Positions 1 through 64,000 of a stretch of 64,000 nucleotides of DNA are shown one piece after another. The DNA is from Chaetoceros tenuissimus (taxonomy: Eukaryota > Bacillariophyta > Thalassiosirophyceae > Chaetocerotales > Chaetocerotaceae), in contig BLLK01000075.1 of NCBI GenBank assembly GCA_021927905.1, forward strand, positions 434,001-498,000. The letters are read 5' to 3'. How positions within the stretch are numbered: position 1 is the stretch's first letter; every line of letters begins with the position of its first letter. A program made the position numbers and the translations under genes. The notes under the pieces are model-generated. The model saw nothing but the letters and a program-made list of their open reading frames with translations. It did no database searches and was not told where the DNA came from.

Positions 1-2234
1 ATAGACTCAACAGGAGGTTCTTCTATCACTGGTGGTTGATCTGCCTCTATCGTGTCTGATGCTGACACTTCTTCAATTGCTGGTGCATCCTCGCTAGTTT
101 CCGCTACAAATTTTTCTTCTTTTGGTTGATCTTCTTCTATCGTATCAGAGGTTGGCTCTTCTTCAACCACTGCTGCATCGTCACTTGTCTCAATTACAGG
201 AGCTACTTCGGTTGACTCAGTTGCTGGATCTTCTTGAAATGCTTCTGTCTCATCATTTGATTCACCAAAACTTTCTTCTGATACAGGCACTTCTTCGACT
301 GCTACTGCGGCTGCATCGTCGCCAGTCTCCAAAACAGGTTCATCTTCCTTCGATCGTTCTTCTTCTATCGCATCAGGTATCGGCTCTTTTTCAACTGCTG
401 CTGTATTGTCACTAATCTCTGCGGCAGCTTGAGCTTGCATTGGTCTTTCTGCTTCTTCTGCATCAGGTGTTGGCACTTCTTCAACTGCTGCTGCTTCATC
501 TTTGATAGTCGTTGCAACAGTTTTTTCTTCCAACAATTGTTCTGTTTCTGTTGTATCAGACGCTGATTCTTCTTCAATTGCTGCTACATCGTCGTTAGAC
601 TTTACTACAAATGCTTCTTGCATTTGTTTTTCTTCTACTACCACCGCAGCTTCGGGTTTTTGATTTTCACTGATTGACTGTGCTGTACCTACATCGGATT
701 CAACCATCAATTGCTTCGATGTTTCATTCTCTTCATACTCTGGTATAGCTTCATCTTCCTCTCTCACTACATCTATAGCCTCTTCCATATAATCCTTTAC
801 TCTATTTATCGTCATAAAGCTATCGTCCATACTTATATCTGGTAACTGTTGCCGCGACCTCATGGGAAATTTTTCCTCACTTTCCAATTGATTATCTATA
901 CTTGTATCAGGACTTAAGTCGTCCTTTTTCGATTGGCTAGTAGTAACTATATTAATAAGAGATTCCGAGTCTCCTTTATCATCACGAGCAATAGATAGAT
1001 CTCGCAGACTATCATCCAATGATACATCTGCTTCCTTCAAACTTTGATTAGCAGTATCAAGGGTACTATTCAAACTAATATCCGGTAGAGGCAAACGTTT
1101 GGGTACAGCAAGAGGAGTTTTGACCTCATCACTTAAATCATCACGACTATAAACAGACTCAGAGCCTGTAACCACCACTTGATTTATAGTACTCTCATCA
1201 AAATCAAGTCGCGCTCCATCCTTTGCACTATCCGAATCGGACTCTTCCTCTACAATACTCCATTCCGATAACTGCTGCTGGAGCTTCTCACTAGGTGTAT
1301 GTTCCTGATCGATATCTTCCGCTACATGTTTGGTAATATTAGCTTTCAAAGGAGTGATATCATTATAAATATCATCAGCATCCTCATCCTCCTCATCCGA
1401 TCTCAAAATCGAGTCTGCATGATTTAAAATATCATCATCAAAATCCTGACTGTGAGAAGAATCCTGACTCAAATTATATATTTCGTCAATATTCATATCA
1501 TCATGATCACCGGTATCAAGTGATAAATCATATACTTGTTTCTTAGCCTCTACTTCTTCTTGTGAATGCTCCGACGTTTCGGGAATGTCACTTACATCTC
1601 GATCAAATTTCGAGATTCTACGTGGTCGTTCACCAAAGTCAACCAATAATGAATCTTTTTTAGCAGAAAAACTGGATGCCTCGGACAATTCATCAAAGGA
1701 AGTTTCATATCCTTCTTCATCTGATGTGTCACTTACATTTGTAATACTTTTTTTACGTCTTGATGGTGCTGCTAGGGCAAAAGCCTCTGACGACTCATCC
1801 TCCGATGCTGGTATAAGAGGCTCTTTTTCTTTGATAATATCTTGTACTTGAATAGATTTTGAAGGAGATGGAGGACCTTCAAGTGATGCCAAAGATTCCA
1901 AGGAGTGTCCACTTTCTTTTTCAATATTGGGACTGACTGCTTCTTGAATGAGACCATTGGGATGAATTTCAAAACTTGGTTCCTTGTTCAAAGGTGAAGA
2001 AGGTGCAGGGGGAAGCTTTTCATCTTCTTCTTGATTGTCATGAATCTGCTTGGGTTCCTCCTTTACAACTGGCTTGTTCCATCCAAAGAGCCCAGAGACA
2101 TTAAGAACTGGTGCTTCGAATGATTGCTGCAATTGACCGAATATGGATTTGTTTGGCTGTGTACGAGATGAGGAGGGTTGACTCTCTGTTTCCTCTTTTT
2201 TCTTGTCGTCTTCTTTTTTGAAGAAAAAATCCAT
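1..2234 (-). CDS. Acidic low-complexity repeat protein, truncated by window edge
   Basis: One uninterrupted frame runs from an ATG at 2234 to the left edge of the window, giving at least 744 residues with no stop reached. The N-terminus begins MDFFFKKEDDKKKEE and is followed by Ser/Pro/Glu-rich sequence with scattered basic patches (for example GERPRRISKF) and many SD/DD/ED clusters that look like CK2 sites. From about residue 540 onward there are roughly six imperfect tandem repeats of about 30 residues with the pattern ETSDDAAxVEEEPxSDTIEE. No catalytic motif, signal peptide or membrane segment is visible, so the protein is probably largely disordered. No family was recognised. The frame staying open over 2.2 kb of compositionally biased sequence is the main support. 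The C-terminus lies outside the window. Confidence 0.75.
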   Translation of the reverse strand, partial: MDFFFKKEDDKKKEETESQPSSSRTQPNKSIFGQLQQSFEAPVLNVSGLFGWNKPVVKEEPKQIHDNQEEDEKLPPAPSSPLNKEPSFEIHPNGLIQEAVSPNIEKESGHSLESLASLEGPPSPSKSIQVQDIIKEKEPLIPASEDESSEAFALAAPSRRKKSITNVSDTSDEEGYETSFDELSEASSFSAKKDSLLVDFGERPRRISKFDRDVSDIPETSEHSQEEVEAKKQVYDLSLDTGDHDDMNIDEIYNLSQDSSHSQDFDDDILNHADSILRSDEEDEDADDIYNDITPLKANITKHVAEDIDQEHTPSEKLQQQLSEWSIVEEESDSDSAKDGARLDFDESTINQVVVTGSESVYSRDDLSDEVKTPLAVPKRLPLPDISLNSTLDTANQSLKEADVSLDDSLRDLSIARDDKGDSESLINIVTTSQSKKDDLSPDTSIDNQLESEEKFPMRSRQQLPDISMDDSFMTINRVKDYMEEAIDVVREEDEAIPEYEENETSKQLMVESDVGTAQSISENQKPEAAVVVEEKQMQEAFVVKSNDDVAAIEEESASDTTETEQLLEEKTVATTIKDEAAAVEEVPTPDAEEAERPMQAQAAAEISDNTAAVEKEPIPDAIEEERSKEDEPVLETGDDAAAVAVEEVPVSEESFGESNDETEAFQEDPATESTEVAPVIETSDDAAVVEEEPTSDTIEEDQPKEEKFVAETSEDAPAIEEVSASDTIEADQPPVIEEPPVES

Positions 2235-3535
2235 TTTTGAAGGAAAGTCAGATAATTCTATCTATTGGTACATGAAGTATTGGAGATGGTAAGATTAAGG
2301 GACTTGCAATTCATTTATAAAAGAAATAGGTCAAGATAGATAGAGTACATGTATTGTGTTGTGTACATAGAGCTTTCTCGGTGTTACTGTCAAAATAGCC
2401 TGTCATCTTTTGTCATATGACTAAAGTAGCATCCTGTCAAAATTTGAAATCATTCGTCATTGTCAAGATATGTCAGACTCATGTAAATGTAGACTGTTGT
2501 CTTTCATGCTTCTCATTTTTCCATTCCAATTTATATGATATCGCTTTCAAGTAACTATGAAGTTCACAGCACAATTATACATCCTCTTGGGAAAATATGA
2601 CTAAAGTAAAACCGTTAAAAAGAAGTTTCCCTATACGTACGTACTTTTATATTGGAGACTACGTATCCAACAGAGCAACTATTTTTTTCAATTGCACCTT
2701 CTGTACAAGGTTGTATGCATTGTTACATGAGCATTTTAAAGTGAAGTTATTGTTTTAAGCGTTGCCCTCCATCTCAAAAGTGTTTGTAGTTATTTTTACA
2801 AACATTTTGGAGAAAGTTTACATTCACAAGACCGGAAAAGTCTTTTGAATCTCAATTTTCATGTTTTGAAATAAAATACGCACACCACATCATCCTCACC
2901 CTTTTTTCCTGTCCTATTTTTTCCCTTCTATTGAAAATTTTAGGTTCATTCACTCAAATCTCTTCTGGAATTCTAGAAATGTATCATTCACATTTCTACT
3001 TCATCAGTCTTTTTCTACGTTTGAAGCAAGATACCATTTGAAATTCATAACAGTTTTAAATTCAACGGGTAAAATTGGATGTCAAGTCCAATCAGAAGCT
3101 TTATGCAATTGAAAATATAAATGCAAAAAGATAGGTTCATCATTTCTTGACACGTTTGAAGTAAAGCGCTAATTCCTTTTCGTATGAACCGAATCGTAGT
3201 GGTATTAATGACAAATTCTACCAACACTCACTGCAAACAACCTTCTTCGAAAATGATGTCAATTTTTCCCGTTTGCGAAGAATAGATTTTTAATTTATTA
3301 AGGACATTGTAAAAGCTTACCAAATCAACATTAAAAGTTAAGTGTCTATTCAAAATAGATACTGACAAGAAGTCAGGCTCATACAAATGTACAGGTTTCA
3401 TCGTCAAGATTTTCCCAAGATGAAAGTGAAGTCAAAAGTAATATAATGACCACCCGTTCGTGGATCTATAGTATGTAAGCCGAAAAAGTGTTCAAAACTT
3501 TTTCTCCAGATATATCTATGTATGTTTCTGCACAT
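2235..3535. other. Intergenic, no supported gene
   Basis: AT-rich spacer of 1.3 kb between two minus-strand genes. It should hold the promoter of the acidic protein at its left end and the 3' region of the HSF gene at its right end. Only short chance frames are seen and no repeat was recognised. Confidence 0.5.
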
Positions 3536-4687
3536 TTATTCAGTGCACCTCCTTATGAAACTCATGAACTTATCCATTTCTTCGGATTCTCTTGGGGATA
3601 AAGGTGGTTGGAAGCCGATCGGGAATGGCTGTAGATGTCTCCATTGCCATTCATTTTCATCTGATAGGAGTTGTTCAAGATCTATATCTTGATATGCTTG
3701 TCTTCTTCTGTCATTATGAGCGACTTCTTGATTCGTATTACTAGTAGTAGCATCAAAAGTTTGCATAGGAAGGGGTGGATGAAACGAACTTGTCGTGATG
3801 TCAGTGGTAGTAAGGAGTGACGCTTGTTGGTTCAAATAATTGTTGCTGAATGATAAGTTGGAATTGAGGCTTGGATTCATAGTATTCGTGGCATCATTTG
3901 CACTAGCAGCAGGTGCATTGGAAGTGACAGCAGAGGTCAATTGAAGATGATTACTTGAAGCTGACGATGGGTCAAGAGTAGTACTAGTGATCGTCATGTT
4001 GTTGGTTAAGAGTGGCACTAGTTGGTTTGAGTAGCTGTTGCTGAATGGATGAAGGCTTGTCGAGTCAACTAGGCTTGGTTTCATACTCATTGCATCGACA
4101 TTTGCACTGGACTCAAGAAGAGAAGAAGAAGATTGAGTACCATTCCTCTTCGTAGCACCGGCATCATTTGAAGAAGTAGACAATAGCACTGCGAAAAGCT
4201 CATCATCGGACTCTGGTGCCGAAAGTCGACGTTGCTCAGATGTCGGCATCGCTTTCATACGTTCAAAGTCTGGCTCTTCACTGTCTAGTAGAGGTCCAGA
4301 TGCTCCGTTTCGTCGAATCAGTCGACATAGGTAATCCTTGCTACGGAGAAACTTCTCATGATAATATGATCCAATCTCTTCTCTCTTCTTTCCAGATCCA
4401 GATATCCTTCTTAAGCCCCAGAAGCTCAGTTGCCTGCGAAATGTTTCACTGCTTGTACTTGCAAAGAAGCGGGGCAAGATGATTTGTCGGAATTGTTTGT
4501 GATCATGTATTTTGAAGCTCCTGCCGTGATGATTCCATGAGATGATTGTCTTCAAGTGAGGCTCTTTGAGGTCGATGTACTTTAGGAGTAGAAATAGTTT
4601 CACAGGAAAGACAAGGCCTTTTCGACCAGGACCAGTTCTTCTCACAAATGAATCAGTATGGTCAGCATAATCAGTATAGGCTGTCAT
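3536..4687 (-). CDS. HSF-type DNA-binding transcription factor (copy A)
   Basis: Predicted nuclear regulator of 383 residues. An HSF-type winged-helix DNA-binding domain occupies about residues 25-135. It shows FPVKLFLLLKYID, the core SWNHHGRSFKIHDHKQF, the recognition-helix region ETFRRQLSFWGLRRI, and GSYYHEKFLR. The Ser/Asn/Thr-rich linker (about 155-330) is low complexity. The C-terminus carries a conserved acidic and aromatic block, DLEQLLSDENEWQW followed by a PFPIGFQPPLSP motif, which could be an activation domain. The gene is single-exon. A paralog lies 3.7 kb away in the opposite orientation, with high nucleotide similarity in the DNA-binding and C-terminal parts and a diverged linker. 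The start is fixed by the alignable N-terminus MTAYTDYADHTD. HSF expansion is typical of diatoms; target genes cannot be inferred. Confidence 0.86.
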   Translation of the reverse strand: MTAYTDYADHTDSFVRRTGPGRKGLVFPVKLFLLLKYIDLKEPHLKTIISWNHHGRSFKIHDHKQFRQIILPRFFASTSSETFRRQLSFWGLRRISGSGKKREEIGSYYHEKFLRSKDYLCRLIRRNGASGPLLDSEEPDFERMKAMPTSEQRRLSAPESDDELFAVLLSTSSNDAGATKRNGTQSSSSLLESSANVDAMSMKPSLVDSTSLHPFSNSYSNQLVPLLTNNMTITSTTLDPSSASSNHLQLTSAVTSNAPAASANDATNTMNPSLNSNLSFSNNYLNQQASLLTTTDITTSSFHPPLPMQTFDATTSNTNQEVAHNDRRRQAYQDIDLEQLLSDENEWQWRHLQPFPIGFQPPLSPRESEEMDKFMSFIRRCTE

Positions 4688-5306
4688 GCTGGCATCAGCA
4701 TGATATATTTCTAATGAGTTTTTGGTTCCAACGAAGAAGGCGGAAAGGGAATGGTGTTCTGGAATCTAGAATCACCAGCGCGTTCTTTGTTCGATATCTC
4801 GCCTGCTGTCGTCAGAACATTCTTCTGTCTCAACTCACCCTATTTCTCCGATGAGACAGATTACTTATGCTTTTTCGGAGGAATGACAATTGAAGAGGAA
4901 TGAGGAATTCCGACATTAGGAAAATCATAAAGGAAGAAAGTATGTTCTAGCTAGGTTCTAGGGGTGAAGTGCCTCTGCTGCTTGAGAATTTAGAAAAGTG
5001 CAGCTCTGTCGGCGTGTAGCTGAAATGACATCCATTCTTCAGTTGGAAAATCTAACACAAAAGATTCTTGTTAGCAATATGATCGAGAATCCAATTGTTT
5101 TGAGATTTTAACAACTTCATCAGGCCTGATGAGAACTAGGCTTCAAATAAAAATGATATTTTCTTACTTCAAGCTTCTGCTGAACAACAACACATCCTGG
5201 AGAAGACCTTTATGCATAAAAATGGCCTAAACAAATACGTAGAAATGTTTACAGGTCCAACGCATGAAAACAGCCAATTGAACATAAAGATCTCATGTAA
5301 GTACGT
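4688..5306. promoter_or_regulatory. Divergent promoter region between HSF copy A and the kinase gene
   Basis: A 619 bp spacer between divergently transcribed genes (HSF on minus, kinase on plus), so it should carry both promoters. No known motif or RNA gene was recognised. Confidence 0.4.
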
Positions 5307-8120
5307 ATGTATTGTACCACCCAAAAACACCACCATACAAAAGCATCTCATCCATATCATCCATTAATTGGCTCCTTTTCCTTCAATGGTAAACATAATG
5401 AAGATATGATTTCAAATAATCCTGCCCTGCCACCAGATTCTCCAAAGTCTATTGCACAAGAAAATGGAAGAGAAGAGATTCAAACACTGGACTTGGAAAA
5501 AGAAGAAATAGGTCCTTCTACTACACAACATGAATTGAAAGAAGCCCAACAGAGAGTGTCAGACGTGAACGAAACAGATATTGCAGTAAGCACCGCACTA
5601 AATGAAGCAATCTCAAAAGATCAAGTTGTAATTAATACGAATGAAAATATTGACTCTTATGGGATGAATGAAGATCAGGAGAATGTCGGTGTTTCTTCTT
5701 TACATGAATCTGATTTACATGATGGAACGAATACAAGAACTAGTATAGTGGAACAAGAAGAAAATCAAGGGCCATCGCTAGAAGAAGCAACTCTCTCGAA
5801 TATAATAGAAAAAGAGACGAACGGAAAAGAAATGAATGAAGCTAAACTATCAATAGAAGATTCTAAGAAGACTAATAACAAGGCATCAGAGTCGGTGTCT
5901 AGAAAAGATTCATCAGACGACGTTGAAGATACGAGTGCCGACGATAACACTGATATCGAGGAGAATGAAGATAATGAAGATAATGAAGTCAATGAAACTA
6001 CTGAAACCGATATTCTTGATGGTGTGATGTCTTTGCAAGAATCTAACGCACCAGAGGAAGTAGCAGATGCAACCGAAGAAAATATAGATGCGGTAGGTCT
6101 AGAGGTTGAAGCAGATGAAGCTACAGAAGAAGAAGCTATAGTCGAAGAAACAACAGAGGAAGTCGCAAATGATACTCTACCCACAACGAAACTTGTTGAT
6201 CCAATAATACTCGAAGAAAAACATCATAGTTCCAATCTAGGGGATACTGTCGACGTCTCGAGCGATGACAAAGAATCAAAAGCAATTTCTACTTCTCTAG
6301 AAAGTAATGAGTCCAACTTGGTTCAAACAGTAGATAATGATCATGACGGAGGTGTAACAACTGTAAATGCTGTTTTCAACATGACTCCAGCAGATGATGA
6401 CGATGCTTCCCTCACAACGAATGCTACAAACATGTCAGAGGTAGGGTCTCATATCAGAATCAAAATGCGTCATATCGAAAGGAAAAAAGCAGCTTTCGAT
6501 CTTTCCAAAAGAGCTAGTACACCTTCACTCAACAGCTCGCGTAATTTTGGACAATCTTCCTTTAATATTTCGGTTCTTTCCTTTGATAGCTCCCCACTAA
6601 GTACGAGTCTATCAAAGGACGTAAAAGATTCTTCTACTCCAACTCAATCTACCACTTTTGATGTTGCTGACTTTGTTAAACCTAGAAAGACAATGGTAGA
6701 ATCAATGTCTTCGAAGCAAGATAGATTAGATTATGATTGGTGTGATGATATTGAAAATGACAATGACCAAGATCTTGTAGATAGGCTATTCAAGGACAAG
6801 TATGAATTTGGGACAAACTTGGGAGGAGGAAAAGTCTATTCGGTAGTGAAAGAAGTGATTTCCAAGGAAAGTCTTGGAACTTTTGCTGTAAAGATCATTT
6901 ACAAGCCGAATTCTTTGTATAGACAACAAAAACGGATCGATAATGAAGTCAATCTCTTGAAAGAACTCAGTCATGATAATATTATTCAAATACCAGAAGT
7001 ATTTGACGAAGGGGACTGTTTTATAATGATCTCCGAGTATCTCAGTGGAGGCACTCTCCTTGATAGAATACTTGAGAAAAAATGCTTTGAAGAAGATTCA
7101 GCAAGAAAGGCAATGAAAAACTTGTTATCTGCTATTCAACATTGTCATTCGCTGAAAGTAGTCCATCGTGACATTCGACTAGAAAACATTATGCTTACAT
7201 CTCCTGATGATGACAGTCATGTGAAAATAATAGACTTTGGATTTGCAACTATTGCTGAGTCTCCCAAGTGTCTCTTGACCCAATGCGGAAGTCCTCAATT
7301 TGTAGCACCAGAGATCCTGCAGGGCAAACCTTATGGAAGCAAAGTTGACCTTTGGTCATTAGGTGTAATTTGCTACTGCATGCTAGCTGGCTTTCCTCCA
7401 TTTATCGGCAGTAGCCAAAGATCATTAATGCGACACATTCAAAAAGGAGAGTTCGTTTTTCATGATAATTATTGGCATGGTATTTCCAATGAGGCAAAGG
7501 AATTCATCAAGGCTTTATTAAATACCAATCCTGATGATAGATACGATGCAGAACAGGCTTTGAGCCATCCATGGATTTTATTAGCCAGTGCTGAAGGAGG
7601 TGAAATATCCACTTTTGAACATGCCGATTTTGAGAAAAAAATGTCCCTCGGAAACACTGAAGATGAGATTATTCCATCTTTAGAGGCAATTTTGCAAGAA
7701 ATGAACAATGAACCTCAAAATATGATAGAGAATATATTGGAAAATAATTTATTTGAGCAAATAGTGCAATTATCACTTGAATCGAAATTTCCAGTGAAGA
7801 AGCAGGCAGTCATTACAATTGCTACAGCCGTTTCGAATGGAAACCAATCTCAAATCCAATCAATGGTTGATAAAGGTTGTATAGAGCCAATGTGTAAAAT
7901 TCTCTCGTCATCCGATGAGAGTGTAGTAAATGCTAGTGTACATGGATTGCATAGTGTTCTCAAAGCTGTTAGCGATCATGATGAAGTGAAGGAAGCACAG
8001 GTGAAAAACCAAATGATTAGATTTCACACTTTGAGCAAGTTTCGGCACATGCGACGACTAGCTTCCAATGATGATATTCCAGATGTTTGTACACATATTG
8101 TTGATACATATTTTGAGTAA
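5307..8120 (+). CDS. CaMK-like Ser/Thr kinase with C-terminal importin-alpha-like ARM tail
   Basis: Single-exon protein of 937 residues. Residues 1-480 are an acidic, disordered N-terminus. A linker near 385-410 contains IRIKMRHIERKKAAFD. The protein kinase domain spans about 497-755 and looks catalytically complete: Gly-rich loop LGGGKVYSVV, lysine in FAVKIIY, helix-C Glu in NEVNLL, HRD near 620-622 (HRDIRLEN), DFG at about 643, and activation segment TQCGSPQFVAPEIL. The C-terminus (about 790-937) resembles the last armadillo repeats of importin alpha, for example FPVKKQAVITIATAVSNG, GCIEPMCKILSS and a final IVDTYFE close to the importin-alpha ending. That tail could contact cargo or nuclear factors; this is inference. 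It lies between two inverted HSF copies. The first ATG is used; a later Met at about residue 34 is possible. Confidence 0.88.
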   Translation: MYCTTQKHHHTKASHPYHPLIGSFSFNGKHNEDMISNNPALPPDSPKSIAQENGREEIQTLDLEKEEIGPSTTQHELKEAQQRVSDVNETDIAVSTALNEAISKDQVVINTNENIDSYGMNEDQENVGVSSLHESDLHDGTNTRTSIVEQEENQGPSLEEATLSNIIEKETNGKEMNEAKLSIEDSKKTNNKASESVSRKDSSDDVEDTSADDNTDIEENEDNEDNEVNETTETDILDGVMSLQESNAPEEVADATEENIDAVGLEVEADEATEEEAIVEETTEEVANDTLPTTKLVDPIILEEKHHSSNLGDTVDVSSDDKESKAISTSLESNESNLVQTVDNDHDGGVTTVNAVFNMTPADDDDASLTTNATNMSEVGSHIRIKMRHIERKKAAFDLSKRASTPSLNSSRNFGQSSFNISVLSFDSSPLSTSLSKDVKDSSTPTQSTTFDVADFVKPRKTMVESMSSKQDRLDYDWCDDIENDNDQDLVDRLFKDKYEFGTNLGGGKVYSVVKEVISKESLGTFAVKIIYKPNSLYRQQKRIDNEVNLLKELSHDNIIQIPEVFDEGDCFIMISEYLSGGTLLDRILEKKCFEEDSARKAMKNLLSAIQHCHSLKVVHRDIRLENIMLTSPDDDSHVKIIDFGFATIAESPKCLLTQCGSPQFVAPEILQGKPYGSKVDLWSLGVICYCMLAGFPPFIGSSQRSLMRHIQKGEFVFHDNYWHGISNEAKEFIKALLNTNPDDRYDAEQALSHPWILLASAEGGEISTFEHADFEKKMSLGNTEDEIIPSLEAILQEMNNEPQNMIENILENNLFEQIVQLSLESKFPVKKQAVITIATAVSNGNQSQIQSMVDKGCIEPMCKILSSSDESVVNASVHGLHSVLKAVSDHDEVKEAQVKNQMIRFHTLSKFRHMRRLASNDDIPDVCTHIVDTYFE

Positions 8121-8361
8121 ATTAAAGTATTGGTATTATGATTTCGGATGAATTCCAAAGAAAAAATGTAACTCTTTGAGAAGCTTCATTCGTGTAATAG
8201 GCGAATTTAGCCAGTTGAAGTTGTTGAAGGTATCTACCTTTGAAGGACGAACACAGGAACACCCAACTTGACTTGATTTCTCGCCAACTCTGGATGATTT
8301 CATGATTTCTACTTCTCATCTCACATGTGCCTTTCTTAATCCATATCACTGTCAAGATATC

Positions 8362-9318
8362 ATGACGACATACAATGACTATGCTCATCATACTGATGTA
8401 TTTGTGAAGAGAACTGGCCCCGGTCGGAAAGGCCTTGTCTTCCCTCTAAAGCTTTTCTTACTCGTCCTAAAATACATTGACCTCAAAGAGCCTCACTTAA
8501 AGACAATCATCTCATGGAATCATCATGGGAGGAGCTTCAAGATACATGATCACAAACAGTTCCGACAAATCATCTTGCCCCGCTTTGCAAACATTAGCAA
8601 AGAAACATTTCGGCGACAACTGAGCTTCTGGGGCTTCAGAAGGATATCTGCCTCTGGGAAGAAGAGAGAAGAGATTGGATCCTATTATCATGAGAAGTTT
8701 CTCCGAACCAAAGATTACCTATGGCGACTGATTCGACGAAACGGAGCATCTGGACCTCTACTAGACAGTGAAGAGCCAGACTTTGAACGTATGAAAGCGA
8801 TGCCAACATCTGAGCAGCGTCGACTTACGGCACCAGAGTCCGATGATGAGCTTTTCGCGGTGCTATTGTCATCTTCAAATGATGCTAGTGCAAGGACGAA
8901 CAGTAATCAATCTTCTTCTCTTTTATCTCCCAATGCTAATGTCGATGCAATGAGTATGAACCCAAGCCTAGTCGACTCAACAAGCCTTTCTTATCCATTA
9001 AACAATAGTTACGTAAGCCACCAAGAAGCATCAAGCTTCACCAACAGCAACATGCTGACGAGTGCTATTTATCCTCCTCCTACCTTTCCTATGCAAACTT
9101 GTAATACTAGTAGTACAAACCAAGAAGAATCTAATGAGAGAGAAAGACAAACATATCAGAATATAGATCTTGAACAGCTGCTGTCAGATGAAAACGAATG
9201 GCAATGGAGGCATCTACAGCCATTCCCAATCGGCTTCCAACCACCTTTATCTCAGAGCGAATCCGAAGAATTTGACCAGTTTTTAAGTTTTGTTCGATCG
9301 AAGAAGAACGAGAAATAG
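8362..9318 (+). CDS. HSF-type DNA-binding transcription factor (copy B)
   Basis: Paralog of the minus-strand HSF gene at 3536-4687. It is 318 residues when started at 8362, where MTTYNDYAHHTD aligns with the partner's N-terminus; an upstream in-frame Met at 8302 adds 20 unmatched residues. The HSF DNA-binding domain (about 27-135) has FPLKLFLLVLKYID, SWNHHGRSFKIHDHKQF, KETFRRQLSFWGFRRI and GSYYHEKFLR. The C-terminal block DLEQLLSDENEWQW and PFPIGFQPPLSQ is nearly identical to copy A, whereas the Ser/Asn linker is shorter. It is predicted to act in the nucleus as a sequence-specific regulator. The inverted arrangement with copy A around the kinase suggests an inverted duplication, possibly kept similar by gene conversion. 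Confidence 0.87.
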   Translation: MTTYNDYAHHTDVFVKRTGPGRKGLVFPLKLFLLVLKYIDLKEPHLKTIISWNHHGRSFKIHDHKQFRQIILPRFANISKETFRRQLSFWGFRRISASGKKREEIGSYYHEKFLRTKDYLWRLIRRNGASGPLLDSEEPDFERMKAMPTSEQRRLTAPESDDELFAVLLSSSNDASARTNSNQSSSLLSPNANVDAMSMNPSLVDSTSLSYPLNNSYVSHQEASSFTNSNMLTSAIYPPPTFPMQTCNTSSTNQEESNERERQTYQNIDLEQLLSDENEWQWRHLQPFPIGFQPPLSQSESEEFDQFLSFVRSKKNEK

Positions 9319-10496
9319 GTATGATCATTGACACAATTAAAAATTATTTCCTAAGAGCTGCAAAGAATGTGAACAATGGTGAAGCAAGAGAAGCGAGTTC
9401 AAATTTAGTCATCATGATGCTCAATGCCGCTTTGATTCGATTTGTTTTTCCTCTCGAAAATGGGAAAGGACAGCAACAAGCAACTAGGAATGAAACTTGT
9501 ACAATTTGCTCAAATAGGAGCCTACTATTGCAGTAAATATGAACATACATTTGGTGGAAGAGTTTTGTATAAATCGCTCCATATGTAAGATCCTCAAGGA
9601 TATTTTGGGCTTTGATTGTTCGCGGCCGTAATTTTTCTTTTTCGACCACAAAAATGAACAAATTTTGTCGATCGAAGTTCGTCTAAAGCGTGCTTGTATC
9701 GCACTATTCGCTCTTCCTATCGTTTTATTACAAGCAGCAAACTGAAGTATCTATCTCTGTTCGTCGATAGTACCGAAATCTTGATATAGCAGAGAATAGT
9801 GCCAAACTTACTAAAGACTCGCTAGCCATCAGTGTAAGCGGCTTTAACTTACTATGTAATAAGTGCGAGGTTGATGAAAAATGAGGAACAAAGACAGGAA
9901 ATAAATACAATACATAGATGTATACTATTTCTTTATGAACGAATCACCCCATCACGAAACTTCCGACAGTATCGCAATCTCTTCACAAGTCACAAGCAAA
10001 ACAACGCTATCAATTTCTCAAACAATCACAGAGGGTAGTACTGCAAGTTTTATCTGCGAGTAGTGCTGCTACTAGTATGATGGTCTCCTCTGTGAACACA
10101 ATGTATTCATGCAATTTTATCAATACAAATAAATCTGCACAGAAAAGAAAAGAGTAGCCAGCTTCTTCTTCTTAAATCATCATCGTCAGAGGAAAGTCAA
10201 CGAAGTAAAGCCTTGCTTTCCATGCAAACTTCTTTATTCATAGTCTACAGAAGCAACGTTGAGAAACTTTTTGTACATGTACATTTATATCAGCGACTCT
10301 ACAGGAAGGAATTGAACTGAAATGGGGAAGTTGAAGATTCTCTACCGAAAGTGAAGATGCACGACAAATGTATATTATTTAAAAATTATGTAAATTAGGA
10401 AAAACATCAAAATCTGTTATAAAAAATACAAAATGGTTCCTTGAAGGAAATACCATTTTGACTACTGTCTCTATGTAGGTAAGAAGATGATACGAT
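9319..10496. other. Intergenic, convergent 3' regions
   Basis: The 1.2 kb between the 3' ends of HSF copy B and the oxidase-kinase gene. Only short unsupported frames on both strands were seen, and no repeat or RNA gene was recognised. Confidence 0.45.
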
Positions 10497-13400
10497 TCAA
10501 TTCGTGTCATCTAAATCAATTGTTTGCATCTCATCTGCTTTTATCCAAGCATGATCCAATGCTTGTGTGGCGCTATATCTTTTGTCTGGATTTGTATCTA
10601 GTAAACATTCAATGAATTGTCTTGCCTCCAACGAAATCTTACCCCAGTACTCTGCTTGAAATGTGAGTTTGCCCTTCTTGATGAGGCGATAAAGAGTCTT
10701 TTGGTCATGGCTCATGAATGGAAAGTAGCCAGCAAGCATGCAATAACAAATGACACCCAAGGACCACATGTCAACTTTGCTTCCGTAAGGTGTACCCTGT
10801 AGAATCTCTGGTGCGATATACAATGGTGTGCCGCATTGGGTCAGTAAGCACTGATCGGATGCTGCCTTTGTAGCGAATTCAAAATCGATGATCTTCATGT
10901 AAGTGTCATTATCGGAGGAGGCAAGCATGATATTTTCAAGTCTCAAATCTCTATGCACAATCTTCATAGAATGACAATGCTGTACTGCAGATAGAAGGAA
11001 TGCCATTGCCTTCCGAGCATTAGCTTCTTGGTAGTATTGCTTTTGGAGAATCTTCTCAAGCAACGTTCCACCACTTAGATATTCTGACACAATTACATAA
11101 AAGTCACTTTCGTTGAAAACGTCCCACATACGGTACACGTTATGATGACTAATTTCACTAAGTAGCTTCACTTCGTTTTCTACTCTTTGTCTCCCTGCTT
11201 TCATGTTGGGCTTGTAAATGATCTTAGCGGCAAATTTCATATTCCCCTGTTTCAAGATCGCCTCTTTGACAACAGTATGAACTCCACCACCTCCAATCTA
11301 ATATTACAGAAAAACTTCGTGAGCATTTCAAAGGCTTTAAGAAAAGAATAGCGTGTCAAAAAAATACTTACCCTCTTTCCAAGCTCGTACTTATCTTTGA
11401 AAGTCATTTCAAAGATGCTACCATTTTTCATCTTGTCAAAATATTGCGACCAGCTTTCTTCCTCTTCAATAGTTTTCTTCGAAGAAACCAATTCCTTCAT
11501 ATATGCTCTAGGGTCTTCCATATATTCTACAACTTGAATAGGATGAATAGATGTATCAATAGATACTCGTTTGGTATTCATTCCTCTTTGAATCGCAGAA
11601 GATGAACTTTTCATACTAGCTCTTCTTTGAAAGTGATGTTGACTCAAATCAAGAGAATTGCGACGTTGTGCATGCATACTATTATCCACATTGATTATTC
11701 TATGGCCCGAGTGATCCATAGATGAACGAGAACGGATGGTTCGGTCTATTTCAGCCTTACGCCTCTCAATATCACGCATTTGAGATCTAATAGCTGTACC
11801 TACTCCTTGTAAATCTGGTGAACCGGAAGCATGTACCTCCCGAAGGTCAAGAGGCCAAGCCGATTTGAGATAACCACTTTCATTGCTATCACTTCCTTCT
11901 TGCAATGGCGGGGTATGAATAGAATGGGCAGAAACTGGCGATGTAGTTGAAGTCTCTGATGACTTCGTTGGCATCATAAGATGGGATTCCTCAAGTCTTT
12001 GTTGACGCAATGACGAGGATTCCCAGAGTAAATTCCACCCATCTTCGCATTCATTTGACTGTGCATTCACAAGCTTTGTAGCGCCACCTTTTGTGACAGT
12101 AGCCTTTTTCTTCGAAACTACACCTGCACCATAGCTATCAATCTTTATTTCGTACAAATGTTTGGTGAGTCCCCTACTCATCAAGTCAATACCATTTTGA
12201 ACATTTGCCTGACTTAAAAGATTTCCAAGCATATTAGAGCCACAAAATGACAAGATTGTACTTGAGACACTCTTCTCTGCATTAATCGCAAAAGAATGTT
12301 CTTTCAAGATTGCAGGGAAATTTGGCCGATCAAAGTTCAATTCACAGGTTCCATAAAGAGGACTCATTTCGATTGCATCTTGCAGAGACTGACATGCATT
12401 CCTATCCTTATCAGTACAATAGATTTTCAGCTTGAAAGCATCTTGAGCGAGATCTAGTCCCCAAGCGTACTCAAGTTTCATCCACAGCCTTTCAAACAAA
12501 GGCAATACTTCTTCGACTGTGTCAGTCGTACGAACGATCCAAATGAAGGTCAAGTTATCATAGACCATAAAGTCTTGCCTCCATTGACTAGTGGAGGCAA
12601 AAGTGTTTCCGTTAACTTCAGAACAAATCTCGTACCAGATTCGAAATGAGATGTAAAACGCAATGGCACTGAATGCAAACAAGTCTTCTCCCTTCAACTT
12701 GCAAATATTTGCAAAAAGCATCCAATAGACATCGCCGATCATACCAAGTAGAAGTACGAGGAAGTCAACACACGTCTTCATAGTTGGAAACGACCCTCGC
12801 TTGACTGCAATCACCAAGAAAGAAACTTGAGCAAGTATACTTACTGTGCAAATCGTAACTTCCATCCAGTAGAAAGGTTCAAAAGCAAGAGTATTCCACG
12901 AAAGGGTCAAGGTAAAGGAAGCAAAAGCTAGCAGGAAAGGGACAAACATGGATACATGTCTGTATATTTGATTCCTAGCGATATTGATTGCCTGTTTTCG
13001 ATCATCTGTCGACGCAATCACAGCACTCTCAAGATTATCTGGTCTCGTGATCAGTAATCCATCCCTTTCTAACAAATCTCTATGCTTTTCTTTCTGCATT
13101 CTATAAACAGATGGGTCTAAGCTGACGCACTGTTCGATATGCTGTTGCAAAAGACTCAAACCAGAAACGAAACCTGTTCCAGATCCAATCAACAAAGCAT
13201 CCGAGTGTGCTCCATAATGAGCAACAGCATTTCCAAACGGTCCCATCAATTCCACATAAATAGGTTCTAAATCATCTTCCTTTTCCCTTCTAGCACGAAT
13301 CAAATCTAGTAATTTGTACGTCCATGAACCTTGGAGATTCACATTGATGTGAAATTCAAGTATATTTGAATCAGGCGATGACGCAATCGTAAATGGATGC

Positions 13401-14469
13401 CAAGCATTATCAATCAAGGAAATCTTCATTTTGACATGATGACCAGGCTTGAAATGAAATGACTGAGGCTTTGCCAACTTCAAAACGACAATGCCATTAT
13501 CATTTCCTATTTGTGAAGAAGATGCTGTAATTTTATTCAAAGCTTGATAACCTATGACCGTCGTGACATGTTTTCCCTTATTCGAAGAAACAGTAAACCG
13601 ATCTGCAATGTAAATCATGAGAGACATGGTGAACCATTTGTATGCTTGTGATCGACCGCCTTGTGTCCTATGTATCTTATCGATAGTATGCATTATAGAT
13701 ACAAAGAAGGCAACGAATACAATCTGATGTATCCTGTAGAACCTTTGATAATTGTAGTTTCGATAGTAGGAAGACACTCCGACAGTCATGAATAATGTAA
13801 AGACTACATAGCCAGTGATCATAATTTCCGAGCTGAATCGATTGCAAAACTCTTGATCTCCGCTGGTACAAAGCAGTGTATAGTAAATCATGAAAAGAGT
13901 AAACGCAAGGGCCACCAAGCCAACTAAGACATATCCCAAAAATATGTGACACTTCATCATATCATCGAACGGAATATAACGACGTAGAGATGTAGATGAA
14001 AGCCTCGTGATGGAATATCGACACATGGTGAGTGGCAATAAAGCTAGATGTAAATGAATGACATGCTTTGTTGCAAAAGCAAATGTAGGAAACCATAATT
14101 GTGCCTTTGCATGAATAAGCTCGCCGTCTGTGAATGGATCATGGTTTGATTGGGCCTCTTTGATTGCGATATGTTTGGTCAAAGCATAATGGACTAAATG
14201 TAGCAGTAAAGAAGAGTAGAGAGGTATGTTAGCTATGATGTACACAGTTGATAGGAATTGAAGAGAAAGCAGTCCGAGAAAGCAATTGAAAAGCCGTAGG
14301 GGTTCTGTTTCAATAGGTTCTACTTTACCGTGTACTTACCAAACACTGCTAGACATGAGATGAGGTAAGCAGTCGACACCAATAATATCTTGCGATCTGA
14401 GAAACATCTGCTTACTTGATAGAACATCCCATCGCCTGGTTTATGATTATGATTCGAGGTTGAGATCAT
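10497..14469 (-). CDS. Ferric reductase/NADPH oxidase-like protein fused to a Ser/Thr kinase
   Basis: Three-exon model: exon 1 14469-14340, exon 2 14232-11372, exon 3 11297-10497, giving 1263 residues. Introns are 107 and 74 bp, GTAAGT donors and AG acceptors, and phase is kept (phase 1, then phase 0). Exon 1 adds an N-terminal hydrophobic segment. Residues about 30-250 form the ferric-reductase-type haem membrane core with paired His-containing helices (for example HQIVFVAFFVSIMH). An FAD motif HPFTIASSP lies near 324 and an NADPH motif LLIGSGTGF near 394. About four extra membrane helices interrupt the NAD module (about 467-580) before the closing CGSN motif. After a Ser-rich linker the kinase starts in exon 2 (DKYELGKR), and splicing completes the Gly loop IGGGGVHTVVKE. 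It has AAKIIY, HRDLRLEN and APE, but DFE instead of DFG. It may couple membrane electron transfer or ROS production to phosphorylation; this is inference. Confidence 0.85.
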
Positions 14470-16057
14470 TTTGTTTATCTAATGCATCAATTTGTATGTA
14501 CAACGTATTATGTGAAAAAAAGTAGTAAAGAAGAAAGCTGCGAAGTTCAAGTAGTCACCACAATTTTCTCCGTCACTATCTTCCACAATCTGCATACAAT
14601 CTATACCAGGATAAGTACGCAACGAGTCCCTATTGAGAACTTTCTTTCTTTTTTTCATTTACTAATTCCACTAATTCTGGAGTTATTATCGTGCGTTGGA
14701 TAGAATGTTGACATTATTTGTCAGAAATCAGATAAATATCTTGCTGACTCATATTCTTGCCTTCCTTTTGGATGACGTGGCGAAAGGCGAAAGTGCAAAA
14801 CGCAAGTGGTTAGTGGTTGAGAAGAATAGAATCTAAAAAATCCTTGTAACTTCCTAAATAATGGAAGCAGTTCCCGCTTTCTTTCGTACTTCATACTTCA
14901 TTAGTAAAATGAGAAGCAATTTACGTGGCATGGATATCCATTCTCAAAGTCAGTTTTGAGTATTATAGTAGTACGTACATAGTAGAATGATCCAAATTGA
15001 AATCTACGGTAACAAGGACCCCTGTCCCACCATATGGTTTTGCCGTAAGGCTGCAACCGACGAGAGCCGACAGAACTGGATGGGGGCATCCAGCCAACCG
15101 ACGGTCAGGCTTCACGGATAGATGCCCCCATCCACTCTTCGTTGTTGAGGCCCACTGGCCACACGGTAAGGTATGGTTTTGTTACTGTTTTGTTACTAAC
15201 AGAGTATGCCTAGCTACAAGAAAATTTCTTGAGCTAGGGGGCATCCAGCGTGACGTCAGCACTTAACAAATCGACCGACGAGAGCCTACACAACTGGATG
15301 CCACCATCGACCCTTCGTTGCGTAACTGGGACAGGGGTCCTGTCGGTAACATCAAACTGGACCAAAAATGAATACATTTCTTTTGGAAGGAACGATAGAA
15401 ACCCTAAGAGAAAAAATAGTCAACTTTCATACCCTCTAGCATAGTATTGTCAAAGTAGAGTAAGGCATAAAAGGAGAGGGGTAGTATTCAATAAATATTT
15501 CACGCCACCTGACCCCCACCAATTCAACCACAAGAAGTCAGTGGTAGACAAGTACTATTGTGCGATTATACCAACAATAATAGTGTGAATAAATAGTCAT
15601 TGAATTTCTTATATTATACAAATTATAAAAGTAAAAATATCATATTCATTACTACTTTTGAAAAGATACTCAAAGTCCAAGCATCTCTATTTTTAATCTA
15701 TCCTGTAATTCGAAATAATGAAAAGTATTGCGAGAAACACCTTAATTAATATAAAATAATAATATCAATGCGTTACATATAATTCAAATGATTGATTGAA
15801 GTTGTCTGTATTGCATCCTATTCATTTACGTATCTAAAAATGTAAAAAATGTTCTCATATTTCTCTCTCTCTATCCTTTCCCTTTCTATCTTTTTCAAAA
15901 GACATGTTAGGTTGAACCAACCTAAAAACTCGACCTCCACGAAACACAAAGCCAAAGGAAAAGCAACAAACGTAATTCAATCAAGAGAAAGAAAGAAACC
16001 TTCTTATCAATTTCAATTCATACTTTATATACATCTATACATCTAATACAAGCAACC
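14470..16057. other. Intergenic with GC-rich structured repeat; promoter of the DUF3172 gene
   Basis: A 1.6 kb spacer between divergent genes. Apart from the structured repeat at 15008-15350, annotated separately, it is AT-rich. The stretch at 15849-16057 is pyrimidine-rich and probably includes the 5' leader of the downstream gene; the 65-codon frame there has no family support. Confidence 0.45.
15008..15350. repeat. GC-rich element with inverted ends and internal direct repeats
   Basis: This 340 bp block is clearly more GC-rich than its surroundings. GGACCCCTGTCCCA at 15016-15029 is exactly inverted at 15327-15340 (TGGGACAGGGGTCC). Inside, a 29 bp segment around 15055-15082 (ACCGACGAGAGCC core) recurs directly at 15272-15300 with a few changes. 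GATGCCCCCATCCA at 15121-15134 has a diverged direct copy at 15297-15310, both followed by CTTCGTTG. GGGGCATCCAG occurs at about 15084 and 15239. It could be a small non-autonomous element or a folded regulatory region. No target-site duplication could be fixed. Confidence 0.55.
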
Positions 16058-16942
16058 ATGAGAATATCCATAACGACATCCCTCATTCTCCCTCTTCTAC
16101 CATTCCAATCATCGACGGCATTCTCCTCCTCCTCTTCGTCTGTCATCTCCAGTACACTCAATACATACACACACTCTCATCCCCTCTCTGCCAGAAAAAG
16201 AAACAATTACGAAGAGGACTACGAAGAAGACGACTACTATTACGACGACGAAGAAGAATACTACACACCACCTCGTCGTCGATCTCCCACTCCACAAACA
16301 TCACCCTTTGGATTTCCAAAATTACAACTTCCCCAATCCGTCTCGACAGCACTATTAGCGGGTACTTTCGTACTAGGCATTGGAACAGGTGTCACAGTCG
16401 ATAGTCAAATCAATACCTCACCTAAAGATTTGGCATCACGTGATGCCGTCGATCAAGCTGCACCCAATCCAAGATTATGTTCAACATATGGTGCATCCGC
16501 CATGGCATTCGATCAACGTGTCTTTGTATCGTTTAACCCATTCAACGTTTATGTGGCACAGGCCGATGTCAAACCGGCATGTGTATTACGGGAAAGTAAC
16601 GTTGTACCCGTTTTACAAGATCGGGGATTGATTAATTCCAAGGAAGTTAGGAGTTGTAAACAGAATATGAATACTTGGGCATTTGTAGGTGATTTGAATG
16701 ATTATCCACAGTTGAGTTGTGTTTATAAATCGGAAGATGCGCAGAATGAATTTTTGAGTAATCCTAAATATGGGATTGGGGAAGATGTTTGGGATGATGA
16801 TCGGGAAGCTATGGAAGTGAAGAGAAAGAGTGGGAAGAATGTGAAGAATGGTATGACGGAGGGTGAGAGAGTTGCGTATGAGCAAGCTTTGAAGTTGAAA
16901 AAGGATGCTCTTTTGAAAGAGGATGGTGAGAAACTTATGTAA
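16058..16942 (+). CDS. Plastid-targeted DUF3172 membrane protein
   Basis: Protein of 294 residues. The N-terminus is a signal peptide ending in SSTAF-SSS, matching the Ala-Phe cleavage signature of diatom bipartite plastid leaders, then a Ser-rich transit-like stretch. An acidic, Tyr-rich low-complexity segment (about 48-70) precedes a single hydrophobic helix (ALLAGTFVLGIGTGVTV, about 98-115). The rest matches the cyanobacterial and plastid DUF3172 pattern: ASRDAVDQAAPNPRLCSTYG, ASAMAFDQRVFVSFNPFNVY, CVLRESN, RSCKQNMNTWAFVGDL and SCVYKSED. Function is unknown; the helix suggests a thylakoid- or envelope-anchored protein of cyanobacterial ancestry. The C-terminal tail is Lys/Glu-rich. Family assignment is from recalled conserved motifs. 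Confidence 0.87.
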   Translation: MRISITTSLILPLLPFQSSTAFSSSSSSVISSTLNTYTHSHPLSARKRNNYEEDYEEDDYYYDDEEEYYTPPRRRSPTPQTSPFGFPKLQLPQSVSTALLAGTFVLGIGTGVTVDSQINTSPKDLASRDAVDQAAPNPRLCSTYGASAMAFDQRVFVSFNPFNVYVAQADVKPACVLRESNVVPVLQDRGLINSKEVRSCKQNMNTWAFVGDLNDYPQLSCVYKSEDAQNEFLSNPKYGIGEDVWDDDREAMEVKRKSGKNVKNGMTEGERVAYEQALKLKKDALLKEDGEKLM

Positions 16943-17036
16943 TTAGAGTTACGTTAAGCTATAAATGATAAGATGGGCATATATAGATATCGTGTAGGTA
17001 TGTTTCATATTCCTATTTAGTTTAAGTTCGTCTACT

Positions 17037-17717
17037 TTAGTGAACTCCTCTGCGATCAAAAATGGTAAAGAAACGACGAGGAGTTTTGCTACTTGTATAC
17101 TTGTGACTTTTGCAAGATTTACTTTTGCAAGATTTACTGTGATGATTGTTGCGACCGGATAACTTGTGGCTTTTGGATTTGTACGATTTACTCTTGTGGC
17201 TTTTGCTGTTTTTAGAATCTGTATGAGAATAGGGAGAATGATTGGTGGTGTCAAAGTGTCGATCGTCATCCTTGGTACTAATTTCTATTTCAGGATTTTG
17301 ATTGCGACTGGTATACGAAATACTAGCATCGGCAGTCCATGTTCTTTCTTGTTGATTCTTCTTCGTTTCATGATTCGAAGATGTGATTATTTCCATAGGA
17401 CGACCATCGTTGTGAAATACTATTCCTACATCTGAAGTGTAATACCTTTCATAGTTCTTTTCATTCTTTGTATGAGAAGATATTGTAGATTCCATTGAAG
17501 GGAAATGCTGATTGCGAGATTTGAATTTCATGGATTGTTTCTTTATCTTGCCCTTTCGAGACTTTTTGGATTTCTTTGGTGGAGTTTGCTTTCTTTTTTG
17601 TTTGAATTGTCGAGTTTGTTTGACAATTGTCTTGCGTCGTTCGGTTGCTGCAGATGTAGGAAAGGAAGCTGCTAGTAATAAAAGGATGGCGATGAGTAGT
17701 ACAATTATGTTTTTCAT
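17037..17717 (-). CDS. Secreted silaffin-like Lys/Ser-rich protein
   Basis: Protein of 226 residues with a strong signal peptide (MKNIIVLLIAILLLLAASFPTSA). The mature part is very basic. Residues about 25-65 are Lys/Arg/Gln-rich with KKSKKSRKGK. The C-terminal third carries repeated SKS-H/Y/C-K units (SKSHKSKSYKSKSHK, then SKSCKSKSCKSHK) with spaced lysines and serines, as in diatom silaffins and related silica-forming peptides whose Lys and Ser are modified. Cys residues within one repeat block could allow cross-linking. A plausible role is silica deposition or cell-wall matrix; this rests on composition and secretion only. A TGACGTCA palindrome lies 239 bp upstream of the start at 17956-17963. 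It is convergent with the DUF3172 gene, 94 bp away. Confidence 0.7.
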   Translation of the reverse strand: MKNIIVLLIAILLLLAASFPTSAATERRKTIVKQTRQFKQKRKQTPPKKSKKSRKGKIKKQSMKFKSRNQHFPSMESTISSHTKNEKNYERYYTSDVGIVFHNDGRPMEIITSSNHETKKNQQERTWTADASISYTSRNQNPEIEISTKDDDRHFDTTNHSPYSHTDSKNSKSHKSKSYKSKSHKLSGRNNHHSKSCKSKSCKSHKYTSSKTPRRFFTIFDRRGVH

Positions 17718-18320
17718 GATGAAATGTACAATGGAAGTTGGACAAAATGTTTTGAAGTTGCAATCTAGACTATAAACTCTATTTGTTTTGTAGGAATGTA
17801 GGAACTGTGGATCAAGTCGTGGAGAAGCCCAATCAAACTATTGAAGGGAACACAATCACTGATGGAGAAAAAACAATGCAGCTTTAGCATACTTTTAAAT
17901 AGTGAGTCGTGAAGCATTGGAAAAATGGAAAAGATCTTTCGTCTGAAGAGAAGGCTGACGTCACAGTCATGGGACTTGTAAAGTTTAGTTTGTCAATGGT
18001 TCATCACTTTTTATCAAACCATGTTGTGCACAGTAGACTTGACCAAGACCTTCATTAATAATTCATGATCATAAACATATGTAACTCAATATAATAAATT
18101 TCATATATTATACTGAGTAAATCCACTTTGACCACACATGTCAAAAAAAGCCTAAATCATATCTTAAAAAAACATTAATTACACCTATGAGTATACGGCA
18201 CTTTCATCCACTCCCCGAAATGATCACAGCAAAAACTGTACTGAAAACTTGAACTTTAAAAGATGGAAATGTACCATCACACCACATGGAAAATGTCACA
18301 TATAGTTACAACGAAACCCT
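17718..18320. promoter_or_regulatory. Spacer with CRE-like palindrome upstream of the silaffin-like gene
   Basis: A 603 bp spacer. TGACGTCA at 17956-17963 is a perfect CRE-type palindrome. Apart from that, AT-rich sequence with no gene. Confidence 0.4.
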
Positions 18321-19338
18321 TTAAGCTTGCTCTTGCCCTGTCATCTCAATGAATTTAGAATCCAATGTATTATCAAGATCATCAATGTCATCAAGATCAT
18401 CGACACAATCGAAACAGTAGCATTTTCTCTTTCTCATGTACGCACCAGCCGCCACAAGAAATACAGCCGCAGAGGCAGAAAGCATATATTTTGACTGTGC
18501 AGCAGTATTGTAAGAAGTGTACTCTTCCTCAATTGTAAATTCACATTCGACGAAATGACCATCATCAAACTGAATATCAGCATAAACACTGAGCTTACTC
18601 CAAAACATGAGTCTGGAAATCATATTACGTGAAATATGGGGAATTTGAACTACAGCATGGCTAATGTATGTTCCATGACTTGGACAGTGCTCTCCTACAC
18701 TACTGTAGTCAAAGTATGCTCCATTCTTACAAACGTCAATGTATTGAGTATGAATGATTTTACCAAATGCAGTCACATTTACATTTGCCATGGATGGTGG
18801 GATGTAATCAGAGTATTTGTAAACAGTAGGAGCGTTGGAGATTGTAGGACTGAAAGATGGACTTAGAGTTGCATTTGGATCATCATCGTCATTGAACCAA
18901 TAGCTCAATTCTCGGTCTGTAGAATTTGTAGAATAGACGGTTCCATTTACTGTAGGGCTTGCAGTTGGTGCTGGAATAAAGTTGAAAATATATATAAGTA
19001 CCAAAATCAAATGTTTGCAAAAGAGTTCTTTAATCCATGGTCTGATACTTACCAGCAGTTGGAGTACCGGTTGGGGCAGCCGTAGGTGAAACTTCTCCGA
19101 AAGTAAATTGAGTTTTCAAGAGTCCCTGTGATCCCCATGTACATGATCCATGCGGGCATGTAACAATAGCATGGTCAATATCAAACATGAATGTGTCTCC
19201 TTTACATTGTTTTTTGTAAATCTCCAAAAATACTTCATTCTCATCATTGTAAGATGCTGATCTGTATGCAGAAATATTCCCAAAGAGAAAAGAAAATTGC
19301 AGTACCAATAGAAAGAGTTTAGAATAAGTCGAATTCAT
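18321..19338 (-). CDS. Secreted single-pass membrane protein with Pro/Thr stalk (family copy A)
   Basis: Two-exon model: 19338-19053 and 18970-18321, with an 82 bp GTAAGT...CAG intron in phase 1, giving 311 residues. A signal peptide is followed by the family head domain: IYKKQCKGDT, paired Cys, then CTWGSQGLLKTQFTFG. A short PTAAPT/PTASPT stalk and an Asn/Asp-rich stretch follow. The second ectodomain reads VCKNGAYFDY, CPSHGTYISHAVVQIP and FWSKLSVYADIQFDDGH, then CEFTIEEE. One membrane helix (MLSASAAVFLVAAGAYM) and a Cys/Asp-rich cytosolic tail end the protein. This is the first of three tandem paralogs. The family is not recognised; surface adhesion or wall association is plausible from the layout. 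Confidence 0.82.
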
Positions 19339-19709
19339 TTTCAGATGTGAAAAAGTATTGGTTTGAAAATGAAAAAGGAGAACAGATGATGTGTAAATGT
19401 ATATTATTGCTGCTTGTTTTATCTACAATCACTAACTCATTTGGAGAAGCATGGTCTTCGCTGGAAACGTTGAATAGAAATTTTCAACCCATTTCGGTGT
19501 CTTTCGAAGCATTTAGCAGGTCTTGACGCATACCTTGGCTAAAACGCTCCTAGTCCTAATTTTGACAGATTCCCAAGTGTCAAAATTAGGCTAATTTTAA
19601 AACATAGCAAAGTTCATGGTTGGAATTAGGTTCTTTTTGAGATGCTCCTTTTCAAATGTTTTGTAATGCTGTTTGGAATCAAAGAATATTAGCTGAATAT
19701 TTTTTTGGT
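19339..19709. other. Intergenic between family copies A and B
   Basis: A 371 bp spacer holding the promoter of copy A and the 3' end of copy B. No other signal was seen. Confidence 0.4.
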
Positions 19710-20911
19710 TTAGGCCTGTATCTGATCCTCCATATCAATGAACCTTTCATCGATTTTATTTTCATCGTCGATATCAATAGCATAGAGTCTACCATTTCTC
19801 AAATAATATCCAGCGAAACCAAAAATCATCACCATGGATGATGCAAGCATATATTTGTATTGGCTTGATTTTGCATAAGAAAAAGATTCCTCCAGTACAA
19901 ATTCACATTCGATATGGTGACCATCGTCAAGGTTGAACACTGGAAGTAGGGTGAGATGTCGGAGAGGAGGAAGGTCTAGAAGTTGGGCTTAATGAAGGTC
20001 TGCTGGTCGGACGACTTGAAGGTCTGCTTGAAGGCTTTAAGAGTAATTAGAAAAAGGGCTGCATTTTGCATTTTATGCGTCATATGTTATGAATAAACAC
20101 CAAAATTACTTACAGTTGGAGTCGGTTTGGCTGTTGTAGGGTATGGTGTTGGCTCCGAAGTAACCGGTGCAGCAGTAGGTTTGGAAGTGACAGGAGCTGC
20201 AGTTAGCTCAGAAGTAACTGGAGCAGCAGTTTCTTCTTCGTCAGCTTCGTAGTAATACTCAATTTCTTCTACTTCTTCTTCAAGAGATCTAGTTGAATTG
20301 TAATCTGTTGTATTGTAGTCACTAGTAAAATCATCAGTAATGTCATCATCTGTAACGTAGTAATCTCCTTCGTCAACCTACAAAATAAAAACGTACATGT
20401 TGTTAGCAAATTATGTGGTTGGAAATATACATGAATAAAAACAAACATGTACGTACTGTTGCATTGAAAGTCGGTGCAGCTGTTGCATTTGTAGGACTGA
20501 AACTTGGAGTAGATGTTGGATACATCGAAGGACCTGTGAAGAGATGAAAAGAATAAGTATATATGAAATCACAAAAATAAATGGAAGGCTCAATCAAAAT
20601 ATATTTTACTCACGGTTCGATGGCTCGGGAGTTGGATATCTTGTTGGATGTTCTGTAGGTGCTGCTGTCGGAAATAAATCTCCAAACTGATAGGTAGTAA
20701 TCAATGTTCCATGTGATCCCCATCTACATGGCCCGTAAAGGCATTTTACATAAGCTTCAGTAATGTCATAGATGTGTGTATCACCTTTGCATTGTTTCTT
20801 GTAGATTTCAACTTTGGTATTGGAGCTCTTGTACGCAACCGTTGTTGGAATAGATAAAAGTATCTGTACTGAGAGAAGTACAAAAGGTAATCCTTGAGTC
20901 GATAGCAACAT
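19710..20911 (-). pseudogene. Damaged family copy B (Pro/Thr-stalk membrane protein)
   Basis: Exons are readable: 20911-20614 (signal peptide, IYKKQCKGDT head, CRWGSHGTLITTYQFG), 20533-20457 (26 codons of PT stalk), 20377-20114 (88 codons, acidic then four repeats of APVTSxPTA type), and an exon starting at 20034. Phase is 1, then 0, 0. In the last exon the PT frame (PSSRPSSRPTSRPS) meets a stop near 19935, while the family C-terminus (FNLDDGHHIECEF, membrane helix, MEDQIQA tail) continues in a different frame from about 19940 to 19710. The second ectodomain (VC.NGA through YADI) is absent. This looks like an internal deletion of about 80 codons plus a frame change, although an unusual splice at TTCCAG near 19941 could reach the last frame. 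Probably a decaying gene. Confidence 0.62.
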
Positions 20912-21409
20912 GTTTCTCTTTTATCTCATACACTTTTATTGACTTATTGAAGATAGTTTGCAGAAAACTGAAGGAGGTTTTGTTATGGTATTGGGATTGT
21001 TCCTCATTCAAGTTTTGTGAGGAACAGCATCTCAACGCTTTGAAGACTATTTGACAGAGACTAAATTAGCCTTTAGACTCCTTGGAATGGAATAGGAATC
21101 GCTAATTTAGCCCAAATTCTTACCAAAATTGCAGATTCGTAATTGTTCGAACAGCCCCTGATTCTCAAAAAATTCCTTGCTGTGCCATGAAACGTCTAAC
21201 GCAAACAATTTTGATAAATTTGGACGCTACTTGCAAGAACAACTCATTCCTATCACCAGTCGGCATTAGATTCGACAAGCCCCTCCACAGCTCACAACAC
21301 CAAACTTCATGAAGAAAGAAAAATAGAAAGACTCAACGTATGATGAACAACCTGACCAGTCCCTCTTCTTCGCTACGAAGCGTGAACAGCAGTAATCAAA
21401 CGAATCAAG
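20912..21409. other. Intergenic between family copies B and C
   Basis: A 498 bp spacer with the promoter of copy B and the 3' end of copy C. Nothing else was recognised. Confidence 0.4.
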
Positions 21410-23466
21410 CTATGCATCGCCAGCATCCTCCATTTCAATGAAGCTTTGATCGATCTTATTCTCATCATCCACATTGATGGAATAGATTCTTCTTTTTCGT
21501 AAATAATAACCAGTAAAGCCAAACATCATTATCATGGATGATGCAAGCATATATTTTCCACCTTGAGTACTTGTATATGAAAATGATTCTTCAATTACAA
21601 ATTCACATTCGATATGGTGACCATCGTCAAAGTCGATGTCGGCATAAAAACTCATTTTGTTCCAATACATGAATTTTGCAGCTGTACTTTTGCTATTGAT
21701 TTTTGGAATGTTGAAACTAGCCTTGCTTGTGTATATTCCTGGAGAAGGGCAATGTTCATTCACTGTATAGTCCCACTTTGCACCGTTGCTGCATATATCA
21801 ACTTTATTGTGCCATACTTCGTTTCCAGACATTTGTACTGTAATCTCAGCCTCTGAATTTAGTAAATGATCTGGCCAACGGAATTTCGTTGGAGAATGTG
21901 TTGGTCTTGCAGAAGGTTCTGAACTTGCTGTCGGTTTGCTCGAGGGTGAAGTTGAAGGTCTGGAAGTTGGACTTGATGAAGGTTGATTTGTCGGATGACT
22001 TGAAGGCTGTAAGAGTAAAGAAAAACATTAGAAAAATGACTGCATTTAATGTCATATATATATATGGAATAAACACTCACAGTAGAAGTTGGACTTGATG
22101 AAGGTTTGCTGCTTGGACGAGAAGTTGGCATATTTGTCGGACGACTTGAAGGCTATAAGAAAAAAGGGATAGTTAGAAATTAGAAAAATGGCTGCATTTA
22201 ATGCGTCGTATGTTAGGAATGAACACTACAATTCACTCACAGTAGAAGTTGGAGTCGAAGACGGTGACTTCGTTGGACTGTTTGTTGGATTGAAAGTGGG
22301 TGAACTTGTTGGTTCTGCAGTAACAGGAGATAAAGTTGGCTCTGATGTAACTGGAGATGCCGTTGGCTCAGAAGTTTCTTCTTCTTCCTCGTCATCGTCA
22401 TCGTCATCGTCGACAGCTTCTTCAAGAAATCTTGTTGTGTTATTGGAATCATCGTCCATGTCTTCATAATAGGATGATGCAACGACAACTGGACTTGATG
22501 TTGGAGAGCTTGTACGTGTCACTGTTGGCTATAAAGTTGTTGAAGGATGAATAAGTTAGAAAATATATGTTGAGAGCATATACAAATCAATATATACAAA
22601 ATGAATCTACTCACATTCATTGTTGGTGATGCTGTAGGAAGTTTTGAAGGACTTGCTGTCGGTTGATTCGTGGGCTAGAAAAGAAATATGTTTGAGTAGG
22701 AAATATAAAACATAGAGACATATTATTTGATATGCTACTTACATTCTTTGTAGGTGAGCTAGAAGGCATAGATGAAGGCCCAGATGTTGGTTTGCTAGTG
22801 GGCTACAAAAGATTGCGTAAGATACTTTGATCTAATAATAGAAGCAATGATCATTGAAACAATACATACAACGTGAACTTACGTTCAAACTTGGGGAAGC
22901 TGTTGGACTAAAAGACGGAAAAGTTGAGGGAGCTGCCGTTGGGCTCGCTGATGGATGTAAAGTTGCTCCTGTTGGTTTGAAACTTGGTGTAGAAGTTGGA
23001 TTGAATGTTGGTTTCTGTGTCGGATGGCCAGTTGGTCCTTTAAATGTGATATAGGAAAGTGTCAGTATATAATAAATGAGCAAAAGGTTATGCAAATCAA
23101 ATCAACTGCAATCGAATAAATGAAATAGAGAAATAAATTTCCACAGGTTGAACAATTCTACTTACGTTTGGATGGCTCTGGAGATGGATATCTCGTTGGA
23201 TGTAATGTGGGTGCTGCTGTCGGGAATAAATCTCCAAACTGATAGGTAGTAATCAATGTTCCATGTGATCCCCATCTACATTTTCCATATTTACACTCCA
23301 CAAAAGCTTCAGTAATGTCAAAGATGTGTGTATCACCTTTGCATTGTTTCTTATAGATTTCAACTTTGGTATTGCTATGTGTGTAGTGATAGGATGCATA
23401 CGCATTTGAAAAGATGAATAGGAGAAGGTAAAGCGACTGTAGTTTTCCCTTGTTGGATGCAATCAT
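21410..23466 (-). CDS. Secreted single-pass membrane protein with long Pro/Thr/Ser stalk (family copy C)
   Basis: Seven-exon model: 23466-23166, 23037-22883, 22802-22743, 22674-22615, 22528-22241, 22152-22081 and 22006-21410, giving 510 residues. All junctions have GT/AG ends; the first intron is phase 1 and all others phase 0. Exon 1 encodes a signal peptide and the IYKKQCKGDT head with CRWGSHGTLITTYQFG. Exons 2-6 encode only stalk (PTxxPS units), including two exons of exactly 60 bp, one of 72 bp, and one with a poly-Asp/Glu run. Exon 7 has the last stalk, the VDICSNGAKWDY to FYADIDFDDGH ectodomain, one membrane helix (SSMIMMFGFTGYYL) and the tail ending MEDAGDA. Repeat length is likely to vary between strains. 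Function unknown; extracellular adhesion or wall attachment is suggested by the layout. Confidence 0.85.
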
Positions 23467-25869
23467 GATAAAGTTTACTCAAGTATATTAAATAAATATA
23501 TATGTATGAATGTACAGTCAAAAGATAATGAAACCCACTTTTACTGTATGAGCGAGCGTTATACGTTTTGAAAAAAGATTTTTATTTTTGAGGCTGGTCA
23601 AATTCACACCAGCCCCAACGCTGCAAATTTCTTTTACAGATTTAGCCTGGTTCAGAACCTTTTCTGTGTAATTTAGCTTTTAGAACGGCTTCCGTTGAAT
23701 TAATGGCCTTTTTACTATTGCCCTTCGTGCGTCAAACTGTCACATTACATTGAAATTTTTATCAATAAGTCAGTTGCGGTACGATTTGTCAAGGAGCATT
23801 AAGTAAAAGGTTGGTAGTAACTGGCTAGAGAAATGAATTTGTTATTTTCTTTTCTGTACGTACCGTCATATTGAAAATTCCCCGTGCACCATTTTTAGGC
23901 CATTTTGCAACTTGAACTACTTTTTTTCTCGATGTCCGTTGGACTTCATTTTTGGGAAGGGCGTTGCACAAGACTTAGCTGCACCGCCCTTCCTACAAAA
24001 GAAAGTATTTTTTAGGAAATTGAAGGACTAGTTCGAATTACAATGCATTTTCGGGCTCAAATTTATTTTTGTGGGAATCGCATGTCAATCTGTCCAAAAT
24101 CAGAATTTCTCAGACATTTATGCTGGATGTCTAGTATTGCAGCAACGAACACCACGATAGACTGACGGCCGTCAAAGATAGCTTTTGTCCATTTTAAGGA
24201 GATTTAGATCGGTCATATCTTTTTTGTATTGTTTCTGTTGCTTTTTCTGCCAGATTCAGCAGAAAGAGCGTGAAAAACGGGTCTAGAAACAATTTCCGGA
24301 AATTCTCTATCTTTTCTCCATCCTTTCCTCTGCACGTGGAATTTTCTTTTCTGTAAGTACGTACTGTAGTGTTGCGTCGATGATGAATTGATGAATTACT
24401 GAAACTAAAGCTACTTGCTTCAATCAAATACTGCACAGTGACTCTCTGGACTACCTATTCAGTTTGCAAAGCCGTGTATAATGTTGAGACTCGAGTAGAG
24501 ATCTCAATTGACAGAGTGATTGATGACACAATGAAGGTTTCAGGTTGAACATCCACTTGATGCTGATTCTATATATATAGAGAGAGATTTTACGAGGAAG
24601 GTCGGCACTGCATTAGTTGGAATATGAAAGTTAAAGCTCCCCGTCCAGTGCTACTGGTGAAATAGAGTATTTTCATTTGATTTCCATTTGAGTTCCAAGT
24701 TGAATTCGTAAACGCGTGCTTTTGCTGGAGAGAGCTGGATGACAACTTGAAGCTTTGTGTAAAGACATTATGCAATGCAAAGGGAAGATATAGAATCAAA
24801 CCACTCGCTTAGATTCCAAACATTACATGAGAGTCAAAATGAGAAACAAGTACACATATGGAAATTTATCTGATTTGGATGTTGCTGATCGGTGAGGTTT
24901 ATATTTATGTGAAAAATGAAATTGGACAGGATGATTACTTCATTACATTATGCTCTTTTTATTAAGTAGAATAGAGTACCCGGAACTCATTATGAAAATC
25001 AAAGGAGCGATCGAGGACATGTAAGGCAAAGATAAATCAATGCATATAAATATCACCGGGAGCAGAATAATATTAGGTAAAGGTGACTGGGTATTAAGAT
25101 GATAAAAGCCAATGTGGGAAAGTGGTGGACAAAGATAGAAAGTACACAAACGGTGTTCTTAAGCAGAAGATTCTCTACGCAAAGTTCAAATGGTTGAAGT
25201 TGAATTCAAATCCAAATCAAGGAAATTGTCATCAAATAATGCAGTGGAAAGAAGTGGATTCGAATCTTCTACGCTTTATAGCTGAGAAATTGATTGAATC
25301 TAGAATATAACATCTGGGATGTGAAGAAAGAAGTTGCCTCTAGATATAATGAGACACTGTAGGAAAGATATAACATTTTGACAAGATGATACTACAAGAA
25401 GAGCTTTTTGTAAAGATTCGGAACCAAATACAATGTGCTCATTGCTACAGAGACAAGCTGGTGGATCAAGAAGTTGCTTCCTCCGCATTACCAGCGAGAA
25501 TGGATCGATGAAATCTAGAATGCAACAGCTGGACTGTTTTGATGGAGATCACTTTAAGATATATTTATATGTATATTGCCCTGCGATACATTGTCACTGT
25601 AGGAAAGATGTCATGTTTTTATAGAACCGAATCATGGATTAAAAGGTTGTGGGGGTTTGGAAACTCCATCATAGAGATTTCAACTGACTGTAGGCAATCG
25701 CTGTATCTGCTTTGGTATTCGCTTTTTTCCATATTCTTTCAATAGAAATTCCAGTAATTCTTATTAAGTTTACTGTTCCAAAGTATATTATGAGAACTCT
25801 GTTGTTGATCTTGTCTTTTTTCTTTTCTTCTAAGTCCTCGTCACCAAGCATCTCATGAAAAATAGCTTT
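23467..25869. other. Gene-poor region
   Basis: A 2.4 kb stretch with no coding frame that shows family motifs or convincing composition. It contains one copy of a dispersed repeat (24448-24847). The remaining short frames are not supported. Confidence 0.45.
24448..24847 (+). repeat. Dispersed repeat, copy 1
   Basis: About 400 bp that aligns, with moderate divergence and small gaps, to 33901-34346 in the same orientation. Shared landmarks are GACTACC...ATTCAGTTTG, an ACATTGAGTCT-like block, GGAAGGTCGxCACTGC, TGGxxxGAGxTxGATGxCAA and CTTAGxTxCCAAACATT. Short translations (CWRELDDNLKL here, FWEELDGKLRA in copy 2) hint at a shared decayed coding piece. No transposon ends were found. Confidence 0.5.
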
Positions 25870-26876
25870 TCATGCAGAATCAACATTGTAATTGATATGG
25901 TCAGTGTTAATTTCAGGAAGATCTCTCAAAGCTTCTTCCCACATTTGAGTTTCCCATTCAGGATCGAAGTCTAGGATCTCATTCCACTGATCAATCTCCT
26001 CATTACGATCCATGGCAGCATCGATGCGTTCGTTTGGTAGATTACCGTTTTCATTTGCAAATAGTTCATTCCAGTCTGGATCATTGACACCGTCATTGAA
26101 GATCAATTGCATGTAGTCAGATCCATTAGAAGCTTCATCATCCATTTCCATAGCATGGATGTCGAATTCCAAATCATCCATGATCTCCATCATCGCATCA
26201 TATTCCATCTCAGGAGGAGGAGGAAGAACAGGAATTTCTTCCATGTTATTGATCTCGGGAAGAGTGTTAGATTCATGTTCCATCTCATTTTCAGGAGGAG
26301 AAAGAATAGGCATTTCTTCCATGTTATTGATAACAGGAAGATTCGGAGCGACATTGTCAAGCTCATTACCTTCAGCAACAACATTTGCCTCTGGAATAGG
26401 AACAGCATCATGGGGACGTAGATAGGTGCGAATAAAAAATCTGATTGCTTCAGAAATTTTACGTCTTACTTTCATGCGTGCTTCTTGATTGTCCATATTA
26501 TATACGAAATGCTGGTTACCGCGATCACGATCACACTGGACAAAGATGTACCCCTCTCTGATGAGATCCTCTACAATTGAATTTGCAAAGTTTGTCTTTG
26601 CTCTACTGTTTGGAAGTCCTTGATAAATAGGAGCACTTTGGACAATGATTTCCTTATAGTGAACTTGTCCAGCATGAACAAACTCTCTGCTGTTTCTATT
26701 ATATTGATACAGAATTCGTTAGCAATCATATAAGATATGCTTGGAACTCAGAAATCAATATCTCACCTGTTGCCTCTACCACACACAATTGCTCTTCCAT
26801 CATTCGCCTGAATGAAGTCATCAATGTTGCGAACGTGCTCCAAGTAGTAAGCAATGGATTCGTTGTCGTAGATCAT
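25870..26876 (-). CDS. DUF6824-like protein with acidic C-terminus
   Basis: Two-exon model: 26876-26767 and 26695-25870, with a 71 bp GTGAGA...TAG intron in phase 2, giving 311 residues. The N-terminal 140 residues resemble the DUF6824 domain common in diatoms: GRAIVCGRGNRNSREFVHAG, HYKEII, SRAKTNFANSIVEDLIREGY then FVQCDRD, and ARMKVRRKISEAIRFF. The C-terminal half is acidic, with two repeats of the form NNMEExPxLxPP and no known domain. DUF6824 proteins are of unknown function. Without the intron only the acidic half would be called, so the splice is important. The start is the first ATG after an acceptor-like CAG, so a further 5' exon cannot be excluded. Confidence 0.75.
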
Positions 26877-27578
26877 GTTGTAGCTGGAAATAAAATGAAT
26901 ATGTGTCTATTCAATCATAAGAGCAATAGAATGAAGAATGTTCCTATGAGTCGATGGGTTCATAATGGAATGAGCACCATGGATGCGATCTGTGGATCCC
27001 GCTTTTAGCTGTATTGCAATGTATTTTCTGCAATTTCTGCAACCAAGAGCGAATTTAGCTGAAAGTTGATGCATTTAAGAAAAACCAGCTTTTCCCGATT
27101 TTTTTAAAATGATGAAAAATGGTATTCACGTACGTACTTAAGTATTGATCTTTGTGCCTGTTTTTTGGGAGAAGTCCGGAAAAAAATTAAAAATTGAAAA
27201 ACAACCGAAACTTAACCCTCCCTACAACACGTACTCATATTTATGTATTGCACACATTGAAAGTGTTCATTCATCGACTGATCGACTGAGATTGCTATTA
27301 CTCGAATCTATACTGATCTGCTTCTGTTTCGCTGACAGTAAGGAAGTGACAGAAACGGTTCGATTGAGAGACTGACAATTTTTTCGGTCGTACTGAGAGT
27401 CCTTCATGGAATTTGCACCTTCAACTTTTATTCGGACGTGATGTTCTTCTGACTTTAATTTACAGTTTTAAAATACTTATAACTTAATGCATAAATACCT
27501 GTTTGATTCAAATGAATTGCCAGCAAGTATATCTTTGATATTAATTCCTTCCCATGGTTACTTCTTTGCGAAAAGACA
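26877..27578. other. Intergenic
   Basis: A 702 bp spacer with the promoter of the DUF6824-like gene and the 3' end of the first Roc-CHAT gene. No other feature was recognised. Confidence 0.4.
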
Positions 27579-30500
27579 TTAGTAGTCACTTAAAGAAATA
27601 CCAAATTCACCGGAATGGTATCTGACTAATTCATTGTCTATTGAATCAGACTGCTGGGAATCAATACCAGGTAAAGAATTCATATTCATGTCAGCATCGC
27701 GAACTTGTTTTTTTCCATCATTTTCTTGGCTGGACTCTCTACATAAATTGTTTTCTTCAGCATCAGGTAAAGGTTGAATGTTGGTTTGATTCTCGTTGGT
27801 AGTATTTTCTCCTTGTGGCACTGTCGGCACCGTACCACGTACCACTGGACGATGTGAAGGCTGATGAGATATTGGATACGTTACATTTGAATTGCATGGC
27901 ATGTTCGGACGGAATTGTTGATTATGTGGATATTGCATCCACATGGTACCTGGATATGCTCTAGAATTGTAATTTCCTCTTTTGACATGGCAGTGAGAAG
28001 GGATTGCCTTGTGCTGGACTTGCACTTCATGGATGTAGTTCTGATTACATCTATGAATTTGCCAACATGTTTTCCCATCATACTGTGATTTGTCACAAAC
28101 AAACATCTTGCAAGTATCGCAGTACTTTTTTGTTCTGGTGCATTCGTTGGTTTTGACAAACCTTTTGGCTGTTTTATTTTCTTTTCGGTAGTTTTCCATG
28201 AACTTACATCCACTTTCGTACTCCACTTTGTAGTTGCAACATGTAAATATGAATCTAAAGCGTTGCCCGCAGTATTCATTATTATGTGATTTTGATGTGC
28301 TGACTAGGTGGTTTGGTGTCTGAAAGTTGTCATTCCTGTTCAAAGATTCGGCATTTTTTTCAATCATATTTTTGCTCTGTGACTCATGACCTTGGAACTT
28401 TGGCTTCAGAGCGTCTATGTCAGACGCAGTTGACTCGTCGCTACTAGTAAGCTCGTGACTTGTACTATTAGTTCCTGCATCCTGATTTGGCCTATCCAAA
28501 TTATGTATTCCACTTTTATTAAGTAGACCGTCATTACCATTTATCTGAGTGGATTCAGTGCTTGCGAAGGTCGCTGCTGACACGCTAGTAATAGCTCTCG
28601 CCCCATTTGAGAAATTTGGAATTCCTGCAGCTGTTAGAATTGCCCTGCCAGTGGTGTTTGACTCTTTCGGACGGAGACCTTCTGTATCTCCCTTACTCAC
28701 CAATGCGAAATTTCTCAAAGTCAAACATCTCTTGGCATTTTCAAATGCTTTTTCAAAGTCATGTATATTTTTTCGTTCCTTGTCTTTGCATAAATAATGA
28801 TAAAATCCCTCTGCAAAAATAGTAGCTGCCTGATCATCAACCTCCTCTGACACCCAGGATATTATACAATGACTCTTCAGAGAGTTTTTCAAAGTGTCTC
28901 CAATTATCGCCTTTGAGTTGCATGCATTTAGAAAAATGCATTTGAACTCAGACTCCTTCAGTGTGTCACTATAAAGGCAAACATGATTGTTCATATCCTC
29001 CAAAACCGAGTCGTGCACACCCAAATGCAATATGCCGTAATTGTTACCTCCATTAATTTCTTCGAAAGTATTTGCCAGAGAATCAGTAAACTTAACGGAA
29101 TAGTTCACTTTTCTAAGCATCTTGGAAATTGCATGTCTCTCCTCCCTCATATTCTGTGAGTCTAATGAACAAAAAGCTAATACAAATGCGTCGGACTGGA
29201 TTACTTCTTGAAGATGTGAACGTAGCAATCCTTCGCGAATTTTGTTTGAAAGTCCTAAGTCAGGCAGAAAACTGGTTTCAAATGTTGCTTTGTTGTCTTG
29301 GTAGAGAGTAAGTAATGCATCCTCATTAAGATAGGGATCGTTTGCTATCAATTCCTCAGCCATAATCTTTGCATAGTTTTTATTTATCTTCCCAGATGAA
29401 AGTAGAAAATTTTCAAGCTGTAACAGATTTACATTTTCAGCTCCTTCAGAGTCTTTTTCTACTCGACCACTGGAGGAGCTAGTGTTTGATCGAATAAGGC
29501 GACCATCATATCTTGATTTCTTTGTTGGAGAAGGTCTACACTGCACTAATTGCTTTGAGATATTTTGCTTGTAAGAAGAGAAATGCGTCTGTTTTTCGAC
29601 GCATGAATCAAGGCAATCTAGAAGCTTCCTTCCAAAGTCATCACTACTGAGTCCTAATGTAGGAAGTAAGACCATTTTAAAAGTATTCGAATCATCCTCA
29701 TAAAGAGTTAGTAAAGTTTCCGGTGTCAAAAAGGGATCAGTTGCTATCAATTGCTCAGCTATACTTTTCGCAATCTGTTCGTGCACAACTCCAAACATTC
29801 TGATAAAGTTCTGAACACTCTCACTTTCTACAGTAGGAGGATTTTTGATCAAGCACATATCAAACTGTGATCGAAAGAAAGATATGAAAGTCGTGGCAAC
29901 AGCTGTTGGATACAAGAACTTTATTCTTCCTCCATAAAATACTTGATTCACATGCTTGCATGCGCAAATTACATAATTTGCCAATGTCCCCATATCCTCA
30001 TCACTTTTTGCATGAAGCACAAGTGCATTCGCCCTTGCATCTAGAACAATCGAGCAAGTAGAAGGTCCAATTTTGAAATTGCATGCACACGGAAGAAGTT
30101 CCGATAATATTGCATGATCACTATCAAATAAAAGATTCAGAATTTGGCAATAAAACGATGTGATCAGAAAACTAGAATCGCAAATTTGGACTTCGCATTT
30201 CTTTGATTCTTGTAAGGATGACTTGAGAAAATCCTCCACTACTGGTATTGATATATCCAAAGCATCTCGTGATATTATTGTTGTCAACAAAGGAATGGAA
30301 TACAACTTTTGGGAAGAAACTTTCCCACGTAATTTCCCCAGAATGCCTGTGCGACAAAGCAAACACAGCAAAAATGGAATGTATGCAGCATCCTCTTTCC
30401 AGAAAATCTGTAATATTTCCTCATCAACTACACCGCTATTAAACAGTCTTTTCCACGAGGTGCCATTACCAAGCTCCATAGCGTCAAAATCTTTCTCAAA

Positions 30501-32354
30501 TCTATAAGTTCTTTGGTCGCGAAGAATGTAAGTGATTTTATCCAATAGCCATTGAGGATCAAGAATACAGTAATTTTCGAGATCGCAGATTTCATGAAAG
30601 TAAAGAATTTGACCAAAGCTGTGACATTTCTTCAGGAAAGATTTGCAAATATCAATTTTTGTTATGCTCGATTCATAGCAGAGATCGTCAAATGCACCAA
30701 ACTCAGATAGGACTTGAGCAACTGAAACTTCATCATTATCGTCGGAAACAATTGGTATGATTGGTCGGCTCTTTGAAAGTGCAGTAAGTTTACCCATCGC
30801 TTGAATCGTGGAGACTGGGACTTTTTGTTCCATATCAAATTTTGCTGAATGTACCAAAGTTTGCCTTAGTTTGAGGATGTTGGGATCTTTTGAGTTTGTA
30901 TTGTCGATAGGCCAAAAACATAAATCCTGATCTTTATTGTAGATTGTATATACCTTGTCATCTGAATTAGCACATAAAAGAACTCCGAGAGGCAGATGCT
31001 TCATCAAAGCCTGGTTGATTGCTTCAAGCTCATTACTGGTTTCTACGGTCTTTCTTTTAGGATCCAAATATTCATCATAGTGAGTTCCAATTAGAATTAC
31101 TGGAGGACACTGCATAGAAACGTTAGTAGAACCATTACCACTTTCCTTCTCGCATAAATCTGACTTGATGAAGGAAAGCCAGTATTTAATGTCCTCCAAC
31201 GCATCACTTCGAGAATTGCTATCTAATATATCCATCATATTGAAGACCACAATGAAAATTCCATGTTTTGATGATAGTAGATATTGAATACCTCCAAAGA
31301 CTCTTTGTCCTCCATAATCAAAGATTTTGAAGTGAACACGTTCGTTGTTTAAGCTTTCGGAGTCTATGTCCTTTTTCTCTGCACATTGAAGACTTGGGTT
31401 TACAGATGAAGCTTTTCCATTGCTTGAATTCAAGGTTTCTTGAATATTTTTTCCTTTTCCACTTTTCAAAAAGTGAGAAGATGTAGATTGCATTCCATTA
31501 CTATCCTCGTAGTTTCCAACCTGCTGTACTTCAAGATCTGAAATATGGATGCAAGTTTTACTTTTGCAATCGCTTTGTAATGGCAGTCGTCCTTTGAACG
31601 AATTTACAGTTGAAGTTTTACCACATTGTACACCTCCTACAAATGTCAGTCTAGAGCGCATCCATGCCTTTTTTTGTTTTGTATCTTTTAGAATGTTTTT
31701 ATTCAACACTGTACACGACTTTTCTTCATATTCAAATGATTCTGAAACCTCACGAGGTGCATCTTCATCTCCAGACTCCATTGTAACCTCAAGAGATGCA
31801 ATTTGTGCTGCTGAAAATGTAAGGCTTTTATCTGTAAAAGGATCTTCAACAAAGTTTGGTTCAGAAGATGTAGATAGATCCCTGCTTATCGTAGCGTTTG
31901 GAGCAGAGGAGAGTAGTGCAACCAGTGCTGCAGCAGCATCTATATCCTTTTTTTCAGCCTCTTGTACTGTCTCCAGAGGCCATTTCTTTAGAGGTAGAGT
32001 AGTATGCACAATCGATTCGTCATTTTTAGAGTTGTTATCTTTGGTGGCAAAACTCTCGCTTAGGCTTACAAAGCTTTGTTCCATTTCAACATCTGTCTCA
32101 CTAAAGCCACTTTCGTGTTGCTCGAATTTCTCCTTTTCTATTCTTGCCTTTTTAGAATCTTTTTCATTCCAATTCCATTCTATTCCGTGCTTTTCTCCTG
32201 TGACTGTTCTAGGAAATATCTCGCTCGCAAAGCGATCTTGGTTTTCGGTATTTACATCTTGCTCTTGGCTTTGATATTCCTCCAGACCTGCTCCATTTGA
32301 ATCCGCACTTACAGGGTGGGGTTTATTCTTACTTGTTCTTCTCTCTTTTTCCAT
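27579..32354 (-). CDS. Roc-COR-CHAT protein 1 with Cys-rich C-terminal domain
   Basis: Single-exon protein of 1591 residues. Residues 1-225 are acidic and unstructured. A Roc-type GTPase follows: P-loop GGVQCGKTS near 240, DYGGQR near 347 and GTHYDEY near 425. A COR-like segment (about 560-720) shows HSFGQILYFHEI and CILDPQWLLDKITYI, the usual partner that dimerises Roc. Two copies of an approximately 45-residue helical repeat (ATDPFLTPETLLTLYEDD near 870, ANDPYLNEDALLTLYQDN near 1000) lead into a CHAT caspase-like domain (about 1070-1240) with candidate catalytic His in ILHLGVHDS and Cys in IFLNACNS, then SWVSEEVDDQAATIFAEGFY. A Cys/His-rich module (about 1358-1440, YCDTCKMFVC and CWQIHRC) and a polar tail end the protein. 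The architecture suggests a GTP-controlled protease in a stress or cell-death pathway; the role is inferred. Confidence 0.86.
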   Translation of the reverse strand: MEKERRTSKNKPHPVSADSNGAGLEEYQSQEQDVNTENQDRFASEIFPRTVTGEKHGIEWNWNEKDSKKARIEKEKFEQHESGFSETDVEMEQSFVSLSESFATKDNNSKNDESIVHTTLPLKKWPLETVQEAEKKDIDAAAALVALLSSAPNATISRDLSTSSEPNFVEDPFTDKSLTFSAAQIASLEVTMESGDEDAPREVSESFEYEEKSCTVLNKNILKDTKQKKAWMRSRLTFVGGVQCGKTSTVNSFKGRLPLQSDCKSKTCIHISDLEVQQVGNYEDSNGMQSTSSHFLKSGKGKNIQETLNSSNGKASSVNPSLQCAEKKDIDSESLNNERVHFKIFDYGGQRVFGGIQYLLSSKHGIFIVVFNMMDILDSNSRSDALEDIKYWLSFIKSDLCEKESGNGSTNVSMQCPPVILIGTHYDEYLDPKRKTVETSNELEAINQALMKHLPLGVLLCANSDDKVYTIYNKDQDLCFWPIDNTNSKDPNILKLRQTLVHSAKFDMEQKVPVSTIQAMGKLTALSKSRPIIPIVSDDNDEVSVAQVLSEFGAFDDLCYESSITKIDICKSFLKKCHSFGQILYFHEICDLENYCILDPQWLLDKITYILRDQRTYRFEKDFDAMELGNGTSWKRLFNSGVVDEEILQIFWKEDAAYIPFLLCLLCRTGILGKLRGKVSSQKLYSIPLLTTIISRDALDISIPVVEDFLKSSLQESKKCEVQICDSSFLITSFYCQILNLLFDSDHAILSELLPCACNFKIGPSTCSIVLDARANALVLHAKSDEDMGTLANYVICACKHVNQVFYGGRIKFLYPTAVATTFISFFRSQFDMCLIKNPPTVESESVQNFIRMFGVVHEQIAKSIAEQLIATDPFLTPETLLTLYEDDSNTFKMVLLPTLGLSSDDFGRKLLDCLDSCVEKQTHFSSYKQNISKQLVQCRPSPTKKSRYDGRLIRSNTSSSSGRVEKDSEGAENVNLLQLENFLLSSGKINKNYAKIMAEELIANDPYLNEDALLTLYQDNKATFETSFLPDLGLSNKIREGLLRSHLQEVIQSDAFVLAFCSLDSQNMREERHAISKMLRKVNYSVKFTDSLANTFEEINGGNNYGILHLGVHDSVLEDMNNHVCLYSDTLKESEFKCIFLNACNSKAIIGDTLKNSLKSHCIISWVSEEVDDQAATIFAEGFYHYLCKDKERKNIHDFEKAFENAKRCLTLRNFALVSKGDTEGLRPKESNTTGRAILTAAGIPNFSNGARAITSVSAATFASTESTQINGNDGLLNKSGIHNLDRPNQDAGTNSTSHELTSSDESTASDIDALKPKFQGHESQSKNMIEKNAESLNRNDNFQTPNHLVSTSKSHNNEYCGQRFRFIFTCCNYKVEYESGCKFMENYRKENKTAKRFVKTNECTRTKKYCDTCKMFVCDKSQYDGKTCWQIHRCNQNYIHEVQVQHKAIPSHCHVKRGNYNSRAYPGTMWMQYPHNQQFRPNMPCNSNVTYPISHQPSHRPVVRGTVPTVPQGENTTNENQTNIQPLPDAEENNLCRESSQENDGKKQVRDADMNMNSLPGIDSQQSDSIDNELVRYHSGEFGISLSDY

Positions 32355-32772
32355 ATAGAATGACAGTATATTCGCAACAAAGTTCTGAAACCTATATTCC
32401 TTTTGCTAATGCTCTATGTCATGTGAATATGTTGATGTTGTTGATTGTGCTGAAAAAAGAAAAGAGTGAAGAGTGTGTAAAGTGTGAAGCTACCTTACAA
32501 AACTGAGAAACTGTCATTGTCTCATGACGTCATATTTAACCAGTATTTACCCGTTTACAAACTTTTTTATTTATTTTCTTCCTCTTCAGTATTTGCACTA
32601 GACTACCGTACTGCCTACTACACCTCAACAATAAAGAAGAGTCAATTAATTGTATAAAATGCTTAGGATTGAAGTTTCTCATTAATTGTACCTATTGTAT
32701 TCATCCTTTCTATTTTAAAATATACGTTTTTGTTCTGATTTCTACCGTCTCAACATCGTCGTCTCAACCACT
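32355..32772. promoter_or_regulatory. Promoter of Roc-CHAT 1 with CRE-like palindrome
   Basis: Upstream spacer of Roc-CHAT 1. TGACGTCA lies at 32525-32532, about 170 bp from the start codon, followed by a CCAGTATTTACCCGTTTA block. Nearly the same 40 bp composite recurs at 41169-41205. Confidence 0.5.
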
Positions 32773-33288
32773 TCATTTATTAAACCAATGCTGGCGGTGC
32801 TGTTTCTCTTTAAGTGCGAAACGAACTTGGCTATTGAGCTTAGGTACTTTCTCAAATACATAGGGTTGAGTCATAACAGTTGCTACAATAGCTAAAGGCC
32901 CCGGTTCTCGTCTAGAGTAGTAAATAGTGACAAGATCATCCTCCTTGGATTTCTTAACATCCGCTATTGCAATTGAATATCCCGATGAACCACAATCTGA
33001 AATGAAAATGAGATCATTTTGGGTTAGATCAATTTTCATCAATGAGTCAGAACACCACTTCATTGAATGAACTGAACTCATCTTCTGCAAGAGAGATTCA
33101 AGCTCGCTCTGAGAACTTATAATAATTTGTTGTTCTGTCAGAATTCCGTACCCGTCATCGTCTCTACAAATAAGCTTATGCTCCAACTTTCTCTTGTCAT
33201 TCGGAATAGAAACTACAACATAGGATTATATGAAACAAATGCATACCCATGCTAAGGTGAAAAATATCATTTTCTTTACCACTTTCAT
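32773..33288 (-). pseudogene. PrcB_C-domain protein broken by an in-frame stop after the signal peptide
   Basis: Reading from the ATG at 33288 gives a hydrophobic leader, MKVVKKMIFFTLAWVCICFI. An in-frame TAA at 33228-33226 follows, and then the same frame continues for 150 codons (SYVVVSIPNDKRKLEHKL to the stop at 32773). The downstream part resembles the PrcB C-terminal domain: IDLTQNDLIFISDCGSSGYS, IAIADV, YYSRREPGPLAIV and TQPYVFEKVPK. No GT-AG intron that removes the stop and keeps the frame was found; the best candidate is 34 nt and shifts frame. It may be a nonsense allele of a secreted protein, or a start at a later Met. The gene is upstream of, and collinear with, Roc-CHAT 1. Confidence 0.6.
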
Positions 33289-35126
33289 TGTAGCTAGCTT
33301 CCTTCTTGTACTTCTTCTCGTTTTTATCACAGCTATCATGGTTTTATCGTACATTTTTGTCTCGGTGTAAAATGTTGCAATTTGAGTTTTCTCATTGATT
33401 GTAAAATACCAGGCTATGTATTCTTTCTTTTCATATATACCTAACGCGCATCTCGTATTTGCATAATGTCTAGCATCTAACCTCTAATCTATAGAAAAAT
33501 TTATCACTTTTTTCAGTGTTGCGTCTGTGTTGCGCACTGCGTACTGTTCACAGCTGTTAGAACTTTTTGTTCTGACCAGCTTTACTACCACTCTCTTCCA
33601 CCCTTTCATAAAGAGCAAGTCAGTTTCTTTTGAAAGCAAAGATAGCAGTAGATACTGAGCTTCTTTGTTTGTGCCTTGCTGGTGCTGCTTGCTGCTGTTG
33701 TGCTGTTTTCCGCTTCTGTTTTCAGTGCAAGTTCAGAAAGTTGAGTAAGTATGACGAAGACAGGCCATCGGAAGGAACGACGTAGGACGGCGGACGGCGG
33801 ACGGCGGACCAACCTCGCATCAGCAGTAAAGCTGAAGCTGTGGCGCTGTGGCCAACGCGAGACTATTTTCAATACATAATACTTCGACAGTTGTCCACTA
33901 GACTACCCCTATTCAGTTTGTAAATATTGTAACATTGAGTCTTGTCCAGAGATTGAAGCGATAGAGTGAATGATGGTAAAATGCTTAGAATCAGTGAAGG
34001 ACAGCTGCGAGACATTTTGCGAGGCGGAAGGCGGAAGGTCGACACTGCTGCATCATGATTAGTTATGAATATCTAGTCTAGAAAAAGGAAAAGATCTCAT
34101 CGTGTCAAGGGTCAAACAGATATTTGAGTTCTGTATGAATAATGAAAAGCAATCTTTTATCTTTTGGGAAGAGTTAGATGGCAAACTTCGAGCTACCATA
34201 CATTGTGCGTTAATTAATTCGCTATCTAGCTCATGTACGAGTGCAGAAGAAGAGGAGGAGCGACATTTATTCAATTACAAGAGAATGTAAAGAGTCGAGT
34301 CTCTTGCTTAGTTCCCAAACATTGTATGATACTCAAAGTAAGAAAAGGTTTTGGAGTTTTGAAGGTTCCATCATTATGGAATGCTTCAGCTATCGATTTG
34401 AATCACTTACAAGGCCCTTCTTTGAAATACATGCTTGAATATACAAAAAGACAATTCTCAAGCAGTTTCAATATCCAAAGATATTGGAAAATCAACTCAT
34501 GTCTCAGAGCAAATAAACATTGGGCAATCATGATATTTATAATATCGACTGGCTGCAGTCCAAGAAAATCCCGCATCTTAAGCTCGCTGCAGTTTCCAAT
34601 TTCCAAAACACACACATTACTACAAAATTATGAAATGTATATATCACCAAATCAGAATCAACGAACTACAGTTCTGCGTAATTCGTCGCCATAGAGGCAA
34701 GCAAAAGGATTGGGAGAATACGTAGAATCAACGCTAAAACCGAATCTGGCTTACTACATTTTGGTGATGTAAAGGCATCATAACAATCTATGCATGACTG
34801 CGGATGAAAAGCCATAGTTGAAAATTCTTTCATTATAAAGTCTTGAACTTGCTCTTGTATAAAAATTGACCGACTTACTATTATGCTACTCCCTTGACAT
34901 CCTCTTTTTTCCAACCACAATTTGAATTCTCCTTTGCGAACATCTTTTTGTCTTTTTTCAATATTAACGCCATTTTATTTCACGAAGAGGTAACTACTGT
35001 CTACTTTATCCACAAACAATAGTTTATGCGTTTATGCCAATTCAATCATGAAACGTACACTAAGCCCCCAGATGGGTTTCGAGATCAATGTACAATCCCT
35101 GTTGGACTGGTAATAAATTTACTTAA
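33289..35126. other. Gene-poor region
   Basis: No supported gene. It contains a GGACGGC triplet tandem near 33788-33810 and copy 2 of the dispersed repeat. A minus-strand frame ending at 34666, which extends upstream of its first Met, has a possible C-terminal membrane helix but no recognised family. Confidence 0.4.
33901..34346 (+). repeat. Dispersed repeat, copy 2
   Basis: Partner of the repeat at 24448-24847, same orientation and about 446 bp, with several small indels relative to copy 1. See copy 1 for shared landmarks. Confidence 0.5.
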
Positions 35127-36142
35127 CCCTTTCCCAGACGAGGGGGCAAAAAGTGGCAATTTTCCAAAAAATCATAAAATAACTTGTAATTGACCAATTT
35201 CAGTAATTCCAAGTGCTCTATGTTCCTAAACGTATTGTTTCTAATGCATGTATCATTTAATTGGTTCGATTTTTTATTTTTCGTTGAGTTATTACAACAT
35301 TACTTTCCAATGCGTATTGACAGTAGTGTCAAAATGTCCTAGAAAAACGCCATACAAAAAGTTGCTATTTTATGTTTGACCTTTATATTTCTTTCTGAAA
35401 AAGTCGAATCTATACTTTTGTTGATGTATTCTGCTTCTGTATGCTTTGTTTATTGGATATGAATTGAGAGATCTGGGCGAATCAATGATTTGAAGCCGAA
35501 ATGGCTCAAATTCCAACATGCATGAAATTCATCGCCAAAATTGAGATTTTTAGAACCCGGGCGATCTATAGTATAGATTGAAAATGAGCATCCTATGGCA
35601 TTGCACAAGCAAACCAAGATAGATAACCCTTCCTTATGCATTTATGAAGGAATGTTGATTGTTGTTTTACTTTCAATTGTTGTTTTTTTATCATTTCATG
35701 CCATTTTTCAAAAGGGGTCCATTTCTTCAAAATCTTCAGATTCAACATGTATTTTTACAGCGTGTTTGTGGTGCAATGAAGCTCAAAAGTCTCAGTTCTC
35801 CCGTTTTCCATTCGTTCCCCATACTATCAGCTTCCTATTGATATGCTGCTTATGTTCATAGCACTCATATTATCTTTGATTTGCACATATCTCCACCATC
35901 TTCTCCATAAATTCAATGAGAACCCCACTTCAAGCCATTACTTAATATTTTATCGAATAGGATGCTTAAAAGCTTAATCCGAGAGCACCATCCATTTGAA
36001 TAGGCGTATAGTAGACTACTGATGTAATTTGGTGTAATTTTATTTGTTGGAAGTAATACAAAAGGGACGATGTGTTTGATGATATTGTGTGTGTTCTTTT
36101 TTTCATCGCCAAAAAATTGGCGATCTCCCGTCTGGGAAAGGG
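35127..36142. mobile_element. piggyBac-type non-autonomous DNA element
   Basis: The element is flanked by TTAA on both sides (35123-35126 and 36143-36146), the fixed target site of piggyBac elements. The ends are perfect 14 bp inverted repeats starting CCCTTTCCCAGACG and extend imperfectly further in. Length is 1016 bp. No transposase frame is intact inside; a longer minus-strand frame runs through the right end but shows no clear DDE motifs. It is therefore best described as a MITE-like or internally deleted copy mobilised in trans. Confidence 0.8.
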
Positions 36143-36368
36143 TTAAGCCCTTTTCAAAAAAAAATCTAGTAAGCTGATTCACCAGTTTGTGTGTACGTAC
36201 AAAACATATGGCAAACAAATACCTTCTTGTATATCAGGGATAAAAAAGGGTACTTTCTTTTTTTTGGGTTACTTAAGCCCCTCGCCTGAACGGATGTCAA
36301 AAAGTCTTAGACTTTTGTCAAAGTTTGTACATTAAATCTCGAAAGGAAATTTTAGCCTTTTCCTTCTC

Positions 36369-36413
36369 CTTTCAAATGAAAGGAGTCCTTTCAAATGAAA
36401 GGAGTCCTTTCAT
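36369..36413. repeat. Short tandem palindromes upstream of the phosphoesterase gene
   Basis: A 19 bp unit (CTTTCAAATGAAAGGAGTC) occurs twice in tandem (36370-36388, 36389-36407) plus a partial third. Each contains the palindrome CTTTCAAATGAAAG. It lies 72-115 bp before the start codon, so it may be a repeated operator-like site. Confidence 0.5.
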
Positions 36414-36484
36414 AATAATTAATGAGACACACTCACAAAAGATACTTTTCGTTTTCGTAGAGTTTTTAGTCCAAGATATCTAGA

Positions 36485-38628
36485 ATGAAGTTTAACTTTT
36501 TGCTTCTATTACCCTTTGTGGTAACGCCAGTTCTCTCCATTCAGAATGTCACTACTAGCAGCAATGAAAACACTGCATCTTTCGTGGTCTTGGCAGATGT
36601 GCATTCCATGTCTAAATTCTTATTGATTGATCAGCAAGCACTATGGAATAGCTTGACACCCATTCTGAGTAACATTAAAAGCAACTACAGTAATACAGAT
36701 ATTGTCATGGCACCAGGAGATCTGACTTCCTTTGGCCAACTACAAAACAAACGCATCCAAGAGATCACTGGTATCGAGGATGAAAACGATGCAGTTTATA
36801 ACGCAACCATGACGACTTATTCTAAAACAAATGAATTGTTTCAAGAGGCCGGCTTTACAACACTACTCCCATGTCTTGGGGATCATGAAATAGGTATGTA
36901 TATGAATTATAAAGTAACTTTCCATGAATATGTTCCTCTCCGCAAAAGCTGACCATTTATGAAACTTTACTAGGAGGAAACAAAGGTTTTCGTGTAACTG
37001 GTACAAAGAGCAAGTTTGCATCCATTGACTCATATCGAAAGGGTTGGGTTGATAGTTTTATGAAAACTGCCAACGGTAAATACAAGTTTCCATCTAGGCC
37101 TATTGGCACTGATTTTGAAGGAACTTCATATGCCTACAGATACAAAAATTTACTCTTTGTTTCTGCAGATGTCTTTAGAACTGCTGAAAATGGAGCAGAA
37201 AACTACATTGATCGAGAGAATGGCTATGGCGGTGAAGGAGCAATCACTTGTACCATGGATGACTCTCACGCCCAGTGGTTTGAAAATGTACTAAAAGCTG
37301 CAAGAAGTGACGAGTCCATAAAGCATGTCTTTGTAGAGGGACATGTCCCTATACAACACCCTGTGCGCAAAGCAAAATGTTCAGGTCAATTCTTAGATGA
37401 TCAAACTGAGAGTCAATTTTGGACCCTTATGGAGAAGTACAATGTTGATATTTACTTTGCGGGGGAAGTTCATGCTAATACTGTGTCAAAGACAAAAACT
37501 GTAGGTTCATCACTACTTCAGATTGTATCACGAGCTAATAAATGGAGTGGCTTCTTAACTGTGGATACTACGAATGATGCAATTGTAATTAAAAATTTCA
37601 TAGAAGTAGGATCAAAACCAAAATTCAATAATGAATACATTGAAAATGGATCGGTGGTCATTGACAAGTCAAATCCAACAGACATCAAGATTTCGGCAAG
37701 TGGAGATCTAGCGATCCTTGATGACTCGGTTGCACTCATTCATTTTGATTTTGAAGCTTTGCATGAAATGTCTGAAAGGCAAGTACATGCATTGAAAAGT
37801 GACAATAGCTTGATTGCTTACGATCAGATTGTGGGTGGACGATATTGTACCAAAAGTATTCACAATATTGGAACCTTTGGGCAACAATACGATGCACAAG
37901 TCGCAAATGTAGAATTGGTCCAAGGACGACACAGCAATACGATAGCCGGAAAATTTTCCTCTAGTAGTAGAATGGCAGTGTTTAGTGTAGGCCCCTACAC
38001 CGCTGGTATGGCTCATTCAATTGCGTTCTGGGTGAAAACATCGGAGACTACAAAGAAAATGACCTTGATATATTTTGGACCATCCTACAGAAATAACGAG
38101 AAAGATTCTCTACGTATCATGCTAAAAAATGGTAGGCTGAGATTCCAATTCTCTAGGTCTAGTGTTTTCCGACTGAGAGGAAATCAGATCTTAGCAGATG
38201 ACAAGTGGCATCATGTAGCAATAAGCATGCCCTTCAAGAGCTGTAAATATTCAGAAGTTGATGTGTATATTGATGGTGTGAAGAATGACTTTGTTCAAAA
38301 AAGAGGAATGGATCAACATATTTTCTTCCATACTGATGGGAGACTAAACATAGGAGGCCATGGATATGCTACACGAACAAGTGCGGATGTCTTGCCATAC
38401 AAGAATTTTGAAGGAGAGGTAGATGATGTAATGGTATGGTCAAGGGCTCTAGAGCTTCCTGAAGTGTTGATGCTATCATGTCAAAACAGCAAGAATTATA
38501 CATTTGAATTACAGAATGGAAAAAAGAGAACATGTGCATTGTTGAGTAGAAACGAAAATCGAAGAAGGAATTATTGCTATGGAAATAATCTATTATATTG
38601 TCCGCAGGCTTGCGGTCAATGCCAATAG
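36485..38628 (+). CDS. Secreted metallophosphoesterase with LamG-like and Cys-rich C-terminal domains
   Basis: Two-exon model: 36485-36893 and 36974-38628, with an 80 bp GTATGT...TAG intron in phase 1, giving 687 residues. A signal peptide (about 1-19) is followed by a calcineurin-type phosphoesterase domain: VVLADVHS (D38, H40), APGDLTSFG, CLGDHEIGGN, VEGHVPI and FAGEVHAN. The third motif has Asp where Asn is usual, and the last has Glu for the first His of GHxH, so metal binding may be altered. Residues about 480-640 are a LamG/concanavalin-like fold (SIAFWVKTSE, WHHVAISM, YIDGVKNDF, EGEVDDVMVWSRAL). The C-terminus carries a short Cys cluster, CYGNNLLYCPQACGQC. An extracellular or surface nucleotide/phosphate-ester hydrolase is likely; the substrate is unknown. 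Confidence 0.87.
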
Positions 38629-39106
38629 ATGCGGTGAAAATCGATGTTGAAGAACTAAAACAAGAAGCATATGTTATCCACAACAGTGTACAAGGAAATA
38701 CTATTCGATGCTTTGCAAGAAGAAGGACAGTGGATTGTGATACTTATCAATTAATCATAGTTCGAAGATTAAATTTTGTGAACCTAATACTTGTCCAAAC
38801 AAAGCGACTACTTTCTTGCTGTGTTTTCGTCTGCCAGGCTGAAAGAACTCTCGACTTCCATACTGTAAACATGTTACTTCGCCTCTTTGCGTTGCTACTT
38901 ATCGTTGAAAGTAAAATATTATGTTTATCTATCATGATAAAAACGAGATTTTGCTGCTGCTAAACCATAGTATGAACAAGAGTAATGAGTTGGATTGGAG
39001 GAAAGTGATATCAATAGTGGTGATAAAGAAGGAGGGGCTCATTTTGCTCCTTCTTATTTGGCACGTACATTAAATATTCCTCGTCTAATTTTACTTTGAT
39101 ATTAGG
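38629..39106. other. Spacer with possible Cys-rich relic
   Basis: A 478 bp stretch downstream of the phosphoesterase. A short frame around 38770-38840 reads KFCEPNTCPNKATTF, which could be a relic of a second Cys-rich module, but nothing here is convincingly coding. Confidence 0.3.
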
Positions 39107-40144
39107 AAAAAGGTGGGGATATCTATCTCTACAAGTCCTCTAATCTTGGAAGTAATTCATGGGAACTAATTCGAAAGATTCACGAATTCACTCAAGACGA
39201 TGAAGATGATTGGACTGGGAATTGCGATTTGCATCAGCATCCTGACTACGACCATAAATATTTTCTATTGTGCAAGAAACTATTCTTTATGGAGACAATT
39301 GATGACAAGCCGATTGAGGAAGCAGAGTTTGTTCGTTTACCGAAACCAGAGGATTCCAGACTATAAATTTGGAAGTAAATCAGGTCTCTTGGATCTCAAC
39401 ATCGTATGATATTCGAGATTGAAGAAGGTCGATGGTTATTCAGTGGCAATAGATACCCAAATGAAAGTCCTGCAGATTGGGATTTACGCTTTGGAAGAGC
39501 TGTACAGGTACCTGTTTAATTCACTTCTAACAGCGTGGAGGTCTACTTTAAGAAAGAGTTCGATTGGAAGACTTATGACTATACGTCTGGTGACTATGAT
39601 ACTCATCCTCGATCAAACAAAGTAGGATACAAATCAATATTCTGGAATAAAGTCTCTGTTGAAGATACGAAAAGAGATATTGATAGTGTCAACTTTGGTG
39701 GAAAAGCTAAGCTTACATATTGTCCAACTACTAAAACAAAGATGTTGAGGTAAGTGTGCTTTGTATGACAATGTGATGAGTCTAATATTTTGGCTTAAAG
39801 AATGTTTATAAACTCATTTTCTCTTTTTTCCATTACGAGACTTTTTGGCAATGGATACGCTACATACACTACAAATGTAGACTGCGGTGGAACGTACTCA
39901 TTACATGTATCCTATGTTGCACCTTCCGATAGATACTTCCGTGTCAAAATCAATGGCTGGAGGAGAAAAGGGTACCAAGTTCAAGTTTGGTCGTTCGGGC
40001 AAAGTATGTAGCAAGGGAGGTTCTTCTCTAACTATTCAACTGGATCTGTCTCAAGGTACCAATGTGATTGAGTTTCAAAATCCACCGGCTAGCAAATTGC
40101 CATTGATTGAATGGATTTCACTAGTACCTATGAGATGTTCCTAG
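39107..40144 (+). pseudogene. Decayed gene with CBM-like beta-sandwich C-terminus
   Basis: Coding-like pieces occur in successive frames. 39113-39367 reads KGGDIYLYKSSNLG, CDLHQHPDYDHKYFLLC and VRLPKPEDSRL, then a stop. From about 39404 the sequence reads EGRWLFSGNRYPNESPADWD to an intron-like GTACCT...CAG, then VEVYFKKEFDWKTYDYTSGD up to a GTAAGT donor at 39751. From about 39840 it reads FGNGYATYTTNVDCGGTYSL, DRYFRVKIN, and, after a frame change near 39955, GTKFKFGRSGKVCS, GTNVIEFQNP and LPLIEWISLVP. The last part has the order of a CBM6/35-like carbohydrate-binding sandwich. At least two frame changes are not explained by introns, so a degraded host gene is the best reading. Confidence 0.5.
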
Positions 40145-41268
40145 TCATGTCATTCGTATGATGATATTAGAGATTGAAGAGACTCAATTCGCTTCCTATT
40201 TTCCATTTACTTTCATTTCGTAACAATCCAGAGGAATATCTAAATAGAAGAAATTATTTCGAAATTATTTCTATTACATCCTGTAGGATTGTCTCTTGAA
40301 TGCGTCTTTATTCCTATACACAAAATGGGACGTCTAGTCGCAATCCTAAGTTTTGTTATCTTCGGTGGCAGTAATCAAAGATCAAGCTCACGAAAAGCAT
40401 GCCCACTTTATTATCTGCGTGTTGCAATTGACAACAGTGATATTTCTCCAAACCTTCTTTATTTGAATCCTATACTTTAGTAAAAAGAGAGTTGACGTTA
40501 TCACTTTCGATCTGCTCTAATTGCTCTTTCCAATTACTTTTTATCTTTTCGGACTTGGATGCTTTCATTTCAATTCCGGCAAAGCTCATCACTGAAAGGA
40601 GAGAGAGGCTAAATAAATGCCTGATCAAACTCTTATGGTAGCGTTGCATAATGAAGAGCATCATGCCTGTCTTCAAGAAGTCATGATACTCTATTCACCC
40701 GTAGGTATTTCACTTTTTGATGTGGATCAGATAGCACGCTCAGTACTGAGTCTGCTTTGTTGTTTGGTTACATTCACATACAATTTTTGAAAAAGGCTAA
40801 TTTGAAATGCCTTTGATGAATGAAGACTGCAGAAATAAACAAGTAACAGTTGGAAGATTTCTAACTTTGAAAAGGAGACAACATAGGAACGATGAGGCGA
40901 CGCTAAAGACTACGACACCGTGGGAATCAATCGAATCTCTGGGACCATTAGTGATATATCACCGTTCCACTCCTTGACCATACAAGACATCTTAGTAGGT
41001 TGGTCTTTTCAGTAGTCTATTTGGATCATTTGAATACTAAGTCCATTGTTACGAAGCTTTCTTCATGAACATAAAAACTACTGGCTGAGGTTGCTTCTCT
41101 GTGGTGCGTTGTGTGTTTACCGCGGATCATGTGCGTTATACAATGACATGTGAAAAGTCTCAATTTTTATGACGTCATATTTTACCCACTATTTACCCGT
41201 TTAGACTTCACTCATTCTTCCATTCTCTTTCAATGTATACTTTTCAAGCTTGTCAACGTTGTTTACAA
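40145..41268. other. Intergenic with composite CRE-like block
   Basis: A 1.1 kb stretch with no supported gene. At 41169-41205 it carries the composite ATGACGTCATATTT...ACCC/TATTTACCCGTTTA also seen upstream of Roc-CHAT 1. A 68-codon minus frame at 40470-40676 with a hydrophobic N-terminal half is possible but unsupported. Confidence 0.4.
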
Positions 41269-41886
41269 TTACAAATCTTGTTCAAGTTCTACCCGCTCCA
41301 ATGGAAGAGAAGGCTTGTTTGATGTATCCTTGATCTTTCTCAATTTCCCACATGCAAGTACAATTGGTATCCCTCTTAGGCTCGCTTTTTGATTGTAAAC
41401 AATGATTGCATGACCATTGTTCTCATCCAAAACCATTCTATTCCCTTGAGGAATTTGAATTGGTTTGAGACTTCCGTTTTTTGACTTGCTACTGCATTTC
41501 CCATTCTCATCCATTACAACTTTTGTTCTCCTCCATGGATTGTTGATATTCCTCCCCTTGAATAGATGCCTTCCAAGATTGTGACATTCAACACTTGTAT
41601 AGATGGCAATATTGCAAGTCGAGTTTGAATCTAATCCGTGTAGATTGTAATCTATGCTCATGTCCAGATCATTAATTCCATCGAAATGTATGGCAATCAT
41701 ACCCATTGACTCACCAGTCATCCCAGTCATCTCTGCCATGAGAATCCTTGGATCTTTGGCATCAAACCTTTCATATGGCCTCGAAAGTGATGTTTGCAAT
41801 GATTTTAATATTGAGAGAGCTAGTAATACTTTCATTTCGCTTGATTGTGGAAGAAATTCTGTCTCGTGAAGAAGAGCTGCGATCAA
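41269..41886 (-). CDS. Cu/Zn superoxide dismutase-like fold protein, start uncertain
   Basis: A frame of about 205 residues. After a helical start (LLALSILKSLQTSL), residues 70-200 follow the order seen in diatom SOD-like proteins: GMIAIHFDGI, IDYNLHGLD, CNIAIYTSVECHNLGRHLF, NNPWRRTKVVMDENGKC, GNRMVLDENNGHAIIVYNQK and VLACGKL. Several His and Cys positions match the fold but the full Cu/Zn ligand set is not evident, so dismutase activity is doubtful. The annotated 5' end uses a TTG; an ATG in another frame at about 41973 (MSKTSLQNDPADFNFVG) reads toward this frame but hits a stop, so either a splice at TTCGTAG or a frame change separates them. Confidence 0.52.
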   Translation of the reverse strand: MIAALLHETEFLPQSSEMKVLLALSILKSLQTSLSRPYERFDAKDPRILMAEMTGMTGESMGMIAIHFDGINDLDMSIDYNLHGLDSNSTCNIAIYTSVECHNLGRHLFKGRNINNPWRRTKVVMDENGKCSSKSKNGSLKPIQIPQGNRMVLDENNGHAIIVYNQKASLRGIPIVLACGKLRKIKDTSNKPSLPLERVELEQDL

Positions 41887-42065
41887 TTCTTCTTTATCGG
41901 GTCGTGCATAATCGCGTCGTGCCTACGAAGTTAAAATCTGCTGGGTCATTCTGTAGTGATGTCTTCGACATTTGTTATTCTCATCTTACATTAACAATAC
42001 ACTAGAGAATTATAAATATGCGATTCTAGTAATGGATAGGATAGTGATGTAAATTATTTTCATGA

Positions 42066-42860
42066 TTAAACTGCTACATACTCATTGTCGTATTTGTTCT
42101 TCGTACTATTTTCATTACAATATGAAATTGTCACTTGACACGATGCACTCCAGGAAAGAACTGGCTCTGAAAGAAAGGAATCAGAGTAAAATAAAGCATT
42201 TGTCTCACAAAGGTCGTGATCTGACTTCAATGGAGGCATACTACTAACACAATCTCGATCTTCGTTATCATCATTCGTGAGGTTAGCATCAGAAGAAATT
42301 GAAAGGTTGTCCATATCTTCCACGCAAAACTTTTCGCTAAATACTTCAAACTCTGGAGATAATGCAAACTTCATGGAAGCTTCGTTATCCATCGTGTTGC
42401 TTCTACCTCTTTTGCATATTACACCTTCATCTGTAGTTGCAAATGTCGAGTCCTCCACAGATTCTTCTGAGGTAGAAGAGGGACAGTTGGAATTTGACCT
42501 AATGTACCTTCGTCTCTTCTTACTCATATCAGTGCAAGAAGAAGACGACGAGGAGGAGATTGCCGAAGGCAATAAAGACAACCGTTTCTTCTTAGGGGAA
42601 GAAGCTTTATCACAGTCTCGAAATAATTGGGATATCTTCTTTCGAATGCATCTGAAAGTATCTCCATTGCGTATATTGCATTCATAGTACTTATGATGGA
42701 AAGATACCAGAAACTTGTATTCCTTTTTCTGAAAATCTTTGATAATCTTCTCAACCATCGTACGTTTCTTCTTCCTTTGCTTGCCGAAGCCATCGTATTC
42801 AGCTTTCTCATTCATTATTCTTTGATTCAGATCGTGATTTCCGTTTTGCAAGGAATCCAT
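42066..42860 (-). CDS. Hypothetical basic/acidic, Ser-rich protein
   Basis: A frame of 264 residues from the ATG at 42860; the frame is open further upstream to an acceptor-like TTAG near 42898, so a 5' exon is possible. It has nuclear-localisation-like basic clusters (GKQRKKKRTMVEK, MSKKRRRYIRSN), an eight-Ser run and an acidic Ser-rich C-terminal half. A middle part, FLVSFHHKYYECNIRNGD then CIRKKISQLF, is the only structured-looking region. No family recognised. It may be a nuclear protein; coding status rests on length and composition. Confidence 0.42.
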   Translation of the reverse strand: MDSLQNGNHDLNQRIMNEKAEYDGFGKQRKKKRTMVEKIIKDFQKKEYKFLVSFHHKYYECNIRNGDTFRCIRKKISQLFRDCDKASSPKKKRLSLLPSAISSSSSSSCTDMSKKRRRYIRSNSNCPSSTSEESVEDSTFATTDEGVICKRGRSNTMDNEASMKFALSPEFEVFSEKFCVEDMDNLSISSDANLTNDDNEDRDCVSSMPPLKSDHDLCETNALFYSDSFLSEPVLSWSASCQVTISYCNENSTKNKYDNEYVAV

Positions 42861-43525
42861 GTGTCTTATCAAAGACGATGAGAGTACTGAGTCATACTAA
42901 CAGAAATAGACTTTCAATCAAAGTTCATACATACCTGCTTCCTTTTTGAAATGTAATAACATGCTGATTTAATATCATGTACTGATTGTAATCATCGATC
43001 CACACTAAAGCGTTAGGCTCGTTGGTCAGAGACTCCAATGTTATTCTTGACGTTGTCATTTTAGATAAGTTGATATTATGATGTATGAAATAACAAGACC
43101 ATCTGTTTGCCATATGTTTGACCATCTGTTTTATGAAATGATGGCTTTGACTGTATACACATTTGCATGGGTTGAAACTCGCTGAGATACAACGTGGGGT
43201 ACAACATCGAACAAAATGTTCAGGTCTATTTTGGAGGAAACCAATGTCCATTTTCTAAATTTAGTTCGAATTGTAATCTTGACAAGGCACGAATGAGAAA
43301 AAATACTAAATCCAGGATTTCCCATCGAAATCATTTTAACTTTTAAATGACGAGTGAAAGTCAGTAATTTACCACCATCGGAATTGACAGCATGGCAAAA
43401 AGAAATTGAGAATTATCTTACGCCAACATCCTATTCATCTCACGCTAACATACCTATTCAATAATAGTAACACTAGATTACTTATTTTATATTCATATAG
43501 TGTTTTGTATATTCATATAGTGCTA
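42861..43525. other. Spacer with unsupported Cys-containing frame
   Basis: A minus frame at 42925-43251 (108 codons, CCTPRCISASFNPCKC) ends at a GTATGT donor-like site facing the hypothetical gene, but none of the acceptors tested joins the frames. Otherwise no signal was seen. Confidence 0.3.
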
Positions 43526-44013
43526 TCAAAGGAAGCTATGTAACATACATGTTCTTCCTTCTAGACAATATTTGCAGTCAATCTGCGCGGGTCGTTCGCA
43601 GCTTCGACAACGGAAACCTCCAATAGGATCCCATTCTCGTAGTTTACCGCAATGCTTACATGTTTTACAATCACGGCAATGCATACTTAATTTTCCTTTT
43701 TCTCTTTGTTGCATAGAGAATACCTCGCAGTTCTGTGGAATATTAACATTCCTTCTTAAGTCACCCCCCTCGCATTCGTGTGCATCAAAGCAACTGACAA
43801 AGACTTGGGCATTATTCTCTGATGGAATTTTTGCCTTGTTTGCATCATTTGCAATGCAAAAATACTTCTTACAAATACTACAGTACGTAGATGGTCTTGC
43901 AGGGAATCGCTTTTTTACATCTTTGATTGAATCCATAGACGTGTCATCATTGTATTCGATAAACTGGCAATTTGATTCAATTGTATTTCCACATGCAAAC
44001 GTATAATTGCACT
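43526..44013 (-). pseudogene. Cys-rich C-terminal region of Roc-CHAT 2, out of frame or spliced
   Basis: Immediately after the stop of Roc-CHAT 2, a shifted frame encodes KCNYTFACGN, NCQFIEYN, YCSICKKYFC and CFDAHEC, which aligns with the C-terminal module of Roc-CHAT 1 (CCNYKVEYES, GCKFMEN, YCDTCKMFVC, CWQIHRC). It continues with many CxxC pairs (CRDCKTCKHCG, CRSCERPAQIDCKYC) to a stop at 43526. Either a one-base frame change truncates the gene, or an 83 nt intron (CAA/GTAATA ... TTGCCAG/TTT, phase 0) joins the frames at the cost of the first Cys pair. The domain is probably zinc-binding. It is presented separately because the joining mechanism is unresolved. Confidence 0.6.
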
Positions 44014-47000
44014 TCAGTGCACACGTTGATTTTTACCCTTTATTACTTGACGCTGTTCGAAAACAAACTGGTCAGTTTGATATTCTTCAAAATCAATAGT
44101 AGCGCCGATCGTGCCTTTATCAATGCTGGTAGGCTTGTCTTCACGCGCGGGCATTTTCCTGGGATCGTCATTTCGTCTTCTCTTCTTTGATGCAGTTTCA
44201 TCGTTTCGAGTAGAATCTTGTGAAGAAATTTCAGAAATAATATCCTTATCATGCATTTCAACATCTGTAGCAATAGAATTACCCCAAAACTTCAAAACTC
44301 CTGCTACTAGATCTTTTGTGGTATCTGGGTCTGCAAATTTAAAGTTATGTTCTTTCATCATGAAGATTGTTTTGTTAAATGCTTCACGAAATAGTGTGGA
44401 TTGCTCTCTTTGTGAACAGAGACGTCCATAAAACTCTTCAGCAAATCTAAGAGCAGCTTCGTTATCAGCCTTAGAGTCCCAATAGATTATGCTTGCGTTG
44501 GGGAACTCTTTCTTTGCGATGCTTAGAACGTCTTCCGAATGACATGAATTGAAAACAATGCACTTGATTTGAGACTTGCATGAGTCATCTCTTAGAACAG
44601 CACGGACTTTTGTAGCTTCAAGAGACTTGCTATGGGCACAGAAATGGAGAACTTTGTAGGTATCAGACAGTAGGAAGAGGTTACTGATGTTTTCGAAATT
44701 TTCTTCTCCTTCCACAAAGTTCGCTTGCAGATTTGACCAGGCAAGTTTATATCGAATTATATCCTGTTCTCTCTTTAATTCAGAATCATCTTCTATACAT
44801 GCAACCATGTAGTTTGTTGGATTAGGAGGTTTTCCAAGTGTCTGTAATGCCGCAATTACTCGTTTCTTATCAAGGATTTTCGCTACACCTAATTCGGGTA
44901 AAATGCTATCCTTGAACTCAACTTCATCTTCATAATAGAAGTTGCGTAACGAGCTGATTGAAATATCTCCATCAGTTTCAAGTATGCACTTCACTATTTC
45001 CTCGGACCTCTTTGTCGAAAAAGTTTTATTAAAATGACTGAGAAGATCATTATATCGGATTTTGAACAAACGATCGTTCTTCATGCTTTCGTCGAATTTT
45101 GAAGCGCTCTGAAGTGATGGTTTCTTTGCCTTGTTTCGATACAATGGCCGAAGAACCTTGATATTATTGCTTATGACAATGATGTCTTCTTCATTTGTCA
45201 TTGATAATACAATTTCAAGGCGATTGTTGTAGATGCTACTATTCAAATTGCTGCACTCGCATTTTATAAGCTCAATAGGCTCTTCTAGCATATCTGGTTT
45301 GGTAGAAAATATAAATATCTTTTTCGCCGGCTGATCTAGAAGCAAAGAGTACATGTGATCACCCTGACCAAGTATGAATATGCATGCAGATGACATCAAA
45401 ATAGGAGGGCAATCATCAGAAACCAATGCATTCACTAGTCTACAATAAAATGGTAGCATCGCAAACCCATGTTTCTTCACATCTAAATGCCCTACTACTT
45501 GAAGCGCTTCAAAATAATTGGACATATCTTTTTTGGTAGTTGCAAAAGCTGACTCGGACACACTTGTCAATACTATTGGAACTGTAAAATAGTTTCCACA
45601 ATCTCCAAATATTCCTATTTCTACCAATAGGTCACTCAAGAAATCAAGATATTCATGATTTCCTATCCAGAGTTGACGCAACAACGGCATCTCTAAAATT
45701 CCTTCATCTTTTAGTCTTCTCCAAGATTTGCCATTATTCAATTCAATGGCACCTCTATCTCTTAAAAACCAATGGTACCGAAAGTCTCTCACTATGTAAG
45801 TTATCATATTGATAAGCCATTGGGGATCAAGAATACAGTACTCCTGTAGAGTGGGTACTTGATGAAAATAGAGAAAATGACCAATTCTATGGTACTGTTT
45901 CAAGAGCTCCCTGCATATCTCTACACTACTATTCGTATCAAAGGATTCACCTTCAAATACTCCACAGTCTGTCATGACTTGCATGACGGATAAAGTATCC
46001 TCATCCTCTGTAGAATTGGTAATTGGTATTATTGGCTGATCTAGAGAGATCTCAGTGAGTTTATCCATCGCTTTGAGCATTGAGATTGGAACTCGTTGGG
46101 CGATATCAAAGCCTCTATCATTGATTGCAGTATCGAGAAGTAGCTGTCGCAGTGCAAGGATGTTGCTGTCTGTAGGATTACTATTATCAATGGGCCAAAA
46201 GCACAAGTCCTGGGCCTTGTTATAGAGATTACACCTCGTGTCACTATTCCCCTCAGGAGAATAAGGAAGATGGATAAGGCCTGCAAGCGGTAGGTTTCTT
46301 TTCAAAAGCTCATGAATAATAACTAGTCCATCATCCTTTTCTCCTCTATACTTCAAAAATTCATCATAGTGAGTACCTACGAGAATCACAGGAGGATATT
46401 TAATGGAAGGGTCAGTAAATTCATCGCTATCTTCCTTGAGAGCATCGAACTTGATTGAAGATAGCCAGTACTTGAGATGTTCAAGAGCGTCCTCTTGGGA
46501 ATCTTTATCTAATAGTTTCATGATGTCGAAGACAACTACAAAGATACCCTCTCTTGATAAAAGCAGATTTTGAATACATCGAAATACTCGTTGACCACCA
46601 TTATCATAGATTGTAAACCGAATTGATTTGCCATCTTTGTTCATCAAGTCCATGTCTTTTATTTTCTGCGCTACCTCTTCTTCTTCTTTGTGCGGCCGTG
46701 GACTTTGATTTTTGGGCTCCGCAATATCCAAACTTTGCTGTTTGAAACGAATAGAAAGATCTGTAATAGAATCAAGCGTTGAGGTTGTTTCGTTATCATC
46801 AGTGCTGAGTTTTGACTCGAAATTTTCTTTTGGATCATCATAATATCTTCTTTCCTTGTTACCTTCAATCAAGTGTGTAGACAAAGATCGCAATGTGGAG
46901 TATTGATCTCTTTCCGCTTCTTGAAATGCTACTCCAGTAGCATTAGCATCTACTCTTGTGACATGAATACCAATATCAAAGATGGCAACCTCGGAAGTTT

Positions 47001-48279
47001 GAGAGCCTTTTGTACTTTTATGTTGCGATGAGAAAGGCAGTCCCTTGAGTGAGTTTATGGTCGAGGTTTTCCCATCTCTTCCTCTTCCGACAACTGTAAT
47101 TTTCGATCGCATCAGTGGCATCTTTTCTTGCCTTTCAGTAAAAGCTTTTACGTGTTCTTGTAGCAAATCGGAAATATATTCTTTGAGCTGTCTCAAATGG
47201 TGATCGGGTACATTTTCATTCTTCATAATTCTATTGATTTCGTCATAAGTTGGGTTAGATTCAAGCAATTTCGTAATCGCTTCGTCGATATTTGCTCCCT
47301 CATCTCCCAAGTTGATTGCACGAATATAATCGTGTATGAGTAGTGCAGATTCCATACTTTCCTTGCTCATATACTCTAGCATTTTTTCTTCTGATTCCAA
47401 ATCTCGACCACCAATAATTACAAAGATCTTTAGTAAGGCTAAATCGCCTACCATACATGCATAATTAAAAGCGGTTCGGTCTTTCTTATCCTTTAGTAGC
47501 AACAATTCCTTTCCCCCCATTGTAGCTAAATCCTCAATAGCACCGTAATCGGCAGTGTGATTGACAATTAAATAATGTAGAGCTGTAAGATTGCAATCGT
47601 CTTGAACGAAACAATTACCTTCGTTGGGTATAACTGTAGAGCTAGTAAAAGATGTATTTTCGCTACAACAGATTCTGTGTAGGGGATAATCATTGTGGCG
47701 GTTTAGGATCCATTCATTAATTTCTTCATTGTCATCATAAGAATTACTTTCATTGGCAAATGGAGAGTAGTCGAATAAAGCGGTATCTTTAATGACATAT
47801 CCGCCTAAACGAGAACTCCTAGGAACACTGAGAATGGTTAGACTCTTGCAGCCCTTTAAAGCATAGTCGCGAATTTCTTTACAAGCTTCCGGAACAAATA
47901 GAGAGAAGAGAGATTTGCAATCACTCAGAGCATTATTGCCAATGTACTCTAGATTTTTCCAGAAGAGGATAAAAACTAGTTCCTTGCAATCCCGACAAGC
48001 ATGAAATTCGAGCCTCTTTACGGAATCATTCATGAGAACTATCTTGACTCTCTTGCAGTCAAAAAAAGTAAAGTTAGGTATTACTTCTACTCCGGGTAGA
48101 ACTATAATCTGCTCCCATGACTCTCGTTCGTCTTTATCATAAACATTAAAGCGGCCAGTACTCCATAATGTCTCTCCATTGTAGAATAGAGTCTTCAGTC
48201 CGTTATACAACCGCACTCCAGGTCCTAGTTTTTCAATTTCCTCCCATTCTTCATCGGATAGTCTAGTCCTAAACTTCAT
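44014..48279 (-). CDS. LRR-ankyrin-Roc-COR-CHAT protein 2
   Basis: Single-exon frame of 1421 residues. Residues 1-190 are a BspA-type LRR module homologous to the stand-alone type II LRR genes downstream (GVRLYNGLKTLFYNGETLW, LPGVEVIPNFTFFDCK). An ankyrin-like stretch follows (LTALHYLIVN, DRTAFNYACMVGDLALLKIF; about 225-300). The Roc GTPase shows P-loop VVGRGRDGKTS near 398, YDNGGQR near 560 and GTHYDEF near 634. A COR-like part (about 790-900) has HRIGHFLYFHQV and CILDPQWLINMITYI. One copy of the helical repeat seen in protein 1 lies near 1090. The CHAT domain (about 1170-1330) has candidate His in VLHFCAHSKS and Cys in IVFNSCHSED. This is the layout of a sensor, switch and protease effector. 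Its Cys-rich tail lies just downstream in another frame. Confidence 0.87.
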   Translation of the reverse strand: MKFRTRLSDEEWEEIEKLGPGVRLYNGLKTLFYNGETLWSTGRFNVYDKDERESWEQIIVLPGVEVIPNFTFFDCKRVKIVLMNDSVKRLEFHACRDCKELVFILFWKNLEYIGNNALSDCKSLFSLFVPEACKEIRDYALKGCKSLTILSVPRSSRLGGYVIKDTALFDYSPFANESNSYDDNEEINEWILNRHNDYPLHRICCSENTSFTSSTVIPNEGNCFVQDDCNLTALHYLIVNHTADYGAIEDLATMGGKELLLLKDKKDRTAFNYACMVGDLALLKIFVIIGGRDLESEEKMLEYMSKESMESALLIHDYIRAINLGDEGANIDEAITKLLESNPTYDEINRIMKNENVPDHHLRQLKEYISDLLQEHVKAFTERQEKMPLMRSKITVVGRGRDGKTSTINSLKGLPFSSQHKSTKGSQTSEVAIFDIGIHVTRVDANATGVAFQEAERDQYSTLRSLSTHLIEGNKERRYYDDPKENFESKLSTDDNETTSTLDSITDLSIRFKQQSLDIAEPKNQSPRPHKEEEEVAQKIKDMDLMNKDGKSIRFTIYDNGGQRVFRCIQNLLLSREGIFVVVFDIMKLLDKDSQEDALEHLKYWLSSIKFDALKEDSDEFTDPSIKYPPVILVGTHYDEFLKYRGEKDDGLVIIHELLKRNLPLAGLIHLPYSPEGNSDTRCNLYNKAQDLCFWPIDNSNPTDSNILALRQLLLDTAINDRGFDIAQRVPISMLKAMDKLTEISLDQPIIPITNSTEDEDTLSVMQVMTDCGVFEGESFDTNSSVEICRELLKQYHRIGHFLYFHQVPTLQEYCILDPQWLINMITYIVRDFRYHWFLRDRGAIELNNGKSWRRLKDEGILEMPLLRQLWIGNHEYLDFLSDLLVEIGIFGDCGNYFTVPIVLTSVSESAFATTKKDMSNYFEALQVVGHLDVKKHGFAMLPFYCRLVNALVSDDCPPILMSSACIFILGQGDHMYSLLLDQPAKKIFIFSTKPDMLEEPIELIKCECSNLNSSIYNNRLEIVLSMTNEEDIIVISNNIKVLRPLYRNKAKKPSLQSASKFDESMKNDRLFKIRYNDLLSHFNKTFSTKRSEEIVKCILETDGDISISSLRNFYYEDEVEFKDSILPELGVAKILDKKRVIAALQTLGKPPNPTNYMVACIEDDSELKREQDIIRYKLAWSNLQANFVEGEENFENISNLFLLSDTYKVLHFCAHSKSLEATKVRAVLRDDSCKSQIKCIVFNSCHSEDVLSIAKKEFPNASIIYWDSKADNEAALRFAEEFYGRLCSQREQSTLFREAFNKTIFMMKEHNFKFADPDTTKDLVAGVLKFWGNSIATDVEMHDKDIISEISSQDSTRNDETASKKRRRNDDPRKMPAREDKPTSIDKGTIGATIDFEEYQTDQFVFEQRQVIKGKNQRVH

Positions 48280-48921
48280 ATCTGGAGAAGAGTAGTATGT
48301 GTGTTATAGATTGCGTTGAGTAACAAGTAACAAGCGTCGAGTACTTTAGTGATTGCATGAAGAGTCGAGTGTAGACAAAGAAGGAGACAAAGAACTTGTC
48401 GTGATGTTCTGCTATTGTACGCATGAAGTTCCTGAAATTCCAATAATGTAAAATACACCCCAAGTTACAGGGTTGATATGACGCATTTCCAATAATTTTG
48501 TACAATTTTGAACACTTTCGGACTATTGTTTCATTTTCATTGGTCCGTCATTTGCATCTTAACGGCCTGGTAACTGTTATCACTGATTTAGTCCTTCGCA
48601 CGACTGCGCATCACATTATCTAGGGTATACAACAGCTGATACAATGATCAAAAACGGGGGGAAATTGAAATTTGCTTGATCTATTTTTTTCTAAAAAACG
48701 GGAATTGCCTGTATTTTAGGCTGAATCTCGCAGTTTTTCTAAAAACGGGCATTACCCTACCTCACACTGATAATAAGAATCATGAAGGTGGGAGTTTTAC
48801 TTCAATTACTGTACACTTTCAAGTCGTCAGTCTGAATCTAGAGCATTCATTATAATATTAGTTTTACATATAACTTGAATGCAGCTTTTGTTGGGCAGAA
48901 CTATTTTCATTATTTCAGTAT
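48280..48921. other. Intergenic
   Basis: A 642 bp spacer with the promoter of Roc-CHAT 2. A pair of AAAACGGG(A/C)ATT blocks (about 48698 and 48740) is the only repeat noticed. No gene. Confidence 0.4.
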
Positions 48922-50274
48922 TTACAAGTCGTTATCGCTAAATTGTGTAAATTTCTTTTCATTCTGCAGAAATTTTTGAATTGTAAAATGATAACTTTGA
49001 GGAACCGTACTCATATGATTTTGCATAGAGTAAAAAGTAGTAAATGCTTTTGGCCCGACGCCTTTCGTTTGTTCTGGACATGGATTATCAATACCTTGCC
49101 TTTTCGAATCATCCAATTTGGAGAGCGCATTTTTCATGCGTGTGCCCACAAATGCGTCAGTATCAGTTTTCTCAAAGTTGATTCTCGTACTGTTTCTATC
49201 ATCTTGAGAGGAAGATTTGACAAAGTTCATAGTTCCCAAAGAAACATTATGCATACCACTTTGTAGAGAAGAAGTATGATTGTAGAGACCTGCATTTGTA
49301 CTTTGAGCAGGTGTCATATTGATGGCAACATTGCCTTTGAGGCTAGGAAGAGGAGGATAAAATCCTCCCAAAGCAAAAGCTTGAGATGGAATGACTATAT
49401 TCATCATATTGGATGGGAGATCACGTCGAAAGCTTGACATGTCCGAAGAAGCAACACTACTACTCTGAGATGGTGGATTCATCCTTGAAGTATCATTTGA
49501 TACTAGACCCTCTAGATTGTCCTGACACTGACGAGTTTGATAGTAGTTTGGATGAACGCTCTGACTTTGAAATGTAGCATCAAGCGGCTCAAACTCATGC
49601 AAATCTTGTTGCTCCGACTCTTTGTTCTTGATCTTGGACAAAGTCGAAGGAGAGCCCTCTTTGATATGGGAACACAAGTCAATCCTATTTCGTTTGAAGA
49701 GGGGATGCCTCCAAGTCAACTTTTGCCTTCGAACTTTGGAGAATTTCCATCTATTTAACTTGAGACAATAATATAAGTAAAGCTCTTCTGGTTCATTTGA
49801 TGCTCTTGACAATTAAACATTGACGTACCTTTCGATGAAAGCTTGGAAACTTCGTTCCCTTTGTTCCCTTGAACATATCAAGTAGCACGTCCTTTACAAA
49901 GGCCTCTTCGTTCTTGATTTGAAACGCATCTCCATCTTCATTCCACTGTACGATATGAGAGTACTCTCCAGAGTCTACAATGTAGAATAACTAATGTGAA
50001 AAAGAGAGATGAGTATTTGTAATGTGCTGAGCTGAGCTGAGCTGAGCTGGAGAGTAGTCAACCACGTGTTGCATACCTTGTGAGGGAACTTGTATGGAAT
50101 TCTTGAACGAGCATCTACCATGAAGAAAGAATTCATTTTCAGAGCAATCTGCTCTTCCTTCTTGTTTCGATCTTCATCATCATGGGAAATCGCTCGCAGC
50201 TTCTTACTCTTGGTCATATTTGAGAGATGCTTATTGTTGTTGCTTTGGTTGTTCTTCATTCGTCCTACCAGCAT
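48922..50274 (-). CDS. HSF-type transcription factor (three exons)
   Basis: Three-exon model: 50274-50077, 49990-49829 and 49758-48922, giving 398 residues; introns of 86 and 70 bp, both phase 0. The HSF DNA-binding domain is split across all three exons: RIPYKFPHK, then LFYIVDSGEYSHIVQWNEDG and FQIKNEEAFVKDVLLDMF, then FPSFHRK and LNRWKFSKV, ending WRHPLFKRN. The N-terminus is Lys/Asn-rich and probably nuclear-localising; the C-terminal 240 residues are Ser/Asn/Gln-rich without a clear coiled coil. It is distinct in sequence and gene structure from the single-exon HSF pair at the left of the window. Intron 1 contains a pentanucleotide tandem (GAGCT)n. Called without introns, only the C-terminal half would be seen. 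Confidence 0.82.
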
Positions 50275-50663
50275 ATTCAGAATATAGAGATAAAATGAGC
50301 TCTACGCGTCCCACGGAATTCCCAAAAAATATGCATGTCCAAAAAATTAAGCACGACGCGAATTCAACGTCGCAACTGGCAACCTTGAAAATGATGGGAG
50401 ATGATATCGTATTAAGATTTACGTACGTACACAAAGCGGTGTAAAACCTCCTCAGCAAAAAGAAAAATGTCAGAATGGCTAGGTATATCTGAACTACTTT
50501 TAATCAGCTAGCTGCTTAGTCGCCCGTCGGCGGCCGGCGGCGGCGGCTTCGTTCTTCGATTGGAACACAAAAATACAACATAGCTAGCACAATCTCAATG
50601 TATATACTAAAAGTATTCTTTCATCTCATGGACTAGTGACTTTGATTCATCTCATAGAAGGGA
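50275..50663. other. Divergent promoter region
   Basis: A 389 bp spacer between the HSF gene and the first LRR gene, with a GC-rich CGGCGG run near 50527-50548. No conserved LRR upstream element was found here, unlike the other units. Confidence 0.4.
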
Positions 50664-51503
50664 ATGAGGGTCGCTACAGTTGATGGTCTCGTGACTCTCT
50701 TCTATGACAGATCGAAGGAACTGTTTAATCAAGAACTAAGTCGTGAGTGGTGGAATGCGTACTGTGATAATGATGGAAATTCAAATGATGATGACTGGAA
50801 AGAGTGGGATATATCTGACGAATGTAGAGAGTACTGGAGACAACGAATCTCTTGGCAGCAGATTATTGTTACCGATGGCGTCACTGAAATTCCTGATTCT
50901 ACATTCTATAATTGCTGGAACATCCAAAGAGTCATCTTTGCCGATACCGTTGTGAGAATTGAATACCAGGCTTTCTCCGATTGTAGAAGTCTTGTTTACA
51001 TCAAATTATCCATAAATTTGGAATATATTGGCATGTGGGCATTCTTTTTATGTAATCTTTCCAGTGTCTTTATTCCATCTTCGTGTAGAGTGATTCGTAA
51101 TGATGCATTTGCTAGCAATGAGAACTTGTCTATCTTCAGTGTTCCTCAGCATACTGAACTTGGTAGGGACATGATTCAATTTGCTGCCCTTGCAAAATCA
51201 TCTCCTTTTCAACTAAGAAGAGATGGTTGGTATGAACGGGAAGTAAACGACGACATGAATACATGGATCAAGAACATGAATCACGACGAGGTATTTTCCC
51301 TACATAGAGCATGTGCCTCGTTTCAGCCTTTGAAACAAGTTTTATACAATATCATTCAAGAGAAAGGACTCAAGGCCTTCAAAGTAAAGAATGACGTAGG
51401 AATCACTCCTTCGCAATACTTGAAGGAAAATCCGTATACTGAATTGACGGAAAAGGAAATCATTCACGATTATCTCATGAAATTGATGGGTGAAGTTGAA
51501 TAG
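50664..51503 (+). CDS. BspA-type LRR protein, type I (unit 1)
   Basis: Protein of 279 residues of the plus-strand LRR subfamily. The N-terminus MRVATVDGLVTLFYDRSKELF is shared by the subfamily and fixes the start, as does the leader CATAGAAGGGA just before it. Residues about 65-190 hold five LRR_5-like repeats (GVTEIPDSTFYNCWNIQRV, RIEYQAFSDCRSLVYIKL, YIGMWAFFLCNLSSVFIP, VIRNDAFASNENLSIFSVP). The C-terminal 85 residues (FSLHRACASFQP, ITPSQYLKENPYTEL) form an ankyrin-like helical cap common to the family. No signal peptide is seen, so probably cytosolic. Next to it lies the relic of a type II partner. A ligand-sensing or protein-binding role is inferred from the LRR fold only. Confidence 0.85.
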   Translation: MRVATVDGLVTLFYDRSKELFNQELSREWWNAYCDNDGNSNDDDWKEWDISDECREYWRQRISWQQIIVTDGVTEIPDSTFYNCWNIQRVIFADTVVRIEYQAFSDCRSLVYIKLSINLEYIGMWAFFLCNLSSVFIPSSCRVIRNDAFASNENLSIFSVPQHTELGRDMIQFAALAKSSPFQLRRDGWYEREVNDDMNTWIKNMNHDEVFSLHRACASFQPLKQVLYNIIQEKGLKAFKVKNDVGITPSQYLKENPYTELTEKEIIHDYLMKLMGEVE

Positions 51504-51539
51504 AATCAACTTGGCGGACAAGTGCTTCAACTTTATTCA

Positions 51540-51693
51540 AACATCAATCTTTCTACATAATATGTAACATAGAATAATGGTAGAATCAAGTTTAGATTAA
51601 ACTAGTTCTTCCATCACATCAAGAATAAAGTGTTCCATAATCTTTTCTTCTTTAAAAATTCTCTGTAAATGGACTCTGTGAGAGATACTGTGA
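51540..51693 (-). pseudogene. Relic 3' end of a type II LRR gene
   Basis: On the minus strand this segment reads KEEKIMEHFILDVMEELV followed by TAA, matching the C-terminus of the intact type II genes (KEEKIMKHYILDMMGELV), with the same 3' flank (GTTTAGATTAAACTA). Upstream the homology fades in a stretch still resembling SQYLSQNPFT, and the body of the gene is gone. It occupies the exact convergent position that type II genes hold in the other units. Confidence 0.75.
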
Positions 51694-51718
51694 AAAAGTA
51701 CTCTACCCGGTTTATTGG

Positions 51719-52786
51719 TTAGTATGTATACCACTTTCTCCAGATACACAAAGCCATCGTTCGACTTCCAGGTAAAGCTTCAAGATCCCTTTTCAAGCTC
51801 ATGGGGATTGCAGGTGTATTGTCATTAGGACTTGGCATACCAAAGTGAACAAGTTTTAATCCGTGTCTATGAGCATACTGATGCATCTCTTGAAAGTTGC
51901 CATATCCTTGATTTCCAATTGTAGCGTCATATGTGAATAGGATTCCATTCTCTTTTAGCATCAAAGAGGCTACATAAAGGACATCTTGCCAAATGTTTGG
52001 ATGTCGATGCTTCACCATTCTCAAAAGATTTGTACATGTTACTAAACCGCATTTACCAAACAAATCTTTGGATGCCAATATCGAAGAATCTAGAGTAACA
52101 TCCAATAATCTTGTATCTTTGAGCATCTGTTCAATAAGAATCTTTCTTTTTTGGCTATCTTGAAGAGCTTTTTCCATAGAAACCAATCGAGTTTCGTCTA
52201 ACCCCATGTGAGAATTCATTTTTACAATGTTTGCAGATTTAATACTGATAACTTTACCCGAACAAAGACAGATTGCATATCTTCCTTCATGTTGAGAGTC
52301 TTTCTTGACAAGAATACCCATTTTCCGATTAAAATTTTGATTCGTCAATCCTTGTAGTGAAATAGAATCGCCAATATAGATGACATTCCCATTGCAATCT
52401 TCAAAAAGAGGCATATGGTAATCTTTTGACAAGAAATTCAATGTAGACTTTGTTTCAATCTCAAGGGTCTCTTCTAATTCTGTAGCTATCCATCTAGTAT
52501 TACTGAAATATTCTCCTAAAGCTAGTGTCCATATTGCTGGCCCTGATCCAATATCCAAGGCAATCATATCTTCTTTTTGTCGATCCTCGTGATTTCCTCT
52601 TTTCCACAAAGGATACGGTTCGGCAGTTAATGCAAATTCAATCACATTTCTTAAAACAAAATAAGTCTGACCATTCGGTCCAAAATATGTTTCTCGATTG
52701 CTAAGTAAGTTCCAATCTGATCTTTGCCTATCTGCAAACATGAGTTTCATATATTCGTCTTGGGAAATCATTTCACTCATTGGCAT
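51719..52786 (-). CDS. Class I SAM-dependent methyltransferase-like protein with inserted beta domain
   Basis: Protein of 355 residues. Motif I of class I methyltransferases is clear (MIALDIGSGPAIWTLALGEY, about 75-94), followed by an acidic residue at the end of strand 2 (WIATELEE). Between strands 2 and 4 sits an inserted small beta module, GDSISLQGLTNQNFNRKMG and GRYAICLCSGKVISIK, of a type that occurs in several algal proteins. Later strands read FGKCGLVTCTNLLRMVKH and ENGILFTYDAT. The substrate is unknown. The gene lies inside the LRR array directly beside the type II relic, so its arrival or rearrangement may have destroyed that copy. No intron was needed. Confidence 0.75.
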   Translation of the reverse strand: MPMSEMISQDEYMKLMFADRQRSDWNLLSNRETYFGPNGQTYFVLRNVIEFALTAEPYPLWKRGNHEDRQKEDMIALDIGSGPAIWTLALGEYFSNTRWIATELEETLEIETKSTLNFLSKDYHMPLFEDCNGNVIYIGDSISLQGLTNQNFNRKMGILVKKDSQHEGRYAICLCSGKVISIKSANIVKMNSHMGLDETRLVSMEKALQDSQKRKILIEQMLKDTRLLDVTLDSSILASKDLFGKCGLVTCTNLLRMVKHRHPNIWQDVLYVASLMLKENGILFTYDATIGNQGYGNFQEMHQYAHRHGLKLVHFGMPSPNDNTPAIPMSLKRDLEALPGSRTMALCIWRKWYTY

Positions 52787-52816
52787 TGAGCTTCTTTGAT
52801 GTGAGGAAGTAGTGCT

Positions 52817-53090
52817 TTATTGGCTTTGATCTTTTTGCATGCAACATTTCTTGTACTTTTTACCAGATCCACAGATGCAGGAGTCATTTGGCTTCGTCTT
52901 CATTATTCCACGGAACGATTTCTTGCTGTGTTATTTGCAACTCTTATGAAGATGTATTCAAACTCGTAAGCAATTGCTTCCGAAAAACATTGATCGATGT
53001 TAGTTTGTTTTGTTCTGCGAAGATACTTTCGGAGAAACTTCAACATCTGGAAGAGGCTATTATTGATACTCAAATCCTCAAACGACTTTT
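52817..53090 (-). pseudogene. SEC-C motif relic
   Basis: From an ATG at 52903 a 28-residue frame reads NDSCICGSGKKYKKCC, a textbook SEC-C zinc-binding motif, and then stops at 52817. A neighbouring frame just upstream (FLRKYLRRTKQTNIDQCFSE, AYEFEYIFIRVANNTAR) looks coding but ends in stops next to it. Probably the broken C-terminal end of a SEC-C protein; alternatively a missed short exon of the adjacent methyltransferase gene. Confidence 0.4.
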
Positions 53091-53280
53091 ATTCCCCCGA
53101 TTGTTTTATAGTAGATACCTACGAGTATTATGGAGTTAGAGTGATCTATAAATACTGAGATAGAAATGATAGCTACATATTGCAACGATATTTCATATTT
53201 GATTCATATTTCATATCTAAAATTTCTGTTAGAATTCGCTTGGCATTTATGGAGATTAGACTTTTGTCTCTTTGAACAGG

Positions 53281-53333
53281 GGAATGAGGAGGTCATTGTT
53301 AATTAGAAATAGCCTACTTACAGAACTAAATGC
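53281..53333 (+). promoter_or_regulatory. Conserved upstream element of LRR type I gene (unit 2)
   Basis: Pattern GGAATGAGGxxGTCATTGTT...AGAAATxxCxTACTTACAgAACTA about 200 bp before the start codon at 53491. Related copies precede the type I genes of units 3, 4 and 5, some with a full GACGTCA core. Confidence 0.5.
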
Positions 53334-53490
53334 AAAATAAAATGAAGCAGAATCTTCGACTCGACTTCTTGACACCTATCACATACACATGTCACATGTA
53401 CTATATACTCTCCCAAAAACTCATAGCCTAGTGACTTTGTTGTAAGTGAATACATCACATCACTAGTCTTCATTCATCTAGTAGAAAGAA

Positions 53491-54342
53491 ATGAGGGTCG
53501 CTACAGTGGATGGTCTCGTGACTCTCTTTTATGACGGCTCGAAGGAACTGTTTGATAGAGAACTTAATGATGAATGGTGGAAGGAATTCCGTGATCAAGG
53601 GCGCCATGATGATGATAATGATGAGATAGATAATTGGGAAGAATGGAACCTATCAGTCCAATGCAAGAAATATTTTAGAGAGCGACTGTCTTGGCAGCAG
53701 ATAATTATTATAGAAGGCGTCACTGAAATCCCCGAATGGACTTTTGCTATATGCTGGAACATCAATAGAGTGATCTTTGCAAATACAGTTTTGAGAATTA
53801 AAGGGAATGCTTTCTTGAGATGCCGAAGCCTAGTCTACGTCAAATTATCCATTAATTTGGAATATATTGGTTCTACAGCATTCTATGGATGTAATCTCTA
53901 CAGTATCTTCGTTCCACCGACATGCAGAGAGATTTGTGCTTATGCATTTTATCTTAACAAGAGCTTGTCGATTTTGAATGTTCCTCAACACGTTGAACTT
54001 GGTGGATGGATAATTCAATACACATTGCTTGCAAAAACATCGCATTTGGATGTAACTACAGATGGTTGGTATGGACAAGAATTAGATGACGACATGAATA
54101 CATGGATCAAAAACATGAATCATGACGAGACATTTTCCCTACATAGAGAATTTGCCTCCCTCCAGCCTTCGAAACAAGTCGTATACAATATTATTCAACA
54201 GAAAGGACTCAAAGCTTTCAAAGTAAAGAATAGCGCAGGAATTGCTCCTTCACAGTACCTGTATAAAAATCCATACACTGAGTTGACGGAAAAGGAAATT
54301 ATTCACGATTATCTCATGAAGATGATGGGTGAATGTGGATAG
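53491..54342 (+). CDS. BspA-type LRR protein, type I (unit 2)
   Basis: Protein of 283 residues. It has the type I N-terminus MRVATVDGLVTLFYDGSKELF, an Asp-rich loop (about 40-52), five LRR_5-like repeats (EGVTEIPEWTFAICWNINRV, RIKGNAFLRCRSLVYVKL, YIGSTAFYGCNLYSIFVP) and the ankyrin-like C-terminal cap (FSLHREFASLQP, IAPSQYLYKNPYTEL). The cap has Glu-Phe where relatives have Ala-Cys (HREF versus HRAC). It is convergent with the type II gene at 54459, 116 bp apart; this pair is the basic repeated unit of the array. Confidence 0.86.
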   Translation: MRVATVDGLVTLFYDGSKELFDRELNDEWWKEFRDQGRHDDDNDEIDNWEEWNLSVQCKKYFRERLSWQQIIIIEGVTEIPEWTFAICWNINRVIFANTVLRIKGNAFLRCRSLVYVKLSINLEYIGSTAFYGCNLYSIFVPPTCREICAYAFYLNKSLSILNVPQHVELGGWIIQYTLLAKTSHLDVTTDGWYGQELDDDMNTWIKNMNHDETFSLHREFASLQPSKQVVYNIIQQKGLKAFKVKNSAGIAPSQYLYKNPYTELTEKEIIHDYLMKMMGECG

Positions 54343-54458
54343 AATACCGAAGTAGATCGTTATCATAGTGATCGAGTGCTTTGACTTTATTCAAAACTCA
54401 AGATTTCTACTCATACATTTGTAACGCAGGATAATAAAATAATAGAACCAAGTTTAGA

Positions 54459-55274
54459 TTAAACTAACTCACCCATCATATCAAGAATAAAGTGTTTCAT
54501 AATCATTTCCTCCTTGGTGGTGGTAAATGGATTTTGCAAGAGATATTGCGATGCCGTAACTCCAACACTATCTGCTTTTTTGAACGCACCGATACCTTGT
54601 CTTTTGATTATATCTAGAATGACTTCCTCCGCTGGATTAAAATCTGCACATGCACGATGCAAAGAGAATTGATTATCTGCGAGTCTGTTTTTCATCCATT
54701 CATTCACTTCTTCATTGTTTTCCTCATATTGGCCATTAGTACCAGTATTAAATGGAGAAGCTTCCATCAATGCTGTCCTTGCAATTACATTGTTACCAAG
54801 TTGGGTGTGTTGAGGGACATGAAATATGATCAACTTGAAACAAGTTCTAAATGCTTCATTACCAATCTCACTACACAATGGCGGTATAAAGATTGAAGTC
54901 AGAGAATCACAGTTAGAGAATGCAGCTACTCCGATGAATTCAAGATTTCTTGAAAGTTTTACAAACTCGAGACTCCTGCAATAAGCAAAAGCTCTAAATT
55001 CAATCCTTCTCACTGTATCGGCCATGAGGACAATCTTTACATTCTTACAATAAACGAAAGCATCTTCAGGAACCACTTCAACTCCGGGAAGAACAATTAT
55101 GACTTCCCAAGATCGTCTCTCTCTTGTATCATAGATTAGAGGACGACTCCAACCCATTCCTTCCCATAGTTTCTCTCCGTTGTAAAAGAGAGTCATCTTT
55201 CCTTGATACATTCTCACTCCGGGAATGAACCGCTGCCATTCTTCGGTCTGAACCCTCATTTGCAATGCACACAA
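54459..55274 (-). CDS. BspA-type LRR protein, type II (unit 2)
   Basis: Protein of 271 residues from the first ATG; the family start MRVQTEEW lies five residues later at 55259, so either may be used. The N-terminal block FIPGVRMYQGKMTLFYNGEKLW is shared with Roc-CHAT 2. Five LRR_5-like repeats follow (LPGVEVVPEDAFVYCKNVKIV, RIEFRAFAYCRSLEFVKL, FIGVAAFSNCDSLTSIFIP, EIGNEAFRTCFKLIIFHVP), then the cap FSLHRACADFNP and VTASQYLLQNPF. Cys occupies the fixed LRR position in each repeat. No export signal. It differs from type I chiefly in the first 60 residues. Confidence 0.86.
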   Translation of the reverse strand: MCALQMRVQTEEWQRFIPGVRMYQGKMTLFYNGEKLWEGMGWSRPLIYDTRERRSWEVIIVLPGVEVVPEDAFVYCKNVKIVLMADTVRRIEFRAFAYCRSLEFVKLSRNLEFIGVAAFSNCDSLTSIFIPPLCSEIGNEAFRTCFKLIIFHVPQHTQLGNNVIARTALMEASPFNTGTNGQYEENNEEVNEWMKNRLADNQFSLHRACADFNPAEEVILDIIKRQGIGAFKKADSVGVTASQYLLQNPFTTTKEEMIMKHFILDMMGELV

Positions 55275-55950
55275 AGAAATTCAATGTGAAGACTGAGGAG
55301 ACTGTGCTTATAAGCCTTGTAGGCAGTAGCACTACTTGCCTCTCAATTCTGTGATGTACGTGTATGTCTGTAGAGTGAATTCCTGTTTTTGCAATTTCTT
55401 TGTAGCTGTGAATACCTCCCTAAAGCTAACCGAATCGGTGCGTACTATAAGTACAGTAGTGAGAAAAGATAGAGATGATGGTGAGGTGCAACAATGGTTG
55501 CTTCTTTTTTTTAGTTTGCTGATAGAAGAGAGATAGCAGTCGGGAGATAGCCTTCTTCTTGAAAAAGCAAAGTGGGAAGTCATTGTTATTTGTTTAGAAA
55601 TGGCCTTACATACAAAACTATTTAAGAATTGTTCCCTAGCTAATCCAGTTTACAATGGACAAACAGCATCGAGGATGTAGTAAACCCTAAAGAATCAGAT
55701 CGCAAGGTTTGTTTTGTGAATCATCTATCTATTGGAGATTTGACTTTTACTTTTCTGAAAAGGAGGAATGAGGACGTCATTGTTGAGAAATGGGCTCACT
55801 TACAAAACTATTGGAAAAACGAAAAATGGAGGAGGCAAACGATGAGAACGAGAAGAAGCATTATTTAACGAGTACTTTGATTGTGACTAGTGACTTTTGT
55901 TGTAAGTAAATACATCAAATCACTAGTCTTCATTCATCTACTAGAAGGAA
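55275..55950. promoter_or_regulatory. Divergent promoter region between units 2 and 3
   Basis: A 676 bp spacer that holds two copies of the conserved LRR upstream element: 55572-55623 (GAAGTCATTGTT...ATACAAAACTA) and 55755-55814 (GAGGACGTCATTGTT...CTTACAAAACTA). The second is about 180 bp from the unit 3 start. The doubling suggests nested duplication. Confidence 0.5.
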
Positions 55951-56784
55951 ATGAGGGTTGCTACAGTGGATGGTATCGTGACTCTCTTTTATGACGGGAT
56001 GAAGAAACTCTTCATTCCAGATCTAAACTATGAGTTTTGGAATGCGTACTGTGATAACAATGGTGAGGAAGATGAATGGGAATCATGGCCTCTATCCGAC
56101 GAATGCAAAAACTACTTTAGAGAGCGACTTTCTTGGCAGCAGATAATCATTGTGGAAGGGGTCACTGAAATTCCAGATCGTACTTTTATGAAATGCTGGA
56201 ACATTAAGAGAGTCATCTTTGCTGATACTGTTGTGAGAATCAAAGGACATGCTTTCGAGAACTGTAAAAGCCTTGTTTACGTCAAAATATCTATCAATCT
56301 AGAATATATTGGAAAGTATGCATTCAGTGAGTGTGATCTTTCCAGTGTCTTTATTCCACCGTCGTGTAGAGAGATTTGTAACGGGGCATTTGGATTCAAT
56401 GCAAATTTGTCGATATTGAGTATTCCTCGACATGTTGAACTTGGTAGATACATGATTCAAGATACAAAACTTGCCGAAGCATCTCCTTTTGAAGTAGCTG
56501 AAGGTGGCTATTACGACAGCGAAGTGAACGACGACATGAATATATGGATCAAAAATATGAATCATGACGAGGCATTCACTCTTCATAGAGCATGTGCCTC
56601 GTTTCAGCCTTTGAAACAAGTTTTATCCGCAATCATTCAAGAGAAAGGACTGAAAGCTTTTAGAAAAGAGAATAATGCAGGAATCGCTCCTTCGCAGTAC
56701 TTGACTGAAAATCCATATACTGAGTTAAAGGAGAAGGAACTCATTCACGATTATGTCATGAAGATTATGGGTGAAGTTGAATAG
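55951..56784 (+). CDS. BspA-type LRR protein, type I (unit 3)
   Basis: Protein of 277 residues with the type I N-terminus (MRVATVDGIVTLFYDGMKKLF). LRR_5-like repeats EGVTEIPDRTFMKCWNIKRV, RIKGHAFENCKSLVYVKI, YIGKYAFSECDLSSVFIP and EICNGAFGFNANLSILSIP are followed by the cap FTLHRACASFQP and IAPSQYLTENPYTEL. The first 60 residues and the surface positions of the repeats vary most from the other copies. It is convergent with the type II gene at 56897, 112 bp apart. Confidence 0.86.
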   Translation: MRVATVDGIVTLFYDGMKKLFIPDLNYEFWNAYCDNNGEEDEWESWPLSDECKNYFRERLSWQQIIIVEGVTEIPDRTFMKCWNIKRVIFADTVVRIKGHAFENCKSLVYVKISINLEYIGKYAFSECDLSSVFIPPSCREICNGAFGFNANLSILSIPRHVELGRYMIQDTKLAEASPFEVAEGGYYDSEVNDDMNIWIKNMNHDEAFTLHRACASFQPLKQVLSAIIQEKGLKAFRKENNAGIAPSQYLTENPYTELKEKELIHDYVMKIMGEVE

Positions 56785-56896
56785 AGTAAGCAAGGTAGCA
56801 TATTATCATAAAAGATGAGTGGACTTTATTCAAAATTAAAGATTTTTACTCATACATTTGCAACGCAGGATAATTAAATAAAGAACCAAGTTTAGA

Positions 56897-57706
56897 TTAA
56901 ACTAATTCACCCATCATATCTAGAATATAGCGTTTCATAATCTTTTCTTCCTTAATGTCAGTAAAGGGATTTTGTGAAAGATATTGCGATGCACTAACTC
57001 CAGCATTATCTTCTTTTCTGAACGTGCCAATACCTTGTCTTTTTACTATATTGTAAATGACTTCCTCTGCTGGAATATGAGAGGCGCAAGCTCGATGCAA
57101 AGAGAATTGATTATCTGCATGTCTGTTTTTAATCCATTCATTCACTTGCTCATTGTCCTCATCTTGGTGTCGGCCATCATTGTCAGTAGGGAATGGAGAT
57201 GCTCTTGCTAGTATCGTACCATCAACAACAGCATGGCCAAGTTCAGTGTTTTCAGAAACAGAAAAGATGATAAGCTTTTTACAACCTTGAAATGCCCAAT
57301 GACCAATCTCTCTACACAATGGCGGTACAAAGATTGATGTGAATTTGCAGCTAGTAAATGCATTCTTTCCAATGTATTCCAGATTTCTTGAAAGTTTTAC
57401 AAATTCAAGACTACCACAACAATAGAAAGCTGCGTCTTCAATCCTCCTGACAGAATCGGCCATAATAACAGTCTTGACACCCATACACCAATGGAAAGTA
57501 TGCGCAGAAATCACTTCAACTCCTGGTAGAATAACAATGGCTTCCCACGAGTTCCTTTCTTCATAATCATAAGCAAAAGGTTGACCAAAAAGTTTCTCTC
57601 CGTTATAAAAGAGAGTCTTCTTTCCTTTGTACATCCGCACTCCAGGAATGAACCGCCGCCACTCCTCCATCTGAACTCTCATTTGAAGTATACTTGATAG
57701 ACTCAA
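56897..57706 (-). CDS. BspA-type LRR protein, type II (unit 3)
   Basis: Protein of 269 residues, N-terminus MSLSSILQMRVQMEEWRRF; the family start MRVQ is at residue 9. It has FIPGVRMYKGKKTLFYNGEK, LRR_5-like repeats (LPGVEVISAHTFHWCMGVKTV, RIEDAAFYCCGSLEFVKL, YIGKNAFTSCKFTSIFVP, EIGHWAFQGCKKLIIFSVS), and the cap FSLHRACASHIP and VSASQYLSQNPF. The eight-residue MSLSSILQ extension is shared with the unit 4 type II gene and absent from unit 2, so units 3 and 4 are closer relatives. Confidence 0.86.
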   Translation of the reverse strand: MSLSSILQMRVQMEEWRRFIPGVRMYKGKKTLFYNGEKLFGQPFAYDYEERNSWEAIVILPGVEVISAHTFHWCMGVKTVIMADSVRRIEDAAFYCCGSLEFVKLSRNLEYIGKNAFTSCKFTSIFVPPLCREIGHWAFQGCKKLIIFSVSENTELGHAVVDGTILARASPFPTDNDGRHQDEDNEQVNEWIKNRHADNQFSLHRACASHIPAEEVIYNIVKRQGIGTFRKEDNAGVSASQYLSQNPFTDIKEEKIMKRYILDMMGELV

Positions 57707-57982
57707 TAGAGAATGAGGCGACTGTGCTCAGTAGTCTCACTAGATGCTCAATTCCAAGTGAGATACTGAGATGAGTAGAGAATAGACGGGAGACGAGAGA
57801 TGAAAAGATCGCATCATCATGTTTTAATTTCTAGCTACTTCCCTAGCCAATCAAGTTTACCATGATGGGAATTTTACACTAGTACATAAGCATCGAGAAT
57901 GTAGTGAATGAGATAGCGACGATGATAGTACAATGGTTATTTACTTTTTCATTCATCAGTTTCTTTTTGGTTAGAATCATCC
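57707..57982. other. Upstream flank duplicated at unit 4/5
   Basis: This flank matches 62576-62871 closely (for example CTAGCTACTTCCCTAGCC and TTCTTTTTGGTTAGAATC). The match is broken only by the transposon that starts at 57987. Confidence 0.7.
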
Positions 57983-57986
57983 ACTT

Positions 57987-60571
57987 TCATCGGCGAAATC
58001 AAATTTTTCTCGAGCCAAATATCACCTAGCTGGTTAAAATTTTTGGGTGGCTAGCTGCTCTTTTGAGTGGCTCGCCCATAGTGAAGCTGAAAAAAGCTGG
58101 TTTTTTCGAGCCTTCCGACAGACCCTCTAGTGATGCCAAGGAGTTGATGAAATGACTCCTAGCTTCACCAACCTTTCCATTACTACCCTCGACCAATTTT
58201 CATAGGTCACCTGTCTTTATTGGGGCATATATAGACAGGTTTTTGCTACTCTAGGTTTAGGCTAGGTTTTAGGCTAGGAATTATGTGTTTTTCGCACCTA
58301 GTGGACTTGTATTTTCAATCTTCCTTCTTCCTCTATCTTTAAACAACACACTTTCTCCTCCTATAAGCTCATCTCCATGCATAGGAAGCGCTCGCGTTAT
58401 TGTGGAGCTTTCGGATCTGGAAAGATAAGAAAAAGGAATATTCATGTCTTCATTTCATGTCATGTCTCCATCTTCCTTCTTCTAACACGTCGTCCTCAAT
58501 CTCTAAATTTGCCTTTGTTCATTCAGTCCATAGGAACTACTTCACTGCTCCTATAACATTAGAATTCAACCTTGAATACAGCGCTTTCTTTACTCTATGT
58601 AAAGTTTACAATGTATGTAAGTTAAAATCTTATTCATTTCATAAGAAAGAATTTCATCTCAACAAAAAGACTTCATCGAACTAATCAGTACTAGCTCTTT
58701 TTTTTGCAGATCATAATTATGGAGAAATGGACACAGACGATTGGAAAATGTAGAACCAATAACCAATGATTTTCTGTGATGTGCAGTAGAAGTTCAAATT
58801 ATTCTTGGTACGGATGATGCTTCTATCCCATTGTCGATACAGCTACGAAAAGAAAATAATTAGGTCCATACAGATCCTATTGTATTTTACAGAATATCCT
58901 GCCTTTCGATTATCAGCTTAACCCAATACGTAACAACTAGTCTCCCGACAGCCAAGATGTCAGCATAGATGCGATTCAATGTTTTGTGCATGATGGTGGA
59001 AAAGATTTTATTATGTTAGATGATGATGGAAAAGATATTATTATGCTATGCAACCGACATGGCATCTCAGAACTCCACGAAGCTTGCTTGTCAAAATTCG
59101 ACTGGGAATAAAATGTAATTAAGTTATTGATAGATAACGCTGGTCATGAGCTCCTCAAGATAAAAGTAATGAGGGGTAAACAGCATTTTCTTATTCGAGT
59201 CAAAGCAAACAATCAAAGTTGTCCCTGGTATAATATTATGATTCCATAATGGTGTCATTTATAATAGACTTTTTAAATATCATCATTTGTATATTTTCTT
59301 CTTTTCTCGTCCTCATATGTTAGTGCCTATTTGAACCATATCTAGTAGCCTTTACTTTTCCGAAATGTTCTTAGAAATGCTTTCAGCTTTGTACACCTGC
59401 TCTTCTTCTTGTGCTTCACAATCATTTGATTTAATTCTTAAAATCTGTTTCAGTATTGCTGCTAATAGACTCTTTTATGATGAGACAATGAGGCTTCGAA
59501 GTCTTAAGACTGTTTTGATCTGAAGGATGAAGAATCATGAGCATCATCAATGTCCATATTTCCTTCGTCGTCAGACAAATGTGCTTCAGAGCTACTATCC
59601 CAATTAAACTTTTGATTCTTGGAACATTGGTTCTGAGTTTCCCATGGATCTTTGAGTTTGTCTGTTCTTCAACCTTGTCGTCGGCATTACTAGCACCATC
59701 TTCCATTCCACCATTATCAATGGTATTGTCGTCCACATCTTTTTCATCACGTTTTCTATACCAGCCGCTTTATCTTCTATTACTACTTGAATTGGCTCTA
59801 TCCAACTCTTTACCAATGCAAACACTGGTTGTTTCTGGATAAATTCACTCTCATCGTCATGATATAGCATATTACAAATTTCACTCGGCAATTCGAATCA
59901 TTATGTGATGATGACTGGTCAAGAATAAATGACAGTATGGAAAGTATGATCTTAATATTCTATTGTCCAACCTTTTAGGCATTTACCGATATTTCTTGCA
60001 TTACACAGTAATAATGGAAATACGTGACCTTTCAAGAAGTTTAACTTGTGGAACGTATCCCTTTGCTTTCTGAATGCCATTAATGAAAGCCTAGTTACGT
60101 CTATTGTAAAAATATAGTTTAGAAGTTGTCAACATATTACATAGAAAGAAACTTGATGTTCTTACTTACCTGAATTCGTTGAAAGAATCAAAGCCATTGC
60201 ATTCCCTGTCTTGTAACCAACCAAAATGTTACTGTTCAACCTATCGCAAATACTAACCATAATTATATATATGTTAATGTATGGGCAAATTGGCCTCTAT
60301 TGGGAACCTGCATTTGTTGCAAAATATCATAGTTACAGTTGGTACCAATGCATACAAATTGGTCGAGGGTAGTAATAGAAAGGTTGGTGAAGCTAGGGAG
60401 TCATAACTAGGTTTCATGATGGTGTATCCTAGGGTAACGAGAGGCTCGAAAAAAACATCTTTTTTCAGCTTCACTATGGGGGGCGAGCCACTCAAAAGTG
60501 CAGCTAGCCACCCAAAAATTTTAACCAGCTAGGTGATATTTGGCTCGAGAAAAATTTGATTTCGCCGATGA
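57987..60571. mobile_element. DNA transposon with long terminal inverted repeats inserted in the LRR array
   Basis: A 2585 bp element bounded by inverted repeats of about 213 bp (57987-58199 and 60357-60571). The tips are TCATCGGCGAAATC and its complement. A 4 bp direct repeat ACTT flanks it (57983-57986, 60572-60575), and the paralogous unit has one uninterrupted ACTT at 62872-62875 with the same flanks, so the insertion point is exact. Inside are only broken pieces: an ankyrin-like stretch on plus (LCNRHGISELHEAC near 59045, KLLIDNAGHELLKIK near 59122) and minus-strand frames at 59431-59891 of unknown family. No DDE transposase was recognised, so it is probably non-autonomous. The superfamily is unassigned. 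Confidence 0.85.
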
Positions 60572-60594
60572 ACTTGTAGCTACCTTTGGTACTT

Positions 60595-60657
60595 TTCGAA
60601 AAGGGGGGATGGAGACGTCATTGGTCAGAAAAGCCTGCTTACTTACAAAACTATTTA
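60595..60657 (+). promoter_or_regulatory. Conserved upstream element of LRR type I gene (unit 4)
   Basis: GGAGACGTCATTGGTCAG followed by CTTACTTACAAAACTATT, about 200 bp before the unit 4 start. Almost identical to the unit 5 copy and separated from its original upstream flank by the transposon. Confidence 0.55.
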
Positions 60658-60813
60658 AAAAAAATCAAAAAACAGAGACACGCGGAGTGAGAGCGCGTGA
60701 GATGAGAGATGAAAACAACACAGCACTCTCTCTCTCTCTCTCTGATGCCATCGCCTAAATGATTTGATTTAAGTGAATACATAAACCCACTACAGTCATC
60801 TCATAGAAAGGAA

Positions 60814-61648
60814 ATGAGGGTGGCAAATGTCGAAGGCCTGGTGACTCTCTTTTATGACGGATCGAAGGAACTCTACAATAGAGAACTAAATCGCGAGTGG
60901 TCAGGTGTGTACTTTAATAATCGAAAGGGAGATAGATAATTGGGAGTCATGGAATCTATCTGACGAATGTAAGAGGTATTGGAGAAAGCGACTATCTTGG
61001 CAGCAGATAATAGTGGAAGAAGGGGTCACTGTAATTCTCGCAGGAACTTTCCAATATTGCTGCAATGTAAAAAGAGTAATCTTTGCAAACACAGTCATCA
61101 GAATTGAAAGATTTGCTTTCTATAATTGTGAAAGCCTTGTTTACGTCAAATTACCCATCAATTTGGAATACATTGCAGAGTATGTATTCTACAAATGTAA
61201 TCTTTACAGTATCTTCATTCCACCATCATGTAGAGAGATTCGTAATGAGGCATTTAGATGCAACGAGAACTTGTCTATCATGAATGTGCCGCAGGATACT
61301 CAACTTAATTATTACATTGTTCTGAGCACGGCGCTTGCAAAAGCATCACCTTTTGAGGTAGATAGAAATGGTTGGTACTACTACGAAGTAAATGACAATA
61401 TGAATACATGGATCAAAAACATGAATGACAGTGAAGAATTTTCTTTGCACAGAGCGTGCTCCTCATTCCAGCCTTTGAAACAAGTTGTATACAATATCAT
61501 TCAAGAGAAAGGACTCAAAGCTTTTAGAGAAAAGAATAGTGTAGGAATCACTCCTTCACAATACCTGAAGGAAAATCCATACACTGAACTGACGGAAAAA
61601 GAAATCATTCACGATTATCTCATGAAATTGATGGGTGAAGGCGAATAG
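60814..61648 (+). pseudogene. BspA-type LRR gene, type I (unit 4), frameshifted
   Basis: The family start at 60814 gives MRVANVEGLVTLFYDGSKEL and runs about 42 codons to a stop (TAA) near 60940. The rest of the gene continues in another frame from about 60930 (EIDNWESWNLSDECKRYW) to 61648, with all LRR repeats (EGVTVILAGTFQYCCNVKRV, RIERFAFYNCESLVYVKL, YIAEYVFYKCNLYSIFIP) and the cap FSLHRACSSFQP and ITPSQYLKENPYTEL intact. A single small indel in the Asp-rich loop (around 60905-60935) explains it. A downstream start could still make a 247-residue protein lacking the N-terminal block. The transposon lies 243 bp upstream. Confidence 0.75.
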
Positions 61649-61771
61649 AATAACCAAGGTAGCATATTATCATAAAAGATGAGTGGCCTTCATTCAAAAG
61701 TGAAAATTTCTACTCATACATTTGCAACGCAGGATAATAAAATAATAGAAGCAAGTTTAGATTAAACTAAC

Positions 61772-62575
61772 TCACCCATCATATCTAAGAATATAGTGTT
61801 TCATAATCTTTTCTTCCTTGATGTCGGTAAATGGGTTTTGGGAGAGATACTGCGATGGCGTAACTCCAACACTATCTGGACTCTTCAAAGCTTTCAAATC
61901 TCGTCTTTTTACAATATCATAAATGACTTCTTCTAATGGATTGTAAGAGGCACATGCTCGATGCAAAGAGAATTGATTATCTGCGAGTCTGTTTTTAATC
62001 CATTCATTCACTTCCTCATCGTTCTCATACCGACCACGAACATTAGTATCAAATGGAGATGCTTTTATAAGTGCCGTATTAGCAATGACATCTTCATAAA
62101 GTGTAGTGTGTTGAGGAACACTCAAGATGATCAACTTTGAACAGCCATCCAATGCACATATATCAATCTCTCTACAGGATACCGGTACAAAGATTGAATT
62201 CAAAGATTCACAGAATAAGAATGCATATGCTCCAATGCTTTCAATGCTTGTTGAAAGTTTGACAAACACGAGACTGTAACAACGATAGTAAGCACTTCTC
62301 TCAATTCTTTCTACATTATTGGCCATGATTACTGTCTTGACATTCTCACATCGATAGAAAGTCATGTAAGGAATCACTCTAACTCCTGGCAATACAATGA
62401 TGACTTCCCACGAGTTTCGTTCTTCTTTATCATAGATCAGAGGATTCAGAATACCAAAAAGTTTCTCTCCGTTATAAAAGAGAGTCTTCTTTCCTTTGTA
62501 CATTCGCACTCCAGGAATGAACCGACGCCACTCCTCCATCTGAACTCTCATTTGAAGTATACTTGATAAACTCAA
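61772..62575 (-). CDS. BspA-type LRR protein, type II (unit 4), altered C-terminus
   Basis: Protein of 267 residues with the MSLSSILQ extension and FIPGVRMYKGKKTLFYNGEK. LRR_5-like repeats LPGVRVIPYMTFYRCENVKTV, RIERSAYYRCYSLVFVKL, SIGAYAFLFCESLNSIFVP and EIDICALDGCSKLIILSVP are followed by the cap FSLHRACASYNP and VTPSQYLSQNPF. One extra base near 61793 changes the family ending ILDMMGELV to ILRYDG and ends the protein a few residues early. The change is probably tolerable, so the gene is kept as coding. It is convergent with the frameshifted type I gene, 123 bp apart. Confidence 0.8.
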   Translation of the reverse strand: MSLSSILQMRVQMEEWRRFIPGVRMYKGKKTLFYNGEKLFGILNPLIYDKEERNSWEVIIVLPGVRVIPYMTFYRCENVKTVIMANNVERIERSAYYRCYSLVFVKLSTSIESIGAYAFLFCESLNSIFVPVSCREIDICALDGCSKLIILSVPQHTTLYEDVIANTALIKASPFDTNVRGRYENDEEVNEWIKNRLADNQFSLHRACASYNPLEEVIYDIVKRRDLKALKSPDSVGVTPSQYLSQNPFTDIKEEKIMKHYILRYDG

Positions 62576-63051
62576 TAAATAATGAGGCGACTGTGCTCAG
62601 TAGTCTCACTAGATGCTCAATTCTCAATCAATCAAGTGAGATACTGATGTGAAAAGAGAATAGACGGGAGACGAGAGATGAAAAAGATCGCATCATCATG
62701 TTTTAATTTCTAGCTACTTCCCTAGCCAATCAAGTTTACCATGATGGAAATTTTACATACTCGTCACTAGTAAATAAAAGCATTGAAAATGAAGTGAATG
62801 AGATGCGACGATGATAGTACAATGGTTATTTACTTTTTCGATAATTAGTTTCTTTTTGGTTAGAATCATCCACTTGCAGCTACCTTTGGTACTTTTCGAA
62901 AAGGGGGATGGAGACGTCATTGGTCAGAAAAGCCTGCTTACTTACAAAACTATTTTAAAAACAAAACCAAGAAAACAACGAACAACGAAAAGCACTAGTA
63001 ACTTTGATGCAAGTGAGACATAACCCTTTAGATTCATTTAGTAGAAAGGAA
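62576..63051. promoter_or_regulatory. Divergent promoter of units 4 and 5, with empty transposon site
   Basis: A 476 bp spacer paralogous to 57707-57982 plus 60572-60813. ACTT at 62872-62875 is the uninterrupted site of the 2.6 kb transposon. The LRR upstream element lies at 62895-62955 (GGAGACGTCATTGGTCAG...CTTACAAAACTATTT), about 140 bp before the unit 5 start. Confidence 0.7.
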
Positions 63052-63894
63052 ATGAGGGTTGCTACAGTTGATGGTCTCGTGACTCTCTTTTACGATGGAT
63101 CGAAGCAACTCTTCAATGAAGAACTACATGGTGAATTTTGGGGGGAATACTATGATCATGATTGCAATGAAGATGAGATAGATAATTGGGAGGAATGGGA
63201 TCTTTCAGTTGAATGTAAGAAATACTGGAGAGAGAGACTTTCTTGGCAGCAGATAATTATTGCTGATGGCGTCACTGAAATCTCCAAATGGACTTTTGCT
63301 GTATGCTACAATGTCAAGAGAGTCATCTTCGCCAACACAGTGATTCGGATTGGAGAGTGTGCTTTGTTAAGATGTAGAAGCCTAGTCTATATCAAATTAC
63401 CCACTCATTTGGAATACATTGGAACAAGTTCATTCTGCCTATGCAATCTTCTTAGTGTCTTTATTCCACCATCATGTAGAGTGATTCGTAATGATGCATT
63501 TGGATACAACGAGTACTTGTATATATTAAATGTTCCACAGCATACTGCACTTGGTGGAAATGTTATTGATGGCACAGTGCTTGCAAAAGCATCACCTTTT
63601 GAAGTAAATACAAGTGGTTGGTACCACTCCGAAGTAAATGACGATATGAATACATGGATCAAAAACTTGAATCACGGTGAGGCATTTGCTTTGCACAGAG
63701 CGTGCTCCTCGTTCCAGCCTTTGAAACAAGTTCTGTTTACTATCATTCAAAAGAAAGGACTAAGAGCTTTCAAAGTAAAGAATAGCGCAGGAATCACTCC
63801 TTCGCAGTACCTGAACGAAAATCCATACACTGAATTTACAGAAAAGGAAATCATTCACGATTATATCATGAAGATGATGGGTGAATATGAATAG
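63052..63894 (+). CDS. BspA-type LRR protein, type I (unit 5)
   Basis: Protein of 280 residues from the family start MRVATVDGLVTLFYDGSKQLF at 63052; an upstream in-frame Met at 63004 adds 16 residues not seen in relatives and lies in the conserved leader, so it was not used. LRR_5-like repeats DGVTEISKWTFAVCYNVKRV, RIGECALLRCRSLVYIKL, YIGTSSFCLCNLLSVFIP and VIRNDAFGYNEYLYILNVP precede the cap FALHRACSSFQP and ITPSQYLNENPYTEF. Its convergent type II partner is expected to begin just past the right edge. Confidence 0.85.
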   Translation: MRVATVDGLVTLFYDGSKQLFNEELHGEFWGEYYDHDCNEDEIDNWEEWDLSVECKKYWRERLSWQQIIIADGVTEISKWTFAVCYNVKRVIFANTVIRIGECALLRCRSLVYIKLPTHLEYIGTSSFCLCNLLSVFIPPSCRVIRNDAFGYNEYLYILNVPQHTALGGNVIDGTVLAKASPFEVNTSGWYHSEVNDDMNTWIKNLNHGEAFALHRACSSFQPLKQVLFTIIQKKGLRAFKVKNSAGITPSQYLNENPYTEFTEKEIIHDYIMKMMGEYE

Positions 63895-64000
63895 AATAAC
63901 CAAAACTATCCTTCTATAAGCAAACATTATGGATTTGTATGTAGACTGTAAATTTAAAGATGTAGTCGGGATGGAAATTATCCATAAAGTAGAAAGGAGA

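Follow-up and report, generated by a model that had tools for sequence, protein, structure and literature searches.

An LRR-Roc-COR protein with a predicted CHAT protease domain, and its family, in the diatom Chaetoceros tenuissimus

Receptor-coupled CHAT proteases and Roco proteins

LRRK2 and the bacterial Roco of C. tepidum carry the LRR-Roc-COR core also found in the diatom protein described here, and end in a kinase or in nothing. A paper on LRRK2 in the brain reportedly contains both "roc-cor" and "chat", the latter presumably denoting choline acetyltransferase. Fungal NLR-CHAT proteins use a STAND NTPase and not Roc-COR, while the SAVED-CHAT protein of PDB entry 8tl0 presumably senses through its cyclic-nucleotide SAVED domain. 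Another C-terminal peptidase is that of entry IPR009003, which we take to be a PA-clan serine peptidase entry and not a caspase fold. It terminates the stramenopile LRR-ROC-COR proteins of brown-algal ROCO group 3, in a study whose search of diatoms and other SAR species, as far as its relevant section reports, found at most four ROCOs per species, compared with at least ten here (PMC11378527).

For bacterial defence, CHAT and TIR domains have been named as key effectors (PMC10907252). In Craspase, the CHAT effector TPR-CHAT (Csx29) is a sensor-switched protease that, like the diatom protein, has a His-Cys dyad; in TPR-CHAT the two residues lie about 3-7 A from each other, and mutation of the CHAT cysteine abolishes cleavage; Craspase differs in having an RNA-guided partner, and the part of that report considered here describes no GTPase switch (PMC9729208). 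CHAT is also the effector of a fungal gasdermin-activating receptor, and the fungal NLR-CHAT and TPR-CHAT gasdermin regulators follow the same receptor-CHAT logic in a eukaryote, although the protease is N-terminal in the NLR-CHAT forms and C-terminal in the diatom (PMC12881547). The best match of the diatom CHAT in both sequence profile and fold is 8tl0, the SAVED-CHAT of type III CRISPR (PMC11417357), whose presumed sensor, unlike that of the diatom protein, is not LRR and Roc-COR.

Architecture of the diatom gene

A single open frame of 1421 residues with an ATG start spans positions 44014..48279 of the window, i.e., the whole 64,000-nucleotide stretch of Chaetoceros tenuissimus DNA that was analysed, on the reverse strand, which also carries all features given below. 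It reads LRR, ankyrin-like repeats, Roc, COR, helical segment and CHAT. This confirms the initial annotation, which had seen LRR, ankyrin-like, Roc, COR and CHAT parts in one frame (the ankyrin part being confirmed via paralogs) of probable diatom origin, which is likewise supported; that the architecture is as described is practically certain. A tRNA search found none, NCBIfam gave generic GTPase matches only, and PADLOC gave no match.

The N-terminal part holds a BspA-type LRR (residues 58-155, 47815..48108), borne out by a Pfam LRR_5 match with an E-value of 2.8e-13 and with PDB relatives 4fs7 and 6mlx. LRR_5 proteins dominated the results of a full-alignment search, and a single LRR_5 ortholog group of C. 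tenuissimus has been reported, in the part of the source drawn on here, to hold 385 paralogs (PMC8613185). Elsewhere, LRR_5-type LRRs are fused to KAP NTPases. The degenerate ankyrin-like repeats that follow (residues 201-287, 47419..47679) match Ank_2 weakly in the studied copy (E 0.026) and are upheld through the paralogs, in which Pfam gives E 1.1e-6 (L003) and 1.2e-5 (L005).

As expected of a Roco protein, a Roc domain scoring above the Pfam cut-off (E 1.7e-10) is directly followed by COR-A (residues 790-871, 45667..45912; E 1.3e-8, 35.3 bits, which equals the curated cut-off), and the Roc and COR claim of the initial annotation was thus borne out by profile search. COR-A reaches 37.3 bits in L003 and is above the cut-off in L003, L032 and P0073. 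Within Roc were read the P-loop GRGRDGKT (residues 398-405, 47065..47088), the G3 motif DNGGQ (residues 559-563, 46591..46605) and the G4-like motif GTHYD (residues 635-639, 46363..46377). GxxxxGKT is present in all nine copies whose frame covers the P-loop stretch (of ten, the frame of L033 beginning downstream), and GTH[YF]D is kept in 10/10. COR-B had no Pfam match in the 1421-residue protein; its presumed region, placed by position (residues 901-1035, 45175..45579), shows a mean identity of 30% among paralogs. No NACHT or NB-ARC was found among the Pfam matches at E<=10 in this protein, in which Roc is the switch instead. Sensor, GTP switch and predicted protease in one chain are supported as anatomy, and the label "NLR-like" holds by analogy of logic, as a works-like argument from repeat sensor, switch and effector and not as membership of the NLR or STAND proteins.

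Between COR and CHAT lies a segment of five helices (residues 1070-1150, 44830..45072), all within residues 2-78 of the AlphaFold model of residues 1070-1345; by eye, the segment is repeated in P0003 and L033. It looks SAM-like by eye, and a SAM identity was considered and set aside, its profile evidence being a weak SAM_1 match (E 0.29) in L002 only.

A Cys/His-rich tail, C-terminal in paralogs and without a match to any Pfam family, begins in another frame directly past the main-frame stop (43526..44032). Since this tail is common to most paralogs, the studied copy might be a decaying or truncated member, the more so as breaks also occur in L033 and L034. The frame is, however, unbroken from LRR to CHAT with every motif present, and introns were left out of the frame model, so that a splice may join the tail. 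Decay is accordingly regarded as improbable.

Identity and dyad of the CHAT domain

The domain at residues 1153-1335 (44275..44823) had been annotated as a CHAT domain with a catalytic His and Cys. Pfam CHAT (PF12770) gave no match at E<=10 in the 1421-residue protein, above cut-off or below, which taken by itself counts against this assignment. A genome-wide search with PF12770 likewise gave nothing at E<=0.001, and its best score among the scanned own-genome copies was 21.0 bits (L033) against a curated cut-off of 24. The NCBI model of L033 (P0072) already carries the UniRef name "CHAT domain-containing prot...".

More sensitive tests agree on CHAT, and the domain was judged accordingly despite the missing Pfam match. 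A profile of ten paralogous domains searched against all PDB sequences had one match at E<=10, namely 8tl0 (E 2.7e-4), whose title reads "CHAT domain-containing protein". With hhalign, the diatom domains aligned to ten bacterial CHAT-type domains with a probability of 99.2 (E 8.8e-20), compared with a best of 1.3 for 100 column-shuffled control profiles, the bacterial set carrying a selection bias in that the pattern used to retrieve it was derived from the diatom alignment; 8/9 of its scanned members pass Pfam's own CHAT cut-off. L041 (split frame) was excluded from this Pfam scan and from alignments A3 and A5, L047 from the scan only, while L042, which has no Pfam CHAT match, was kept in A3 and A5. 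An HMM built from bacterial CHATs only ranked the studied ORF first of 1767. One Leptolyngbya CHAT searched against the 41 Mb genome returned five matches at E<=10, all family members, each weak (best 0.0012; the studied gene third, E 0.016). A profile relation to proven CHAT domains is thus established.

The predicted fold is that of the caspase-hemoglobinase type, and VIA-align, which re-ranks Foldseek's own top 1000, places 8tl0 as its best match, also for a model built without bacterial rows. A chance resemblance to CHAT, produced by two short motifs of a lineage-specific domain that has no relation to it, would fit the missing Pfam match and the weak single-sequence reverse matches, but it is already contradicted by the concordance of profile, reverse-profile and fold tests and is given next to no weight. 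Peptidase_C14 (PF00656, metacaspase/caspase) had no Pfam match in the 1421-residue protein; five separate matches to it occur elsewhere in the genome.

In this domain, the predicted catalytic residues are, by alignment, His1216 (44632..44634), the second His of VLHFCAH, and Cys1246 (44542..44544) of FNSC, each located two residues past one of two consecutive core strands in the AlphaFold model. Both are invariant in the ten own-genome Roco copies and in 17/17 aligned rows when bacteria are included, i.e., the dyad sits at conserved positions, and it is kept in the metagenome relatives P0007 (by alignment) and P0073 (by eye). Dyad and predicted fold make it likely that the CHAT domain is an active cysteine protease. 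Alternatively, a catalytically silent CHAT could serve as a scaffold or dimerisation surface, the Roco switch signalling through assembly and leaving the actual output to TIR or the Cys/His tail. This is consistent with P0075, a related Roc-COR-CHAT protein that by eye is without the second His and Cys, so that the dyad can be lost, with the TIR added in 2/11 own-genome members (L005 and L033), and with a report that at one effector position in bacterial systems about 70% of the caspase domains are inactive (Kaur et al., PMC7159879). Yet the two dyad residues, together with the Asn and Ser that flank them, are all invariant in 10/10 own-genome Roco copies despite a mean domain identity of 34%, and a silent domain is considered unlikely.

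Family members and cyanobacterial counterparts

The family comprises at least ten Roco-CHAT copies and one detached CHAT gene (L052: helical segment, CHAT and tail), with modular gain and loss. A second member lies in the window (P0003; 27579..32354, 1591 residues) and reads Roc-COR, helical segment (twice), CHAT and, by eye, Cys/His tail, without LRR. As paralogs add TIR or the Cys/His-rich tail after CHAT, the far C-terminus appears to be a swappable module. A protein search with residues 1050-1345 returned the query itself and one paralog only, within the reach set by the tool's word filter, while the Roc-COR-CHAT alignment search covered 8000 candidates of about 480-1530 residues, limits that bound what these searches say of other named diatoms.

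Cyanobacterial genomes of Leptolyngbya's class also encode LRR-Roc-COR-CHAT in a single chain and in the same domain order, in at least five of 85 COR loci (L079/L088, L095, L096, L097, L107), a lower bound because the first 32 loci were surveyed with flanks of only about 1.5 kb and 82/85 show the Roc G3 motif within a long frame. Nor are the five CHATs five independent cases, since L095/L096 and L079/L107 are near-identical pairs. All five exceed the Pfam CHAT cut-off and bear the motifs HFSGHG and LNAC; their LRR is classical, unlike the diatom LRR_5, and no ankyrin or TIR match was found at thresholds of 0.01 and 1e-5. Their CHATs cluster with other cyanobacterial CHATs (unrooted tree, 154 columns, many weak nodes) and their Roc-CORs with cyanobacterial Rocos, the diatom standing apart in both. 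The tree of Roc-COR was built from 97 rows by a fast search and rooted at its midpoint; its bacteria are nearly all cyanobacteria, and it took six of 14 named outside proteins, leaving out P0064, P0075, P0078-P0082 and P0084. The view that it is unusual for a Roco to carry a CHAT effector is right for eukaryotes, within the searches' reach; cyanobacteria, too, have such proteins.

We favour the reading, at a probability of roughly 0.6, that the protein acts inside the cell as a Roco receptor that carries its own caspase-fold protease, in an antiviral or stress role. LRR and ankyrin-like repeats would sense a ligand or an altered host protein, and the Roc-COR switch would respond with a change in its dimer and in its GTP/GDP state, as in known Roco proteins. 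The C-terminal CHAT domains would then be released or juxtaposed, allowing the predicted His1216-Cys1246 pair to cleave a substrate, and cleavage may set off a response to virus or stress, of which regulated cell death is the likeliest form. The protease is probably GTP-gated; the AlphaFold model of residues 300-1345, Roc-COR with CHAT, has a pLDDT of 49.9 and is poor outside the CHAT half. Whether it is specifically a defence or death receptor, a role proposed by analogy, is about evenly balanced. A GTP-regulated processing protease of a kind similar to separase, with a part in stress acclimation, the sexual cycle or control of the cell cycle, is rather unlikely, as the family is multi-copy, modular and lineage-expanded, with swapped C-terminal modules including TIR and with many related LRR genes, a pattern that seems closer to recognition than to housekeeping families.

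It is an open question how unicellular phytoplankton detect viruses and come to commit themselves to death, and a metacaspase paper calls, in the passage concerned, the molecular components of phytoplankton death unknown (PMC8455989). Two viruses kill cultures of C. tenuissimus and an infection RNA-seq time course (CtenDNAV-II/CtenRNAV-II) has been published, in a paper whose main text, by a term search confined to it, contains none of "leucine", "LRR", "CTEN210" and "caspase" (PMC12305248). With these resources, the ten candidate receptors with a defined predicted dyad are open to experiment. More tentatively, and with the odds somewhat against it, diatoms and related algae might possess a receptor system built on Roco proteins that commits cells to regulated death against viruses, in which lineage-expanded LRR-Roc-COR proteins with CHAT or CHAT plus TIR effectors were assembled independently of cyanobacterial LRR-Roc-COR-CHAT and several hundred short LRR paralogs form a reservoir of recognition modules. 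If the fusions in cyanobacteria and the diatom arose in parallel, this would suggest that a Roc-COR switch lends itself naturally to gating caspase-fold effectors, and a separate Roc-COR-Peptidase_C14 protein from another eukaryote (P0076) points in the same direction.

Domain architecture of the focal gene and identity of its C-terminal domain

The source genome comprises 41 Mb distributed over 68 contigs, the window corresponding to positions 434001-498000 of contig C59. From sequence alone, the focal gene had been read as one frame, 44014-48279 (-), joining a BspA-type LRR, ankyrin-like repeats, Roc, a COR-like segment and CHAT. This single frame was borne out, with an ATG start and a product of 1421 aa. 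Pfam searches retrieved the LRR (LRR_5, E 2.8e-13), the Roc GTPase (E 1.7e-10), whose signature motifs are intact, and COR (COR-A, E 1.3e-8, exactly at the cut-off). In Roc, a long insert separates G1 from G3 (aa 405-559). Ankyrin repeats are hinted at in the focal protein (0.026) but are significant in the paralogs L003 (1.1e-6) and L005 (1.2e-5). Between COR and CHAT sits a segment of five predicted helices, SAM-like by eye.

The assignment of the C-terminal domain to CHAT failed with the Pfam model, which leaves the focal protein unmatched at E≤10 and matches nothing genome-wide at E≤0.001, but was sustained by profile and reverse-profile searches and by the predicted caspase fold. In the paralog L033, a CHAT match (2.5e-4) falls under the Pfam cut-off, and the NCBI model of this gene (P0072) already carries the UniRef name "CHAT domain-containing". 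When a profile of the domain from ten paralogs was searched against 177635 PDB sequences, the single match at E≤10 was 8tl0 (E 2.7e-4), described as SAVED-CHAT (PMC11417357). The ten-paralog domain alignment, searched against prokaryote species genomes, led to 11 loci, every one bacterial; Pfam CHAT is above cut-off in eight of the nine scanned, the ninth, L042, having no match. Profile-profile comparison of the diatom family with 10 of the 11 bacterial domains gave a probability of 99.2 (E 8.8e-20), versus at most 1.3 for shuffled controls (n=100). An HMM built from bacterial sequences only, run over 1767 ORFs from the window and the fetched own-genome loci, ranked the focal ORF top (1.1e-15); its 16 rows at E <1e-7 represent 11 distinct genes once overlapping loci are removed, and beyond these no match below E 1 was found among the 1767 ORFs. 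Similarly, a single Leptolyngbya CHAT gave five matches at E≤10 in the whole diatom genome (best 0.0012), namely four Roco-CHAT genes, the focal gene among them, and a detached CHAT gene. Among the bacterial loci, Pfam identified CHAT fused to SIR2-like domains in Enhygromyxa salina (L037 and L039) and to an AAA_35 domain in cyanobacteria (L038 and L040).

The Roco-CHAT family and its LRR module in the diatom genome

Ten long Roc frames (>700 aa) are present in the genome, all belonging to the Roco-CHAT family, as protein search and Roc search concur; the remaining Roc matches lie in frames of ≤433 aa, as expected of ordinary small GTPases. Since both searches ignore introns, ten is a lower bound. 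C. tenuissimus has at least ten ROCOs, in contrast to the maximum of four per species reported for the diatoms and other SAR species searched in PMC11378527. One paralog was recorded by protein search as Chaetoceros tenuissimus CTEN210_18392.

The CHAT domain is found in all ten copies, with both His, Asn, Cys and Ser invariant, so that the predicted catalytic dyad (His1216 and Cys1246) is conserved. The copies are most alike in Roc (mean identity 55-63%) and COR-A (54%), followed by the ankyrin-like repeats (46%), the LRR (41%, pulled down by the LRR-less P0003) and CHAT (34%), and agree least in the presumed COR-B region (30%) and helical segment (29%). P0003, the second Roco-CHAT gene of the window (27579-32354, -), lacks the LRR and, by eye, has a duplicated helical segment, as does L033, and a looser form of a Cys/His-rich tail. 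A strict pattern locates this tail in L002, L003, L004, L031, L034 and L052 and, in a different frame, just past the focal gene; P0006, which is NCBI's model of L032, has the tail as well. L052 (1965-3755, -) is the detached gene, located on contig C59 ~16 kb from the focal gene, which consists of the helical segment, CHAT and the tail without LRR, Roc or COR. TIR_2 is added in L005 (3.4e-8) and L033 (6e-5, under cut-off), and frame breaks occur in L033 and L034. Elsewhere, at L054 (contig C13, 286000-295000), TIR_2 matches lie in large frames resembling, by eye, a multi-span membrane protein, with Cys-rich repeats close by.

An LRR_5 ortholog group of C. tenuissimus has been reported to contain 385 genes (PMC8613185). 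The same LRR type is joined to a KAP NTPase in L035 (75-3794, -; Pfam KAP 1.1e-32) and L036 (889-3435, -; 6.8e-6), which pairs this sensor with a second kind of switch. By eye, L018 (172-2286, -) also combines this module with a KAP NTPase. Eight short window ORFs (~250-300 aa; 50664-63894), mostly on alternating strands, carry by eye the family's LRR_5 module and are similar to short LRR_5 genes from other parts of the genome. The window also contains two near-duplicate HSF-like DNA-binding ORFs (3536-4687, -; 8302-9318, +) flanking a protein-kinase-like ORF (5307-8120), all by eye.

Relatives outside the genome and origin of the fusions

The full architecture of the focal family is found in a metagenomic protein, P0007 (1597 aa), which is sister to L003 in the CHAT tree (100% ultrafast bootstrap). 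Of two other metagenomic proteins, P0073 is a Roc-COR-CHAT-TIR protein retaining the dyad by eye (Pfam CHAT just 0.2), and P0075 (1557 aa) has Roc-COR-CHAT with the second His and the Cys missing by eye, followed by a RelA/SpoT-like stretch, also by eye, and TPRs. P0076 (EukProt, 1584 aa) reads Thioredoxin-like, Roc, COR (with EF-hands inside) and Peptidase_C14; this Roco, too, bears a caspase-fold protease, but one from a separate family.

In the class of Leptolyngbya, COR was found in 43 of 145 genomes (E≤1e-10). Among 85 COR loci scanned (83 from this class-wide search and two others, one myxobacterial), five, from four genomes, encode LRR-Roc-COR-CHAT within one frame. All five, which include two near-identical pairs, have CHAT above the Pfam cut-off. 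In the CHAT tree, these cyanobacterial proteins are nested among Roco-free cyanobacterial CHATs (nearest-node support 71-72). The tree built from Roc-COR places the genes of the diatom with P0007, P0073, P0074 (a further outside protein) and P0076 (SH-aLRT 99-100), separate from cyanobacterial Rocos. These placements favor independent Roc-COR-CHAT fusions, as far as the sampling and rooting of the trees allow.

Precedents and proposed working

Among the top-ranked literature matches, no report was found of Roc-COR joined to a CHAT protease domain; the present analysis finds this pairing of Roco receptor and CHAT effector in cyanobacteria as well as in a diatom. Brown-algal ROCO group 3, as described in PMC11378527, also has a C-terminal protease on a stramenopile Roco, but of another fold (IPR009003). 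CHAT is used in Craspase (PMC9729208) and in fungal gasdermin control (PMC12881547), and in DGR-diversified bacterial systems CHAT and TIR have been named key defence effectors (PMC10907252). Based on this use of CHAT elsewhere and on the expanded, modular gene family, we propose that the LRR and ankyrin-like repeats would sense a ligand and Roc-COR would act as a nucleotide or dimer switch activating CHAT, which may then cleave a substrate, leading, by analogy, to a defence or death outcome.
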